In this document: piece after piece, positions 1 through 64,000 of the stretch
Layout: each line of letters begins with the position of its first letter
How positions within the stretch are numbered: the stretch's first letter is position 1
Source: Strigamia acuminata
Taxonomy: Eukaryota > Arthropoda > Chilopoda > Geophilomorpha > Linotaeniidae
Length of the DNA stretch: 64,000 bases
Direction: 5' to 3'
Assembly (NCBI GenBank): GCA_949358305.1
Contig: OX442324.1
Coordinates: forward strand, 6,917,601-6,981,600
Made by a program: the position numbers and the translations under genes
The notes under the pieces: generated by a model
The model's database searches: none
Seen by the model: only the letters and a program-made list of their open reading frames with translations
Told to the model about the DNA's origin: nothing

Positions 1-1
1 C

Positions 2-3000
2 GCAATCGCCGCAGCATCGGCGGACCGAAGCCGACGGTTAGCAGAAGCCCAGGAAGAGGAATTCCACTTAGTGAAGCGTCTTCGGTTGGAGGAACTTCAA
101 GCCCAGCAAGCTAAACATGAGTACGAAATTCTCAAACAGACTTTGGATGAGGAACGACGACTCGAGAAAGAGCAAATTGCAGCAGCAGAGGCACACCTCC
201 AATCGGAACGGCAGGCGGAAAAAGAACATCTCGAAGCTACGAGAGTCCGCTTAGAGGCGGAACGCCTGGCGTTGGCATCGAAACTAACCGAAGTGGAAAC
301 GAATGCGAACCAAGAAAACGCACATCTTCGCCAGGAAGCGTTACGCGCGCAGGAAGAAGCTCATAGAGCAAAAATGGCGCTAGAAGACGCACAGTATTTG
401 GCGCGAGTGCAATACCCGATTGCGCAGCCTGACGCAGCGAATCGGGACCCGCCAGAAGTAGTATTAGTTTCAGAGTCTGGAACGAACCCTCTGAAAAGGG
501 GGAGAGAAGGTGGGGATGAGCGTGGCGACAGAAAACGATCGTCACCTCCCATGCAGAACAGAAAAGTATTGGACGTAATTGATCAACGCAATCAACAGCG
601 TGGAGCTGCCAATCGATTTGATGAATCAAAAAGTAGTACTCTTGGACCAATGGACATTCCAAAATGGAAAAATTTGCCGAGAACAATAGATAAAGATGGC
701 AAATCACGCCCGACGGAACCATTGCATCCAAGTGAAACGTCCCAAACCGAGTGTGTCACAATTCCTGCGTCAAAACGAGAGGATAGACGTTCAGTTTATT
801 CACCAAGTGAGCCAACTGATTATTATAATAAGTTGACAAAAGTTGCTGATTTCCAAGAACGTTGGATAAATGAAATCGAGAATTGGAAATCTGAAAGATA
901 TCAAGACTCCTCAGCCAATAAAGATACTGGCAACAGCGACAGAGCTGAAAGAGAGAGGAGTGAACGTCACACATCTTGGCAAGATCAAGAAGTTCCAACG
1001 CATGAATTCTCAAGAGATAATTCACGTTCTGCAAGACAAAACCCACAGTCAGGTAATCCTGCACAGCAAGCTGAATATGAACCAACGGGTCAGAAAAGCC
1101 TGGGCGCAGGAAGTGCTAGTTACGAGAATACTAGCCGAGGAAATGACAGTCAAGGACGCGGCCAAGGTCGCCCCGACGGAGAGCGCCAGCAAAGTAACGA
1201 AAACCGTTACGAATATCGCCCAGGCGACGGAGAACGTTACGGCGGCCAACAACGTCAACAAGACGAAGATCGCCGCAACGAAGAACAACGTCGCAGAGAC
1301 GAACAGCGTCGAAAAGATGAGTACTATCGAAATGAAGAGCAGCGCCGACGCGACGAATTTTACCGCGAAGAAGAGCGACGCCGAAGAAATGATGATGCTC
1401 GCCAGCAAGGCACTCACCGAGGTGACGACCGTTACCAGAGAGACGATTCTCGTCAAAAAGATGAATATCGCCATGGTAACGACCCGCGCCACGAACAGGA
1501 GTATCGTCGCAATGACGAACAACGTCGTAGAGATGAAAAACGTCATGACGATTACTCACGATGGAGTGAAGACTATACTGGTCGACAAGAAAGGAAATAC
1601 TCGCAGTCTGAACACTTCCGCCACAATGACGCAAGTTACGCGGGTCAAACCGGAAATAGACAGGGCAGACCTGATAATTCTCAATATAGAGAACCGCCAC
1701 CTGCTGCCAATATGTACGGTCCAACAGACAACACCATTAAATTGCAGGAGTACATTGAACAGCAGATAGATAAGCGCTTGGCAAAGATTCCATCCAGATC
1801 ACAAGAGATGGAAGAGGTACTGCAAAAGCAAATCCGGAAATATTGCGTAGCAAATTGGACACATGTCTTTGTTAACGCATCCCAAATAAAATGGGACCGC
1901 ATAACACCCGACACATTTGATGGTAGTTGGTCAGTAGGAACGAAATTCCTAGATGAAGTGATGCAGATAGTGAGATGCCATGAAGCGGACCCCTACGACA
2001 CGCTTAAGAGAATAATTCCGAAGATGTTGACGGGGGGAGCCGCGAACTGGTTCTATGAACACGCGTTCACACAATGGGATGCGTTTGTTCACGAATTTAT
2101 GAAAGAGTATGGTGAGTCACATGCGACTTTGGTGGATCACTGGGACAATTTGCAACAGATGCTAGGTGAGGACCTCCGGTCGTACTTACGCAGGACGGAA
2201 GAACTGATAACTCACCTTCCAAACAAAGTTTGCAACTTTGCCGCTGATCGTCAATTTCGCAGAGGCCTGACGGAATTTTCGGAGAAGGTGCTGACAATGG
2301 TGAACGCACCGATGGCCAGCTCGTTTGACAGGTTAGCGCAGTTTATGCGCGATAACCAAATGTATATCGAAGACAGATATATAAAATATTTGCCACCCGA
2401 TGAGCAAAGAGCTCGGGATGAATTGCAACGGAAACGATCCGATCAGGCAAGGAGCAATCCTAAAATGATGCAACCACCGCCATATATCTCGGCACAACGT
2501 AAAGAGAGTAACTTTAACCGGAATAGAGATACGGGTCAGACACCCTACCCACAGCCAAAAATTCCGATGCGTCCTTCGGCAAAGTTAGTGTCAGAAGTAG
2601 ACGACAGGGGTGAATTCACGGGCAACCAAATGTTGTCAATGGACCTCACCGACCAACACATTGAGTCGATAGTGGAGGCAGTCGGCACCATGTACGCACG
2701 CAACAACCCAACAGTTGCAAAGTACAAACCGCCAATGCAACCAAAGGCGACATCTAAGTCTGAAGCGACAGAAAGTTCGACGAAAGAGTTGAAAACGTGC
2801 TCAATTGAATTGACAAAAAAGACTCCGCTTGAGGAGATAGCGCAAGCCGGGCAAGCTTCGACTTCCACTGTAAAATTGGAAGGAAACATAGAAGCGTCAA
2901 CTCAACCCAGGTTGACTCCGGAGACAGCCCCTTGTCACAATTGCGGCCAATTAGGCCATTGGTCCAGGAGCTGCCCCCAGCCCAAGAAACAAGCGTCAAA

Positions 3001-3058
3001 GCCAAGCTATCAGCGGCTAATTGACGCCATAACCGAAGCCGTTCAAAAAAACATGTGA
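2..3058 (+). CDS. gag: Gag polyprotein of E1, partial at 5' end
   Basis: The frame is open from the first bases of the window, so the true start is upstream. Residues 1-100 are a long charged heptad-like segment rich in E, R, L and A, probably a coiled coil. A low-complexity stretch of Arg/Asp/Glu repeats (about 1250-1560) follows. A retrotransposon Gag capsid-like region lies near 1900-2380, recognised by its FDGSWSVGTKFLDEV, GGAANWFYEHAF and QFRRGLTEF blocks. A single CCHC zinc knuckle (CHNCGQLGHWSRSC) at about 2935-2978 should bind genomic RNA. The frame ends in TGA at 3056-3058, directly after a slippery heptamer. Gag of about 1000 aa is longer than usual for Gypsy because of the N-terminal coiled coil and charged repeats. 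Confidence 0.92.
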   Translation, partial: AIAAASADRSRRLAEAQEEEFHLVKRLRLEELQAQQAKHEYEILKQTLDEERRLEKEQIAAAEAHLQSERQAEKEHLEATRVRLEAERLALASKLTEVETNANQENAHLRQEALRAQEEAHRAKMALEDAQYLARVQYPIAQPDAANRDPPEVVLVSESGTNPLKRGREGGDERGDRKRSSPPMQNRKVLDVIDQRNQQRGAANRFDESKSSTLGPMDIPKWKNLPRTIDKDGKSRPTEPLHPSETSQTECVTIPASKREDRRSVYSPSEPTDYYNKLTKVADFQERWINEIENWKSERYQDSSANKDTGNSDRAERERSERHTSWQDQEVPTHEFSRDNSRSARQNPQSGNPAQQAEYEPTGQKSLGAGSASYENTSRGNDSQGRGQGRPDGERQQSNENRYEYRPGDGERYGGQQRQQDEDRRNEEQRRRDEQRRKDEYYRNEEQRRRDEFYREEERRRRNDDARQQGTHRGDDRYQRDDSRQKDEYRHGNDPRHEQEYRRNDEQRRRDEKRHDDYSRWSEDYTGRQERKYSQSEHFRHNDASYAGQTGNRQGRPDNSQYREPPPAANMYGPTDNTIKLQEYIEQQIDKRLAKIPSRSQEMEEVLQKQIRKYCVANWTHVFVNASQIKWDRITPDTFDGSWSVGTKFLDEVMQIVRCHEADPYDTLKRIIPKMLTGGAANWFYEHAFTQWDAFVHEFMKEYGESHATLVDHWDNLQQMLGEDLRSYLRRTEELITHLPNKVCNFAADRQFRRGLTEFSEKVLTMVNAPMASSFDRLAQFMRDNQMYIEDRYIKYLPPDEQRARDELQRKRSDQARSNPKMMQPPPYISAQRKESNFNRNRDTGQTPYPQPKIPMRPSAKLVSEVDDRGEFTGNQMLSMDLTDQHIESIVEAVGTMYARNNPTVAKYKPPMQPKATSKSEATESSTKELKTCSIELTKKTPLEEIAQAGQASTSTVKLEGNIEASTQPRLTPETAPCHNCGQLGHWSRSCPQPKKQASKPSYQRLIDAITEAVQKNM

Positions 3059-3091
3059 GCGCGGGTTCAGAAGATTCACTGAAACCCGCGC
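3046..3091 (+). promoter_or_regulatory. -1 programmed ribosomal frameshift signal (gag to pol, E1)
   Basis: In the gag frame the codons read CAA AAA AAC ATG TGA, which places the canonical slippery heptamer A AAA AAC at 3046-3052. Six nucleotides later a perfect 9-bp stem begins: GCGCGGGTT at 3059-3067 pairs with AACCCGCGC at 3083-3091, leaving a 15-nt loop. Pol is in the -1 frame and that frame is open only from 3025, so the heptamer lies inside the short overlap. Heptamer, spacer and stem all match known -1 frameshift sites. Efficiency and any pseudoknot are not shown. Confidence 0.9.
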
Positions 3092-6000
3092 CAGCAAATG
3101 ACTCGGAAATTGCGCGAAAAAGAGAACTGGAAAAACCAACAGCTCCAGAACTTACTACAACAGTCCCAGAACCTACCCCAACTCCAGAACCAACAACGAC
3201 TTCAGAAACAAAAACTGCTCCTCCGATAAGAAAAGGATCAGTAATTTACGAAATTAGTAAGGGACAGATTATTGGCATGAAATTCCCACCTGTAGAAATG
3301 GCAGCCTTAGCTAAAATAGAAGAAATCGTAGGAATCTCAACAGCTGCGAAATCTATGGAAGCGGTCGAAGCTATAGAATCTACGGAGGCTACGGGAGCAG
3401 CAAACATTGCGGAAGCAGCAAATGCTGACGAAGTTCCATCAACATTGGAAGCTTGTGACGTAAAACCCCAAGCGCTATCACTTGATGAAATGGAACTAAC
3501 GCCTCCAGAGGCAATAGGTACCATGCAAGGAAAAGCTGACATGGAATACGACGTTAAGAAGGATTCTGACGGTATGATTTTGTTTCCAACGACTGATTTG
3601 TCGGAAGTTCCCAAAACAGAGGAAATTACGCAAATAGATGCGGCATATTTCACGGCAGAAATAGATCAAGCTCTCAAAAATGTGGGACTTGATGATGAGA
3701 ATGAAGCCACGATTTTTTGGGCAAACGTGAGAAGCACGTACGAGAATGAGCCGTCTGAAGCTGCATGGATGGTTGACACCCCGACGGAACCCGTAGAATG
3801 GGACCCATTCCTCAAGGAATTACCAATAATCGAACCCGAAGAAAAACCAAGGATTAGAGTTTTCAGAGCTCTCATTCCGGATCAAGATATGTTAAGTGGA
3901 ATGACCACAATGGAAATTTCCACGGAAAGTGGAACAATAATGGGTACACTTGATTCCGGCGCAAACCGAAGTTGTATCGCCTTACCTTTGGTCCAAGACA
4001 TGGAAATGGAAGACCAGATTTCCAGAGTGGGGCCAAACATGGCCATTAATACGGCCGACAAGAAGGTACAACCGATAGGGTCGCTACGATTGACCTTTCG
4101 CTGGTCACACGGCATAATGATACATAACTTCCTTGTCTTGCCACATGAAATGAGATTCATGCTAATGGGCAATGACATAATGAAGCGGATGCGGGTCCAA
4201 CCTAACCCACTAAATGGTAAATGGAATTTTGTGCAAACACTTGAAGTTCCTGCGCCATATATCCATCAAGAGGTACTAGACAGACTAGAAAAGAAGTTGG
4301 AGGAGCCTGAGTCCTCATGGAACACCTTTGCAAAGCGATCGAGCTTCTGTGCTTTTGAGGCCCGACTAAAAGTGGGTAATGGTGTCCATAATTTGGTCGA
4401 GGAGGCCAAGCTCCAACTAACGGAAGCCATGCAACTCGAGCATGTTCTCAAAAAATATGAGCACATCTTAACAAAGACGCCTGGGAGAACGCACGTGTTG
4501 CACCACACAATAGATCTCGACACGGATAAGCCGATAAGGGTCCCTTACAAAAGCTGGAACCCTCAAAAAAGAGAAATCCTCTCGAAACTATGCCAGGAAA
4601 TGCTAGATAAAGGCTACGTGTCCCAAGCAGAAGGAGATTACGGTGCTCGCATTGTGCTAGTCATGAAGCCAGGGTCAGAACCAAGGCTTTGCATAGACTA
4701 TAGACCAATCAACGAGCATACGTTATATGACCCTCCGCAGATGCCTACGATCGACGAGATCCTACGCGAATTAGGCGAGTTTAAGTGGGTCACGACAATT
4801 GACCTCACTAAAGGATATTGGCAGATCGAGCTGCGGCCCGAAGACCGACCAAAAACGGCCTTCTGGAGCCCGCTCGGTCGGCTGATGTTCAATGTAATGC
4901 CTTTTGGATTGGTGAACGCTCCAACAACCTTCCAAAGGCTAATCGAGAAAGTTCTTGGTGATGCCCACAGGAGATATGCCTGGGCGTACCTTGACGATAT
5001 AGTTATCGTCTCGGCCACCTATGAAGAACATCTCCGGCACGTGGAGTCAGTTTTAGATAAACTCGACAAGGCGAACCTCCACATAAATCCAGAAAAGTCT
5101 AAATTTTGCCGGAAAGAGTTAAAATTCCTTGGCTATACGCTAGGAATAAATGGACTTAGTGTGGACCCGAAAAAAGTGGCGGCCATTACACAGTTTCCAG
5201 CCCCAAAAGACCTGAAAGGCTTACAACGCTTTATGGGTATGGTAAATTTCTTCCATCGCTTATTGAAGGATTTATCTGCTGTTTCTGAGCCGTTACGTCC
5301 ACTCTTAAAAAAGGGCATAGATTTCGTATGGACTGACGACCATCAAGCGGCTTTTGAAAAAGTGAAAAGGTTATTGGCTGACGCTGTCACATTGAAGTTG
5401 CCCAACCTGAATAAGCCGTTCATAGTCCACACCGATGCCAGTTATCAGGGGTTAGGAGCTGCCCTGATGCAGCAACACGAGATTGATGGTCAAACCGTTG
5501 AGGTTCCGTGCATGTATATTAGTCGTAGCTTGCAACAAGCCGAGCTAAATTATAGTGCAACGGATTTAGAATGTCTCGCCGTGATCTGGGCCCTGCGCAA
5601 GTTTAGGCCGTACTTGGAATGCACCAAGTTTACGGTACAAACAGATCATCAGGCGTTGAAGTGGCTCATGGGACTCGACGAGCCAACGGGACGTTTAGCC
5701 CGTTGGCAGATGGAGCTCATGGGATATGACTTCAAAATTCATTACATCAAAGGCCCACTGAACGTATTGGCTGATGCGTTATCCAGAGATCCAGTCCAAC
5801 TGATCTGTGATGAGGAAGATACCGGGGAAGCTGACGGGTTTATGTCTTATTGCCCGACCAACCACCAGAAATGGACATTCAATAACTGGAACCAACTGCC
5901 AGTACCGGAAAGGCGACCAAATGAAGACGATAAGTTTGTGTCATATTGGTGCAAGGCATACAATTTAACGACGAATGAGTCGGAAGAGACGCGAGACTGT

Positions 6001-8082
6001 CAAGGCGAAGAGCCATGGCCATATGAGCCAGTGTCAGAGAATGAAATGATCAAAACATTCATTGGCAAAGTCACGTCTCAGTTGGATTGCAAACCGCCAA
6101 CGCGCCAGGAGTTCATAGATCACCAGCAGAAGGATAAACATTGTTATGGTTTAAAAAATTACTTAGAAACCGAACAATTTCCGCCATGGGTGACTACGCG
6201 ACTACAGAGGCGAAATTATAAGAAATTAGCATCGTGTCACCTTATCGAAAACGACCTACTGTTGAAATACAGCCCAACTATTTCAGACGAGTTCTCAGAT
6301 GACAATCGCGCACTGAAAGTGGTGGTCCCGAAAACATTGCGATTTCGAATACTGTGGCTTAGCCATGGACACCCATTGGCCAGCCACTGCGGCATCAGTC
6401 GGACACTATACCGGATGCGACGCATCTACTCATGGGAGGGCATGAAACCAGACGTAACAAGGTTTATCAAGCACTGCACAAGGTGCCAAGCGTGCAAGCC
6501 CCGTCCAAAGACCCAAGTAGAAGCCGCCGAAATCGGACCATACGCTCCATTTCAGTGCCTGAGCGTCGATTTGGTTGGACCACTGCCAAGAACGATAGAG
6601 GGCAATAATTATATCCTAGTGGTGTTGGATATAGCCACAAGGTGGCCTAAACTATATCCATTAGAAGACCCTACTGCGCAAACGATAGCCGATTGCATCT
6701 ACGACACCTCGATGGACTGGGGTTTTCCGGTTAAGATAATATCGGACAATGGCCCACAGTTTAAGGCGCGGTTGTATCAGGAATTTTGCAAGAAGTTCAA
6801 GATTTTTCCAAAGTTCACCTCTCCATATCATCCGCAGGCCAACCCGGTCGAGAGGTTGAACCGGGATATCAAATATTCAATCGCCCTATACACTGCAATC
6901 CACTCCAGATGGGACGAATACCTCCGCGAGATCGCATTTAGTGTACGAACAACCGACACTAGAGGACGGGGATATTCGCCAGCGTACCTTAACACAGGGA
7001 GAGAGTTCCGAATCCCATGGGATCCGCGAGTCCTCGATGGCATAATGAAGATTGACCCTCAGAAGCCGCACGAATATGTGCAAAGGCTAGAGAAAGTGAT
7101 ACGGGACACCTATCAACATATGATGGCCCATATTGTTGACTTGCGCGAACGGGTGCGAAATCACAAAGAAGACAAAAAGTTCGCTGATTTCAGAGTGAAT
7201 GATTTGGTATGGCGAGAGAGCCACGTGTTGTCGCAAGCGGCGAAGGGAATTTCCGCCAAACTTGCAGACAAAAGGATGGGTCCTTACGTTATCACGCAGA
7301 TCCACCAAGGTGGAGCCGCAAAACTGCGAAGACTGCGGGACAATAAGACATATAAGTCAATTCACATATCTGAACTATCACCATATTTCCCTGAACTCAA
7401 TCAGGAGGTATGGGTGAAAGGCCAAACTCAAAGTGACCCAAACGCTGAAGTGGTGAACACACTGCTCGATGATGAACCAGCACACGAGTCGGAAGTAGAA
7501 AAAATGTCGAAAAATACGACAAAAAAGCAAAACCGATCGACTGTAAAAAAGGGGGGAAATTTGCCAATTTCCCAAGAACAAATATCATCAAAAGATTTAC
7601 CACAACAGCAAGAAACGTCACATGACGTAGAAAATTCACAAGAAATTCCACGCGACGCCGACGAAATTCAAACACCGTCGACGATGCGAGAAACGCCACA
7701 AGACGTCGAAGGCACGTTCGACACGTGGGAAACTCAAGTGCAAGACTTGGAAAATTACGATATCGATTTTCAGCGCAATCTACAAACTTCACCAGAAAAT
7801 GAAGCAGCAGAATTGCGCGAAGAAAATTCGATTGCTAAAGAAATGGAAGCAACTCCATTATTTTTCCCGGATGAATTTATTTTGGAAACTGAAGAACAAA
7901 TAAAATCATTTTCCAAAAAGGGGGGAAGAGTGGTGGAGAAGCCGAAAATCAAAAAGAAATATTCAAATGCAGTTGATAGACACCAACAAACATCAAAACA
8001 AACTTCGTTCGAGAAGAAAAATACATCAAAATATGTATTACGAGACAGAACGAAGATAAAGACTCCAAAACGGTTCGAATAA
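3055..8082 (+). CDS. pol: Pol polyprotein of E1: protease, RT, RNase H, integrase
   Basis: The 1675-aa frame is entered by -1 frameshifting at 3046-3052 and has no credible start of its own. An acidic N-terminal linker of about 290 aa precedes an aspartic protease motif LDSGANRS near residue 299. Reverse transcriptase follows with TIDLTKGYW and the YLDD box near residue 644. RNase H has acidic residues in HTDASYQG, DLECLAV, QTDHQAL and LADALSR. Integrase has an HHCC zinc finger (HGHPLASHCG to CTRCQACK), a DDE core with D in SVDLVGPL, D in SDNGPQF and E in NPVERLNR, and a C-terminal GPY/F module (RMGPYVITQ). A charged tail of about 280 aa follows. No key residue is missing. No chromodomain was recognised. 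Confidence 0.95.
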   Translation: MSAGSEDSLKPAPANDSEIARKRELEKPTAPELTTTVPEPTPTPEPTTTSETKTAPPIRKGSVIYEISKGQIIGMKFPPVEMAALAKIEEIVGISTAAKSMEAVEAIESTEATGAANIAEAANADEVPSTLEACDVKPQALSLDEMELTPPEAIGTMQGKADMEYDVKKDSDGMILFPTTDLSEVPKTEEITQIDAAYFTAEIDQALKNVGLDDENEATIFWANVRSTYENEPSEAAWMVDTPTEPVEWDPFLKELPIIEPEEKPRIRVFRALIPDQDMLSGMTTMEISTESGTIMGTLDSGANRSCIALPLVQDMEMEDQISRVGPNMAINTADKKVQPIGSLRLTFRWSHGIMIHNFLVLPHEMRFMLMGNDIMKRMRVQPNPLNGKWNFVQTLEVPAPYIHQEVLDRLEKKLEEPESSWNTFAKRSSFCAFEARLKVGNGVHNLVEEAKLQLTEAMQLEHVLKKYEHILTKTPGRTHVLHHTIDLDTDKPIRVPYKSWNPQKREILSKLCQEMLDKGYVSQAEGDYGARIVLVMKPGSEPRLCIDYRPINEHTLYDPPQMPTIDEILRELGEFKWVTTIDLTKGYWQIELRPEDRPKTAFWSPLGRLMFNVMPFGLVNAPTTFQRLIEKVLGDAHRRYAWAYLDDIVIVSATYEEHLRHVESVLDKLDKANLHINPEKSKFCRKELKFLGYTLGINGLSVDPKKVAAITQFPAPKDLKGLQRFMGMVNFFHRLLKDLSAVSEPLRPLLKKGIDFVWTDDHQAAFEKVKRLLADAVTLKLPNLNKPFIVHTDASYQGLGAALMQQHEIDGQTVEVPCMYISRSLQQAELNYSATDLECLAVIWALRKFRPYLECTKFTVQTDHQALKWLMGLDEPTGRLARWQMELMGYDFKIHYIKGPLNVLADALSRDPVQLICDEEDTGEADGFMSYCPTNHQKWTFNNWNQLPVPERRPNEDDKFVSYWCKAYNLTTNESEETRDCQGEEPWPYEPVSENEMIKTFIGKVTSQLDCKPPTRQEFIDHQQKDKHCYGLKNYLETEQFPPWVTTRLQRRNYKKLASCHLIENDLLLKYSPTISDEFSDDNRALKVVVPKTLRFRILWLSHGHPLASHCGISRTLYRMRRIYSWEGMKPDVTRFIKHCTRCQACKPRPKTQVEAAEIGPYAPFQCLSVDLVGPLPRTIEGNNYILVVLDIATRWPKLYPLEDPTAQTIADCIYDTSMDWGFPVKIISDNGPQFKARLYQEFCKKFKIFPKFTSPYHPQANPVERLNRDIKYSIALYTAIHSRWDEYLREIAFSVRTTDTRGRGYSPAYLNTGREFRIPWDPRVLDGIMKIDPQKPHEYVQRLEKVIRDTYQHMMAHIVDLRERVRNHKEDKKFADFRVNDLVWRESHVLSQAAKGISAKLADKRMGPYVITQIHQGGAAKLRRLRDNKTYKSIHISELSPYFPELNQEVWVKGQTQSDPNAEVVNTLLDDEPAHESEVEKMSKNTTKKQNRSTVKKGGNLPISQEQISSKDLPQQQETSHDVENSQEIPRDADEIQTPSTMRETPQDVEGTFDTWETQVQDLENYDIDFQRNLQTSPENEAAELREENSIAKEMEATPLFFPDEFILETEEQIKSFSKKGGRVVEKPKIKKKYSNAVDRHQQTSKQTSFEKKNTSKYVLRDRTKIKTPKRFE

Positions 8083-9211
8083 ATATCACCAGGTGGCGCC
8101 ACTCGGAAGGCACAAACAAGCGCCCGACGTCACCAACTCACGTGATTGGAGGAGCAAGATTCAACACCAACTTGTGAATCGCAACCAAAAGTCACGATCG
8201 ATCGAAGTCAAAGAAAAGTTTGGAAAAACAACGAGAAAGCTGGTGAAAACTGTTGGATTTAAAGAAGAAAACGGCAAAAAACATCTCAACTTGTGATCAA
8301 CGCAAGAAAAGCAGCCGAGATGGCCTCAACACGCCGATCGAGGCGAGAACAAGAAGCAGAGATGGAGGAGGTATTTTTTGTATCAAATATAAGATAAAAC
8401 CAATTAGATTCCTCTCTTAACGATGTGTGAACGAGATTCCTGGATTGTTGGACTGAGAAAAGTAGTAATAAAGCGGAGAAAAGCTTTGAGAAATACATAA
8501 AGTAATTGAACGGAAACAGATCCGAAAAAATTCGAAAACATCGCTAAAAATAAATTAAAACAGCTAAAAAGGCTGTAGCAACATTTATTAAAACAATAAG
8601 AAATACTTTTTAGTGATAAAAGAAATAAAAAGTTAGTAAAAAGCACGTTTTGCGAAACACGATAATTGAAACCAAGAGCGCCATCTTGGAACCGCTATCG
8701 GAAATAAAATAACGAACTCAGTTGAATAAAACAAGGAAAATATTACACATTCGTGAGAGAGAATCTTGATTGGAAACGTTGATAAAAATGATTTCTTTCG
8801 CTGACGTGTACCACGATTATTCGCTTGAGAATTCAGAAAATAATGGAGAAATTAGTCACGCCAGACTCGAAAAGTTAACGGATAACCAATACGGAAATTG
8901 AGCCGGAAAAATTAGTGCGACTGAGCATAATAAAAAGCCAACTAAGAGCTGTAATGATTATACACTCCATAGATGATTAATTTTAAGCGAAAGAAAAGTA
9001 AAAACTAAGTTCACGAAGCGTCTCAATCCAGCGCTGACCGAGAGCGCCATCTTGTAGCAATTAATGGCGCCAAGATGTACGCAATTAAGCAAAAGAGCTA
9101 AATAAATCGGGTCACACATGGAAGAAAGAATATCTGTCAACATAAAATTAAAAATTCGACGGAAAATTAATTTTTTTTGGTTTTTATTTATCGAATATTT
9201 AGCAAGAGTGG
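8083..9211 (+). other. Non-coding spacer between pol and ORF3 of E1
   Basis: This 1.1-kb AT-rich stretch has no long ORF. It holds a GTGGCGCCAC palindrome near 8094, two copies of AGAGCGCCATCTTG (about 8676 and 9042) and a reverse copy GGCGCCAAGATG near 9065, which pairs with the second copy. A pyrimidine-rich run at 9170-9200 ends in TTTAG at 9198-9202, ten bases before the ORF3 start codon. It could serve as a 3' splice site for a subgenomic ORF3 mRNA; I see no equally clear donor in the window. Confidence 0.5.
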
Positions 9212-11716
9212 ATGTCATCATGGGACGAGCTTCCAACCACAGTTCGAGTACCATCTAACATCTTGCGAGGAAAAATCCCCGAGATAGTCCGACAAATCTT
9301 TGAAGCCCACGGCTACAGCGCTTGGAGAACACGCAAGTGGCTCTCCCAAGCTGCGACCCGAAGATGGGGCACATACAAAAAAGTGAAGCATGGATTCAAG
9401 GAGTGTTTGTGGGAGCTTGTAAAGGATTTTCTCGAAACCATTGATCCACCCGGGATGTTGTGGAGCCCACTGCTCGCGGAGGATTTCCCGCTCACTTTCG
9501 AGGAGGAAAAGGACTATGGCATTTATTTCAAGCCAGGAACAAATAAATTCCTGTTTCTGCAGGAAATACGGGAGAGATTAAAAAAGGACATGATGACGGT
9601 TGCGGCTAGATTCATGGAGGAACAACAAAAGTACCAAGAAGCTCAAACCAATGCACCGGGCAAGATCTACGTCTACAGGCCGAACCCAGCAGCCCGCACG
9701 CAATACCAAATGCATCAGTTACATATGGCGGGTGCAATCGGCCAGAATTACGCACCACAAGACCGACCACACACCACCGAGTATGGACCACTGGCTTTCG
9801 CCACTAAACCAAAACAGCCAAGGGAGCAACGAGAGTCACCATTCGGAGAAGGGACATCTCGTAGGAGTAGGAAGCGTCGTCAGATGCGTCAAGCAATTGA
9901 ACGAGAAGTAACGATGTCGCAGGATGACAAAAATAGAATTTTGATTCAGATTAAGGGAAGCGACGACCCCGACGCCCCAATCATCGCCCTCGACGAGTCT
10001 TGGCCTGACGAGCTGGTGCTTGTAGACGAAGCTTCATCCGAGAGCGAAGAAAATTATGAGACACCGGCGGAATGGTCGCCACGACGGGAAACGACCGCGT
10101 CGTCAGAGCTATGGGATACCCCAACATTGGTCCCGCCGGTCCCACCCACACCCATGGATCCACAAGAGGTGGAACCACAAGGAGCGGCAGGGACGAGCAC
10201 TGGAGCGCGACCAAAACAAACGAAGGACGTCACTACGTCGCGAAAACGTCCGCAAGAGACCGCCCAACGACCAAGTCGTGACACGTCCCAAGACAGAAAA
10301 GTGTCGTCATCAGGACGAGAAGGCCAAGAGCGATCAAGTCGACGCGAAAAATCTCGCCGCCGTAGCAGCCAGGCTCGGGCTTCAAGCAAGAGCCAAACAC
10401 GGCACTCGAGCCGATCACCATCACGACGACAGAGTCGATCACGGCCACCCAGCGAGCGAGGAAGATCGCCAGCTTGTCGGCCTAACCCTCACTTGCAACC
10501 AATGAGTGAATTTATTGCGCCGAGGAATCATGCCATTCCCGTGCCCGAGATAGCATTGTTGCCGTACGCTGACTCAATGGCGTTGCAACCATCGCCCAAT
10601 TTTGATGCGGGGTATTATCAACTGTGGGATGACGTATTGGCGAACCCACACAGGGCACAGGAAGTACTATCTGCAAGTTTGGACGCATTTCAAGCGGCGC
10701 AGATAAATGAAGCGTTAAATGAATTGAGACGTCTGGCACTGGAGTTCCGCAGGAAACCGTTGGCAGAACAAACACAAAAATGGCTGCAAAGATTCCAAAA
10801 GCAGATGATCCCCATTTTGACCAGATTGCTGTTTCCAGGGGTATTCCCAGGCGACGAATCAGCGTTTGTCGCCATGAGCATTCTTTGGACGACGCCAATG
10901 GGGATCCCCAAAGAATTAATAGAGAACTGGGAGTCTGTCCAGTATGACCCCGTCCTATTAAGGAGTATGTTGATGTGTAGGATGTTGTCCAACGGGGAGG
11001 TAGCGTCGCAAAGCGCTTCCCGACTAAGGAATGAGTGGCACCAGAGGTTGGTTGAAATCGAGGCTCACAGAGAGGCGCAAGCAACCGGGAGTCAGGTGGT
11101 AAATTGGAGACCAGCAGGAGCACCGGCGTGGCTAGCTGCCCCACCTGCCGCCCCACCAGCAGCCCCAACGGCTTCAACACGCCAGCCATCTACAGACTAC
11201 GTTCCTGCATCGGATACGGACATGTTTTATTTTCGTGCATCACCCAACGCAACATTGGTCGGGACCAAACTTCCGATTGAACCAGAGCAGTCGTCACAAC
11301 CCGAAAGTCAGGACGAGACAGTTAAGAAGGCATCGAAACCGGTCGTCGTGAGGAATGCCGAATATGGAAAAATCCGACACTTCTTCCCAAGATTGAACTT
11401 TTCCAGAGCAACTCGAGCGTTGCTAATTAATAATTCCACGCTCTGCCGAGAAGTCCACAAATGGCTGGAGAATGCAGCTAGAGAGCCGAGGAGAAAAGTT
11501 CAGCATAGACGAATCATCGCGGTCCGAAAACCACCAAGGACGGATAGAGATCGTTACGACATGCAGTACGAAGAAGTACTTCCACTAACCACGGGCATTG
11601 CACAGGTGTGGTTACACCTAAACGTTGGTATGGCGTCTGGCCCGACTCGTGGGCTCCCGAGGATTTCTGTTTCTGAACAGGAAGTTCCGGAACCCGACGT
11701 CAACGAGAGCCACTAG
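9212..11716 (+). CDS. ORF3 of E1, unrecognised 834-aa Arg/Ser-rich protein
   Basis: I do not recognise this family. The first good ATG after a pyrimidine tract is at 9212. Residues 1-150 look folded, with aromatic and charged helices (ILRGKIPEIVRQIFEAHGY). Residues 205-235 are basic, and residues 270-310 acidic. Residues 340-435 are a dense Arg/Ser segment with SRSPSRRQSRSRPPSERGRS, like splicing-factor RS domains. Residues 450-640 are helical, with an LNELRRLALEFRRKPL stretch, and are followed by Pro/Ala-rich linkers and a basic C-terminal domain. There is no signal peptide, membrane segment or furin-like site, so it does not resemble an envelope protein. It lies between pol and the 3' LTR, where accessory genes sit. 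An RNA-binding or nuclear role is inference only. Confidence 0.75.
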   Translation: MSSWDELPTTVRVPSNILRGKIPEIVRQIFEAHGYSAWRTRKWLSQAATRRWGTYKKVKHGFKECLWELVKDFLETIDPPGMLWSPLLAEDFPLTFEEEKDYGIYFKPGTNKFLFLQEIRERLKKDMMTVAARFMEEQQKYQEAQTNAPGKIYVYRPNPAARTQYQMHQLHMAGAIGQNYAPQDRPHTTEYGPLAFATKPKQPREQRESPFGEGTSRRSRKRRQMRQAIEREVTMSQDDKNRILIQIKGSDDPDAPIIALDESWPDELVLVDEASSESEENYETPAEWSPRRETTASSELWDTPTLVPPVPPTPMDPQEVEPQGAAGTSTGARPKQTKDVTTSRKRPQETAQRPSRDTSQDRKVSSSGREGQERSSRREKSRRRSSQARASSKSQTRHSSRSPSRRQSRSRPPSERGRSPACRPNPHLQPMSEFIAPRNHAIPVPEIALLPYADSMALQPSPNFDAGYYQLWDDVLANPHRAQEVLSASLDAFQAAQINEALNELRRLALEFRRKPLAEQTQKWLQRFQKQMIPILTRLLFPGVFPGDESAFVAMSILWTTPMGIPKELIENWESVQYDPVLLRSMLMCRMLSNGEVASQSASRLRNEWHQRLVEIEAHREAQATGSQVVNWRPAGAPAWLAAPPAAPPAAPTASTRQPSTDYVPASDTDMFYFRASPNATLVGTKLPIEPEQSSQPESQDETVKKASKPVVVRNAEYGKIRHFFPRLNFSRATRALLINNSTLCREVHKWLENAAREPRRKVQHRRIIAVRKPPRTDRDRYDMQYEEVLPLTTGIAQVWLHLNVGMASGPTRGLPRISVSEQEVPEPDVNESH

Positions 11717-11775
11717 AGGAAGACCAAGACGGCCTGTACTTGGGGTGTATGGGTCAGTCTTATGAAGACCTCCCC

Positions 11776-11789
11776 AAAAAGAGGGGAAG
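11776..11789 (+). promoter_or_regulatory. Polypurine tract of E1
   Basis: AAAAAGAGGGGAAG lies directly against the LTR start TGTGGTGG, as expected for the plus-strand primer of reverse transcription. Confidence 0.85.
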
Positions 11790-13019
11790 TGTGGTGGCCT
11801 GTGGTCACCAGGGCAGGGGAAAACAGGAGTAACATTCACAGAGTTGATCTGAAGTTAATATTATTTTAGCATTTTATTATTTTAGAAGACTGAGACAATA
11901 AGTTCTTGTCTAGGGCTGGTTGCCAGGGCAACCAGACAAACAGCTGAGGGGTTGGCAGGAAGTGCTTCCTGTCAACCAGGAAGAAAATACAGATTTCTTC
12001 AGTCTAATACAAAAACCTTTGCTGAACAACACTGAAAATAATTACTCCTGGATTTCTACTGTCAAAACCGGATTAATTTGTGCCTTCAACCGAGGATTGG
12101 ACTCATTCTTGTGATACAACACATTGTGTCACGGGAATTTCATCTTGCCGTCAAGACATTGACGGAGGGATTTCATGCAACAGTCGAGCCATTCAAACTA
12201 CGTCGCGGACGCCATTTGAACCACTCGACGATCGTAACCAAGCCATTCCAACTACGTCGCCGACGCCATTGGAACCACTTGGAAGAATAGAGCGAGCCAT
12301 TCCAACTACGACAGAGTCGCCATTGGAACTACTCGTGAGGAGAGGGCCATTCGGACTACGATATCATCGCCATCCGAACTACCCGGAGAAGAAGTAAAGT
12401 TAATCCGAACTACGGTTCTACCGCCATTTGGGTTAACACGGTGCCGAAGTAACGCTGCTCGAACTACGACTCGGTCGCCATTCGAGCAAGCGTGTAGAAG
12501 AAACCGAAATTGATCGGTCAGAGATTGAAGAAACTGCGATTGAGCAGCCACAACGAGAATCATCAGTTGTTGCTGCCGAGAATCGGGAAAACTGTAAGTG
12601 AAGAATACGTTATTCGGACGAAGCAGTACGGAAACGTCGCGTCGACGGGACGAACGGAGCCGGAGACGCCATTTTTATTCCTATTTTCCATTTTCATTAA
12701 TAATTCGTTAATTTCTAGTCATTATGTATAATTTTAATAGTTTAATCATTGTAAATCGTTTTTATTAGAGAGATAACTTTATTCAAAGAGCCAGAATAAA
12801 TGAGAGAGTGTGTTTTTAAGACAGAAGTTGGTTTATTGAATCGGTTGATTTGTTCAATTGTAAAATTGGATAAATCAATTGTTGAGTTAGAATAGTTAGA
12901 AGCCTTAGTTATTTATTTGAGTTTAAAATATAAGACCCGTCGGGGCATTAAGTAATTTCCACAGCTTATTTTTGATAATTTGAGTGAGGTTTTATTAAGA
13001 ATAGGCCGGGATTACTACA
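11790..13019 (+). repeat. 3' LTR of E1
   Basis: The left end TGTGGTGG follows the polypurine tract. The right end ACTACA is nearly the inverted complement of the left end. AATAAA at 12795-12800 is a plausible poly(A) signal and TATAAT-like sequence near 12728 a possible TATA box. If so, R is very short and the hairpin array at 12183-12493 lies in U3, in the 3' UTR of the genomic RNA. The right boundary is inferred because the 5' LTR is not visible. Confidence 0.75.
12183..12493 (+). other. Array of six covarying stem-loops in the E1 LTR
   Basis: Six units repeat about every 50 nt. Each has an outer stem, a middle stem, a constant internal loop (CTA on the 5' side, CCA on the 3' side) and a 4-bp inner stem closing a 3-nt loop. 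H1 12183-12229: GTCGAG/CTCGAC, TTCAAA/TTTGAA, CGTC/GACG. H2 12238-12282: CCAAG/CTTGG, TTCCAA/TTGGAA, CGTC/GACG. H3 12293-12335: CGAG/CTCG, TTCCAA/TTGGAA, CGAC/GTCG. H4 12344-12384: GGG/CCC, TTCGGA/TCCGAA, CGAT/ATCG. H5 12399-12437: GTTAA/TTAAC, TCCGAA/TTTGGG with two G-U pairs, CGGT/ACCG. H6 12452-12493: ACGCT/AGCGT, GCTCGAA/TTCGAGC, CGAC/GTCG. Stems change on both sides together. A further hairpin CCGTCAA/TTGACGG lies just upstream near 12149. Confidence 0.85.
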
Positions 13020-13921
13020 AGTTAAGTCTGATCGCTTTCCCATCTTGGATTTAATTTGAAGTGACATTGGCATAATGTAATAACAAATAATGAATATATA
13101 TTCACTTTTTGAGCTTAGCTCATTAATTGCAGATGAGTTTGGGATGATTACACATTATAATTTGCATTCCTGCTCAATATTCTAATTTCATGCCTCTAAT
13201 TCTTGAGGATTCTAATTTAGTGTCTTGCAGGACCCAATCATTTTTCATGCTAACTTCTGAAAAAATTGATCAATTTCCATCAAATTTGGTTTATTTGATT
13301 CATTTTATGCTCCTTATATTGGGAAAAATAAACATTTGATTATATGTTGCTTATTTTTTGTGTGATTTAATTTCAAACACAACTTTTGTTTTGACAGAGG
13401 TGTGTATTCTAATTTCATGTCTTTGAGTAGTATAGTCCTTTCTAGCCTCTGCGAGAGCAGATGTCCTTCTTCCACTTGCTGTTCAACCCTTCTTCTCTCC
13501 TTGCTCTACTGCTAACGTGTGTCGCTTCCTCAACCCTTGGTTTCCAACTTCACCTCGTTACGGCCAAATTTCCTCAATGTTCATAAATCTGCCTGAGGTC
13601 AACCTTGAAGAGCGGCACCCTGCTGGAGTCTCACACAAATGCAGGCGAATGGGGCTAATGAAGCCATTACCACTCCACGTCACAAACCCACAGACTAACA
13701 GATTGAGATTGTTTCATTTGTCCTGTCATCGCAACACCAAATTCATTAAACTGTAGCACTGTGAATTTGTGAGTAACAACACACTAAATATAGCCCACTC
13801 TAAACCTGCATGGGTCGTTACAATAAACAAGACACATATACAACAATCCCCAGTCAGACATGACACAAACATCACAACAGCAACCAAAATGCATGGAGTA
13901 AATCATAAACATCCCCATGTA
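13020..13921. other. No recognisable feature
   Basis: AT-rich sequence with only short open frames, including one of 79 codons at 13517-13756 that has no family resemblance. I see no repeat ends or motifs I can name. It is probably old host intergenic or decayed repeat DNA flanking E1. Confidence 0.5.
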
Positions 13922-14201
13922 CAGTGGGGGGCAAAAGTAAGTTTACAAACGCATCACGTTGATTCTCCCGGCTGTATCTCCGGAAAAAATAGAGAAAAAT
14001 TAATGAAATTTTAACTGGATGCTTGTACAACATCCTACTTTATTCACCTAAAATTTTATCAAAATCTATCCATTAGTTTCTGAGAAAAAATTTTTTTTGT
14101 GAAGTTACATCAAAAAGTAATGACCAAAATTAAGTTTACATAACCATTATCCACAAACAATTAGCCATTCCCATTATAAAATATGCGGCAAATATTATAA
14201 T

Positions 14202-14540
14202 TTATCCATAAACACATGTGTAGTCACTCATACACTTCATTAAACCATCCAAACCACAAGCAATCCCATTGTGAAACACTGAGCAATTGCCTTGACTCCG
14301 CTTGACTTTATGCTTAGAATCATTTTTCTGCTGAAATATCCATGTCAAAGGCAGTTTATCATCTGCAAATGGAAGCATAACAGTCCTCCAATACTTTTTT
14401 ATAAGTATATTAGTCCATGATATCCTTAATTCAATGTTGAGGACCGATACACGTACAGAAAAACGATCCCAATGGTAAAATGGCTTGGGGATGGTTTCCT
14501 GTATGTGTATCGGTCCACAACATTGAATTAAGAATATCAT
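14202..14540 (-). pseudogene. Tc1-type transposase C-terminal fragment, left arm
   Basis: This is the mirror copy of the right-arm fragment, with the same YWRTVMLPFADDKLPL and IFQQKNDSKHK blocks and a few substitutions. It reads outward to the left terminus. The same Asp to Lys change is present, so the defect predates or accompanied formation of the palindrome. Confidence 0.7.
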
Positions 14541-14755
14541 GGACCAATATACTTATAAAAAAGTATTGGAGGACTGTTATGCTTCCATTTGCAGATGATA
14601 AACTGCCTTTGACATGGATATTTCAGCAGAAAAATGATTCTAAGCATAAAGTCAAGTGGAGTCAAGGCAATTGCTCAGGGTTTCACAATGGGATTGCTTG
14701 TGGTTTGGATGTTTTAATGAAGTATATGAGTGACTACACATGTGTTTATGGATAA
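14480..14755 (+). pseudogene. Tc1-type transposase C-terminal fragment, right arm
   Basis: The translation carries MAWGWF, LPFADDKLPLTW and IFQQKNDSKHK, which resemble the WGCFS, LPFA and FQQDNDPKH blocks of Tc1 DDE transposases. The catalytic Asp of the last block is replaced by Lys. Only the C-terminal third is present, so it cannot be active. Confidence 0.7.
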
Positions 14756-15043
14756 ATTATAATATTTGCCGCATATTTTATAACGGGAATGGCTAATTGT
14801 TTGTGGATAATGGTTATGTAAACTTAATTTTGCCCATTACTTTTTGATGTCACTTCACAAAAAAAATTTTTTCTCAGAAACTAATGGATAGATTTTGATA
14901 AAATGTTCGGTGAATAAAGTAGGATGTTGTACTTGTACAAGCATCCAGTTAAAATTTCATTAATTTTTCTCTATTTTTTCCGGAGATACAGCCGGGAAAA
15001 TCAACGTGATGCGTTTGTAAACTTACTTTTGCCCCCCACTGTA

Positions 15044-15417
15044 CATTTTATATAATATTTCAATGAAAGAAGAAAAGAACCATAATAACAACTCCATTGA
15101 CCTTTTAATATTTGTTTTAATCCTTTTCCCCATCAAGGAACCTCCAAACTCCCAACCCCTGCTAATCAGGCCAGCTGGAAGCAAGGTCACTGCTCTTCAT
15201 CAGGCTGCCTTTTACTCTTGCAACATCCATGCCCTGAGGCACCTTATAACTTCCTCACCTCCAGCTGGTTTCATCCTCCTGGTTGTTTAATAACCCCGCT
15301 ACCAAATACTTAAAAGTTGATTCTCCATGGTTAAACCAAACAACACTTGAAATAAACACCCTTTCATAGTTAATTATATTTAATCTATTTGTTGAACCAA
15401 AAAATTTTAACAAAACT
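15044..15417. other. No recognisable feature
   Basis: AT-rich flank of the palindromic element with a 75-codon open frame at 15063-15290 that shows no motif. Nothing else is supported. Confidence 0.4.
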
Positions 15418-15795
15418 CTAAGTCACCTTGTGACATCGGTACTCAGGCTCCGTGTCATACCGTCTAGCAAAAGCTGCTAACTCCCGCTCGAATCCCTTCT
15501 TCCGCCACGCGTCTGCTTCTATATCCGGTGGAATGTCCGTCAGCTGCATCCTCTGATGGTCCTCCCATCCTTCGCCCAGCCGTAAAGCCACAAAGCCAAC
15601 AATGCGCTTTTTTTCTATTAATGGTCGAGTCGTGTGAGCATTTAGTCGATAAGTCACTTTAGCTGCGCATCTTCCAAGCCAACGTTCATATGGCTTTGGT
15701 CGTACTGCCTGCGTCCAGTCGAAACCGTAAAGATCTGTCACGGATCTGCCCGTGTCTCCTGTGATTGCCCTTAAATGATGCTCAGGTGGTGACAT
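15418..15795 (-). CDS. Hypothetical 125-aa ORF
   Basis: An uninterrupted frame from ATG to stop on the minus strand, markedly more GC-rich than the AT-rich DNA around it and with mixed amino-acid composition (W, H, C and R all frequent). I do not recognise the protein. Motif-like stretches are YGFDWTQAVRPKPYERWLG and LRLGEGWEDHQRMQLTDIP. No signal peptide or membrane segment is seen. It may be an exon or fragment of a host gene or of a transposon. Confidence 0.35.
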   Translation of the reverse strand: MSPPEHHLRAITGDTGRSVTDLYGFDWTQAVRPKPYERWLGRCAAKVTYRLNAHTTRPLIEKKRIVGFVALRLGEGWEDHQRMQLTDIPPDIEADAWRKKGFERELAAFARRYDTEPEYRCHKVT

Positions 15796-16309
15796 TGCTG
15801 TAAAGGCTGTGCTGTGCAGTACTATATTTTGTCAGCATTCGCTTATACAGAAGGTGAATACTCAAAAATGAAACACTTTAAATGTGGAATTGCTCGTGAT
15901 TGGCACACCACATTAAAATTTTGTTTGTTTCATGCATAGTTTCTGATTTTTTTTGTTGAATTTTGAAATTTGTGTTTTCACTTTTTTCACAAGATAAGAT
16001 AAGGTAACAAAAAGATTTAAAAGTGGATATTGACTAAACAAATGGTGCTCTTCAACTTGTAATTGACTTTTTTGCTCTAACCTGATTGGCTTAGAAGTTA
16101 GCAAGTGAATAACCTTGAAAATGGCCTTCAAGGTCATATTTGATGACATCTTTGGATTCCTCTTACCCAACTTCCTCTACGTTCGCTTCATCAAAGTTGG
16201 CCTATTTTATGTACTTTAGTTAGCCATAAACAACTCGGGATTTTGTCCCTAAATGAATGTTCTAAAACACGCCGAAATGAAGAGACGTGTGTTTTCGTTT
16301 GAGTCAGGC
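15796..16309. other. AT-rich DNA with a MITE relic
   Basis: No gene is visible. The part at 16038-16204 is a decayed relative of the terminal repeat of the MITE found in E2; the rest shows nothing I can name. Confidence 0.4.
16038..16204. repeat. Relic of the TA-type MITE terminal repeat
   Basis: About 165 bp match the right arm of the MITE at 25048-25336 with scattered changes, including shared blocks TGACTTTTTTGCTCTAACC, GGCCTTCAAGGTCA and CATCAAAGTTGGCCTA. Neither terminus is preserved. Confidence 0.7.
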
Positions 16310-16445
16310 TGTAGTCTGCTTTATTTTATTCTGCATTATTACAATGGTTGTTGAGGTGTCGTTGTTGCTAGTCACACTAACAACAACAGCACCACCTAGT
16401 GAGATCAATGTAGTTACATGTTTTTGGTTTCTTCTAAACACTACA
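16310..16445 (-). repeat. 3' LTR of element D (136 bp)
   Basis: The two ends are exact inverted complements, TGTAGT and ACTACA. On the minus strand the LTR starts right after a polypurine tract and contains an AATAAA near 16320-16325. A 136-bp LTR is short but within the range known for Gypsy elements. The second LTR is not in the window, so the boundary rests on ends and tract only. Confidence 0.65.
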
Positions 16446-16460
16446 TTCGCCCCTACTACA
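16446..16460 (-). promoter_or_regulatory. Polypurine tract of element D
   Basis: On the minus strand AGTAGGGGCGAA abuts the TGTAGTG start of the LTR. Confidence 0.65.
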
Positions 16461-16650
16461 TTGAATATCACGTAATAACTTAAAATCAAAAATATTTCAA
16501 TTTTGCTTAACTTTAACAATTTCACAGTTTGCATTTATGCAAACCGTGCATTATCAAACTCTACACAAAACTATTTTGACTAAACCAAAGTTACTAATTC
16601 CTAATTTCTAAATTCCAAGAAAATTCAATTTGAAATTATTGTTTCTTCTT

Positions 16651-19600
16651 TCATTTCGTCTTCTCTGCCAGCGCACGTGTCCGTTCCTCTACTCTAGCTC
16701 TTCTTTCTTCCAAATGTCCTTTTGAAGTCTCAGGTTGTCCATCCTGAAATGAAGTTTCCTGTTCCTCCTCCTCTCTTGGAACCAAATAAGACATCTCAGC
16801 TACTTTTAAGCCTTTCTTCCCCCTTGATGTCTTTGGGGTTTCCACTACTTGAGGGGGTTCCTTCTCTTTCTCTTCCAGGGTCTCTTCGTCAGATGGAATC
16901 TCCACATTCATCCGTGGGTCTTTCTGAGTCTGGGGTCGTAGCTCACTTACTGTCACCAGCGGGTGGTCTTCCACTGTTATCCTGGGTGTGCGAGTTACTT
17001 CCGGAGTCTGAAACATTTCCTCCAATGATGAACCTGGTTCCCCTTTTTCTTCTTCCTCTGGTTCACCTATCTCTTCTACTGGTTGCTCGTGGGGTTGTAA
17101 TTGTTCTACTTGGTGTAACGGTGTTTGTTTTCTCATCACCTGTTGTGCACTCTCCTCGACCATCTCCTGACTTGTGGCAGTTCCCACACTATCAGGTGTA
17201 CTTGTCACGTTTTTCATCATCAGTTCACTACTTCCACGTGCCCGAAGATGATTAATACGTCTCACCACAGTCTTCTGAGTTAGCGTGTCTTTGACGACGT
17301 AAACCAACTCGCCTCGTCGTTCCAGCACAACTCCTGGTGACCACGGCGGTTTTGCTTTAGGAAACAACCGATACCATACTGGTGCTCCGACATTCAACTG
17401 CCGGGCTGCCACAACTGATGGGAAAATCGCTTGTCGTGCTGGTCTCGGTCGCACCAAATCCAGGTGAGTAGTTAACTCTCTGCCAAGAAAAAAGCGCGCG
17501 GGAGTTTGATCTCCTTTGCCTTTGAATGACGCATGCTGGAGCAACATTATACGCTGGAGCTTAAGTTCTAGATCACCTTGTGTGGTTTTTACCAGTTTCT
17601 CTTTTATCCAACGCACCGCCCATTCGGCCTGCCCATTAGATTGGGGATGCCATGGAGGGGCGTAAATCTGCTCAATTCCATTTTGCGCCATAAAACTCTT
17701 AAACTCTTGAGATGTGAATTGCGTGCCGTTGTCCGAGACCAACAAATGCGGCAGCCCGAACGTTGCAAAAACACCACGAAGAGCTCTGATCGTCGTTGTC
17801 GAGGTCGTTGTCGTCATCACTCGTGCCTCTATCCAGCCTGAATGTGCATCTACAATTAAAAGAACCATATAACGCCCAATTGGGCCCGCAAAGTCAATAT
17901 GCACGCGAGTCCATGGTCTTTCAGCGTGCGGCCAAGCGATTGGCGTTGCGTGTGGTGGCAAAACCTTGTTTTGGCCGCACATAACACAATCTTTTACAAA
18001 ATCAACAATTTCCAAGTTCATTCCAGGCCACCACACTAAATGCCGCGCGCGCTGTTTCATAATCACTATGCCTGGATGGCCCTCGTGAAAAAGTTTTAAC
18101 ATTTTTGGTCGTAAATCAAGCGGTACGACCACTCGCTCACCCCACAAAATGACCCCGCCTAATAACGATAACTCGTCGAATTTCACCAAATAGGCCTTTA
18201 ATACAGGTGAAGCTGTCAATAATTGTCTGTCTCCCGTTTGTAAAGCAGACACCACCTGCTTTAATACTACATTGCCCTGGGTGGCGGTTGCAATTTGGTC
18301 CGCCTTCATCAGGTCCTCCTCCGCCAGTTCTGTTAGAAACACTGATGTTTCTTCCATTTCCAATTGAGGAGGCTCTTGAGGAAAACGGCTCAGGGTATCA
18401 GCATTCGCATTATCCTCGCCCTTTCTGTACTTAAGATCATAATTGTACGCAGATAATAGAAGCGACCATCTCAAAAGTCTTGATGAGATAACCTAAGGTA
18501 TTGGGCGATCCCTTCCAAAAATTCCCAATAAGGGTTTGTGGTCTGTGAATATCACAAAATACCTGCCTTGTAAATAGACATTAAACTTTTTAATGGCGAA
18601 GATAATCGCCAATGCTTCCTTGTCCAAGTGGCTGTAATTCTGCTCCGCGGAACTGAGTGATCGCGACGCTTAAGCCACGGGTTGTTCATTCCCCGCATCG
18701 TCCGGATGGGCCAGCACCGCCCCCACTTCAAATGGAGATGCATCAGTAGCCAAAATCAGAATTTTTCCCAAGCTATAAAATTGCAAAACTGGGGCTGTGG
18801 TCAAAGCTTCCTTGATTGCATCAAAAGCTTTTTGCCTTCTCTCCGTCCATGCCCAGTCCACTTTTACACAAAGTAGTTTGTACAGCGGCGCTGCCATTTC
18901 GGCCAAATGATTCACAAATACAGAGTAAAAATTAATAATGCCCAAAAAGGTCCTTAATTCTTTCACATCTCGTGGAGATCCTATTTTGGTCACGGCGTCA
19001 ATTTTGGAGCAAATTGGCAAAACTCCATCTTTGTTGATGTGACAACCCAAAAAGTTTAGTGCTTCCTTCACCAAGCAACATTTTTCCTTTGCTAGACGGA
19101 GCCCAACTTCCAATAATTTGCTGAAAATTATTTTCAACACCTCAAAATGTTCCTCTTTAGACGCCGTGGCTACCAAAATGTCGTCTAAATATACCCAAAT
19201 TCGTGGGACACCAGCAACTACCGTCACAATTATGCGCTGAAATGCCCTGGCCGAGGGCATGGTCCCAAAAGGGAGGCGAGTTACCGCCATCAAGCCGCGC
19301 GACGTGTTTACTGTGGCCACTTCTGCCGACTCCGGTGCCAACGGAATTTGGAGGTAAGCTTGTCTCAAGTTTTTTGTCGAAAACCACCTGGCTCCTCCAA
19401 TCGATGCAAGAAGCTCCAGAATCTTTGGGAGTGGGTACGGGTCAGGCTGGAGGACCGGGTTCACCGTACTACGGTAGTCTCCGCAAAGGCGTACCGACCC
19501 GTCCTTTTTCTGGACATGCACAAGAGGAGTCGCCCAACGGGAAAATTTTATGGGCTTGAACATTCCCTGTGCAATTAAACGGTCCACCTCGCAGTCCACC

Positions 19601-19702
19601 GCCTGACGCAACGGCAATGGCACCGGCCTTGGTCTATAAAACCTCGGCGTCGCATCCGTTTTCAGGACCAACTCAACCGGCGTCCCCGTATAAGTCCCCA
19701 AC
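16651..19702 (-). pseudogene. pol: Gypsy D pol: RT, RNase H, integrase; broken
   Basis: One reading frame is cut by TAA at 18670-18672, where RNase H should continue, and by TAG at 18493-18495. RT retains the VYLDDILV box, but the first catalytic Asp is lost: the motif-A block reads FSTKNLRQAY. RNase H shows ATDASPFEVGAVL. Integrase has the zinc-finger region ending CVMCGQNK and a core with D in VHIDFAGP, D in VSDNGTQF and E in NGQAEWAVRW. The C-terminal tail is rich in Glu and Pro. The 5' end lacks protease and gag because the Copia LTR interrupts it. Two nonsense codons and a lost catalytic residue make it inactive. Confidence 0.88.
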
Positions 19703-20509
19703 TGATGACCACTGGTGGCTGCTGACCCGGTGTTGGGCAGTGGAAGCGGTGCCCAACTTGAAAATCTGGTAAAAATCACGAAATTCGGAAATTTCGATTT
19801 TGACGGAAATCCACGTATACGTCGGCGGGAGCCGGAGCCTCGTCTTGGGCATTAAATGTACGGGATTTGCGGTGCGAACAGAAATGTTCCGAAATTGCAC
19901 AAAACGTCCAAAATTTGCAGGCAAAAGCTGTGGCCGCACTTCTGTGCTTATAGTGCCAATAAATAAAGTAAATTGTGATGAATTCAACTTACTAACACCT
20001 GGTAAAAATGAAAAGTAGAGCCATTTATTTGCAGCTTGATACAGGACTGGAGGCAGCCATTTTTGCACTCTCAAAACCAGATACAGAATATAATCTCAAA
20101 GCATAGGTTACAGGTATTATGTATAAATACAGGATAAATCATAAATGTTTGCATCATAAATAATCCTATTACAATACAAAAAGCATGGATCAATCACACA
20201 CATATCTGAATGGTTGTGATTGATCTTACAAATTCAAACAATAATTAAACATACATAAATAGGCAACTGTTATCTCAATCAAATAAATTATTACATTTAT
20301 ATGGGGCTTACAAATAAATACAACAATTGCCCAAGCTCTAAGATCAAAAATAAACAAAAGCTTTCCTTTATCATATCAACAGCAAATTAAACTATTTTCC
20401 ACCCTGCACATAAGATATGACAATTAGACATAACAATGGTTATTTTTCACATTGTTTATGCACGACATTTCAACTAATGAAACAACTCTTTATTTACAAA
20501 ATGCTAACA
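19703..20509 (-). repeat. 3' LTR of Copia C (807 bp)
   Basis: On the minus strand it reads TGTTAGCATTTTG to GTGGTCATCA, a TG...CA LTR. It matches 63238-64000 over the visible length with only a handful of differences (for example near 19833 and 19854), so C is fairly young. AATAAA on the minus strand lies near 20490. Confidence 0.85.
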
Positions 20510-20523
20510 AGCGCCCCCTTAGG
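20510..20523 (-). promoter_or_regulatory. Polypurine tract of Copia C
   Basis: On the minus strand CCTAAGGGGGCGCT immediately precedes the LTR start TGTTAGC. Confidence 0.7.
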
Positions 20524-20686
20524 TTGTCCATTAGTTGATAACAACAAACTGGCACTGTGTCACGGCAGGTACCAACGCTTCACAAGGTTACCTGTGCCCG
20601 GCCGCGATCCATACAGATACTGCAGCATGGCCCAGGTACATGTGCCTGACCGTGATCCGAGTACGGATTCTGCCACATGGTCAGAT
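20524..20686 (-). other. 3' end of Copia C internal region
   Basis: This short stretch between the Copia polypurine tract and the E3 LTR should be the tail of the Copia internal region. No frame long enough to name is visible; one minus-strand frame has a run of about 40 codons ending in stop. Confidence 0.45.
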
Positions 20687-20833
20687 TGTGACGATTCTAC
20701 TTTTAGGCTAAATTATTAGCCATTTAAGCATGATAAATCGGTTTAAACAAGACGTTGCTAAGCCTAGCAACAACCCAACCGAGATAAGCTATGAAATGTG
20801 CACTAAATGAATAAATGACCAAATGATACGTAC

Positions 20834-21061
20834 TTACGGGTTTACTTGCTTGTTTCTACGAATACGACCGGTTCTGGGTTCTGGGTAAGTGTAAACGGGC
20901 GGCATCAACTGGTTGAGGATCCGGGCGAAGCCAGAGGAATACGGCTGACTTGCGGCATCGTCACAAATAACGCTACGGAGACGTATTTGGTCCGCAGCTC
21001 GATTGTCTAATAATGCGAAGAGTCCTTCGCATAAATAGGAATATTCGGCAGAATATTCCAT
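20834..21061 (-). CDS. Short ORF inside the E3 LTR, ending at a splice donor
   Basis: From an ATG at 21061 the frame encodes about 75 aa beginning MEYSAEYSYLCEGLF. It shares roughly 55 of 62 residues with a frame in the 5' LTR of E2 (26335-26538). Its TAA stop lies inside GTAAGTA (20831-20837 on the minus strand), a strong 5' splice site, so after splicing the frame would stay open. It could be a first coding exon of a spliced retrotransposon mRNA. I do not recognise the protein. Confidence 0.4.
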   Translation of the reverse strand: MEYSAEYSYLCEGLFALLDNRAADQIRLRSVICDDAASQPYSSGFARILNQLMPPVYTYPEPRTGRIRRNKQVNP

Positions 21062-22246
21062 ATTCCAAATGAATAAAGTAAAGTGATGATTGGAATATAA
21101 CAAATGAATTGTTATATATATATTAATTGGGCGGGGACCGTCACGACAATTGAGAGAACGTCGCGGGAGTTGTTGAGACTCCATCCGCCAGCATGCCTTA
21201 CGACGACAAGATCTCGTGATCAGGCGCCGACTATTTGTTTGTACGCTTTAAATCGCTATCGGTGGTACCAACCACCAGGTAAACATTTCTATGGACTTAC
21301 CGACATAATATTTATTGCCAATACAGGATTACCAATGCCCGAGTAATTTGTTTAGCACAGTGTTATTCAACTCCTGTTCACGGGTTACTAACCCGGAGTG
21401 TACAATGGGGCGGGGACCGTCACGACGGTCGAGAGAACCATCGCGGGAGGATTTGACTTCTCCATTCGCCAGCATGCCTTACGATGACGGGGTCATTAGA
21501 CCGAGCACCGGGTAAAATATTAATCAGCCACTGCTGTTGGATTACCATTATCCAGGTAGTTATTTAACGCAACATCTTCACGGATATTGCTCACGGGCTA
21601 CCAACCCGGCGTAGTGTGCCTGTGAATAAGCCATTGACCGGCCTTTAACATGCAGTGGGACCAGCCACGAATGTGGGGGCCCCGGGAGAACAATTTACAA
21701 CAACCATCCTGCAGCGGGCTGTGGCCAGTTAGCTGAGGGACCTACTTTCATTTAGCAAGGTCTTACTGTGTAAGGCCGTTATATTAAGCCACCGTACGAA
21801 CTCTAACTGTCTCGTAGAACAGCAAGCTAACGTTACGGGGCCATTTCATGTTGTTAACATATCTATTACCGGAGTTAGCCTTCCCGGATGGGCGCTACAA
21901 CAGTAATAGCGGATAGTAATTATACATATCCGATGAGAACTGAGGGAACCTGATGTGTCGATAATGAAAGTGAATCAGACGATACCAACTTAACAATTAC
22001 AGACAATGTTTAACCAAGTTCCAAAGGCCTGGTAGAAAACCAGAGCTTATATAGTCCTTTAGGATTAAAGGGATTAGCAGTGACCAATTGGACACTAGGA
22101 TCTAGGATTCGTAGGTAACCAGGGCGGACCTAGTAGTAGACTGGGTCCAGAGGAGCCCGATTGGTTCTCTTCATTAGGTAAATATAAAATATAATATTGA
22201 TTCGGTAGAATCAATATTTAAGTAAATAATACTTTATCATGTTTAA

Positions 22247-22633
22247 CCCTCCCCACCCCAATCTAGGGTCAATTTTGACCTCCAAAAGTGTTTTTATTTT
22301 TTTTCTCAAAAAATATTGGGATTTTTATTCTGAAATTTCATGTATTTTCATTTAACATCATAACAAACAATAAAAAAAATAATAGATTTAAAAATCGCAA
22401 AAAAAATTTTTCAAAAAATTCCTTTGTTTACTCACTACTTTTGAATGCAATGTCAATTATTTTAGTTGCTCTCTTTTGACAAATATCGAACTGCTGAAAT
22501 TTCTTCATAAACATGAAATACTCAGAGAATAAAATCATTTTCACTCATTTTTGGAAAAATTTTTTCGGCTTGGGGTCAAAAATGACCCGGGTTGGGTGAG
22601 TAAGGGATTTTTTTTAGGTTGGGGCTGCGAGGG
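22247..22633. mobile_element. piggyBac-like MITE (387 bp) in the E3 LTR
   Basis: The insert is flanked by TTAA on both sides (22243-22246 and 22634-22637). Ends are CCCTC and GAGGG with subterminal complementary blocks (CCCCAA near 22257 and TTGGGG near 22620; GGTCAATTTTGACC near 22268). It is absent from the homologous E2 LTR. No transposase is encoded. Confidence 0.75.
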
Positions 22634-22721
22634 TTAATAAATAATTTATATTTATTCACGTCATTCCGACAATTAATTATAATTCTCGCAATTCATTCGA
22701 AAATGCGTGCTTTTAGTCAAA

Positions 22722-22737
22722 TAGCGCCATCTGGCGG
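22722..22737 (-). promoter_or_regulatory. CTCF-like motif in the E3 LTR
   Basis: On the minus strand CCGCCAGATGGCGCTA resembles the insect CTCF core AGATGGCGC. The E2 LTRs have a related block at the same distance from the LTR start. The tandem-duplication breakpoint falls inside it at 22732. Binding is not shown. Confidence 0.3.
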
Positions 22738-22772
22738 TAAATCTGGGAAAATACGGTTTTATAACCATCACA

Positions 22773-23773
22773 CATCCCCCGGTGGCAAACATAAGAGTTT
22801 ACTAACTCTATATTTGTCATCGGAAAGATTACTTCTTAAATTTAAGATGTTCACCCAGATTTTTATTGAATTATTTATAATCCAATACCTGCTCTATTAA
22901 TTTTAGTCAAAATTAATCACACTAATTTCTTTCAGAAACTCATAACACAATTGATTAATTGGTTTTTCTGCATGACATATCTCCTAGTTGCAAGACAACG
23001 GAATGGAGTCTTCGGAACATGTCATTCATGTTCGTCATCCACTCGATTTCAATTTGAAATCTTACTATACCGATCTTAATTCAAACATGAACATGTTTAT
23101 TTGAAGATCTGGAACAACTCTACGAATTCTGACTTAATAAAATCAAAACTTAATTCTTTCGCTACTTCATATCCCAAGCCTCGACCGCGACTTGAGTTTA
23201 ACTTTATCCTTTACACAAATAACTAGACTGTTGTCTAATTACTACAAATATTTATTTGTAGTCGTGTAACCTAACTCGTATTCTTTTATTTTCTTTTAGA
23301 AAACAATATCAATTTATTTTACAAGTGTAAAATGTATTCGATTCGTCAAAATAAAAAATTCTTTTTATTTATCCTGATTTCTAGAATCCTAGATTTCTTT
23401 GTATTTCATTTATTCAATCCCCCGGTTGTGTGATTTATTAATCACTACACCGCTGAGGTATTTATCTAAATACCTCACAAGTTTTATTAAAACTCTTCAA
23501 CTTATTCTATTGAATAAATTTAACTTTTAACAACCGAAGCTTTATTTAAAGTTCCGGTGATTCGAGATTTATTAAAAACTCTTTTTACTTGACTTTGGTA
23601 TTTCAATATAGTCTGCGCCATTTCTGGGGATGGATAACATCTTATCCCCCGGATCTAGCTTTTTGATTCGGACATATTAGAAACGTTTGTTTCAGGTTTA
23701 TCCATTTTCTTAAGAATTTCAGCTAAGGAAGTCATAAGACTGTTTTGTAATTTGTTCTCCAAATTACTAAGTT
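22773..23773 (-). pseudogene. Internally deleted 3' half of E3
   Basis: Read on the minus strand from 23773: the last part of gag (to a TAG near 23662), the frameshift stem region with GGGGAT/ATCCCC pairing, then a few dozen codons of pol start. A deletion then removes nearly all of pol. Next come the post-pol spacer with an internal purine tract (complement of 23416-23424) and the 3' UTR. ORF3 is absent. The slippery heptamer seen in E2 is altered here to A AAA AGC. The segment continues the gag that resumes at 38325, because E2 splits it. Confidence 0.8.
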
Positions 23774-23811
23774 TGTGATGATTACAAATCCGTATTTATC
23801 AATGTTCACAA

Positions 23812-23823
23812 TAGATGGCGCTG
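23812..23823 (+). promoter_or_regulatory. CTCF-like motif in the 5' LTR
   Basis: TAGATGGCGCTG, 39 bp from the LTR start, matches the core of insect CTCF sites (AGATGGCGC). The same block is at 36617-36628 and in copy 2 at 42548-42559 and 55353-55364. Motif match only. Confidence 0.3.
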
Positions 23824-24130
23824 TTTACCAAACGCGCGTAATTCAAACTCGATAAAACTAAAAAGTGTGATAAATAATTATTTAGACACGGTGAATAAAA
23901 TATAACTATTTTATTCGACATAAACTAAGTATTATTTACTTGACAATGTTGATTCTATCGAATCAATATCCACGTTACTTACCTAACGAAGGGAACCAAT
24001 CGGACCCTTCCGGACCCCAACTGGGCCCATCTGGACATAGTCTTATATTAGGTCCGGACTAGTGACCCACGAATCCGCCGATTCGTATGCTGATTGGCTG
24101 TCGCCAATCTAGTAGTTCTACAGAACTATA

Positions 24131-25336
24131 CAGGGTGGAACAAAAGTCTGTTCCCCTCAAATATTTCCTCAGCAATTGCATCTAGGCCAACTTTGATGAA
24201 GCGATCATATAGGAAGTTGGGTGAGAGCAATCCAATGATGTCATCAAATTTGACCTTGAAGGCCATTTTCAAGGTTATTCACTTGCTAACTGCTAAACCA
24301 ATCAGGTTAGAGCAAAAAAGTCAATTACAAAGTTGTAGAGCACCATCAAATTAGTACTATCCAACTTATCTTAGTCATCTTAAGTTAAATGTTTTCTTTT
24401 TAAAAAGGAGACAAATCAGAAAAAAATCAGCAAAGTGAAATTTTTTAACCCTCGGAGGCATAAGGATAAAATGTGCCGTTCTGGTTTAAGCCATTACGGA
24501 TTTATGGACAATGTTTAAGTCGATTGGTTAAAGCGCCATGTAGTTTGTTTTTAGGTCGGAAATAATTTTATTGAGGACGTAATGCCTAAACAATAAAAAT
24601 AAATAGATTTGAGCCATCTGGAGGTGGTTTTAATCACTACTGGTAAATACGAAAAGCTGTTCACTGAAGTTCTGTTTACTAATACAGCAAAGCCAGCTTA
24701 AAAGTTATGCTGAAGTTTTAAGGGACAGAAAATTTTTAAGTTGAATATTTAATTGAATAAATGATGAATCATTACAAATTTCACCTGAGATTTACTTTAT
24801 TATCAGATAAACAAAGTCACAAATTTTCAGTAAAAAAAATACATAGGAAAAAAAATTTTCCTATTCAAGAAAAAGCTTGTCCATAAAGGGTTAATCTTGT
24901 GATAAAATAATTATTGAGGCATTAAAAAAGGCAGTGGTTTTTCTTGTTTACTTGCATAATGATGCACATTTGAATACGTTTATTTAAGTAATTCAGTATT
25001 TTGTGATAGAAATTTAAGTTTTGTCACAATGGCTGGCTTTATTTCAGCTGATTTGTCTCCTTTTTAAAAGGAAAACATTTAACTTAAGATGACTAGGATA
25101 AGTTGGATAGTACTAATTTGATGGTGCTCTAAAACTTTGTAATTGACTTTTTTGCTCTAACCTGATTGGTTTAGAAGTTAGCAAGTGAATGACCTTGAAA
25201 ATGGCCTTCAAGGTCAAATCTGATGACATCATTGGATTGCTCTCACCCAACTTCCTGTACGATTGCTTCATCAAAGTTGGCCTAGATGCAATTGCTGAGG
25301 AAATATTTGAGGGGAACAGACTTTTGTTCCACCCTG
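24131..25336. mobile_element. TA-flanked MITE, 1206 bp, 289-bp terminal repeats, copy 1
   Basis: Termini are CAGGGTGGAACAAAAG and its complement, with TA duplicated on each side (24129-24130, 25337-25338). Terminal inverted repeats span 24131-24419 and 25048-25336, 289 bp each with few mismatches. The internal 630 bp encode no transposase. Ends and target point to the Tc1/mariner group. The 3' LTR at 36929-36940 is the exact empty site. Confidence 0.92.
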
Positions 25337-25342
25337 TATAAG
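25337..25342 (+). promoter_or_regulatory. TATA box of the 5' LTR, abutting the MITE
   Basis: TATAAG directly follows the last base of the MITE, because the duplicated TA restores the box. In the uninterrupted LTR the box is TATATAAG at 36932-36939. Expected transcription start is about 25-30 bp downstream. Confidence 0.55.
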
Positions 25343-26334
25343 CAGCAGTTTTTCACCCACTAACCCCCCTGGCTTGATAACTGAACTTGTATATTGTCTG
25401 TAGTTGAATTGTTATCGTTTGATTTCATTATTCTCTATCGACACATCAGGCCACCTCAGCTCTCCACAGTTAGTATTCATTACTATTTGTTATTGCTGTT
25501 GTAGGGCTATTTCGGGAAGGCTAACTCCGGTAATAGACATGTATTCGCATGAAATGGCCCCGTAACGTTAGCCAGCTGTTCTACGGGACAGTAGGACTTC
25601 GTACGGTGGCTTAATATAACGGTCGTATACAGTACGACCTTGCTAAATGAAAGTAGGTCCCTCAGCTAACTGGCCTCAGTCCGCTGCAGGATGGCTGTTG
25701 TAAACAGCCCACGCAGGTTCCCGTCTTTCTACGATTGGTCCTTCCGCTCGTTAAAAGTCGGTAAAGGCCTAATGTACAGGTAACACGCCGGGTTGGTAGC
25801 CCGTGAGTAATATCTTCAAGATGTTGCGATAAATAACTACCTGGATAATGGTAATCCAACGGCAGTGGCCAAGTAATATTTTACCCGGTGCTCGATCAAT
25901 GGATCCCGTCATCGTAAGGCATGCTGGCGGATGGAGGAGTCAAATCCTCCCGCGATGGTTCTCTCGACCGTCGTGACGGTCCCCGCCCCATCGTACCCTC
26001 CGGGTTAGTAACCCGTGAACGATATAAAATATATCGTGCTAAACAAATTACTCGGGCATTGGTAATCCTGTATTAGCAATACTTTTCATCCCGGTAAGTC
26101 CATAGAAATGTTTACCTGGTGGTTGGTACCACCGACAGTGAATTAAAGCGTACAATTAAATACTCGGCGCCTGATCACGAGATCTTGTCGTCGTAAGGCA
26201 TGCTGGCGGATGGAGTCTCAACAACTCCCGCGACGTTCTCTCAATTGTCGTGACGGTCCCCGCCCAATTAATATTTATATAACAATTCATTTGTTGTATT
26301 ACTTTAATCACTTGACTTTTATTCATTTTAAAAC

Positions 26335-26538
26335 ATGGAATATTCTGCCGAATATTCCTATTCACGCGAAGGACTCTTCGCATTATTAGATACTCGAGCT
26401 GCGGACCGAATACGTCTCCGTAGCGCTATTTGTGACGATGCCGCAAGTCAGCCGTATTCCTCTGGCTTCGCCCGGATCCTCAACCAGTTGATGCCGCCCG
26501 TTTACACGCGTCAAGAACCCATCTTTGTTATTCAGTAA
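26335..26538 (+). CDS. Short ORF inside the E2 5' LTR, copy 1
   Basis: 67 codons beginning MEYSAEYSYSREGLF and conserved with the frame in the diverged E3 LTR, including RSAICDDAASQPYSSGFA. The 3' LTR of the same element has a TAA at the ninth codon (near 37955), so only the 5' version is open. It lies in the presumed R/U5 region upstream of a GTAAGT donor at 26567. Function unknown; it could act as an upstream ORF. Confidence 0.35.
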   Translation: MEYSAEYSYSREGLFALLDTRAADRIRLRSAICDDAASQPYSSGFARILNQLMPPVYTRQEPIFVIQ

Positions 26539-26566
26539 TAAATATGTTATGTCACACTAAAAAACT

Positions 26567-27302
26567 GTAAGTTATTTCTGCTCAGTCATGAATTCATATT
26601 TTTACACAGACTTCTGTAAGCTTATCTCGGTTAGGTTGTTGCTACTCCTAGCAACGTCTTGTTTAAACCGATTATTTATCTATCTTAAAAAGGCCTAGTA
26701 AAATAGCCTTAAAGTAGAATCGTCACAAGTGGAGGTTCTACCGAGATAGGCTGCCTAAATTTAAAATAAATTTTGAAGTTTTGTGTGCCTATGATGAATT
26801 CGAGTAGTGTAATTTTGCAGTAAAATTTTTGTGTGTAAAATAAATTTCGTTTGAGATTTATAAGTGTCTAATATATTTTATTTTTGTCTTAGATTTTGTT
26901 GAAAAGATAATAAGTGTAACTCACTGTGTTCTTTATTCTCCGCCGTGGAAATTATACGTTTTAACAAAATAATAATTTCTACCGCCTGGTCAGGCCTAAA
27001 GGCCCAACCCCGAGAATGGGAGTCTTGCCCGAACTTGTTGAAGTTGGATCCGCCCGGGTAGCGTCATTTTGTCATCGACAATCTGACAAAACCACGCGGT
27101 CGGGCCTAATTTTGAAAAGTTGACTTTTGATAGAATTCTTTAACAGTTGTTTTAATTTTAGAAATATTTTTTCACATGTATTTTGCTTGAGACTTCAAGT
27201 TAAACCTAAATTTATTTGCCTAAATAAATTAGAAAGAAAATTGACATTTTCGAAGGAATTAAAATTTATATTTTATTTTCAATGGTTTACCTTATTTTAC
27301 AG
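26567..27302 (+). promoter_or_regulatory. Possible leader intron of E2
   Basis: GTAAGT at 26567-26572 is a strong donor; CTTATTTTACAG ending at 27302 is a good acceptor with a U-rich tract. The E3 LTR has a donor at the matching place. Removing this 736-nt segment would delete the primer-binding site and leave a message headed for gag. Alternatively the donor may join to the acceptor at 34317 ahead of ORF3. Predicted from sequence alone. Confidence 0.4.
26730..26747 (+). promoter_or_regulatory. Primer-binding site of E2, tRNA-Gln type
   Basis: Two bases after the LTR, TGGAGGTTCTACCGAGAT is complementary to a tRNA 3' end ATCTCGGTAGAACCT plus CCA. This matches animal tRNA-Gln with one difference from the form I know. 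Copy 2 has it at 45466-45483. Confidence 0.65.
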
Positions 27303-27836
27303 ACCTGATCTACATTAAAATGTTGGTTAAAAATCGTGATCTCAAGCCATTGAAATCGAATTTTACGAATGGAATACCATTCGAATTTTAGCGAAGAAGA
27401 ATTCTCGCTGTGGTGTTGCCTAGCAACCCGTGTTGTGCAGAAAAGCCGTCGATTCAAACGAATCGGCGCGTCTTTTGAAATTACGAGTTTTAAAAAACCT
27501 TAAAAAATTCCATAAAAGTGATCATTCATTTATTAATAAATGCGGTGATATTTTAAATACTTTGAAAAAGTATCCATTTTGTTTGGTGACTACGTCATAA
27601 CACTGGAATCTGTCAAGATTACGGTTCCACGAACTTGGTGATTTCCACCAATCTCGAATGAGATTGGATTCTCGCGAGACTAGCGTTGATACTTGACCAA
27701 TCAGAGAGGTGTTTTGAAGTACTCATACTTCCTTTCGAATAGTGTGACCACTGCTTCGTTTGCGATCCTCCTGAACGTTTGCAACTTCATCGTTATCTCT
27801 CAGACTTAGGAAATTTTCTCAGTTTTAAGTTTAGTT
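26748..27836 (+). other. 5' leader of E2 with perfect short hairpins
   Basis: No gene. Stem-loops with 4-nt loops: CGAATGG/CCATTCG (27366-27383, loop aata), CAAC/GTTG (27424-27435, loop ccgt), CGTCGATTC/GAATCGGCG with one G-U pair (27447-27468, loop aaac), AATCT/AGATT (27607-27620, loop gtca) and CCAATCTC/GAGATTGG (27648-27667, loop gaat). The last two are kept in E3 with changed loops. A TCTCGCGAGA palindrome follows near 27672. Confidence 0.7.
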
Positions 27837-28976
27837 ATGACTAATAATCAGCATCACATGAACACCCGTGGTAAGGAAAGAACTTGTTTGACCGGTGGAA
27901 TGAATCTATCCGGGTTTATACCTGTTCCTAATGGAATTGAAGAAGTGGGAAACCACGCGGTCTATAATGGCGTTTCAAATGAAACAGCCGGACCATCTGG
28001 AGAGAATAGGGCTCCACGTGAACCTACTCCGCCTGGAGAAGAGGAATGCATTCCTGAAGGTTCTCATTTAGGCCGAGGCGGTCTATTATTTTGTCAGGAT
28101 CACGGTTTGAACCCAAACCAATTTAGATCTTTGACCGAAGTATTAGATTTTGTACACACGCGTCGTACTACGTCAGAGCAACCTAATTCCCCAGCCAGCC
28201 AAAGATTAAATAATTTTAGTCCCACTCCTTCGACGCCTATTTCTAGATATAGAAATAAAAATGCACAACCTCCTTGTCAAGATCAGTCGAATTTGACACC
28301 AGGAGCTTTTAATCGTGCTTTCCAACAACGATTACGAGCGAATAACTTCGCTCGCAACCAACAAAGAGGATTTACAAATCCAGAGAACTTTGAGAATACG
28401 TTCAACAGAGCGAATTTGGGTCCGCCTAACATGGCCAACCCTAATCCAAGTTTTCCAAACGGATCAAATAGTTGTCCGAATCTCGCTGGAAATTTGAACC
28501 CAAATTCAGGTGCGACAAGAGGTCCAAACCGCCGTTTTGACCCAAATTCTAGATTTACAAACAATTCTAGTCCAACACCTAACTTGCAAAGGGGTCACCC
28601 AGTTCCTCCAAACTCGAATAACCCAAATAATCTGAATTTTGGTAATCAAGAAAGTTCGAACAACCGTCCGAATTTTGACAATCAGGGTAATTCTTATAAT
28701 CATTCGAATTATAGGAACCAAGGCAATTCGAATAACCATTCGAACTTTGGTAACCACAGCAGGTCAAATCAAGGAGGGTCGAATAATTTCAACCCCAATA
28801 GTGGTGGCTCAAGTCAAAATAACTCGAGTCAACCAAACAATGGCGGATCGTCAAATGACAATTCGCGCCCCCCCAGTAGCTTTGGAATGACGGCTGATGA
28901 CCTCGCGTCCATTGCCACGACCATGCACAAGTTGATGCAGGCAGGAAAAAGTTCCGCCACTGTCCCTCAAAACTAA
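27837..28976 (+). CDS. gag: Gag N-terminal ORF of E2, copy 1
   Basis: 379 aa starting MTNNQHHMNTRGKERTC, which matches the start of the E3 gag. A folded-looking first 120 residues contain GGLLFCQDHGLNPNQFRSL. The rest is an Asn/Ser/Gly/Pro-rich low-complexity region with repeated NSNNHSNFGN-like units. The frame ends at TAA 28974-28976, and the capsid part continues in the +1 frame. In E3 the same regions are one ORF. So either E2 carries a one-base indel or the two parts are joined by recoding; TAA followed by C is a weak terminator context, but an indel is simpler. Confidence 0.75.
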   Translation: MTNNQHHMNTRGKERTCLTGGMNLSGFIPVPNGIEEVGNHAVYNGVSNETAGPSGENRAPREPTPPGEEECIPEGSHLGRGGLLFCQDHGLNPNQFRSLTEVLDFVHTRRTTSEQPNSPASQRLNNFSPTPSTPISRYRNKNAQPPCQDQSNLTPGAFNRAFQQRLRANNFARNQQRGFTNPENFENTFNRANLGPPNMANPNPSFPNGSNSCPNLAGNLNPNSGATRGPNRRFDPNSRFTNNSSPTPNLQRGHPVPPNSNNPNNLNFGNQESSNNRPNFDNQGNSYNHSNYRNQGNSNNHSNFGNHSRSNQGGSNNFNPNSGGSSQNNSSQPNNGGSSNDNSRPPSSFGMTADDLASIATTMHKLMQAGKSSATVPQN

Positions 28977-28980
28977 CTGT

Positions 28981-29994
28981 TTGAAGCCCCCAGACATTCC
29001 CGTATTCTCCGGAAAAGCAGAAGAAAGCGAACGCTTCCTTAACATTGTAAAAAATGTCGCTTTCCTGCGAAACATGTCACTCGATGACATGCTTGTTAAA
29101 GGCGTAGCCGGTTATCTAACCGAGCAAGCGCATGGTTGGTTTCATGAAAGGAGAGAAGATTTCATATCTTGGGAAGTATTTGAACAGGCGTTCAAAGAGC
29201 GGTTCGTAGCCACTCGACAAGAGCGGACGAACCAACTAACTAAGTTGAAACAACTGGAAACAGAAAGTCTTTACGACTTTATGCACAAATATTACCAGTT
29301 ATGGATATTACAAGACAGTCTTGATGCAAAAGGGGCTGGATGTCTTTTTATCGGGAGCGTAACTCCTGCTAATGATTTGCTTTTGCATACGCAAGGCATA
29401 GCGGATTTACCTCTGACAGAGATTTATACCGTTATAACAAAAAATAAAGGCTTGTACAGTCGTACAGCTAATAGAGCAAGGGAAAATATTTCCAATTCAG
29501 TTGTTTTCCCACCTCGGAAAACTGACACTCGTCCTCAGCCGAAGACAAATGCTAAATCTTTAACTGTGGATTCACAAGAACAACTTAATATTTGTGAGGA
29601 AGAGTTACCTGAGGAGTGCGAGGCTGTTTATTTAATAAATGGAGTAGTAGATCAGACCAGACGTGGTCAATTAGTTTGTTACCACTGTAAGAAACCAGGA
29701 CACATGCGTCGAGAATGTCCAGATTTAAAACCACGTACAAATTTCAACTCTGAAGAGTTGCAAAAACGAAGTACCCTGGATTCCCCGACTGTGGATCCTA
29801 CTTCTAAACGTCCTAATAACAGATGGATAACTCAAGAAGTGTTGGATGCAACACTAGATGCTAAACTTGATGCGAAACTTAATACTTTTGAAAACAAGTT
29901 ACAAACTTTGCTGACTAACTCGTTGGCAGAAATGGTCAAGACTTTGATCAAACCCGAATCTGCTGATTCAAGTGCGACTAGTTCAAAAAACTAG
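28981..29994 (+). CDS. gag: Gag capsid and zinc-knuckle ORF of E2, copy 1
   Basis: 337 aa in the +1 frame relative to the N-terminal ORF; this frame is open from 28936 and its first codon in the track of reading is not an ATG. The capsid-like region IPVFSGKAEESERFLNIV to ESLYDFMHKYYQLW is followed by one CCHC knuckle (CYHCKKPGHMRREC) near 29679-29720 and a short coiled C-terminus. The frame ends TCA AAA AAC TAG at 29994, with the frameshift heptamer touching the stop codon. Expected role: coat assembly and RNA packaging. Confidence 0.82.
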   Translation: MKPPDIPVFSGKAEESERFLNIVKNVAFLRNMSLDDMLVKGVAGYLTEQAHGWFHERREDFISWEVFEQAFKERFVATRQERTNQLTKLKQLETESLYDFMHKYYQLWILQDSLDAKGAGCLFIGSVTPANDLLLHTQGIADLPLTEIYTVITKNKGLYSRTANRARENISNSVVFPPRKTDTRPQPKTNAKSLTVDSQEQLNICEEELPEECEAVYLINGVVDQTRRGQLVCYHCKKPGHMRRECPDLKPRTNFNSEELQKRSTLDSPTVDPTSKRPNNRWITQEVLDATLDAKLDAKLNTFENKLQTLLTNSLAEMVKTLIKPESADSSATSSKN

Positions 29995-30025
29995 ATCCGG
30001 GGGACGAAGGTTTATTCCATCCCCC
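29985..30025 (+). promoter_or_regulatory. -1 programmed frameshift signal (gag to pol, E2 copy 1)
   Basis: A AAA AAC at 29985-29991 is read as AAA AAC and followed at once by the gag stop TAG. After a 7-nt spacer, GGGGGA (29999-30004) pairs with TCCCCC (30020-30025) around a 15-nt loop. Pol is in the -1 frame and open through this point. The stem is conserved in diverged E3 as GGGGAT/ATCCCC. Same layout as E1 with a different stem. Confidence 0.88.
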
Positions 30026-30029
30026 AGAA

Positions 30030-33000
30030 GTGGCTAATGCTGCGTCGGAATCTTTATTTATAGATGTAGACACTGTTTGTCTAGACATAGCCACTAGTCA
30101 TAGTGGCGGAGTAGAGGAAAATCTGCAAGAAATGACAGAACAATTAAAAAATCTGACATTGTTTCCACACAAGTGCTACACGAAGAAATTCTGTAGACTC
30201 CGCCGACTCAACAGAGTCATAGGTGGTAATAATTTGCACAATATTACTTTAGGTAATAATAAAGATGATCCTCGAATGAAGATCACAATTGGTGGGCTCA
30301 CCTACAACGCGCTCATGGATACAGGAGCATCTCAGTGTTACATTGGGGAACAACTCTTGTCTGAAACTCAGGCTTTGCCAGAATTCTTACAAGAGGCTCC
30401 CAGAAACATGATGGTGAACGCTGTAGGCGTAGCACACAAGCCTGTCGGACAAATAACTTTGTGCGTGCAATGGGCTGATGAATTTACACCAATGAATTTC
30501 ATCGTTTTAGCAAAACGAGTTTGTGGCTTGATACTTGGTCACAATTTCATGCGCAGACAGAAAATTAGTCCGCATCCACATTTACAAGAGTTCTCTTGTG
30601 CAGATAAACCTAATTGGTCCGCCCCTTACGAGTCGGAAGAAGCCAATTTGGCCCTCGCCCCGTTAAATCGAATTACTTTCGATTATTTAGGACTGTCGTC
30701 CACTCTCAACTCAATTGAGTTAACAGACACTCCTGTGTTGACTTGGGATGAAAAATTAGTTGAGGAGAGCGACTGCACTCCGGAACAAAGACTAGCACTT
30801 CGCGAAGTGGTTAACTCGATACCGAATGTATTTCGTGATCAAGTTGGGTGCACTAACGTGACCCAACATCGTATCAAGTTCAAAGAAGGGCATTCATTGC
30901 CCAAAATGCAGTATAGAATGTATAACCCGGCCAAGAGAGCCATTATGACCAAACTAGCTGCAGAATTGGAACAGGATGGACTCATTGAAAAGGCCAAAGG
31001 GCCCTTCATAAGTCATCCCGTCATTGTTGCGAAGCCTGACGGCTCGTATAGGATGTGCATTGACTACCGGTGGCTAAATGCCATCACTGAAGTCGAAGTA
31101 ATACAAATGCCAAGTATTGACCTTTTGTTGCATAATACTGGTCCGGCAAAGTATTTTACGTCTATTGACCTTGTTAAAGGTTACTACCAAGTCGAAATGT
31201 GTGAGGAAGATCGTCCCAAAACGGCGTTTTATACGCCAAACGGCCCTTATCAATTTGTGCGAATGCCGTTCGGCCTTTGCAATGCGCCTTGTACTTTCCA
31301 GCGTCTGATGGAAGGCATTTTAGGCTCAGCTTTGCAAGACTACGCGTTAGTTTATTTGGATGACGTAATTGTGTATTCAGATAATTGGGATGATCATCTC
31401 AAACATGTTCGAGATGTTTTGGAAAGGCTTAACCAAGCCAACATGACAATAAATAAAGCGAAATCTCGTTTTGGGCGTACAGAATTAAAATTCTTGGGCC
31501 ACTGGATTAAACCCGAAGGTCTCTTCGGTGATCCCGATAAAATATCGGCGATTATGAAATTTCCCACCCCCACGTGTGCTAAAGACATTCAGCGCTTTCA
31601 CGGCATGACTAACTTCTTCAGGAAGTTTGTTCCAAATCACGGAACTATTGCCGCACCATACACACGTATGATGAATGAGAAAACTCCATTTGAATGGGGA
31701 GATGAGCAGACAGAAGCTTTTAATAAAATTAAAGAGCTACTTTGTGGTGACAATTGTCTACACAAACCAGACATGACTCTGCCATTTGTTGTCATGACTG
31801 ACGCTTCACATGAAGGCTTAGGAGCTGTCCTTTGCCAAGACGTCGATATATTCGATGAAAAGAAGCAGAAAAACATTTCTGTACCCAGACCTGTAGCTTA
31901 TGCAAGCAGAGTTTTACGTGGAGCGGAGAAGCGTTATACAACGCCGGAACTCGAATGTCTCGCAGTCGTGTGGGCTATTGATCGATTTAAACCATATCTC
32001 GAATATGGTACATTCACTTTAGAGTCAGATGCAGAAGCACTGAAATGGTTGATGCGAACGCCAGAACCATCTGGGAAATTTGGCCGATGGGCCTTAAGAA
32101 TCCAATGTGGAAATTTTAAAATTGTTTTTCGAAAAGGTGCTGCTAATCAAGTTGCAGATGCACTTTCTAGAGCCCCACTAACAGAGGAAGACATTCCTCT
32201 TCGAGATCATGTGGAACCTGTAGAAATTAAACAATACTGGCCTGAGTGGGACGGAAATCCTTCTGTTTCATTAAATCGTGCCCCGGAGAAACGAGAATAT
32301 TTGGCTAGTGTGCGTTCCTATTTTTCAGAAAATTCTAAAGAATGTTCTGAAGAAAAGGAGGGGGAGGAAGTACAAGAAACCTTGTACAGTGCGTTGACTG
32401 AAGTACTTAAAGAAGTCCCTCCTACAAGGAGAGAAATAATAGATGCTCAGTTACTAGATACTGAATGCAAACGCATTCGAGAATATTTATTGAATGACAA
32501 GGTTGTTGGAATACCACAATCTGAAATAAAAGAATGGAAAAACAAAGTCAAAAACTATTGTTTAGACAAAAAAGAAGTTGATGGTGATCAAATGATCATC
32601 TATTTTAACCCTTCGTTCGAAGTCGGAGATTTAGTTTGGAAACAGACTCACATTCTCTCGTGCGCAGATAAAAATATCTCCGCTGGATTTGCCGAGTTGA
32701 GAGATGGACCGTGGGAAATTACTAAAGTACTTCCTGGCGGAGCGTATAAATTACGCAAATTAGCTGATGGTTCGATTGAAAAATCAGTAAATATTAAAAC
32801 GTTGTATCCCTATACTCCGTCGTACCCGATTGAGAATTGGAAAATAGGACAAAAGTCCGCCTCTTACTCGCCTCAAGAAAATCCTAAATGGATGGACGAA
32901 AGTAATCAACTTCCGGAGGCTGAAGAAATGGAATTAATTCCTGAAACTTCCTCAGAAATTCCAATGGAATTATCCGACTCAACTTCAGTGCAGATTGACA

Positions 33001-33272
33001 AATCTGCGCCCACAAAGTCTAAACATAGACATAGACAACGCTTAACTGCTATGGAGAGGAAAGCGGCGTTGAAAAGAGGCGAAGTTCCAAAGAAACCGCC
33101 TCGAAAACCCCGCAAACCCCAACCGATAGTTCCACGAACTAGCACTCGTCCACGACGAGAACGAAAACCAAATCCTAAATATGCAGATGAAAATTTCGTG
33201 CGAAACATCACTGCAGTATTTAAAAAACCTTACCAACAACGAGGAAAAGGCTCAAAGTTCTGTTGGAATTGA
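30030..33272 (+). CDS. pol: Pol of E2, copy 1: protease, RT, RNase H; integrase core missing
   Basis: 1080 aa, entered by -1 frameshift; the frame is open from the heptamer and has no ATG start. Protease motif MDTGASQCY near residue 96. RT has SIDLVKGYYQ and VYLDDVIVY near residue 440. RNase H has MTDASHEGLG near 588, ELECLAVVW, ESDAEAL and VADALSR near 710. After about 150 linker residues the protein jumps from the pre-integrase strand (DGDQMIIYF) straight to the C-terminal module (FEVGDLVWKQTH, RDGPWEIT). The HHCC finger and the DDE core, about 310-320 aa in E1, are absent, and the frame is intact across the gap. The element should make cDNA but cannot integrate it alone. Confidence 0.9.
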   Translation: MANAASESLFIDVDTVCLDIATSHSGGVEENLQEMTEQLKNLTLFPHKCYTKKFCRLRRLNRVIGGNNLHNITLGNNKDDPRMKITIGGLTYNALMDTGASQCYIGEQLLSETQALPEFLQEAPRNMMVNAVGVAHKPVGQITLCVQWADEFTPMNFIVLAKRVCGLILGHNFMRRQKISPHPHLQEFSCADKPNWSAPYESEEANLALAPLNRITFDYLGLSSTLNSIELTDTPVLTWDEKLVEESDCTPEQRLALREVVNSIPNVFRDQVGCTNVTQHRIKFKEGHSLPKMQYRMYNPAKRAIMTKLAAELEQDGLIEKAKGPFISHPVIVAKPDGSYRMCIDYRWLNAITEVEVIQMPSIDLLLHNTGPAKYFTSIDLVKGYYQVEMCEEDRPKTAFYTPNGPYQFVRMPFGLCNAPCTFQRLMEGILGSALQDYALVYLDDVIVYSDNWDDHLKHVRDVLERLNQANMTINKAKSRFGRTELKFLGHWIKPEGLFGDPDKISAIMKFPTPTCAKDIQRFHGMTNFFRKFVPNHGTIAAPYTRMMNEKTPFEWGDEQTEAFNKIKELLCGDNCLHKPDMTLPFVVMTDASHEGLGAVLCQDVDIFDEKKQKNISVPRPVAYASRVLRGAEKRYTTPELECLAVVWAIDRFKPYLEYGTFTLESDAEALKWLMRTPEPSGKFGRWALRIQCGNFKIVFRKGAANQVADALSRAPLTEEDIPLRDHVEPVEIKQYWPEWDGNPSVSLNRAPEKREYLASVRSYFSENSKECSEEKEGEEVQETLYSALTEVLKEVPPTRREIIDAQLLDTECKRIREYLLNDKVVGIPQSEIKEWKNKVKNYCLDKKEVDGDQMIIYFNPSFEVGDLVWKQTHILSCADKNISAGFAELRDGPWEITKVLPGGAYKLRKLADGSIEKSVNIKTLYPYTPSYPIENWKIGQKSASYSPQENPKWMDESNQLPEAEEMELIPETSSEIPMELSDSTSVQIDKSAPTKSKHRHRQRLTAMERKAALKRGEVPKKPPRKPRKPQPIVPRTSTRPRRERKPNPKYADENFVRNITAVFKKPYQQRGKGSKFCWN

Positions 33273-34317
33273 TAAATTTTATTCAAAACTTGGAGACTGT
33301 AATTATTTACATGTCTGACAGGTGTAGTGATTTATAATCTCAACACCGGGGGACAAGATATTACGATATTTATGGAAATTTATATTAAAAATATGAATTT
33401 GTTGCGATGAATTAAATATTCGGTAGAATATTTTAATTTTTTGGTCGTATTTACATGTATTTTAACCAAAATACAGAGAATTACTGTGAAAAGTGATAAT
33501 CTCGCGTAATTACGAAGGTACGAGACTTACGAGGTGTGATTAAACCTCGACCCCGACAATTAATAGGGAATAAAATTCCCAGGGTTCATTGCACACAAAC
33601 ACTTCGTAATACACACGGATACCAGTGACTTCGTCCCTTCGACCCGTCTTCACTTTTCAACTCGAAAGTCCAGCGCTAATTCAATTAGCAACTTCAGTAA
33701 AAGAAAGGAAAACTAGCTTCAACCGTAAGTAGTTTTCAATAATATTCTTTGACCAAAGAATTGAAAATTGTTCGCAACAATTGGTAAAATATCGGCGTCC
33801 CGATAAAAAAATTAGAAGTTCACGTGTTGTTATAAGCGTGAATCGGCATTAAATCACTCTGGAAGTTTAGCTATTCAGTCGAATAGTTGGGTTAAATATT
33901 AAGATTTAAGTATGTAGGCACTAATTATTTAAATCAAGTCGCGGTCGAGGCTTGCATAAATTATTTGGCGATGAATTTTCGATGTAAGATATTTATTAGA
34001 CTAAGTGTTAATTAATTAATACGAAAGTTATCTTTGATACTCGAAAATTGGATTAAATAGTTTAAAGAAACTAAAAGAATTTTTCTTTTGAAAAATCAAC
34101 AAGTTGCGATTTTCGATGAAAATCCCTGTCGGCGAGTCCATTCTCGTGTCATAAACACAAGGGGAATGTGACTCATTAGTGTCACGTGTTACGGGTTATA
34201 AATAACTCAAGTTGTGTGTGTTTCGTTGCGAACAATACGTTTTAATTCTTTGGACTCAAGGAATGACTATTTAGAGTGGAATTATTTTTTAATAAAATAA
34301 TTTATTTGCGTCTGCAG
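33273..34317 (+). other. Hairpin-rich spacer between pol and ORF3, copy 1
   Basis: No coding. An internal purine tract ACCGGGGGA lies at about 33344-33352. Perfect or near-perfect stem-loops follow: AAATTTATAT/ATATGAATTT (33376-33400), AAATATTC/GAATATTT (33414-33433, loop ggta), GTATTTT/AAAATAC (33457-33474, loop aacc), GGGAAT/ATTCCC (33566-33580), TTCTTT/AAAGAA (33745-33760, loop gacc), AATTGTT/AACAATT (33766-33782), TATCGG/CCGATA (33790-33805, loop cgtc) and CTATTC/GAATAG (33871-33886, loop agtc). GTAAGT at 33725-33730 is a possible donor. A U-rich tract ends in TCTGCAG at 34317, right before the ORF3 ATG. CAAGTCGCGGTCGAGGCTTG near 33934 is conserved in E3. Confidence 0.75.
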
Positions 34318-35835
34318 ATGGGAAGTGGTAAACACCGTTCGAAACGGAGTCATCGACGTCACCGTCACGAAAGCTCCAGCTCGTCCACCTCGTCTAGTGA
34401 CGAGCAACGCCGTTCAGCGGAACGTGCTTACATGAGGGCCCAACCGATACCGACGGCGCCCGCCTCGATGTACGCCCTGACGCCGCTGCAACTCGCAACG
34501 CTAAATTGGCTGAGCGTCCATCCGGACGGACTTCCGCTCGATTTGAATTCGATGATGCAGGCCCCGTCCACTTCTGCGCAGCCAACTGTTTATGAGTCGG
34601 CGTAATTGGCCCCGTTGGCCCAGGTAGCATATCCGCCTGTAAACGTTATCAACGTCCCGTTGGCCCCGCATTCGCCAGAATTTCGGCCGCCAACTGCAAG
34701 CGTGGCGCCTACCGTCGCCAACACGTCGAATGTAGCTGCACCGACTGTGGCAGGACAATCAACGTCTGTTGCACATCTTCCTGCCGGTGCTGAATCTTCG
34801 GCATCCGAATACGGATGGAACGAGCCGCCACCGGGCGCCCTGCGTTTTTCGGAGCCTGTTTCTCGCAACCGCGAGTACCGAGCCGCCAATAAGGCAAGAA
34901 AGAAGGACGAGAAGGCCCGCCTGCGCAAAGAACAGTGCGAGCGTGACATGGCAGCCGGAATACCTCACGATAACATCGTGACCGACCAAGCCACGGAGAC
35001 GATCTGCCCATTTTGCGTCGGCTGTGGATGGTGCTGCGGTGCATCCGCGGGTTCCTCTTTGATGCGTTGTCCAAATTGCCGTGGAAGGAAAACGCGACCG
35101 CGTTCGAAGCCGTGGAGAAAGGAGGTTCAGCCCCACGTAGTGAAAGGCATTAAGCCTAATGAGAAGCGATGTTGGGCTCACTGCCCAAAGTGCCGACTTT
35201 TCCTGAATAGTCGTGGTGAAGCGGTTTACATCGACCCGCGCTTCCTCACCTGGACCCGTGCTGAAGCCAACGCCGGTGTAAGAGTCGAACTCCTTCGACA
35301 GTCTCCGCCGCCATCCGAGGACTCCGAAGTTTCTACTGAAACTGTCCAAGCCGCCGAAAGCGCCGGAAGCGAGGTACAAGAGGAAATCGTTCGACCGAGA
35401 ACGATGTCGCGTGGTCGAGGCTGTCTGACGCTCGACCGAGCGAAAGAAATTGCCAAGGCTCAACGAACCAACATCTTGGCACGAGGGCGAGCTCGTAAGC
35501 TTCAACAGGCTGTAGAAGCGTCGTCTAAACCCGTGGAGGATCCTCCAGCGGCCGTAACCGACGTGTCCAGCGCCCCTCCAGCGTCAAAGTCCGAGACTTC
35601 GGACGACGCTCAGTTTGAGGACGCCGAAGAGTTGCTTTCCGTCGTCGATTTCGTGGCGGAGTTGCTCGAGGATCTGCCGTTCCCACCTCCGAGCCCAGAG
35701 GAAATTGAAGCGTCGGAGGAAGCTGTGTTTTCTGCCGTCTCGACAGAGGCGACTGAAGAGTCGGATTTTCTGACTTCTGCTGAAGTCGAGAAAAAGGAAG
35801 AGAAAGATTCGACTGACGTCGAAAAGAAGGATTAG
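34318..35835 (+). CDS. ORF3 of E2, copy 1: RS-rich, zinc-cluster protein with one in-frame TAA
   Basis: The ATG at 34318 immediately follows a TCTGCAG acceptor. The first 95 codons begin with a basic SR stretch (HRSKRSHRRHRHESSSSS) and end at TAA 34603-34605. The same frame then stays open to 35835 for another 409 codons without a nearby ATG, so one nonsense codon, or readthrough, splits a protein of about 505 aa. The second part has a basic helix and a Cys-rich cluster: ICPFCVGCGWCCG, MRCPNCRG and CWAHCPKC, probably zinc-binding. A long acidic C-terminus follows. There is no signal peptide or membrane helix. The family is not recognised. Like E1 ORF3 it lies after pol and has Arg/Ser dipeptides. 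Confidence 0.65.
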
Positions 35836-36578
35836 AAGGGACAAATTAACATTCGTTATTTTCCGAGTGGAGATATTTTTTGACTAAAAATAATCCAAGT
35901 GTTTTGTTGTGTTTGCAATTTTTTCCAGTATTCTCATGAGTAGTGTGTTCAGTTTTGTTTGAAATTAGAACTAATCATTTAAATATTCAGACGAATGTAG
36001 TTAATTTTGCAAATTGGATTCAATTTAATTTTGTGTTTTCCCGAATTCAATTTGGATGTTTATTTGAATTAATCATATTAATATATGTTTGTTTGATTAT
36101 TTTGCGAATTTTCATAATTATTTGTGGAAAATTGTGTTTGTTTTTGCTTTGATCGAAGCGCTGAAGAATTTCAAGTTGAAATTCGTTAATTTTTTATGAC
36201 AATCGTAATAAAAAGTTAAGTAGTTAGATTTTTGATAAATAAAATTTTGCATAAGTTTATTTTATTGATTATCTTGTTGATTAATGAGCCTTGAAGTTTA
36301 TTTGACGGAGAAATAAAATTTCTATCGAAATTAATTTTCTCGAACATGTATCCATGTTCGGATGAGTCCATTTCCGTCGCTTAGCAACCAGGAGTTGCGT
36401 CGTACAGAGAAGCCGATTAGTCTAATCGGGTGACGAAGTTTCTGAAAGAAATAACGCGATTAAGTTTAATAAAATACTTACCAAGTGGATTAATTCGATA
36501 GAATTAGGTGAACATTTCTTATACATTAAGAATGACAATTAAAAAGTTGGTAAACTCTATGATTGTCACCGGGGGATG
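35836..36578 (+). other. 3' UTR of E2 with hairpins, copy 1
   Basis: AT-rich and non-coding. Hairpins with 3-5-nt loops: AATTTC/GAAATT (36317-36332, loop tatc), CGAACATG/CATGTTCG (36341-36360, loop tatc), GCAAC/GTTGC (36384-36398), CCGATTA/TAATCGG (36413-36429) and TAATTC/GAATTA (36491-36506, loop gata). The consecutive trio at 36341-36429 mirrors a trio in the 5' leader at 27366-27468. Confidence 0.7.
36568..36578 (+). promoter_or_regulatory. Polypurine tract of E2
   Basis: ACCGGGGGATG abuts the LTR start TGTGATG. The same tract flanks the E3 LTR on the minus strand. Copy 2: 55304-55314. Confidence 0.8.
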
Positions 36579-38324
36579 TGTGATGATTACAAATCCGTAT
36601 TTATCAATGTTCACAATAGATGGCGCTGTTTACCAAACGCGCGTAATTCAAACTCGATAAAACTAAAAAGTGTGATAAATAATTATTTAGACACGGTGAA
36701 TAAAATATAACTATTTTATTCGACATAAACTAAGTATTATTTACTTGACAATGTTGATTCTATCGAATCAATATCCACGTTACTTACCTAACGAAGGGAA
36801 CCAATCGGACCCTTCCGGACCCCAACTGGGCCCATCTGGACATAGTCTTATATTAGGTCCGGACTAGTGACCCACGAATCCGCCGATTCGTATGCTGATT
36901 GGCTGTCGCCAATCTAGTAGTTCTACAGAACTATATAAGCAGCAGTTTTTCACCCACTAACCCCCCTGGCTTGATAACTGAACTTGTATATTGTCTGTAG
37001 TTGAATTGTTATCGTTTGATTTCATTATTCTCTATCGACACATCAGGCCACCTCAGCTCTCCACAGTTAGTATTCATTACTATTTGTTATTGCTGTTGTA
37101 GGGCTATTTCGGGAAGGCTAACTCCGGTAATAGACATGTATTCGCATGAAATGGCCCCGTAACGTTAGCCAGCTGTTCTACGGGACAGTAGGACTTCGTA
37201 CGGTGGCTTAATATAACGGTCGTATACAGTACGACCTTGCTAAATGAAAGTAGGTCCCTCAGCTAACTGGCCTCAGTCCGCTGCAGGATGGCTGTTGTAA
37301 ACAGCCCACGCAGGTTCCCGTCTTTCTACGATTGGTCCTTCCGCTCGTTAAAAGTCGGTAAAGGCCTAATGTACAGGTAACACGCCGGGTTGGTAGCCCG
37401 TGAGTAATATCTTCAAGATGTTGCGATAAATAACTACCTGGATAATGGTAATCCAACGGCAGTGGCCAAGTAATATTTTACCCGGTGCTCGATCAATGGA
37501 TCCCGTCATCGTAAGGCATGCTGGCGGATGGAGGAGTCAAATCCTCCCGCGATGGTTCTCTCGACCGTCGTGACGGTCCCCGCCCCATCGTACCCTCCGG
37601 GTTAGTAACCCGTGAACGATATAAAATATATCGTGTTAAACAAATTACTCGGGCATTGGTAATCCTGTATTGGCAATACTTTTCATCCCGGTAAGTCCAT
37701 AGAAATGTTTACCTGGTGGTTGGTACCACCGACAGTGAATTAAAGCGTACAATTAAATACTCGGCGCCTGATCACGAGATCTTGTCGTCGTAAGGCATGC
37801 TGGCGGATGGAGTCTCAACAACTCCCGCGACGTTCTCTCAATTGTCGTGACGGTCCCCGCCCAATTAATATTTATATAACAATTCATTTGTTGTATTACT
37901 TTAATCACTTGACTTTTATTCATTTTAAAACATGGAATATTCTGCCGAATATTCCTAATCACGCGAAGGACTCTTCGCATTATTAGATACTCGAGCTGCG
38001 GACCGAATACGTCTCCGTAGCGCTATTTGTGACGATGCCGCAAGTCAGCCGTATTCCTCTGGCTTCGCCCGGATCCTCAACCAGTTGATGCCGCCCGTTT
38101 ACACTCGTCAAGAACCCATCTTTGTTATTCAGTAATAAATATGTTATGTCACACTAAAAAACTGTAAGTTATTTCTGCTCAGTCATGAATTCATATTTTT
38201 ACACAGACTTCTGTAAGCTTATCTCGGTTAGGTTGTTGCTACTCCTAGCAACGTCTTGTTTAAACCGATTATTTATCTATCTTAAAAAGGCCTAGTAAAA
38301 TAGCCTTAAAGTAGAATCGTCACA
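36579..38324 (+). repeat. 3' LTR of E2, copy 1 (1746 bp, no MITE)
   Basis: U3 carries successive perfect hairpins, mostly with 4-nt loops: TAAAT/ATTTA (36676-36689), GAATAAAATA/TATTTTATTC (36698-36721, loop taac), TTGATTC/GAATCAA (36754-36771, loop tatc), ACGAATC/GATTCGT (36874-36891, loop cgcc), GATTGGC/GCCAATC (36897-36914, loop tgtc) and TAGTTC/GAACTA (36918-36933, loop taca). TATATAAG follows at 36932. R/U5 adds GGTCGTA/TACGACC (37218-37236), GGCTGTT/AACAGCC (37290-37306), CGGGTT/AACCCG (37598-37612), ACGATATA/TATATCGT (37616-37634) and GGTGGT/ACCACC (37715-37730). Two related blocks of about 80 bp start at 37510 and 37789. AATAAA is at 38134-38139. Confidence 0.92.
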
Positions 38325-39826
38325 AGTTTAGCGTCAAGTGTAGACTTTAACATTTCCGTTGTTACCCAATTGGGTTCTGAACGTTTAGCAACTAGATCAC
38401 TAGTTGCTGATTCTGTATTTGGTCTCTTTTGAGACTCTTCCGATTTATTATTCGAGCAAGGTTTCAATATTTGAGCCGTTTTGTTAAAAACGTCAATGTT
38501 ATTTACAACTGTAATAACTTCTAGGCCTCGTTCAATTGGGTCACTGACTCCATTAACCACACAATTGGTGTTACACTCTTTAGAGATGTTTTTTATTGGT
38601 TCATCTTTAGATTCACCGAATAAAGCTTCATTATCATGTATTACTTCATAAATTTTATGTAAACACTGGTCTGTCACTCCGTGTAGGTGTAACAGACGGA
38701 CACTATCTCTGGCGAGATTGTTACAAAATACTGCAACTGCAGTTATAGAAGTCAAATTCTTTTGCCATTTCCATATTTTATAGAATCGGTGTATAAAAGA
38801 ATACAAACTCTCTGAGTTTCGTTGTTTAGTTCTGATCAACTGCACTGTTTTATTTATCTGTGACATTATAAATCGTTTACGAAACAAATATTCAAATATT
38901 TCCCAATTGAGAAATTTAGCTTGATTTTCATGAAACCAATTCTGGGCGTAATTTACTAAATAGTGTGGAACGCAGTTGTGAACCATTTCGTCTAGCGACA
39001 TTTTTCTTAAAAATGCGACGTTTTTTATAATAGCGAGAAAGCGTTTACTGTCTTCTGCTTTACCGGAAAATACAGGTATATTATTATCCGAACCACCTCG
39101 ATTTGAGTTCGAATGATTATTCGAACTATTTCGATTCCGAAAATTTGGGTTCGAACGATTGTTCGAACCGCTAGAATTTTCCAAATTTGAATTCGAATCA
39201 TTATTCAAATCAACTGGATTTCTAAATCTATTTTGTGTTTGGTTACTTAAGTAACTTGCAACACGGGCGTTAGGATTGATGGGCAAAGAATTGTTTCTGC
39301 CATTGGTCCAATTTATTGGTCTATGCATAAAATTCCTTGGTGCCCAACGAGGGTTTTGCACTGCGGCTCTTATTTGATACCAACTACTTGGTGTCGAAGG
39401 AGTCGAACCTAATCGTGGATTGTTAGATCCATAATTAGCGGGAGAACGAGATCTAGATCTAGATCCTTTAAAAGGTAGTTTATTTGTATTAACAAAATCC
39501 ACCATTTCGACGATTGATCGGAATTGGTTTGGATTCAAACCATAATCAGTACAAAATAAAAATCCTGTCGGACCTAAATGTGATCTATCCGATGGAAGAT
39601 TTCCTTCCACAGGAGAATTTAGTTCAGTCTGAACCAAGTTAGGATCTATAATTCTGATCGGTTCCGTTGTTTCATTCGAAACACTATTACCGACCATGTG
39701 GTTTACTATTTCCTCTACTAATCCAGTTTCGTTAGAAACTGGCACAAATCTGGTTAAACTTATTCTACCGGTCAAACAAGTTCTTTCCTTATCGCGAGTG
39801 TTCATCGAGTGCTGATTACTAGTCAT
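38325..39826 (-). pseudogene. gag: E3 gag, split by E2 (unit 1)
   Basis: From an ATG at 39826 (MTSNQHSMNTRDKERTC) one uninterrupted frame covers the N-terminal Asn/Ser-rich region and the capsid-like domain (IPVFSGKAEDSKRFLAII to ESLYSFIHRFYKIW). The CCHC knuckle present in E2 is missing: only NTNCVVNG and KPCSNNK remain at its place. The frame runs into the E2 3' LTR at 38324; its genuine C-terminus is at 23662-23773. An in-frame ATG farther upstream at 39943 exists, but homology with E2 favours 39826. Confidence 0.85.
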
Positions 39827-40897
39827 TGAAAAATAAAATTTTCGAAGTCTGAGAGATAACGATGAAGTCGTAACGTTCAGGAGGGTTGCAAACAAAGCAG
39901 TGGTTACACTATTTCGAATGGAAGTATGGGTACTTCGATACACCTCTCTGATTGGTTGATTGTCAAACGTCAGTCTCGCGAGACTCTAATCTCATCGGAG
40001 ATTGGTGGAAATCACTTTTTCGTGGAACCTTAATCTTGTCAGATTTCAGGGTTATGACGTAGTCACAAAATAAAATGGATAGTTTCCAAGTATTTTTTAC
40101 AATATCATTCATTTTTATTAAAAAATGGCGACTTCTTTTATCGGTGATTTCTAACCACTTTTTGTATTTGATCAGACTCTAATTATAAAGCCAAATAAAG
40201 TTTTAACTAAAACTTACTAACTTGATTTTTACAAAATCTAGTGATTTTTTACTTTTTATTCCATAAAAGCACGTTGAATCATTTGATTTGGTAGCTTTAC
40301 GGCAAGCAACGAGGAATTTCGAACGCAATTCCATGAAAAAAGTGAAAGAATACACATTTTTTAATGTATTTGCCTCTATACAAGGTTTCTTGTATTTCCT
40401 CCCCCTCCGTTTCTTCAGAATATTCTTTAGAATCTTCTGAAAAAAATGGACTCAAACATTATTTAAATATTCTGACATTATTAGGCATAAATAATTATAT
40501 GTTTTTTAGTTTATTCAAACTTTCAAACAGGAATTAGATAGATTAAGGTATTTATACCTAACCGATCGTTTTGACGTTGCCTACGAATTCTTTCGATGGG
40601 CGTCATGTCGTTTCTTCCACGTGTTCGATTGAAACTACGGTAAATCGATGAATCGGGAGCGGACACGAACGTATCAAAGTCAGCTTAATCTTCATCCCCC
40701 AGTGGTTAAATTTTAAAACTTTACCACGTGGTAAATTTAATATTTCACCGTGAAATCCATTTTTTCAAATGAAAAAAAAGTTGTAATGGAAAGTTTCTTA
40801 TTTACGTTGTAAATATCCTGGAATTTATTTGATTTTTTGAAATTCGCAAATTTTACTATTTTTCTTTAGAAAATTAGAATTAAAAGAATGCAACGTT
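39827..40897 (-). other. E3 5' leader and mosaic of Gypsy fragments
   Basis: 39827 to about 40140 matches the E2 leader in reverse, including the kept hairpins AATCTC/GAGATT and AGTCTCGCGAGACT. Beyond it come a pol fragment (40376-40445) and hairpin-rich spacer-like DNA: TTTACCACGTGGTAAA palindrome near 40722, ATTTCAC/GTGAAAT near 40742, and AGGTA/TACCT near 40545. A purine tract complement (CATCCCCCAGTGG) lies near 40690. The order pol fragment before gag shows rearrangement. The E3 5' LTR is not found. Confidence 0.55.
40376..40445 (-). pseudogene. Fragment of Gypsy pol (linker after RNase H)
   Basis: On the minus strand it matches E2 pol DNA near 32325-32395, sharing CAGAAGATTCTAAAGAAT-like and GGAGGGGGAGGAA blocks with several changes. 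It is about 70 bp, placed upstream of the E3 gag, out of normal order. Confidence 0.7.
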
Positions 40898-41216
40898 CTT
40901 GTTAGCTTGCTATGTTCATTTACCTTATTGTATTTATCGTATTATTAATTGTCATTGTTCTCACGCTTCTCAATGTAATTGTTTGCGTTCGCATTTAACT
41001 TTACGAGTATTCGCGATCATTCCAATGTATTGTTTGTATGTCATGCCAACAGGTGGCACTGTATACCCGAGGAAGTCACGTGACATGTGAATAAACACTC
41101 ACTTGATGTTTCACTTTCAACCACTTAAGATCTCGTGTGTTTCTTTCTTACTAAGGAGTTTTTCCACACCACTGCGGATTTAATGAATCCACACCATTTT
41201 CCACTAAGATTTAACA
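40898..41216 (+). repeat. Copia-type LTR, 319 bp (unit 1)
   Basis: It starts TGTTAGC and ends TTAACA, with TGTTA/TAACA as terminal inverted repeats, and contains AATAAA near 41092 beside a GTCACGTGAC palindrome. It is followed directly by a copia-style primer site. No second LTR or coding region of this family is seen, so the element is truncated. Confidence 0.55.
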
Positions 41217-41228
41217 AGGTTATGGGCC
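41217..41228 (+). promoter_or_regulatory. Primer-binding site, initiator-tRNA anticodon type
   Basis: AGGTTATGGGCC is complementary to the anticodon arm of tRNA-iMet (GGCCCATAACC), the internal priming site known from Drosophila copia. Confidence 0.5.
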
Positions 41229-41470
41229 ATTTATCGCCGGAAAAACGTCCAGAGTGACTTCAGAAGTTTTGGAGTCATCACAAGGTCAGCAGTGAAGTTT
41301 TTCCTCCAAATCCAATATGGCGGCGCCCATGATGGATGTAAACAACTTGTGTCTCGTCCTTGATTTCACGATTCTCGAGGCGACAACTGGATGCCAAGCA
41401 GTGCAGGAACATTGACGGGTTCGAGAAACAATAAACACTTTATTTAAACAAATTTTTGTTTTCGTTTTGG
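41229..41470. other. Unassigned DNA up to the duplication joint
   Basis: May be the leader of the truncated Copia-type element. It includes CCAATATGGCGGCGCCCATG near 41316 and an AATAAA near 41430. No ORF is recognised. Confidence 0.35.
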
Positions 41471-41508
41471 CGGTAAATCTGGGAAAATACGGTTTTATAA
41501 CCATCACA

Positions 41509-42509
41509 CATCCCCCGGTGGCAAACATAAGAGTTTACTAACTCTATATTTGTCATCGGAAAGATTACTTCTTAAATTTAAGATGTTCACCCAGATTTTT
41601 ATTGAATTATTTATAATCCAATACCTGCTCTATTAATTTTAGTCAAAATTAATCACACTAATTTCTTTCAGAAACTCATAACACAATTGATTAATTGGTT
41701 TTTCTGCATGACATATCTCCTAGTTGCAAGACAACGGAATGGAGTCTTCGGAACATGTCATTCATGTTCGTCATCCACTCGATTTCAATTTGAAATCTTA
41801 CTATACCGATCTTAATTCAAACATGAACATGTTTATTTGAAGATCTGGAACAACTCTACGAATTCTGACTTAATAAAATCAAAACTTAATTCTTTCGCTA
41901 CTTCATATCCCAAGCCTCGACCGCGACTTGAGTTTAACTTTATCCTTTACACAAATAACTAGACTGTTGTCTAATTACTACAAATATTTATTTGTAGTCG
42001 TGTAACCTAACTCGTATTCTTTTATTTTCTTTTAGAAAACAATATCAATTTATTTTACAAGTGTAAAATGTATTCGATTCGTCAAAATAAAAAATTCTTT
42101 TTATTTATCCTGATTTCTAGAATCCTAGATTTCTTTGTATTTCATTTATTCAATCCCCCGGTTGTGTGATTTATTAATCACTACACCGCTGAGGTATTTA
42201 TCTAAATACCTCACAAGTTTTATTAAAACTCTTCAACTTATTCTATTGAATAAATTTAACTTTTAACAACCGAAGCTTTATTTAAAGTTCCGGTGATTCG
42301 AGATTTATTAAAAACTCTTTTTACTTGACTTTGGTATTTCAATATAGTCTGCGCCATTTCTGGGGATGGATAACATCTTATCCCCCGGATCTAGCTTTTT
42401 GATTCGGACATATTAGAAACGTTTGTTTCAGGTTTATCCATTTTCTTAAGAATTTCAGCTAAGGAAGTCATAAGACTGTTTTGTAATTTGTTCTCCAAAT
42501 TACTAAGTT
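41509..42509 (-). pseudogene. Internally deleted 3' half of E3, copy 2
   Basis: Identical by eye to 22773-23773: gag end, altered frameshift region, start of pol, deletion, spacer and 3' UTR. Its LTR is reduced to the stub at 41468-41508. Confidence 0.8.
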
Positions 42510-45463
42510 TGTGATGATTACAAATCCGTATTTATCAATGTTCACAATAGATGGCGCTGTTTACCAAACGCGCGTAATTCAAACTCGATAAAACTAAAAA
42601 GTGTGATAAATAATTATTTAGACACGGTGAATAAAATATAACTATTTTATTCGACATAAACTAAGTATTATTTACTTGACAATGTTGATTCTATCGAATC
42701 AATATCCACGTTACTTACCTAACGAAGGGAACCAATCGGACCCTTCCGGACCCCAACTGGGCCCATCTGGACATAGTCTTATATTAGGTCCGGACTAGTG
42801 ACCCACGAATCCGCCGATTCGTATGCTGATTGGCTGTCGCCAATCTAGTAGTTCTACAGAACTATACAGGGTGGAACAAAAGTCTGTTCCCCTCAAATAT
42901 TTCCTCAGCAATTGCATCTAGGCCAACTTTGATGAAGCGATCATATAGGAAGTTGGGTGAGAGCAATCCAATGATGTCATCAAATTTGACCTTGAAGGCC
43001 ATTTTCAAGGTTATTCACTTGCTAACTGCTAAACCAATCAGGTTAGAGCAAAAAAGTCAATTACAAAGTTGTAGAGCACCATCAAATTAGTACTATCCAA
43101 CTTATCTTAGTCATCTTAAGTTAAATGTTTTCTTTTTAAAAAGGAGACAAATCAGAAAAAAATCAGCAAAGTGAAATTTTTTAACCCTCGGAGGCATAAG
43201 GATAAAATGTGCCGTTCTGGTTTAAGCCATTACGGATTTATGGACAATGTTTAAGTCGATTGGTTAAAGCGCCATGTAGTTTGTTTTTAGGTCGGAAATA
43301 ATTTTATTGAGGACGTAATGCCTAAACAATAAAAATAAATAGATTTGAGCCATCTGGAGGTGGTTTTAATCACTACTGGTAAATACGAAAAGCTGTTCAC
43401 TGAAGTTCTGTTTACTAATACAGCAAAGCCAGCTTAAAAGTTATGCTGAAGTTTTAAGGGACAGAAAATTTTTAAGTTGAATATTTAATTGAATAAATGA
43501 TGAATCATTACAAATTTCACCTGAGATTTACTTTATTATCAGATAAACAAAGTCACAAATTTTCAGTAAAAAAAATACATAGGAAAAAAAATTTTCCTAT
43601 TCAAGAAAAAGCTTGTCCATAAAGGGTTAATCTTGTGATAAAATAATTATTGAGGCATTAAAAAAGGCAGTGGTTTTTCTTGTTTACTTGCATAATGATG
43701 CACATTTGAATACGTTTATTTAAGTAATTCAGTATTTTGTGATAGAAATTTAAGTTTTGTCACAATGGCTGGCTTTATTTCAGCTGATTTGTCTCCTTTT
43801 TAAAAGGAAAACATTTAACTTAAGATGACTAGGATAAGTTGGATAGTACTAATTTGATGGTGCTCTAAAACTTTGTAATTGACTTTTTTGCTCTAACCTG
43901 ATTGGTTTAGAAGTTAGCAAGTGAATGACCTTGAAAATGGCCTTCAAGGTCAAATCTGATGACATCATTGGATTGCTCTCACCCAACTTCCTGTACGATT
44001 GCTTCATCAAAGTTGGCCTAGATGCAATTGCTGAGGAAATATTTGAGGGGAACAGACTTTTGTTCCACCCTGTATAAGCAGCAGTTTTTCACCCACTAAC
44101 CCCCCTGGCTTGATAACTGAACTTGTATATTGTCTGTAGTTGAATTGTTATCGTTTGATTTCATTATTCTCTATCGACACATCAGGCCACCTCAGCTCTC
44201 CACAGTTAGTATTCATTACTATTTGTTATTGCTGTTGTAGGGCTATTTCGGGAAGGCTAACTCCGGTAATAGACATGTATTCGCATGAAATGGCCCCGTA
44301 ACGTTAGCCAGCTGTTCTACGGGACAGTAGGACTTCGTACGGTGGCTTAATATAACGGTCGTATACAGTACGACCTTGCTAAATGAAAGTAGGTCCCTCA
44401 GCTAACTGGCCTCAGTCCGCTGCAGGATGGCTGTTGTAAACAGCCCACGCAGGTTCCCGTCTTTCTACGATTGGTCCTTCCGCTCGTTAAAAGTCGGTAA
44501 AGGCCTAATGTACAGGTAACACGCCGGGTTGGTAGCCCGTGAGTAATATCTTCAAGATGTTGCGATAAATAACTACCTGGATAATGGTAATCCAACGGCA
44601 GTGGCCAAGTAATATTTTACCCGGTGCTCGATCAATGGATCCCGTCATCGTAAGGCATGCTGGCGGATGGAGGAGTCAAATCCTCCCGCGATGGTTCTCT
44701 CGACCGTCGTGACGGTCCCCGCCCCATCGTACCCTCCGGGTTAGTAACCCGTGAACGATATAAAATATATCGTGCTAAACAAATTACTCGGGCATTGGTA
44801 ATCCTGTATTAGCAATACTTTTCATCCCGGTAAGTCCATAGAAATGTTTACCTGGTGGTTGGTACCACCGACAGTGAATTAAAGCGTACAATTAAATACT
44901 CGGCGCCTGATCACGAGATCTTGTCGTCGTAAGGCATGCTGGCGGATGGAGTCTCAACAACTCCCGCGACGTTCTCTCAATTGTCGTGACGGTCCCCGCC
45001 CAATTAATATTTATATAACAATTCATTTGTTGTATTACTTTAATCACTTGACTTTTATTCATTTTAAAACATGGAATATTCTGCCGAATATTCCTATTCA
45101 CGCGAAGGACTCTTCGCATTATTAGATACTCGAGCTGCGGACCGAATACGTCTCCGTAGCGCTATTTGTGACGATGCCGCAAGTCAGCCGTATTCCTCTG
45201 GCTTCGCCCGGATCCTCAACCAGTTGATGCCGCCCGTTTACACGCGTCAAGAACCCATCTTTGTTATTCAGTAATAAATATGTTATGTCACACTAAAAAA
45301 CTGTAAGTTATTTCTGCTCAGTCATGAATTCATATTTTTACACAGACTTCTGTAAGCTTATCTCGGTTAGGTTGTTGCTACTCCTAGCAACGTCTTGTTT
45401 AAACCGATTATTTATCTATCTTAAAAAGGCCTAGTAAAATAGCCTTAAAGTAGAATCGTCACA
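42510..45463 (+). repeat. 5' LTR of E2, copy 2 (contains a MITE)
   Basis: No difference from the 5' LTR of copy 1 was noticed. TATAAG at 44073-44078, short ORF at 45071-45274, donor GTAAGT at 45303. Confidence 0.92.
42867..44072. mobile_element. TA-flanked MITE, copy 2
   Basis: Same termini, TA flanks and 289-bp terminal repeats (42867-43155 and 43784-44072) as the copy at 24131. Confidence 0.92.
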
Positions 45464-46572
45464 AGTGGAGGTTCTACCGAGATAGGCTGCCTAAATTTAA
45501 AATAAATTTTGAAGTTTTGTGTGCCTATGATGAATTCGAGTAGTGTAATTTTGCAGTAAAATTTTTGTGTGTAAAATAAATTTCGTTTGAGATTTATAAG
45601 TGTCTAATATATTTTATTTTTGTCTTAGATTTTGTTGAAAAGATAATAAGTGTAACTCACTGTGTTCTTTATTCTCCGCCGTGGAAATTATACGTTTTAA
45701 CAAAATAATAATTTCTACCGCCTGGTCAGGCCTAAAGGCCCAACCCCGAGAATGGGAGTCTTGCCCGAACTTGTTGAAGTTGGATCCGCCCGGGTAGCGT
45801 CATTTTGTCATCGACAATCTGACAAAACCACGCGGTCGGGCCTAATTTTGAAAAGTTGACTTTTGATAGAATTCTTTAACAGTTGTTTTAATTTTAGAAA
45901 TATTTTTTCACATGTATTTTGCTTGAGACTTCAAGTTAAACCTAAATTTATTTGCCTAAATAAATTAGAAAGAAAATTGACATTTTCGAAGGAATTAAAA
46001 TTTATATTTTATTTTCAATGGTTTACCTTATTTTACAGACCTGATCTACATTAAAATGTTGGTTAAAAATCGTGATCTCAAGCCATTGAAATCGAATTTT
46101 ACGAATGGAATACCATTCGAATTTTAGCGAAGAAGAATTCTCGCTGTGGTGTTGCCTAGCAACCCGTGTTGTGCAGAAAAGCCGTCGATTCAAACGAATC
46201 GGCGCGTCTTTTGAAATTACGAGTTTTAAAAAACTTTAAAAAATTCCATAAAAGTGATCATTCATTTATTAATAAATGCGGTGATATTTTAAATACTTTG
46301 AAAAAGTATCCATTTTGTTTGGTGACTACGTCATAACACTGGAATCTGTCAAGATTACGGTTCCACGAACTTGGTGATTTCCACCAATCTCGAATGAGAT
46401 TGGATTCTCGCGAGACTAGCGTTGATACTTGACCAATCAGAGAGGTGTTTTGAAGTACTCATACTTCCTTTCGAATAGTGTGACCACTGCTTCGTTTGCG
46501 ATCCTCCTGAACGTTTGCAACTTCATCGTTATCTCTCAGACTTAGGAAATTTTCTCAGTTTTAAGTTTAGTT
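45464..46572 (+). other. Primer site and 5' leader of E2, copy 2
   Basis: tRNA-Gln-type primer site at 45466-45483, possible leader intron 45303-46038 and the same hairpins as copy 1. One base differs at 46235. Confidence 0.7.
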
Positions 46573-47712
46573 ATGACTAATAATCAGCATCACATGAACA
46601 CCCGTGGTAAGGAAAGAACTTGTTTGACCGGTGGAATGAATCTATCCGGGTTTATACCTGTTCCTAATGGAATTGAAGAAGTGGGAAACCACGCGGTCTA
46701 TAATGGCGTTTCAAATGAAACAGCCGGACCATCTGGAGAGAATAGGGCTCCACGTGAACCTACTCCGCCTGGAGAAGAGGAATGCATTCCTGAAGGTTCT
46801 CATTTAGGCCGAGGCGGTCTATTATTTTGTCAGGATCACGGTTTGAACCCAAACCAATTTAGATCTTTGACCGAAGTATTAGATTTTGTACACACGCGTC
46901 GTACTACGTCAGAGCAACCTAATTCCCCAGCCAGCCAAAGATTAAATAATTTTAGTCCCACTCCTTCGACGCCTATTTCTAGATATAGAAATAAAAATGC
47001 ACAACCTCCTTGTCAAGATCAGTCGAATTTGACACCAGGAGCTTTTAATCGTGCTTTCCAACAACGATTACGAGCGAATAACTTCGCTCGCAACCAACAA
47101 AGAGGATTTACAAATCCAGAGAACTTTGAGAATACGTTCAACAGAGCGAATTTGGGTCCGCCTAACATGGCCAACCCTAATCCAAGTTTTCCAAACGGAT
47201 CAAATAGTTGTCCGAATCTCGCTGGAAATTTGAACCCAAATTCAGGTGCGACAAGAGGTCCAAACCGCCGTTTTGACCCAAATTCTAGATTTACAAACAA
47301 TTCTAGTCCAACACCTAACTTGCAAAGGGGTCACCCAGTTCCTCCAAACTCGAATAACCCAAATAATCTGAATTTTGGTAATCAAGAAAGTTCGAACAAC
47401 CGTCCGAATTTTGACAATCAGGGTAATTCTTATAATCATTCGAATTATAGGAACCAAGGCAATTCGAATAACCATTCGAACTTTGGTAACCACAGCAGGT
47501 CAAATCAAGGAGGGTCGAATAATTTCAACCCCAATAGTGGTGGCTCAAGTCAAAATAACTCGAGTCAACCAAACAATGGCGGATCGTCAAATGACAATTC
47601 GCGCCCCCCCAGTAGCTTTGGAATGACGGCTGATGACCTCGCGTCCATTGCCACGACCATGCACAAGTTGATGCAGGCAGGAAAAAGTTCCGCCACTGTC
47701 CCTCAAAACTAA
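46573..47712 (+). CDS. gag: Gag N-terminal ORF of E2, copy 2
   Basis: 379 aa, same sequence and same TAA stop as the copy at 27837; the capsid part again follows in the +1 frame. Confidence 0.75.
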   Translation: MTNNQHHMNTRGKERTCLTGGMNLSGFIPVPNGIEEVGNHAVYNGVSNETAGPSGENRAPREPTPPGEEECIPEGSHLGRGGLLFCQDHGLNPNQFRSLTEVLDFVHTRRTTSEQPNSPASQRLNNFSPTPSTPISRYRNKNAQPPCQDQSNLTPGAFNRAFQQRLRANNFARNQQRGFTNPENFENTFNRANLGPPNMANPNPSFPNGSNSCPNLAGNLNPNSGATRGPNRRFDPNSRFTNNSSPTPNLQRGHPVPPNSNNPNNLNFGNQESSNNRPNFDNQGNSYNHSNYRNQGNSNNHSNFGNHSRSNQGGSNNFNPNSGGSSQNNSSQPNNGGSSNDNSRPPSSFGMTADDLASIATTMHKLMQAGKSSATVPQN

Positions 47713-47716
47713 CTGT

Positions 47717-48730
47717 TTGAAGCCCCCAGACATTCCCGTATTCTCCGGAAAAGCAGAAGAAAGCGAACGCTTCCTTAACATTGTAAAAAATGTCGCTTTC
47801 CTGCGAAACATGTCACTCGATGACATGCTTGTTAAAGGCGTAGCCGGTTATCTAACCGAGCAAGCGCATGGTTGGTTTCATGAAAGGAGAGAAGATTTCA
47901 TATCTTGGGAAGTATTTGAACAGGCGTTCAAAGAGCGGTTCGTAGCCACTCGACAAGAGCGGACGAACCAACTAACTAAGTTGAAACAACTGGAAACAGA
48001 AAGTCTTTACGACTTTATGCACAAATATTACCAGTTATGGATATTACAAGACAGTCTTGATGCAAAAGGGGCTGGATGTCTTTTTATCGGGAGCGTAACT
48101 CCTGCTAATGATTTGCTTTTGCATACGCAAGGCATAGCGGATTTACCTCTGACAGAGATTTATACCGTTATAACAAAAAATAAAGGCTTGTACAGTCGTA
48201 CAGCTAATAGAGCAAGGGAAAATATTTCCAATTCAGTTGTTTTCCCACCTCGGAAAACTGACACTCGTCCTCAGCCGAAGACAAATGCTAAATCTTTAAC
48301 TGTGGATTCACAAGAACAACTTAATATTTGTGAGGAAGAGTTACCTGAGGAGTGCGAGGCTGTTTATTTAATAAATGGAGTAGTAGATCAGACCAGACGT
48401 GGTCAATTAGTTTGTTACCACTGTAAGAAACCAGGACACATGCGTCGAGAATGTCCAGATTTAAAACCACGTACAAATTTCAACTCTGAAGAGTTGCAAA
48501 AACGAAGTACCCTGGATTCCCCGACTGTGGATCCTACTTCTAAACGTCCTAATAACAGATGGATAACTCAAGAAGTGTTGGATGCAACACTAGATGCTAA
48601 ACTTGATGCGAAACTTAATACTTTTGAAAACAAGTTACAAACTTTGCTGACTAACTCGTTGGCAGAAATGGTCAAGACTTTGATCAAACCCGAATCTGCT
48701 GATTCAAGTGCGACTAGTTCAAAAAACTAG
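47717..48730 (+). CDS. gag: Gag capsid and zinc-knuckle ORF of E2, copy 2
   Basis: 337 aa, no difference from the copy at 28981, with the CCHC knuckle and the terminal slippery heptamer next to TAG. Confidence 0.82.
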   Translation: MKPPDIPVFSGKAEESERFLNIVKNVAFLRNMSLDDMLVKGVAGYLTEQAHGWFHERREDFISWEVFEQAFKERFVATRQERTNQLTKLKQLETESLYDFMHKYYQLWILQDSLDAKGAGCLFIGSVTPANDLLLHTQGIADLPLTEIYTVITKNKGLYSRTANRARENISNSVVFPPRKTDTRPQPKTNAKSLTVDSQEQLNICEEELPEECEAVYLINGVVDQTRRGQLVCYHCKKPGHMRRECPDLKPRTNFNSEELQKRSTLDSPTVDPTSKRPNNRWITQEVLDATLDAKLDAKLNTFENKLQTLLTNSLAEMVKTLIKPESADSSATSSKN

Positions 48731-48761
48731 ATCCGGGGGACGAAGGTTTATTCCATCCCCC
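48721..48761 (+). promoter_or_regulatory. -1 programmed frameshift signal, E2 copy 2
   Basis: A AAA AAC at 48721-48727, 7-nt spacer, stem GGGGGA (48735-48740) with TCCCCC (48756-48761). Confidence 0.88.
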
Positions 48762-48765
48762 AGAA

Positions 48766-51700
48766 GTGGCTAATGCTGCGTCGGAATCTTTATTTATAGA
48801 TGTAGACACTGTTTGTCTAGACATAGCCACTAGTCATAGTGGCGGAGTAGAGGAAAATCTGCAAGAAATGACAGAACAATTAAAAAATCTGACATTGTTT
48901 CCACACAAGTGCTACACGAAGAAATTCTGTAGACTCCGCCGACTCAACAGAGTCATAGGTGGTAATAATTTGCACAATATTACTTTAGGTAATAATAAAG
49001 ATGATCCTCGAATGAAGATCACAATTGGTGGGCTCACCTACAACGCGCTCATGGATACAGGAGCATCTCAGTGTTACATTGGGGAACAACTCTTGTCTGA
49101 AACTCAGGCTTTGCCAGAATTCTTACAAGAGGCTCCCAGAAACATGATGGTGAACGCTGTAGGCGTAGCACACAAGCCTGTCGGACAAATAACTTTGTGC
49201 GTGCAATGGGCTGATGAATTTACACCAATGAATTTCATCGTTTTAGCAAAACGAGTTTGTGGCTTGATACTTGGTCACAATTTCATGCGCAGACAGAAAA
49301 TTAGTCCGCATCCACATTTACAAGAGTTCTCTTGTGCAGATAAACCTAATTGGTCCGCCCCTTACGAGTCGGAAGAAGCCAATTTGGCCCTCGCCCCGTT
49401 AAATCGAATTACTTTCGATTATTTAGGACTGTCGTCCACTCTCAACTCAATTGAGTTAACAGACACTACTGTGTTGACTTGGGATGAAAAATTAGTTGAG
49501 GAGAGCGACTGCACTCCGGAACAAAGACTAGCACTTCGCGAAGTGGTTAACTCGATACCGAATGTATTTCGTGATCAAGTTGGGTGCACTAACGTGACCC
49601 AACATCGTATCAAGTTCAAAGAAGGGCATTCATTGCCCAAAATGCAGTATAGAATGTATAACCCGGCCAAGAGAGCCATTATGACCAAACTAGCTGCAGA
49701 ATTGGAACAGGATGGACTCATTGAAAAGGCCAAAGGGCCCTTCATAAGTCATCCCGTCATTGTTGCGAAGCCTGACGGCTCGTATAGGATGTGCATTGAC
49801 TACCGGTGGCTAAATGCCATCACTGAAGTCGAAGTAATACAAATGCCAAGTATTGACCTTTTGTTGCATAATACTGGTCCGGCAAAGTATTTTACGTCTA
49901 TTGACCTTGTTAAAGGTTACTACCAAGTCGAAATGTGTGAGGAAGATCGTCCCAAAACGGCGTTTTATACGCCAAACGGCCCTTATCAATTTGTGCGAAT
50001 GCCGTTCGGCCTTTGCAATGCGCCTTGTACTTTCCAGCGTCTGATGGAAGGCATTTTAGGCTCAGCTTTGCAAGACTACGCGTTAGTTTATTTGGATGAC
50101 GTAATTGTGTATTCAGATAATTGGGATGATCATCTCAAACATGTTCGAGATGTTTTGGAAAGGCTTAACCAAGCCAACATGACAATAAATAAAGCGAAAT
50201 CTCGTTTTGGGCGTACAGAATTAAAATTCTTGGGCCACTGGATTAAACCCGAAGGTCTCTTCGGTGATCCCGATAAAATATCGGCGATTATGAAATTTCC
50301 CACCCCCACGTGTGCTAAAGACATTCAGCGCTTTCACGGCATGACTAACTTCTTCAGGAAGTTTGTTCCAAATCACGGAACTATTGCCGCACCATACACA
50401 CGTATGATGAATGAGAAAACTCCATTTGAATGGGGAGATGAGCAGACAGAAGCTTTTAATAAAATTAAAGAGCTACTTTGTGGTGACAATTGTCTACACA
50501 AACCAGACATGACTCTGCCATTTGTTGTCATGACTGACGCTTCACATGAAGGCTTAGGAGCTGTCCTTTGCCAAGACGTCGATATATTCGATGAAAAGAA
50601 GCAGAAAAACATTTCTGTACCCAGACCTGTAGCTTATGCAAGCAGAGTTTTACGTGGAGCGGAGAAGCGTTATACAACGCCGGAACTCGAATGTCTCGCA
50701 GTCGTGTGGGCTATTGATCGATTTAAACCATATCTCGAATATGGTACATTCACTTTAGAGTCAGATGCAGAAGCACTGAAATGGTTGATGCGAACGCCAG
50801 AACCATCTGGGAAATTTGGCCGATGGGCCTTAAGAATCCAATGTGGAAATTTTAAAATTGTTTTTCGAAAAGGTGCTGCTAATCAAGTTGCAGATGCACT
50901 TTCTAGAGCCCCACTAACAGAGGAAGACATTCCTCTTCGAGATCATGTGGAACCTGTAGAAATTAAACAATACTGGCCTGAGTGGGACGGAAATCCTTCT
51001 GTTTCATTAAATCGTGCCCCGGAGAAACGAGAATATTTGGCTAGTGTGCGTTCCTATTTTTCAGAAAATTCTAAAGAATGTTCTGAAGAAAAGGAGGGGG
51101 AGGAAGTACAAGAAACCTTGTACAGTGCGTTGACTGAAGTACTTAAAGAAGTCCCTCCTACAAGGAGAGAAATAATAGATGCTCAGTTACTAGATACTGA
51201 ATGCAAACGCATTCGAGAATATTTATTGAATGACAAGGTTGTTGGAATACCACAATCTGAAATAAAAGAATGGAAAAACAAAGTCAAAAACTATTGTTTA
51301 GACAAAAAAGAAGTTGATGGTGATCAAATGATCATCTATTTTAACCCTTCGTTCGAAGTCGGAGATTTAGTTTGGAAACAGACTCACATTCTCTCGTGCG
51401 CAGATAAAAATATCTCCGCTGGATTTGCCGAGTTGAGAGATGGACCGTGGGAAATTACTAAAGTACTTCCTGGCGGAGCGTATAAATTACGCAAATTAGC
51501 TGATGGTTCGATTGAAAAATCAGTAAATATTAAAGCGTTGTATCCCTATACTCCGTCGTACCCGATTGAGACTTGGAAAATAGGACAAAAGTCCGCCTCT
51601 TACTCGCCTCAAGAAAATCCTAAATGGATGGACGAAAGTAATCAACTTCCGGAGGCTGAAGAAATGGAATTAATTCCTGAAACTTCCTCAGAAATTCCAA

Positions 51701-52008
51701 TGGAATTATCCGACTCAACTTCAGTGCAGATTGACAAATCTGCGCCCACAAAGTCTAAACATAGACATAGACAACGCTTAACTGCTATGGAGAGGAAAGC
51801 GGCGTTGAAAAGAGGCGAAGTTCCAAAGAAACCGCCTCGAAAACCCCGCAAACCCCAACCGATAGTTCCACGAACTAGCACTCGTCCACGACGAGAACGA
51901 AAACCAAATCCTAAATATGCAGATGAAAATTTCGTGCGAAACATCACTGCAGTATTTAAAAAACCTTACCAACAACGAGGAAAAGGCTCAAAGTTCTGTT
52001 GGAATTGA
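48766..52008 (+). CDS. pol: Pol of E2, copy 2: protease, RT, RNase H; integrase core missing
   Basis: 1080 aa with the same integrase deletion. Three amino-acid differences from copy 1: Pro to Thr at the codon holding 49468, Thr to Ala at 51535 and Asn to Thr at 51572. All three base changes I saw in pol alter the protein, as expected for copies without selection, though three is too few to judge. Catalytic motifs are unchanged. Confidence 0.9.
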   Translation: MANAASESLFIDVDTVCLDIATSHSGGVEENLQEMTEQLKNLTLFPHKCYTKKFCRLRRLNRVIGGNNLHNITLGNNKDDPRMKITIGGLTYNALMDTGASQCYIGEQLLSETQALPEFLQEAPRNMMVNAVGVAHKPVGQITLCVQWADEFTPMNFIVLAKRVCGLILGHNFMRRQKISPHPHLQEFSCADKPNWSAPYESEEANLALAPLNRITFDYLGLSSTLNSIELTDTTVLTWDEKLVEESDCTPEQRLALREVVNSIPNVFRDQVGCTNVTQHRIKFKEGHSLPKMQYRMYNPAKRAIMTKLAAELEQDGLIEKAKGPFISHPVIVAKPDGSYRMCIDYRWLNAITEVEVIQMPSIDLLLHNTGPAKYFTSIDLVKGYYQVEMCEEDRPKTAFYTPNGPYQFVRMPFGLCNAPCTFQRLMEGILGSALQDYALVYLDDVIVYSDNWDDHLKHVRDVLERLNQANMTINKAKSRFGRTELKFLGHWIKPEGLFGDPDKISAIMKFPTPTCAKDIQRFHGMTNFFRKFVPNHGTIAAPYTRMMNEKTPFEWGDEQTEAFNKIKELLCGDNCLHKPDMTLPFVVMTDASHEGLGAVLCQDVDIFDEKKQKNISVPRPVAYASRVLRGAEKRYTTPELECLAVVWAIDRFKPYLEYGTFTLESDAEALKWLMRTPEPSGKFGRWALRIQCGNFKIVFRKGAANQVADALSRAPLTEEDIPLRDHVEPVEIKQYWPEWDGNPSVSLNRAPEKREYLASVRSYFSENSKECSEEKEGEEVQETLYSALTEVLKEVPPTRREIIDAQLLDTECKRIREYLLNDKVVGIPQSEIKEWKNKVKNYCLDKKEVDGDQMIIYFNPSFEVGDLVWKQTHILSCADKNISAGFAELRDGPWEITKVLPGGAYKLRKLADGSIEKSVNIKALYPYTPSYPIETWKIGQKSASYSPQENPKWMDESNQLPEAEEMELIPETSSEIPMELSDSTSVQIDKSAPTKSKHRHRQRLTAMERKAALKRGEVPKKPPRKPRKPQPIVPRTSTRPRRERKPNPKYADENFVRNITAVFKKPYQQRGKGSKFCWN

Positions 52009-53053
52009 TAAATTTTATTCAAAACTTGGAGACTGTAATTATTTACATGTCTGACAGGTGTAGTGATTTATAATCTCAACACCGGGGGACAAGATATTAC
52101 GATATTTATGGAAATTTATATTAAAAATATGAATTTGTTGCGATGAATTAAATATTCGGTAGAATATTTTAATTTTTTGGTCGTATTTACATGTATTTTA
52201 ACCAAAATACAGAGAATTACTGTGAAAAGTGATAATCTCGCGTAATTACGAAGGTACGAGACTTACGAGGTGTGATTAAACCTCGACCCCGACAATTAAT
52301 AGGGAATAAAATTCCCAGGGTTCATTGCACACAAACACTTCGTAATACACACGGATACCAGTGACTTCGTCCCTTCGACCCGTCTTCACTTTTCAACTCG
52401 AAAGTCCAGCGCTAATTCAATTAGCAACTTCAGTAAAAGAAAGGAAAACTAGCTTCAACCGTAAGTAGTTTTCAATAATATTCTTTGACCAAAGAATTGA
52501 AAATTGTTCGCAACAATTGGTAAAATATCGGCGTCCCGATAAAAAAATTAGAAGTTCACGTGTTGTTATAAGCGTGAATCGGCATTAAATCACTCTGGAA
52601 GTTTAGCTATTCAGTCGAATAGTTGGGTTAAATATTAAGATTTAAGTATGTAGGCACTAATTATTTAAATCAAGTCGCGGTCGAGGCTTGCATAAATTAT
52701 TTGGCGATGAATTTTCGATGTAAGATATTTATTAGACTAAGTGTTAATTAATTAATACGAAAGTTATCTTTGATACTCGAAAATTGGATTAAATAGTTTA
52801 AAGAAACTAAAAGAATTTTTCTTTTGAAAAATCAACAAGTTGCGATTTTCGATGAAAATCCCTGTCGGCGAGTCCATTCTCGTGTCATAAACACAAGGGG
52901 AATGTGACTCATTAGTGTCACGTGTTACGGGTTATAAATAACTCAAGTTGTGTGTGTTTCGTTGCGAACAATACGTTTTAATTCTTTGGACTCAAGGAAT
53001 GACTATTTAGAGTGGAATTATTTTTTAATAAAATAATTTATTTGCGTCTGCAG
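52009..53053 (+). other. Hairpin-rich spacer between pol and ORF3, copy 2
   Basis: Same stem-loops as 33273-34317, shifted by 18,736. Donor GTAAGT at 52461; acceptor ends at 53053. Confidence 0.75.
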
Positions 53054-54571
53054 ATGGGAAGTGGTAAACACCGTTCGAAACGGAGTCATCGACGTCACCG
53101 TCACGAAAGCTCCAGCTCGTCCACCTCGTCTAGTGACGAGCAACGCCGTTCAGCGGAACGTGCTTACATGAGGGCCCAACCGATACCGACGGCGCCCGCC
53201 TCGATGTACGCCCTGACGCCGCTGCAACTCGCAACGCTAAATTGGCTGAGCGTCCATCCGGACGGACTTCCGCTCGATTTGAATTCGATGATGCAGGCCC
53301 CGTCCACTTCTGCGCAGCCAACTGTTTATGAGTCGGCGTAATTGGCCCCGTTGGCCCAGGTAGCATATCCGCCTGTAAACGTTATCAACGTCCCGTTGGC
53401 CCCGCATTCGCCAGAATTTCGGCCGCCAACTGCAAGCGTGGCGCCTACCGTCGCCAACACGTCGAATGTAGCTGCACCGACTGTGGCAGGACAATCAACG
53501 TCTGTTGCACATCTTCCTGCCGGTGCTGAATCTTCGGCATCCGAATACGGATGGAACGAGCCGCCACCGGGCGCCCTGCGTTTTTCGGAGCCTGTTTCTC
53601 GCAACCGCGAGTACCGAGCCGCCAATAAGGCAAGAAAGAAGGACGAGAAGGCCCGCCTGCGCAAAGAACAGTGCGAGCGTGACATGGCAGCCGGAATACC
53701 TCACGATAACATCGTGACCGACCAAGCCACGGAGACGATCTGCCCATTTTGCGTCGGCTGTGGATGGTGCTGCGGTGCATCCGCGGGTTCCTCTTTGATG
53801 CGTTGTCCAAATTGCCGTGGAAGGAAAACGCGACCGCGTTCGAAGCCGTGGAGAAAGGAGGTTCAGCCCCACGTAGTGAAAGGCATTAAGCCTAATGAGA
53901 AGCGATGTTGGGCTCACTGCCCAAAGTGCCGACTTTTCCTGAATAGTCGTGGTGAAGCGGTTTACATCGACCCGCGCTTCCTCACCTGGACCCGTGCTGA
54001 AGCCAACGCCGGTGTAAGAGTCGAACTCCTTCGACAGTCTCCGCCGCCATCCGAGGACTCCGAAGTTTCTACTGAAACTGTCCAAGCCGCCGAAAGCGCC
54101 GGAAGCGAGGTACAAGAGGAAATCGTTCGACCGAGAACGATGTCGCGTGGTCGAGGCTGTCTGACGCTCGACCGAGCGAAAGAAATTGCCAAGGCTCAAC
54201 GAACCAACATCTTGGCACGAGGGCGAGCTCGTAAGCTTCAACAGGCTGTAGAAGCGTCGTCTAAACCCGTGGAGGATCCTCCAGCGGCCGTAACCGACGT
54301 GTCCAGCGCCCCTCCAGCGTCAAAGTCCGAGACTTCGGACGACGCTCAGTTTGAGGACGCCGAAGAGTTGCTTTCCGTCGTCGATTTCGTGGCGGAGTTG
54401 CTCGAGGATCTGCCGTTCCCACCTCCGAGCCCAGAGGAAATTGAAGCGTCGGAGGAAGCTGTGTTTTCTGCCGTCTCGACAGAGGCGACTGAAGAGTCGG
54501 ATTTTCTGACTTCTGCTGAAGTCGAGAAAAAGGAAGAGAAAGATTCGACTGACGTCGAAAAGAAGGATTAG
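53054..54571 (+). CDS. ORF3 of E2, copy 2, same in-frame TAA
   Basis: Identical to copy 1, including the TAA at 53339-53341, so the stop predates the duplication. RS-rich N-terminus, Cys cluster and acidic tail as described for copy 1. Confidence 0.65.
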
Positions 54572-55314
54572 AAGGGACAAATTAACATTCGTTATTTTCC
54601 GAGTGGAGATATTTTTTGACTAAAAATAATCCAAGTGTTTTGTTGTGTTTGCAATTTTTTCCAGTATTCTCATGAGTAGTGTGTTCAGTTTTGTTTGAAA
54701 TTAGAACTAATCATTTAAATATTCAGACGAATGTAGTTAATTTTGCAAATTGGATTCAATTTAATTTTGTGTTTTCCCGAATTCAATTTGGATGTTTATT
54801 TGAATTAATCATATTAATATATGTTTGTTTGATTATTTTGCGAATTTTCATAATTATTTGTGGAAAATTGTGTTTGTTTTTGCTTTGATCGAAGCGCTGA
54901 AGAATTTCAAGTTGAAATTCGTTAATTTTTTATGACAATCGTAATAAAAAGTTAAGTAGTTAGATTTTTGATAAATAAAATTTTGCATAAGTTTATTTTA
55001 TTGATTATCTTGTTGATTAATGAGCCTTGAAGTTTATTTGACGGAGAAATAAAATTTCTATCGAAATTAATTTTCTCGAACATGTATCCATGTTCGGATG
55101 AGTCCATTTCCGTCGCTTAGCAACCAGGAGTTGCGTCGTACAGAGAAGCCGATTAGTCTAATCGGGTGACGAAGTTTCTGAAAGAAATAACGCGATTAAG
55201 TTTAATAAAATACTTACCAAGTGGATTAATTCGATAGAATTAGGTGAACATTTCTTATACATTAAGAATGACAATTAAAAAGTTGGTAAACTCTATGATT
55301 GTCACCGGGGGATG
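54572..55314 (+). other. 3' UTR and polypurine tract of E2, copy 2
   Basis: Same hairpins as 35836-36578; polypurine tract at 55304-55314. Confidence 0.7.
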
Positions 55315-57060
55315 TGTGATGATTACAAATCCGTATTTATCAATGTTCACAATAGATGGCGCTGTTTACCAAACGCGCGTAATTCAAACTCGATAAAACT
55401 AAAAAGTGTGATAAATAATTATTTAGACACGGTGAATAAAATATAACTATTTTATTCGACATAAACTAAGTATTATTTACTTGACAATGTTGATTCTATC
55501 GAATCAATATCCACGTTACTTACCTAACGAAGGGAACCAATCGGACCCTTCCGGACCCCAACTGGGCCCATCTGGACATAGTCTTATATTAGGTCCGGAC
55601 TAGTGACCCACGAATCCGCCGATTCGTATGCTGATTGGCTGTCGCCAATCTAGTAGTTCTACAGAACTATATAAGCAGCAGTTTTTCACCCACTAACCCC
55701 CCTGGCTTGATAACTGAACTTGTATATTGTCTGTAGTTGAATTGTTATCGTTTGATTTCATTATTCTCTATCGACACATCAGGCCACCTCAGCTCTCCAC
55801 AGTTAGTATTCATTACTATTTGTTATTGCTGTTGTAGGGCTATTTCGGGAAGGCTAACTCCGGTAATAGACATGTATTCGCATGAAATGGCCCCGTAACG
55901 TTAGCCAGCTGTTCTACGGGACAGTAGGACTTCGTACGGTGGCTTAATATAACGGTCGTATACAGTACGACCTTGCTAAATGAAAGTAGGTCCCTCAGCT
56001 AACTGGCCTCAGTCCGCTGCAGGATGGCTGTTGTAAACAGCCCACGCAGGTTCCCGTCTTTCTACGATTGGTCCTTCCGCTCGTTAAAAGTCGGTAAAGG
56101 CCTAATGTACAGGTAACACGCCGGGTTGGTAGCCCGTGAGTAATATCTTCAAGATGTTGCGATAAATAACTACCTGGATAATGGTAATCCAACGGCAGTG
56201 GCCAAGTAATATTTTACCCGGTGCTCGATCAATGGATCCCGTCATCGTAAGGCATGCTGGCGGATGGAGGAGTCAAATCCTCCCGCGATGGTTCTCTCGA
56301 CCGTCGTGACGGTCCCCGCCCCATCGTACCCTCCGGGTTAGTAACCCGTGAACGATATAAAATATATCGTGTTAAACAAATTACTCGGGCATTGGTAATC
56401 CTGTATTGGCAATACTTTTCATCCCGGTAAGTCCATAGAAATGTTTACCTGGTGGTTGGTACCACCGACAGTGAATTAAAGCGTACAATTAAATACTCGG
56501 CGCCTGATCACGAGATCTTGTCGTCGTAAGGCATGCTGGCGGATGGAGTCTCAACAACTCCCGCGACGTTCTCTCAATTGTCGTGACGGTCCCCGCCCAA
56601 TTAATATTTATATAACAATTCATTTGTTGTATTACTTTAATCACTTGACTTTTATTCATTTTAAAACATGGAATATTCTGCCGAATATTCCTAATCACGC
56701 GAAGGACTCTTCGCATTATTAGATACTCGAGCTGCGGACCGAATACGTCTCCGTAGCGCTATTTGTGACGATGCCGCAAGTCAGCCGTATTCCTCTGGCT
56801 TCGCCCGGATCCTCAACCAGTTGATGCCGCCCGTTTACACTCGTCAAGAACCCATCTTTGTTATTCAGTAATAAATATGTTATGTCACACTAAAAAACTG
56901 TAAGTTATTTCTGCTCAGTCATGAATTCATATTTTTACACAGACTTCTGTAAGCTTATCTCGGTTAGGTTGTTGCTACTCCTAGCAACGTCTTGTTTAAA
57001 CCGATTATTTATCTATCTTAAAAAGGCCTAGTAAAATAGCCTTAAAGTAGAATCGTCACA
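55315..57060 (+). repeat. 3' LTR of E2, copy 2
   Basis: 1746 bp without MITE, same as 36579-38324. Confidence 0.92.
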
Positions 57061-58562
57061 AGTTTAGCGTCAAGTGTAGACTTTAACATTTCCGTTGTTA
57101 CCCAATTGGGTTCTGAACGTTTAGCAACTAGATCACTAGTTGCTGATTCTGTATTTGGTCTCTTTTGAGACTCTTCCGATTTATTATTCGAGCAAGGTTT
57201 CAATATTTGAGCCGTTTTGTTAAAAACGTCAATGTTATTTACAACTGTAATAACTTCTAGGCCTCGTTCAATTGGGTCACTGACTCCATTAACCACACAA
57301 TTGGTGTTACACTCTTTAGAGATGTTTTTTATTGGTTCATCTTTAGATTCACCGAATAAAGCTTCATTATCATGTATTACTTCATAAATTTTATGTAAAC
57401 ACTGGTCTGTCACTCCGTGTAGGTGTAACAGACGGACACTATCTCTGGCGAGATTGTTACAAAATACTGCAACTGCAGTTATAGAAGTCAAATTCTTTTG
57501 CCATTTCCATATTTTATAGAATCGGTGTATAAAAGAATACAAACTCTCTGAGTTTCGTTGTTTAGTTCTGATCAACTGCACTGTTTTATTTATCTGTGAC
57601 ATTATAAATCGTTTACGAAACAAATATTCAAATATTTCCCAATTGAGAAATTTAGCTTGATTTTCATGAAACCAATTCTGGGCGTAATTTACTAAATAGT
57701 GTGGAACGCAGTTGTGAACCATTTCGTCTAGCGACATTTTTCTTAAAAATGCGACGTTTTTTATAATAGCGAGAAAGCGTTTACTGTCTTCTGCTTTACC
57801 GGAAAATACAGGTATATTATTATCCGAACCACCTCGATTTGAGTTCGAATGATTATTCGAACTATTTCGATTCCGAAAATTTGGGTTCGAACGATTGTTC
57901 GAACCGCTAGAATTTTCCAAATTTGAATTCGAATCATTATTCAAATCAACTGGATTTCTAAATCTATTTTGTGTTTGGTTACTTAAGTAACTTGCAACAC
58001 GGGCGTTAGGATTGATGGGCAAAGAATTGTTTCTGCCATTGGTCCAATTTATTGGTCTATGCATAAAATTCCTTGGTGCCCAACGAGGGTTTTGCACTGC
58101 GGCTCTTATTTGATACCAACTACTTGGTGTCGAAGGAGTCGAACCTAATCGTGGATTGTTAGATCCATAATTAGCGGGAGAACGAGATCTAGATCTAGAT
58201 CCTTTAAAAGGTAGTTTATTTGTATTAACAAAATCCACCATTTCGACGATTGATCGGAATTGGTTTGGATTCAAACCATAATCAGTACAAAATAAAAATC
58301 CTGTCGGACCTAAATGTGATCTATCCGATGGAAGATTTCCTTCCACAGGAGAATTTAGTTCAGTCTGAACCAAGTTAGGATCTATAATTCTGATCGGTTC
58401 CGTTGTTTCATTCGAAACACTATTACCGACCATGTGGTTTACTATTTCCTCTACTAATCCAGTTTCGTTAGAAACTGGCACAAATCTGGTTAAACTTATT
58501 CTACCGGTCAAACAAGTTCTTTCCTTATCGCGAGTGTTCATCGAGTGCTGATTACTAGTCAT
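57061..58562 (-). pseudogene. gag: E3 gag, split by E2, copy 2
   Basis: Same as 38325-39826: capsid region present, CCHC knuckle lost, C-terminus on the other side of E2. Confidence 0.85.
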
Positions 58563-59633
58563 TGAAAAATAAAATTTTCGAAGTCTGAGAGATAACGATG
58601 AAGTCGTAACGTTCAGGAGGGTTGCAAACAAAGCAGTGGTTACACTATTTCGAATGGAAGTATGGGTACTTCGATACACCTCTCTGATTGGTTGATTGTC
58701 AAACGTCAGTCTCGCGAGACTCTAATCTCATCGGAGATTGGTGGAAATCACTTTTTCGTGGAACCTTAATCTTGTCAGATTTCAGGGTTATGACGTAGTC
58801 ACAAAATAAAATGGATAGTTTCCAAGTATTTTTTACAATATCATTCATTTTTATTAAAAAATGGCGACTTCTTTTATCGGTGATTTCTAACCACTTTTTG
58901 TATTTGATCAGACTCTAATTATAAAGCCAAATAAAGTTTTAACTAAAACTTACTAACTTGATTTTTACAAAATCTAGTGATTTTTTACTTTTTATTCCAT
59001 AAAAGCACGTTGAATCATTTGATTTGGTAGCTTTACGGCAAGCAACGAGGAATTTCGAACGCAATTCCATGAAAAAAGTGAAAGAATACACATTTTTTAA
59101 TGTATTTGCCTCTATACAAGGTTTCTTGTATTTCCTCCCCCTCCGTTTCTTCAGAATATTCTTTAGAATCTTCTGAAAAAAATGGACTCAAACATTATTT
59201 AAATATTCTGACATTATTAGGCATAAATAATTATATGTTTTTTAGTTTATTCAAACTTTCAAACAGGAATTAGATAGATTAAGGTATTTATACCTAACCG
59301 ATCGTTTTGACGTTGCCTACGAATTCTTTCGATGGGCGTCATGTCGTTTCTTCCACGTGTTCGATTGAAACTACGGTAAATCGATGAATCGGGAGCGGAC
59401 ACGAACGTATCAAAGTCAGCTTAATCTTCATCCCCCAGTGGTTAAATTTTAAAACTTTACCACGTGGTAAATTTAATATTTCACCGTGAAATCCATTTTT
59501 TCAAATGAAAAAAAAGTTGTAATGGAAAGTTTCTTATTTACGTTGTAAATATCCTGGAATTTATTTGATTTTTTGAAATTCGCAAATTTTACTATTTTTC
59601 TTTAGAAAATTAGAATTAAAAGAATGCAACGTT
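58563..59633 (-). other. E3 5' leader and Gypsy mosaic, copy 2
   Basis: Same content as 39827-40897, including the pol fragment at 59112-59181. Confidence 0.55.
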
Positions 59634-59952
59634 CTTGTTAGCTTGCTATGTTCATTTACCTTATTGTATTTATCGTATTATTAATCGTCATTGTTCTCAC
59701 GCTTCTCAATGTAATTGTTTGCGTTCGCATTTAACTTTACGAGTATTCGCGATCATTCCAATGTATTGTTTGTATGTCATGCCAACAGGTGGCACTGTAT
59801 ACCCGAGGAAGTCACGTGACATGTGAATAAACACTCACTTGATGTTTCACTTTCAACCACTTAAGATCTCGTGTGTTTCTTTCTTACTAAGGAGTTTTTC
59901 CACACCACTGCGGATTTAATGAATCCACACCATTTTCCACTAAGATTTAACA
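59634..59952 (+). repeat. Copia-type LTR, copy 2
   Basis: Same as 40898-41216 with one base changed at 59686; primer site at 59953-59964. Confidence 0.55.
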
Positions 59953-59964
59953 AGGTTATGGGCC

Positions 59965-60206
59965 ATTTATCGCCGGAAAAACGTCCAGAGTGACTTCAGA
60001 AGTTTTGGAGTCATCACAAGGTCAGCAGTGAAGTTTTTCCTCCAAATCCAATATGGCGGCGCCCATGATGGATGTAAACAACTTGTGTCTCGTCCTTGAT
60101 TTCACGATTCTCGAGGCGACAACTGGATGCCAAGCAGTGCAGGAACATTGACGGGTTCGAGAAACAATAAACACTTTATTTAAACAAATTTTTGTTTTCG
60201 TTTTGG
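59965..60206. other. Unassigned DNA up to the end of unit 2
   Basis: Same sequence as 41229-41470. Here it is joined to its original right neighbour, the Copia RT fragment. Confidence 0.35.
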
Positions 60207-60705
60207 GAAGTTTGTTTCTTGTATTGCGAGGTGCAATAGGTGTCGTTAACGAGGCGACATTTTCGGCGGAAAGCTTTTATTAACATATCTCTGACCTTTT
60301 CAGTTTCTGCAAATAGAACCATATCATCAACATAGACTAATAGTATAGCCTGTTTATCATATGCATAAACACAATTGCAACCTTTAACCTTATCAAAACC
60401 AATTTTGTTCAGTGCTTCATCTAAAGCTTGGTACCACATTCGTCCCGATTGTTTCAAACCGTATAGCGACCTTATCAAATACCAAACTCTATTCGGATGT
60501 CGGGTTTTCACACCTTTGGGCAGTTCCATATGAATTGGATAGTCAAGTTTACCATAAAGGTAGGCGCACTTGACATCCAAATGAACATCGGTCCAACCGC
60601 GCAGAACCACCAGTAGACAGAAAAACAATCTAATTAAGACAAAATTAACTACTGGGCTAAATACCTCCTTGTAGTCAACATTGTAAATCTGTCTAAAACC
60701 CTGTG
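60207..60705 (-). pseudogene. Copia C reverse transcriptase, 3'-truncated
   Basis: After a one-base frameshift near 60702-60706 the frame shows AQGFRQIYNVDY, HLDVKCAYLYGKL, LYGLKQSGRMWYQAL and the catalytic YVDDMVLF. Homology stops after KAFRRKC near 60265; the following residues are unlike Copia. The RT end and RNase H are missing. The frame runs on into unit 2 and stops at 60176. Confidence 0.85.
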
Positions 60706-63150
60706 CACGAGTCGTGCACGATAGCAAACAATTTCCCCCAAATCGTTATACTTTACCGTAAATATCCATTTGTTACCCACGATATGTGAGTGGTTGGGAC
60801 AAGGTTTGACTTCAAACACTTCCAACTCTTCGAGAGTATCCAATTCTTCGCGCATTGCTGCAGCCCACTCATCTTTTTGGGGCGATGCTATTGCTTCCTC
60901 GAAAGTGTTTGGTTCTATAACCTCAGCACAATATACTCTCACGGTATAAAATTCCGGGTTGCTATCGTTCACTGGTGGAGGCTCTGGTTCTGTTTGACCA
61001 ACAGGATCATTAAAAGATGTTTCCTGTATAATCGTCTCTATTGGACGTTGAGTTAGTTTCCAATCATACTCGTTGGCATTGTATGGGGCTTTTAATTCCT
61101 TCTCGCAATATTCTTTGATCTCGGGTCTACTCCGGAGTGGAGTTCGCTGGCCTGGCGGGTAAAAATATATGTCCCACTGTCCCTTTGTTGTCCCAGACTG
61201 ACGCTGCACCTCTTCCCTTTCCCACCCAGGTTTATTCGGAATGGGAGTTCTAATCGCCACCCTGGTGGGTCTCAACGGCGTTGTTGCAACAGGGACTTGT
61301 TTACGCGTCGTAACAAAGGGATGAATTACAGGGGAAGCAGGTAGAGCAGGTGGCGCAGACGGCGCAACCGTAGGCTTGGGTATGGTCTTTGGGGGTTGTG
61401 GCGGTTCGTCGCCATCGCTCTCATCACTGGAGTCAATTGGATTGTAAAAGGAATCATTGCCATCAGATATGTCATAAGGGCTATCACCGACGTGCGTCTT
61501 CACCACATCTTTGTAGACTTTTGACTCATCTATCTTAAGATGTTTATTTTCATAAACATCATCAGAAATAGGATCCCAGATCCTGTACCCCCGAGTTCCC
61601 ATCGCATAGCCCACAATAACTCCTTTCCAGGCCCTTGGTTCAAGTTTGGTTTTCCGGTGTGCTTTAGGGATATGTACATAAGCAAGTGCCCCTGGTACCC
61701 GCAAATGTGTTACCGACAAGGGGCGTTTCCGCCAAAGCACGTATGGAATTTGATTGTTTAGACGTGAATGGGGATACCTGTTCTTTAAATAAATGACAGT
61801 CATTGCTAGTTCTGCCCATAATGATTTAGGCAGTCCCGAACTCAGCAATATACCCCTAACACTGTTTAAAACTGTCCTATTTACCCTCTCGGCTACCCCG
61901 TTCATCTCGGCACTGAAGCTGTTAGTCCTCTGAAAGGTGACGCCTAAATTTGTCAAAAAATTCTCAAATTCCCTGGAAACAAACTCGCCCCCTCTATCAG
62001 TACGGATAGATTTGATTTTGGAACCACTCAAACGTTCTACGCGCATATGGAAATTCTTGTAAGTCTCAAAAACCTTATCTTTAGTTTTCAGGGGAAAAAC
62101 CCAAGAGTAGCGAGTACTGTCGTCAATAATGCAAAGCAAATACCTTGCCCCTCCCAATGATAGAGTTTGACAAGGCCCCCACAAATCCATGTGTAATAAT
62201 TCTAATGGATTAGTAGCCAATACCCTACTTTCTGATCGGAAACTAGCTCTCGTAGATTTTGAGATTTCACAATTCTCACACAAACCCTTATGCACATGAT
62301 CATTAAAGTTAATACCTTTTACATCTTTGTCATTTGTCAAATAGTTTAAACCTTTAGTATACATGTGTGCATATCTCTGATGCCACACATTTACACTAAC
62401 ACTATGACTCTCAGGCTTGCTTGATGTGTTGGTCAGTGTATCTATGTGCGAACCATTTAAACATGGCTTGTCAGCCGACTTGCACTTTACTGGACCAACA
62501 ACTCGGTATAAACCACCGTCGAGTTTTCCTAACATCAGACAAACCTTTGAATCATTTTGGTAAATACGCATAACATTATTAAAAATATCAATATGACACT
62601 TTGAACAATCAATCTTACCAATAGAAATTAAATTTCGTTTGAAACCTTTGACATAATACACATTATTCAACGTAATTTCTTTCACAATTCCATCTATTTT
62701 CACCGATAACTCAATGGTACCTCGTCCGGTAATACTCGATGATCCTTCACCGAGTTCCAAACGCATCGGGGTTAATTCGGTAAAGTCATAAAATAAGTCA
62801 CGATTACCGCATACATGATGTGACGCACATGAGTCCAAATACCAATCACTCAATTGATTCTCGACCGTTGCACTGCAAACTAAAGGTGAACCTATGACGT
62901 TTGCAAACCACGCTGTTTTCCCTGAATGGCTCTCTGGTTGCGCCTTTTGAACATGCCCACCTTTCTTACCACGACCACGTCCCCGTCCGCGACCTCTGGA
63001 TTTCTGATCGCCCTTTGAAACTTTGGGCGCCGTACAGTCACGTGCGTAATGACCTGGTAATCCGCAGTTGTAGCAAATCAGGAACTCGGAGTTTGATTTG
63101 GTCCGGCTGGTCTTATTTGAACTCGCATCACCTTTATCTTGTTGATTCAT
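60649..63150 (-). pseudogene. Copia C polyprotein: zinc knuckle, protease, integrase, start of RT
   Basis: The likely start ATG is at 63150. Order: CCHC knuckle CYNCGLPGHYARDC near residue 28, Arg/Gly repeats (RGRGRGRGRGKK), protease WYLDSCASHH, and integrase with an HHCC finger (WHQRYAHMY to CENCEISK). The integrase core has D in HMDLWGPC, D in RTDRGGEF and E in NGVAERVN. The start of RT (KWIFTVKYNDLGE) follows, then a frameshift. The usual capsid region of 200 or more residues ahead of the knuckle is absent. The frame also stays open upstream through the primer site into the LTR to 63609, which I regard as chance. Order IN before RT identifies Copia. The frameshift, truncation and absent capsid make it defective. 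Confidence 0.9.
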
Positions 63151-63171
63151 GTAATATGCGACAGTTGTTTT

Positions 63172-63235
63172 GCAGTGGAAGCGAGCTGGACCCATAACCC
63201 AGAGGCCGATGGATCGAAACCATCCTCTGCTACCA
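63172..63235 (-). promoter_or_regulatory. Extended primer-binding region copied from initiator tRNA-Met
   Basis: The element sense strand is minus and begins TGGTAGCAGAGGATGG two bases after the LTR, a classical tRNA-iMet primer site. The match does not stop after 12-18 nt. On the plus strand 64 bp follow animal tRNA-iMet from the D-arm through the anticodon loop CCCATAA and TpsiC arm to the 3' end including the non-templated CCA, with about four mismatches. Because the CCA is included and the 5' end of the tRNA is missing, it is a copy of the tRNA molecule and not a tRNA gene. Confidence 0.8.
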
Positions 63236-63237
63236 AT

Positions 63238-64000
63238 TGATGACCACTGGTGGCTGCTGACCCGGTGTTGGGCAGTGGAAGCGGTGCCCAACTTGAAAAT
63301 CTGGTAAAAATCACGAAATTCGGAAATTTCGATTTTGACGGAAATCCACGTATACGTCGGCGGGAGCCGGAGACTCGTCTTGGGCATAAAATGTACGGGA
63401 TTTGCGGTGCGAACAGAAATGTTCCGGAATTGCACAAAACGTCCAAAATTTGCAGGCAAAAGCTGTGGCCGCACTTCTGTGCTTATAGTGCCAATAAATA
63501 AAGTAAATTGTGATGAATTCAACTTACTAACACCTGGTAAAAATGAAAAGTAGAGCCATTTATTTGCAGCTTGATACAGGACTGGAGGCAGCCATTTTTG
63601 CACTCTCAAAACCAGATACAGAATATAATCTCAAAGCATAGGTTACAGGTATTATGTATAAATACAGGATAAATCATAAATGTTTGCATCATAAATAATC
63701 CTATTACAATACAAAAAGCATGGATCAATCACACACATATCTGAATGGTTGTGATTGATCTTACAAATTCAAACAATAATTAAACATACATAAATAGGCA
63801 ACTGTTATCTCAATCAAATAAATTATTACATTTATATGGGGCTTACAAATAAATACAACAATTGCCCAAGCTCTAAGATCAAAAATAAACATAAGCTTTT
63901 CTTTATCATATCAACAGCAAATTAAACTATTTTCCACCCTGCACATAAGATATGACAATTAGACATAACAATGGTTATTTTTCACATTGTTTATGCACGA
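63238..64000 (-). repeat. 5' LTR of Copia C, cut by window end
   Basis: Matches 19703-20465 with few differences. On the minus strand it ends GGTCATCA, followed by AT and the primer site. About 45 bp should remain beyond the window. Confidence 0.88.

Follow-up and report, generated by a model that had tools for sequence, protein, structure and literature searches.

Introduction

Retroviruses solve the export of intron-containing RNA by an RRE, an RxRE or a CTE. Their psi elements are multi-hairpin structures bound by Gag, made of tandem leader hairpins near the major splice donor, typically two to four unlike hairpins with exposed loop motifs. Tandem repeats near the end of an element are also known at the DNA level, since the insulator of Drosophila gypsy comprises about 12 Su(Hw) sites. 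The RxRE of HTLV-1 and HTLV-2 is a structured stem-loop RNA in the LTR, at U3/R or R/U5, and a spliced HTLV mRNA encodes a protein that binds RNA through an arginine-rich region (PMC3504254); the CTE is a long stem-loop with two internal loops that recruits NXF1-NXT1 (PMC7551171); and Cer1, a Ty3/gypsy element of C. elegans, needs the spliced third-ORF protein CERV for export of its unspliced genomic RNA (PMC10309623).

Retroelements with structured RNA in their leaders are well known. Our searches of open-licence papers found no description of an LTR in which near-identical hairpins stand in tandem and covary, and Rfam gave no match up to E 1 over the LTR. Like psi, the array is a set of tandem leader hairpins near a putative donor, but it repeats one hairpin with fixed internal loops. 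It resembles the gypsy insulator in having about 12 repeats in about 300-350 bp near the 5' end of the element; the insulator, however, consists of DNA sites, whereas the halves of the array covary as RNA helices. With the RxRE it shares a structured stem-loop RNA within the LTR, here in the form of an array. The RxRE is one structure of 226-254 nt (PMC3504254), whereas the arrays consist of 2-6 near-identical tandem hairpins with a putative binder, and no sequence relation is claimed. Hairpins 1-4 recall the CTE in that each has a pair of like internal loops, one rotated by 180 degrees relative to the other; the CTE is a single stem-loop of 150-175 nt (PMC7551171), whereas the array has six hairpins of 39-47 nt with 3x3 CYA/CYA loops, in an LTR. 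The host element is like Cer1 a Ty3/gypsy element with a third ORF, its splicing being predicted from sequence. Its ORF3 product has 834 aa and CERV 517 aa, its LTR measures 1,230 bp versus about 492 bp, and it has a hairpin array, whereas the passages on Cer1 name no RNA element (PMC10309623).

The host element and its genes

The window, by which we mean the whole stretch of 64,000 nucleotides analysed (G000:C12:6917601-6981600, within a genome of 237.5 Mb), contains a Ty3/gypsy element in its left part. The genome encodes 54 Chitin_bind_4 domains of cuticle proteins, which mark it as that of an arthropod, and gave one weak match to an odorant receptor. The 3' LTR (11790..13019, plus strand; 1,230 bp, TGTGG...TACTACA) is 100% identical over its 1,230 bp to the 5' LTR at G000:C12:6915761-6916990, just upstream of the window. 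As is usual for Ty3/gypsy elements, the paired LTRs run from TG to CA and a short target duplication, the direct repeat AGTT read from the sequence, flanks the element on both sides. The gag ORF (listed as 71..3058, plus strand) encodes a CCHC zinc knuckle, and its likely ATG precedes the window, in the 5' flank locus L009. The pol ORF (3055..8082, plus strand) encodes reverse transcriptase (RVT_1, 538-696), RNase H (785-891) and integrase (rve, 1163-1260), in the order of Ty3/gypsy elements. The stretch holding the array is matched at 100% in 14 places of the genome, which suggests probable recent activity of the element. Its flanks contain an inverted repeat, some 257 bases long and with 94.6% identity, at 13176-13432 and L009:59-315.

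ORF3 (9212..11716, plus strand; 834 aa) has an RS-rich middle and a conserved C-terminal part; many open copies of the family occur in the genome, with the C-terminal part conserved. A search of 5.8 billion proteins gave no match at E 0.001 among 7,989 candidates scored, 61 stretches of viral contigs fitted a pattern with 0 confirmed, and Pfam gave only weak stray matches to 14 ORF3 proteins. The predicted structure had a mean pLDDT of 57.7, with a helical part (466-625) mostly at 76-92, and matched no fold in PDB or BFVD at E <=0.001 (best 1.6 and 0.31). Rev/Rex response elements are bound by an arginine-rich adaptor that the element encodes. The RS-rich stretch would be the obvious part of ORF3 to bind RNA; it is present in the window copy, but several related families have it only in weak form (L056, L057, L059, L060, L062, L063 and L070). 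Copies L056, L057, L060 and L070 have hairpins of a second type (type 1, described below) downstream, and the region downstream of the RS-strong copy L058 (L041) shows none. The RS-rich stretch does not track the hairpins, and the link to an RS-rich ORF3 protein that the initial annotation had suggested is tentative.

An initiator-like block (TTCAGTCTAA, 11998..12007, plus strand) marks a putative transcription start near 12001; CAGTCT[AG]A was present in 15/15 aligned LTRs, and we liken the block to the arthropod initiator TCAGTY. Downstream of the array, on the same strand, lie a putative splice donor, GTAAGT (12594..12599; present in 14/15 LTRs, absent from L029), and a putative poly(A) signal, AATAAA (12795..12800; AATAAA or ATTAAA somewhere in 15/15 LTRs). 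Similarity to several distant LTR families resumes at about 12594. A polypyrimidine tract plus AG (9170..9202, plus strand) is, judging by its sequence, a putative 3' splice site before ORF3; a strong site is predicted to end at 9202, ten bases 5' of the ORF3 ATG, and a tract with the same ending precedes ORF3 of L067. With the initiator-like block upstream and the donor and AATAAA downstream, the array would lie in R, in exon 1 and in the 3' UTR of each transcript, ahead of an intron whose removal would leave ORF3. The element thus seems to express gag-pol from unspliced RNA and ORF3 from spliced RNA. Between 12594 and 12800 the donor stands upstream of AATAAA inside the LTR; foamy viruses have the same order and use U1 snRNP to silence their 5' poly(A) site (PMC3694450).

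Six tandem hairpins in the LTR

Six tandem stem-loops had been reported at 12183-12493, which is LTR position 394-704, and single-unit folding confirmed them: each unit folded alone gave the 4-bp inner stem with a 3-nt loop and the middle stem that the initial annotation had proposed. These type-2 hairpins consist of an outer stem, a CCA/CYA internal loop, a 6-bp stem, a CTA/CCA internal loop and CGNN-NNN-NNCG. Both internal loops of a hairpin are the same CYA/CYA turned round, with C-A, Y-Y and A-C mismatches, and the inner one is invariant across the six units. All units are on the plus strand: unit 1 (12183..12229) has the middle stem TTCAAA/TTTGAA, units 2 (12238..12282) and 3 (12292..12336) have TTCCAA/TTGGAA, and unit 4 (12344..12384) has TTCGGA/TCCGAA. 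Units 5 (12399..12437; an 11-bp stem with G-U pairs) and 6 (12451..12493; GCTCGAA/TTCGAGC) lack the outer CCA/CYA loop, and their stems pair straight through. G-U pairs are not confined to unit 5 as had been stated, because unit 3 has one in its outer stem. A register check against the orthologous units of related LTRs showed the differences of unit 5 to be one-sided G-U changes; both-sided change was limited there to the unit-5 inner stem and to a single pair in unit 4.

The fold of the 311-nt array had an energy of -101.4 kcal/mol (z -3.9; 0/100 shuffles equalled it). The complementary strand folded more strongly (-140.1, z -6.6), because the CYA/CYA mismatches include wobbles on the complement, so fold energy alone cannot name the strand that matters. 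Pairing was found in 88.5% of 96 cells of the six units, compared to 69.7% in shuffles (0/500 as high) and 27-44% when partners were slid by 1-3 columns. The middle and inner stems were paired in 100% of cells and the outer stem in 69%, and 12/16 pairs showed change on both sides.

Purines made up 75% of 212 linker bases of eight arrays, one L021 linker among them holding unassigned half-units, versus 46% of the window hairpins. As for coding, three sense frames across the array are open for 82-106 codons but without an ATG, and the unit spacing (54, 54, 50, 54, 54) would break any reading frame.

Covariation and conservation among related LTRs

A model built from the six window units (R1) was used on the genome loci. 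It found 2-6 units in 19/19 related loci (L010-L028) and in 1/8 further loci (L029 of L029-L036), thus in 20/27 LTR-like loci in total. Elsewhere in the window, including its other retroelements, R1 matches were weak (15.6-17.5 bits), and type-2 hairpins were found in 0/17 regions downstream of other ORF3 copies, where LTR limits are not established.

Counting identical rows once reduced 87 units to 57 from 19 sources; the set omits L001-L010 (copies of the window element), L015 (with the units of L014) and L030-L036 (without a match). In these 57 units, 85.6% of 901 cells were paired, compared to 25-45% in slides, and the middle stems reached 98.8%; the alignments (A4, A6) were fitted to the structure of the model, so the pair counts lean towards it. 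We compared them with a tree-aware null, in which the observed number of changes in each column was placed randomly on a tree from the same short units. In 300 simulations, pairing averaged 64.0% and did not exceed 73.5%, and both-sided cells, of which 145 were observed, averaged 40 with a maximum of 82. Single-pair G-tests gave p values from 0.003 to 1, some pairs being individually non-significant because the sequences are few and closely related.

Orthologous units were compared over six to eight loci, leaving out L017 (whose units are those of L016) and, as not alignable, the L012 unit under unit 2 and the extended unit 6 of L012. Among 17 non-majority pair states, 13 were standard (8 G-U and 5 others), 2 were A-C and 2 were other mismatches; two pairs had changed on both sides. 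Stems that break freely in other copies, or a lack of covariation, would have spoken against the proposed structure; neither pattern was seen. Changes in the CYA triplets of orthologous units were C/T at the middle base, and the inner CYA/CYA loop was kept in the relatives with single-base exceptions. The suggestion that compensatory change reflects selection on structure is supported by 57 units from 19 sources against the tree-aware null, and covariation beyond relatedness and composition was found for type 1 as well as type 2.

Compared to L013, L014 and L028, the array was 92.9-94.2% identical with 0 gap columns, whereas U3, the leader 5' of the array and the sequence 3' of the donor were 78.1-84.1% identical and gapped; the 100 bases 3' of the array (LTR 705-804) reached 91-93%. 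No other part of the LTR is as well conserved as the array in these three relatives, which amount to about two independent cases because L014 and L028 are close to each other. The same did not hold in L016, L018, L011 and L012. L016 and L018 are very close to the window copy; in L011, the array (89.8%, 58 gap columns) was below the following 100 bases (92.8%). The LTR of L012 looks mosaic, its 5' part being far from the window copy and its 3' part near it, and at L012:1240-1640 (minus strand) four half-units can be read by eye as a single long hairpin, nested and with CYA/CYA loops like those of the other units.

The arms of the hairpins are direct repeats, GCCA-TTCGAA-CYA. In distant families (e.g. 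L020, L022, L029), many stems pair TTCGAA with the self-complementary TTCGAA, whereas stems of the window family have diverged to TTCAAA/TTTGAA, TTCCAA/TTGGAA and TTCGGA/TCCGAA. The halves have drifted apart with pairing kept, which a double-stranded DNA site does not require. The array illustrates how directly repeated copies of a self-complementary core can give rise to a structured RNA, which afterwards diverges by compensatory change. In L020, a repeat of about 250 bases with inverted ends (about 1787-2033), probably an inserted small DNA transposon, follows the second hairpin and occurs in many other genome places.

A second type of hairpin in families sharing ORF3

Many families that share ORF3 at 36-58% identity carry another tandem hairpin, UUCUUG-stem-YGRGA (TTCTTG-variable stem-loop-stem), shortly after an initiator-like block. 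Such type-1 arrays were seen in L039 (e.g. L039:754-893), L040, L047, L048, L050, L053 and others. We built a model (R2) from 15 units. At E <=0.05, R2 matched 25/37 sources, 8 of them seed sources; sense-strand matches were found in 12/17 regions downstream of ORF3 copies, and L045 had a match on the antisense strand only. In the window, R2 matched a type-1 hairpin (UUCUUG-stem-CGGGA) just upstream of the six units (12105..12141, plus strand; 37.3 bits, E 4.8e-6), which is itself a seed of R2; no further match up to E 0.5 was found in the window. A second type-1-like hairpin with a degenerate base (12143..12170, plus strand) appeared in the minimum-energy fold and was missed by R2 up to E 0.5.

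The 15 seeds were chosen by pairing, so their own 100% pairing is no evidence. In 44 distinct units (one of them an antisense reading of another), 98.3% of cells were paired versus a null maximum of 81.2%, with 148 both-sided cells versus 42, the tree again being built from these short units. For a check free of seed choice, we searched for the two flanking boxes alone without demanding pairing. This gave 36 genome places, and the reversed pattern gave 0. Among the 13 distinct strings obtained, 8 pair at all five tested inner positions, and 55/65 inner pairs were formed (10,000 shuffles: mean 34.3, maximum 52). After the type-1 arrays of L039, L040 and L053 stands a similar pair of hairpins around GGTCGTC...GAGATCC with different stems, possibly a third type.

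Wobble pairs and the sense strand

Read in the sense direction, type-1 units had 95 G-U and 6 A-C cells, and one U-G pair was present in 43/44 units; this near-invariant wobble is a mark of RNA and of the sense strand. For type 2, G-U exceeded A-C in the middle stems (19 vs 3 cells), the outer stems (44 vs 16) and the orthologous units (8 vs 2), and the inner stems showed no G-U excess (4 vs 5). The type-2 signal is suggestive only, because the cells are non-independent and the model leans to G-U; that of type 1 is clearer. That G-U pairs are commoner than A-C pairs in the sense reading points to selection on sense RNA rather than on cruciform DNA, which had been offered as an alternative to RNA.

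Discussion

The letters of the stems change with pairing kept, and comparable rows occur in relatives; what the element requires is therefore probably the folded RNA as such. A repeated set of fixed loops, separated by helices whose sequence is free to vary, on the sense strand and apparently within R, resembles a multivalent protein-binding RNA. Our main reading, to which we give a probability of about 0.4, is that the array is a cis-acting RNA element in R, a multivalent platform most likely serving export, or escape from retention, of the unspliced RNA. If the array lies in R, every transcript would carry it near the 3' end and genomic RNA also in the 5' leader. Selection would keep the sense helices that frame the fixed CYA/CYA internal loops, and repetition would provide a multivalent platform for a protein reading these loops. 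Since the LTR donor and ORF3 appear to bound an intron, gag-pol RNA would have to leave the nucleus unspliced, which makes export or retention escape the most likely job, in the manner of the HTLV RxRE or an NXF1-binding CTE; the donor and acceptor on which a Rev/Rex-type site depends are themselves inferred from sequence. Candidate partners are a protein of the element (ORF3 or Gag) or a host export factor. The RxRE and Cer1 precedents lead us to rank export first and packaging second.

Several observations weigh against this export function. Lying 5' of the putative donor, the array alone would not distinguish unspliced from spliced RNA, and the regions downstream of other ORF3 copies have type-2 hairpins in 0/17 cases. 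Export driven by ORF3 in particular is disfavoured by the RS stretch, which does not track the hairpins, and by the lack of a recognisable fold in ORF3. More speculatively, and in our estimate doubtfully, an arthropod clade of Ty3/gypsy elements might have a Rev/Rex-like system, in which the arrays of both types in R are the response element for the element-encoded ORF3 and turn over by duplication of half-units with the loops held. On our main reading, the type-1 hairpins of related families would be an older version of the same platform.

Packaging or dimerisation is possible but rather unlikely: the row of leader hairpins would be bound by the CCHC zinc knuckle that Gag indeed carries, and genomic RNA would be gathered into particles. 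The leader position shortly 5' of gag, the tandem hairpins and the purine-rich linkers (75% vs 46%) agree with such a role. A packaging signal, however, should mark genomic and not spliced RNA, and with the array 5' of the putative donor it would also be present in spliced ORF3 RNA and at the 3' end of all transcripts. Moreover, Gag contacts are often made at apical loops, whereas the apical 3-nt loops of the array vary between units and its conserved parts are the internal loops.

We consider it improbable that a structured exon 1 with purine-rich linkers serves to control splicing, polyadenylation or translation, be it by regulating use of GTAAGT, by silencing the AATAAA of the 5' LTR in a foamy-like manner or as a ribosome entry site. 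The donor upstream of AATAAA in the LTR, as described for foamy viruses (PMC3694450), and the purine-rich linkers would suit these roles, but none of them needs six hairpins with near-identical internal loops.

A function in DNA, with 12 half-sites GCCA-TTCGAA-CYA bound by a zinc-finger protein, an insulator or extruded cruciforms, is very unlikely. There are about 12 half-units per array; GCCAT, which we liken to a YY1/Pho-like site, is present in 10/12 arms of the window units; and a further CGCCATTTT stands 3' of the donor at 12667-12675, possibly a YY1/Pho-like site too, and the leaders of several distant families contain similar GCCATTTT words. A double-stranded site, however, gives no reason for matched changes between half-units: a site bound as such should be conserved independently of its partner arm, whereas the arms covary, units 5 and 6 still pair although their 5' arms have lost GCCAT, and G-U exceeds A-C in the middle stems and in type 1.

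Least probable of all is a functionless copying artefact, in which one arm is overwritten with the sequence of the other when the template is switched in reverse transcription or DNA replication: such switching in DNA replication is reported to create and maintain RNA hairpins (PMC8794818), and the arms are direct repeats of the self-complementary core TTCGAA in many units of distant families, but such copying predicts perfect Watson-Crick arms, whereas the mismatched inner CYA/CYA loop persists in six units and, apart from single-base exceptions, in their relatives, G-U wobbles are retained (the type-1 U-G in 43/44), and the array is the slowest-changing part of the LTR in three relatives. 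The purely copying process that the initial annotation had allowed for is at odds with these retained mismatches and wobbles; template switching may well have supplied the raw material for the array.

For the question of how invertebrate LTR retrotransposons export intron-containing genomic RNA, or mark it for particles, the array offers a concrete RNA bait with a natural variant series built in, from 2 to 6 units and with two hairpin types.

Other features of the window

A set of ORFs is duplicated at 27837-39943 and 46573-58679, 18,736 bases apart; it comprises the gag-pol region of a different gypsy-type element and two ORFs of 409 and 545 aa. On the minus strand, at 60649-63609, there is a copia-like pol ORF with a C-terminal methyl-CpG binding domain (MBD, E 3.4e-10).
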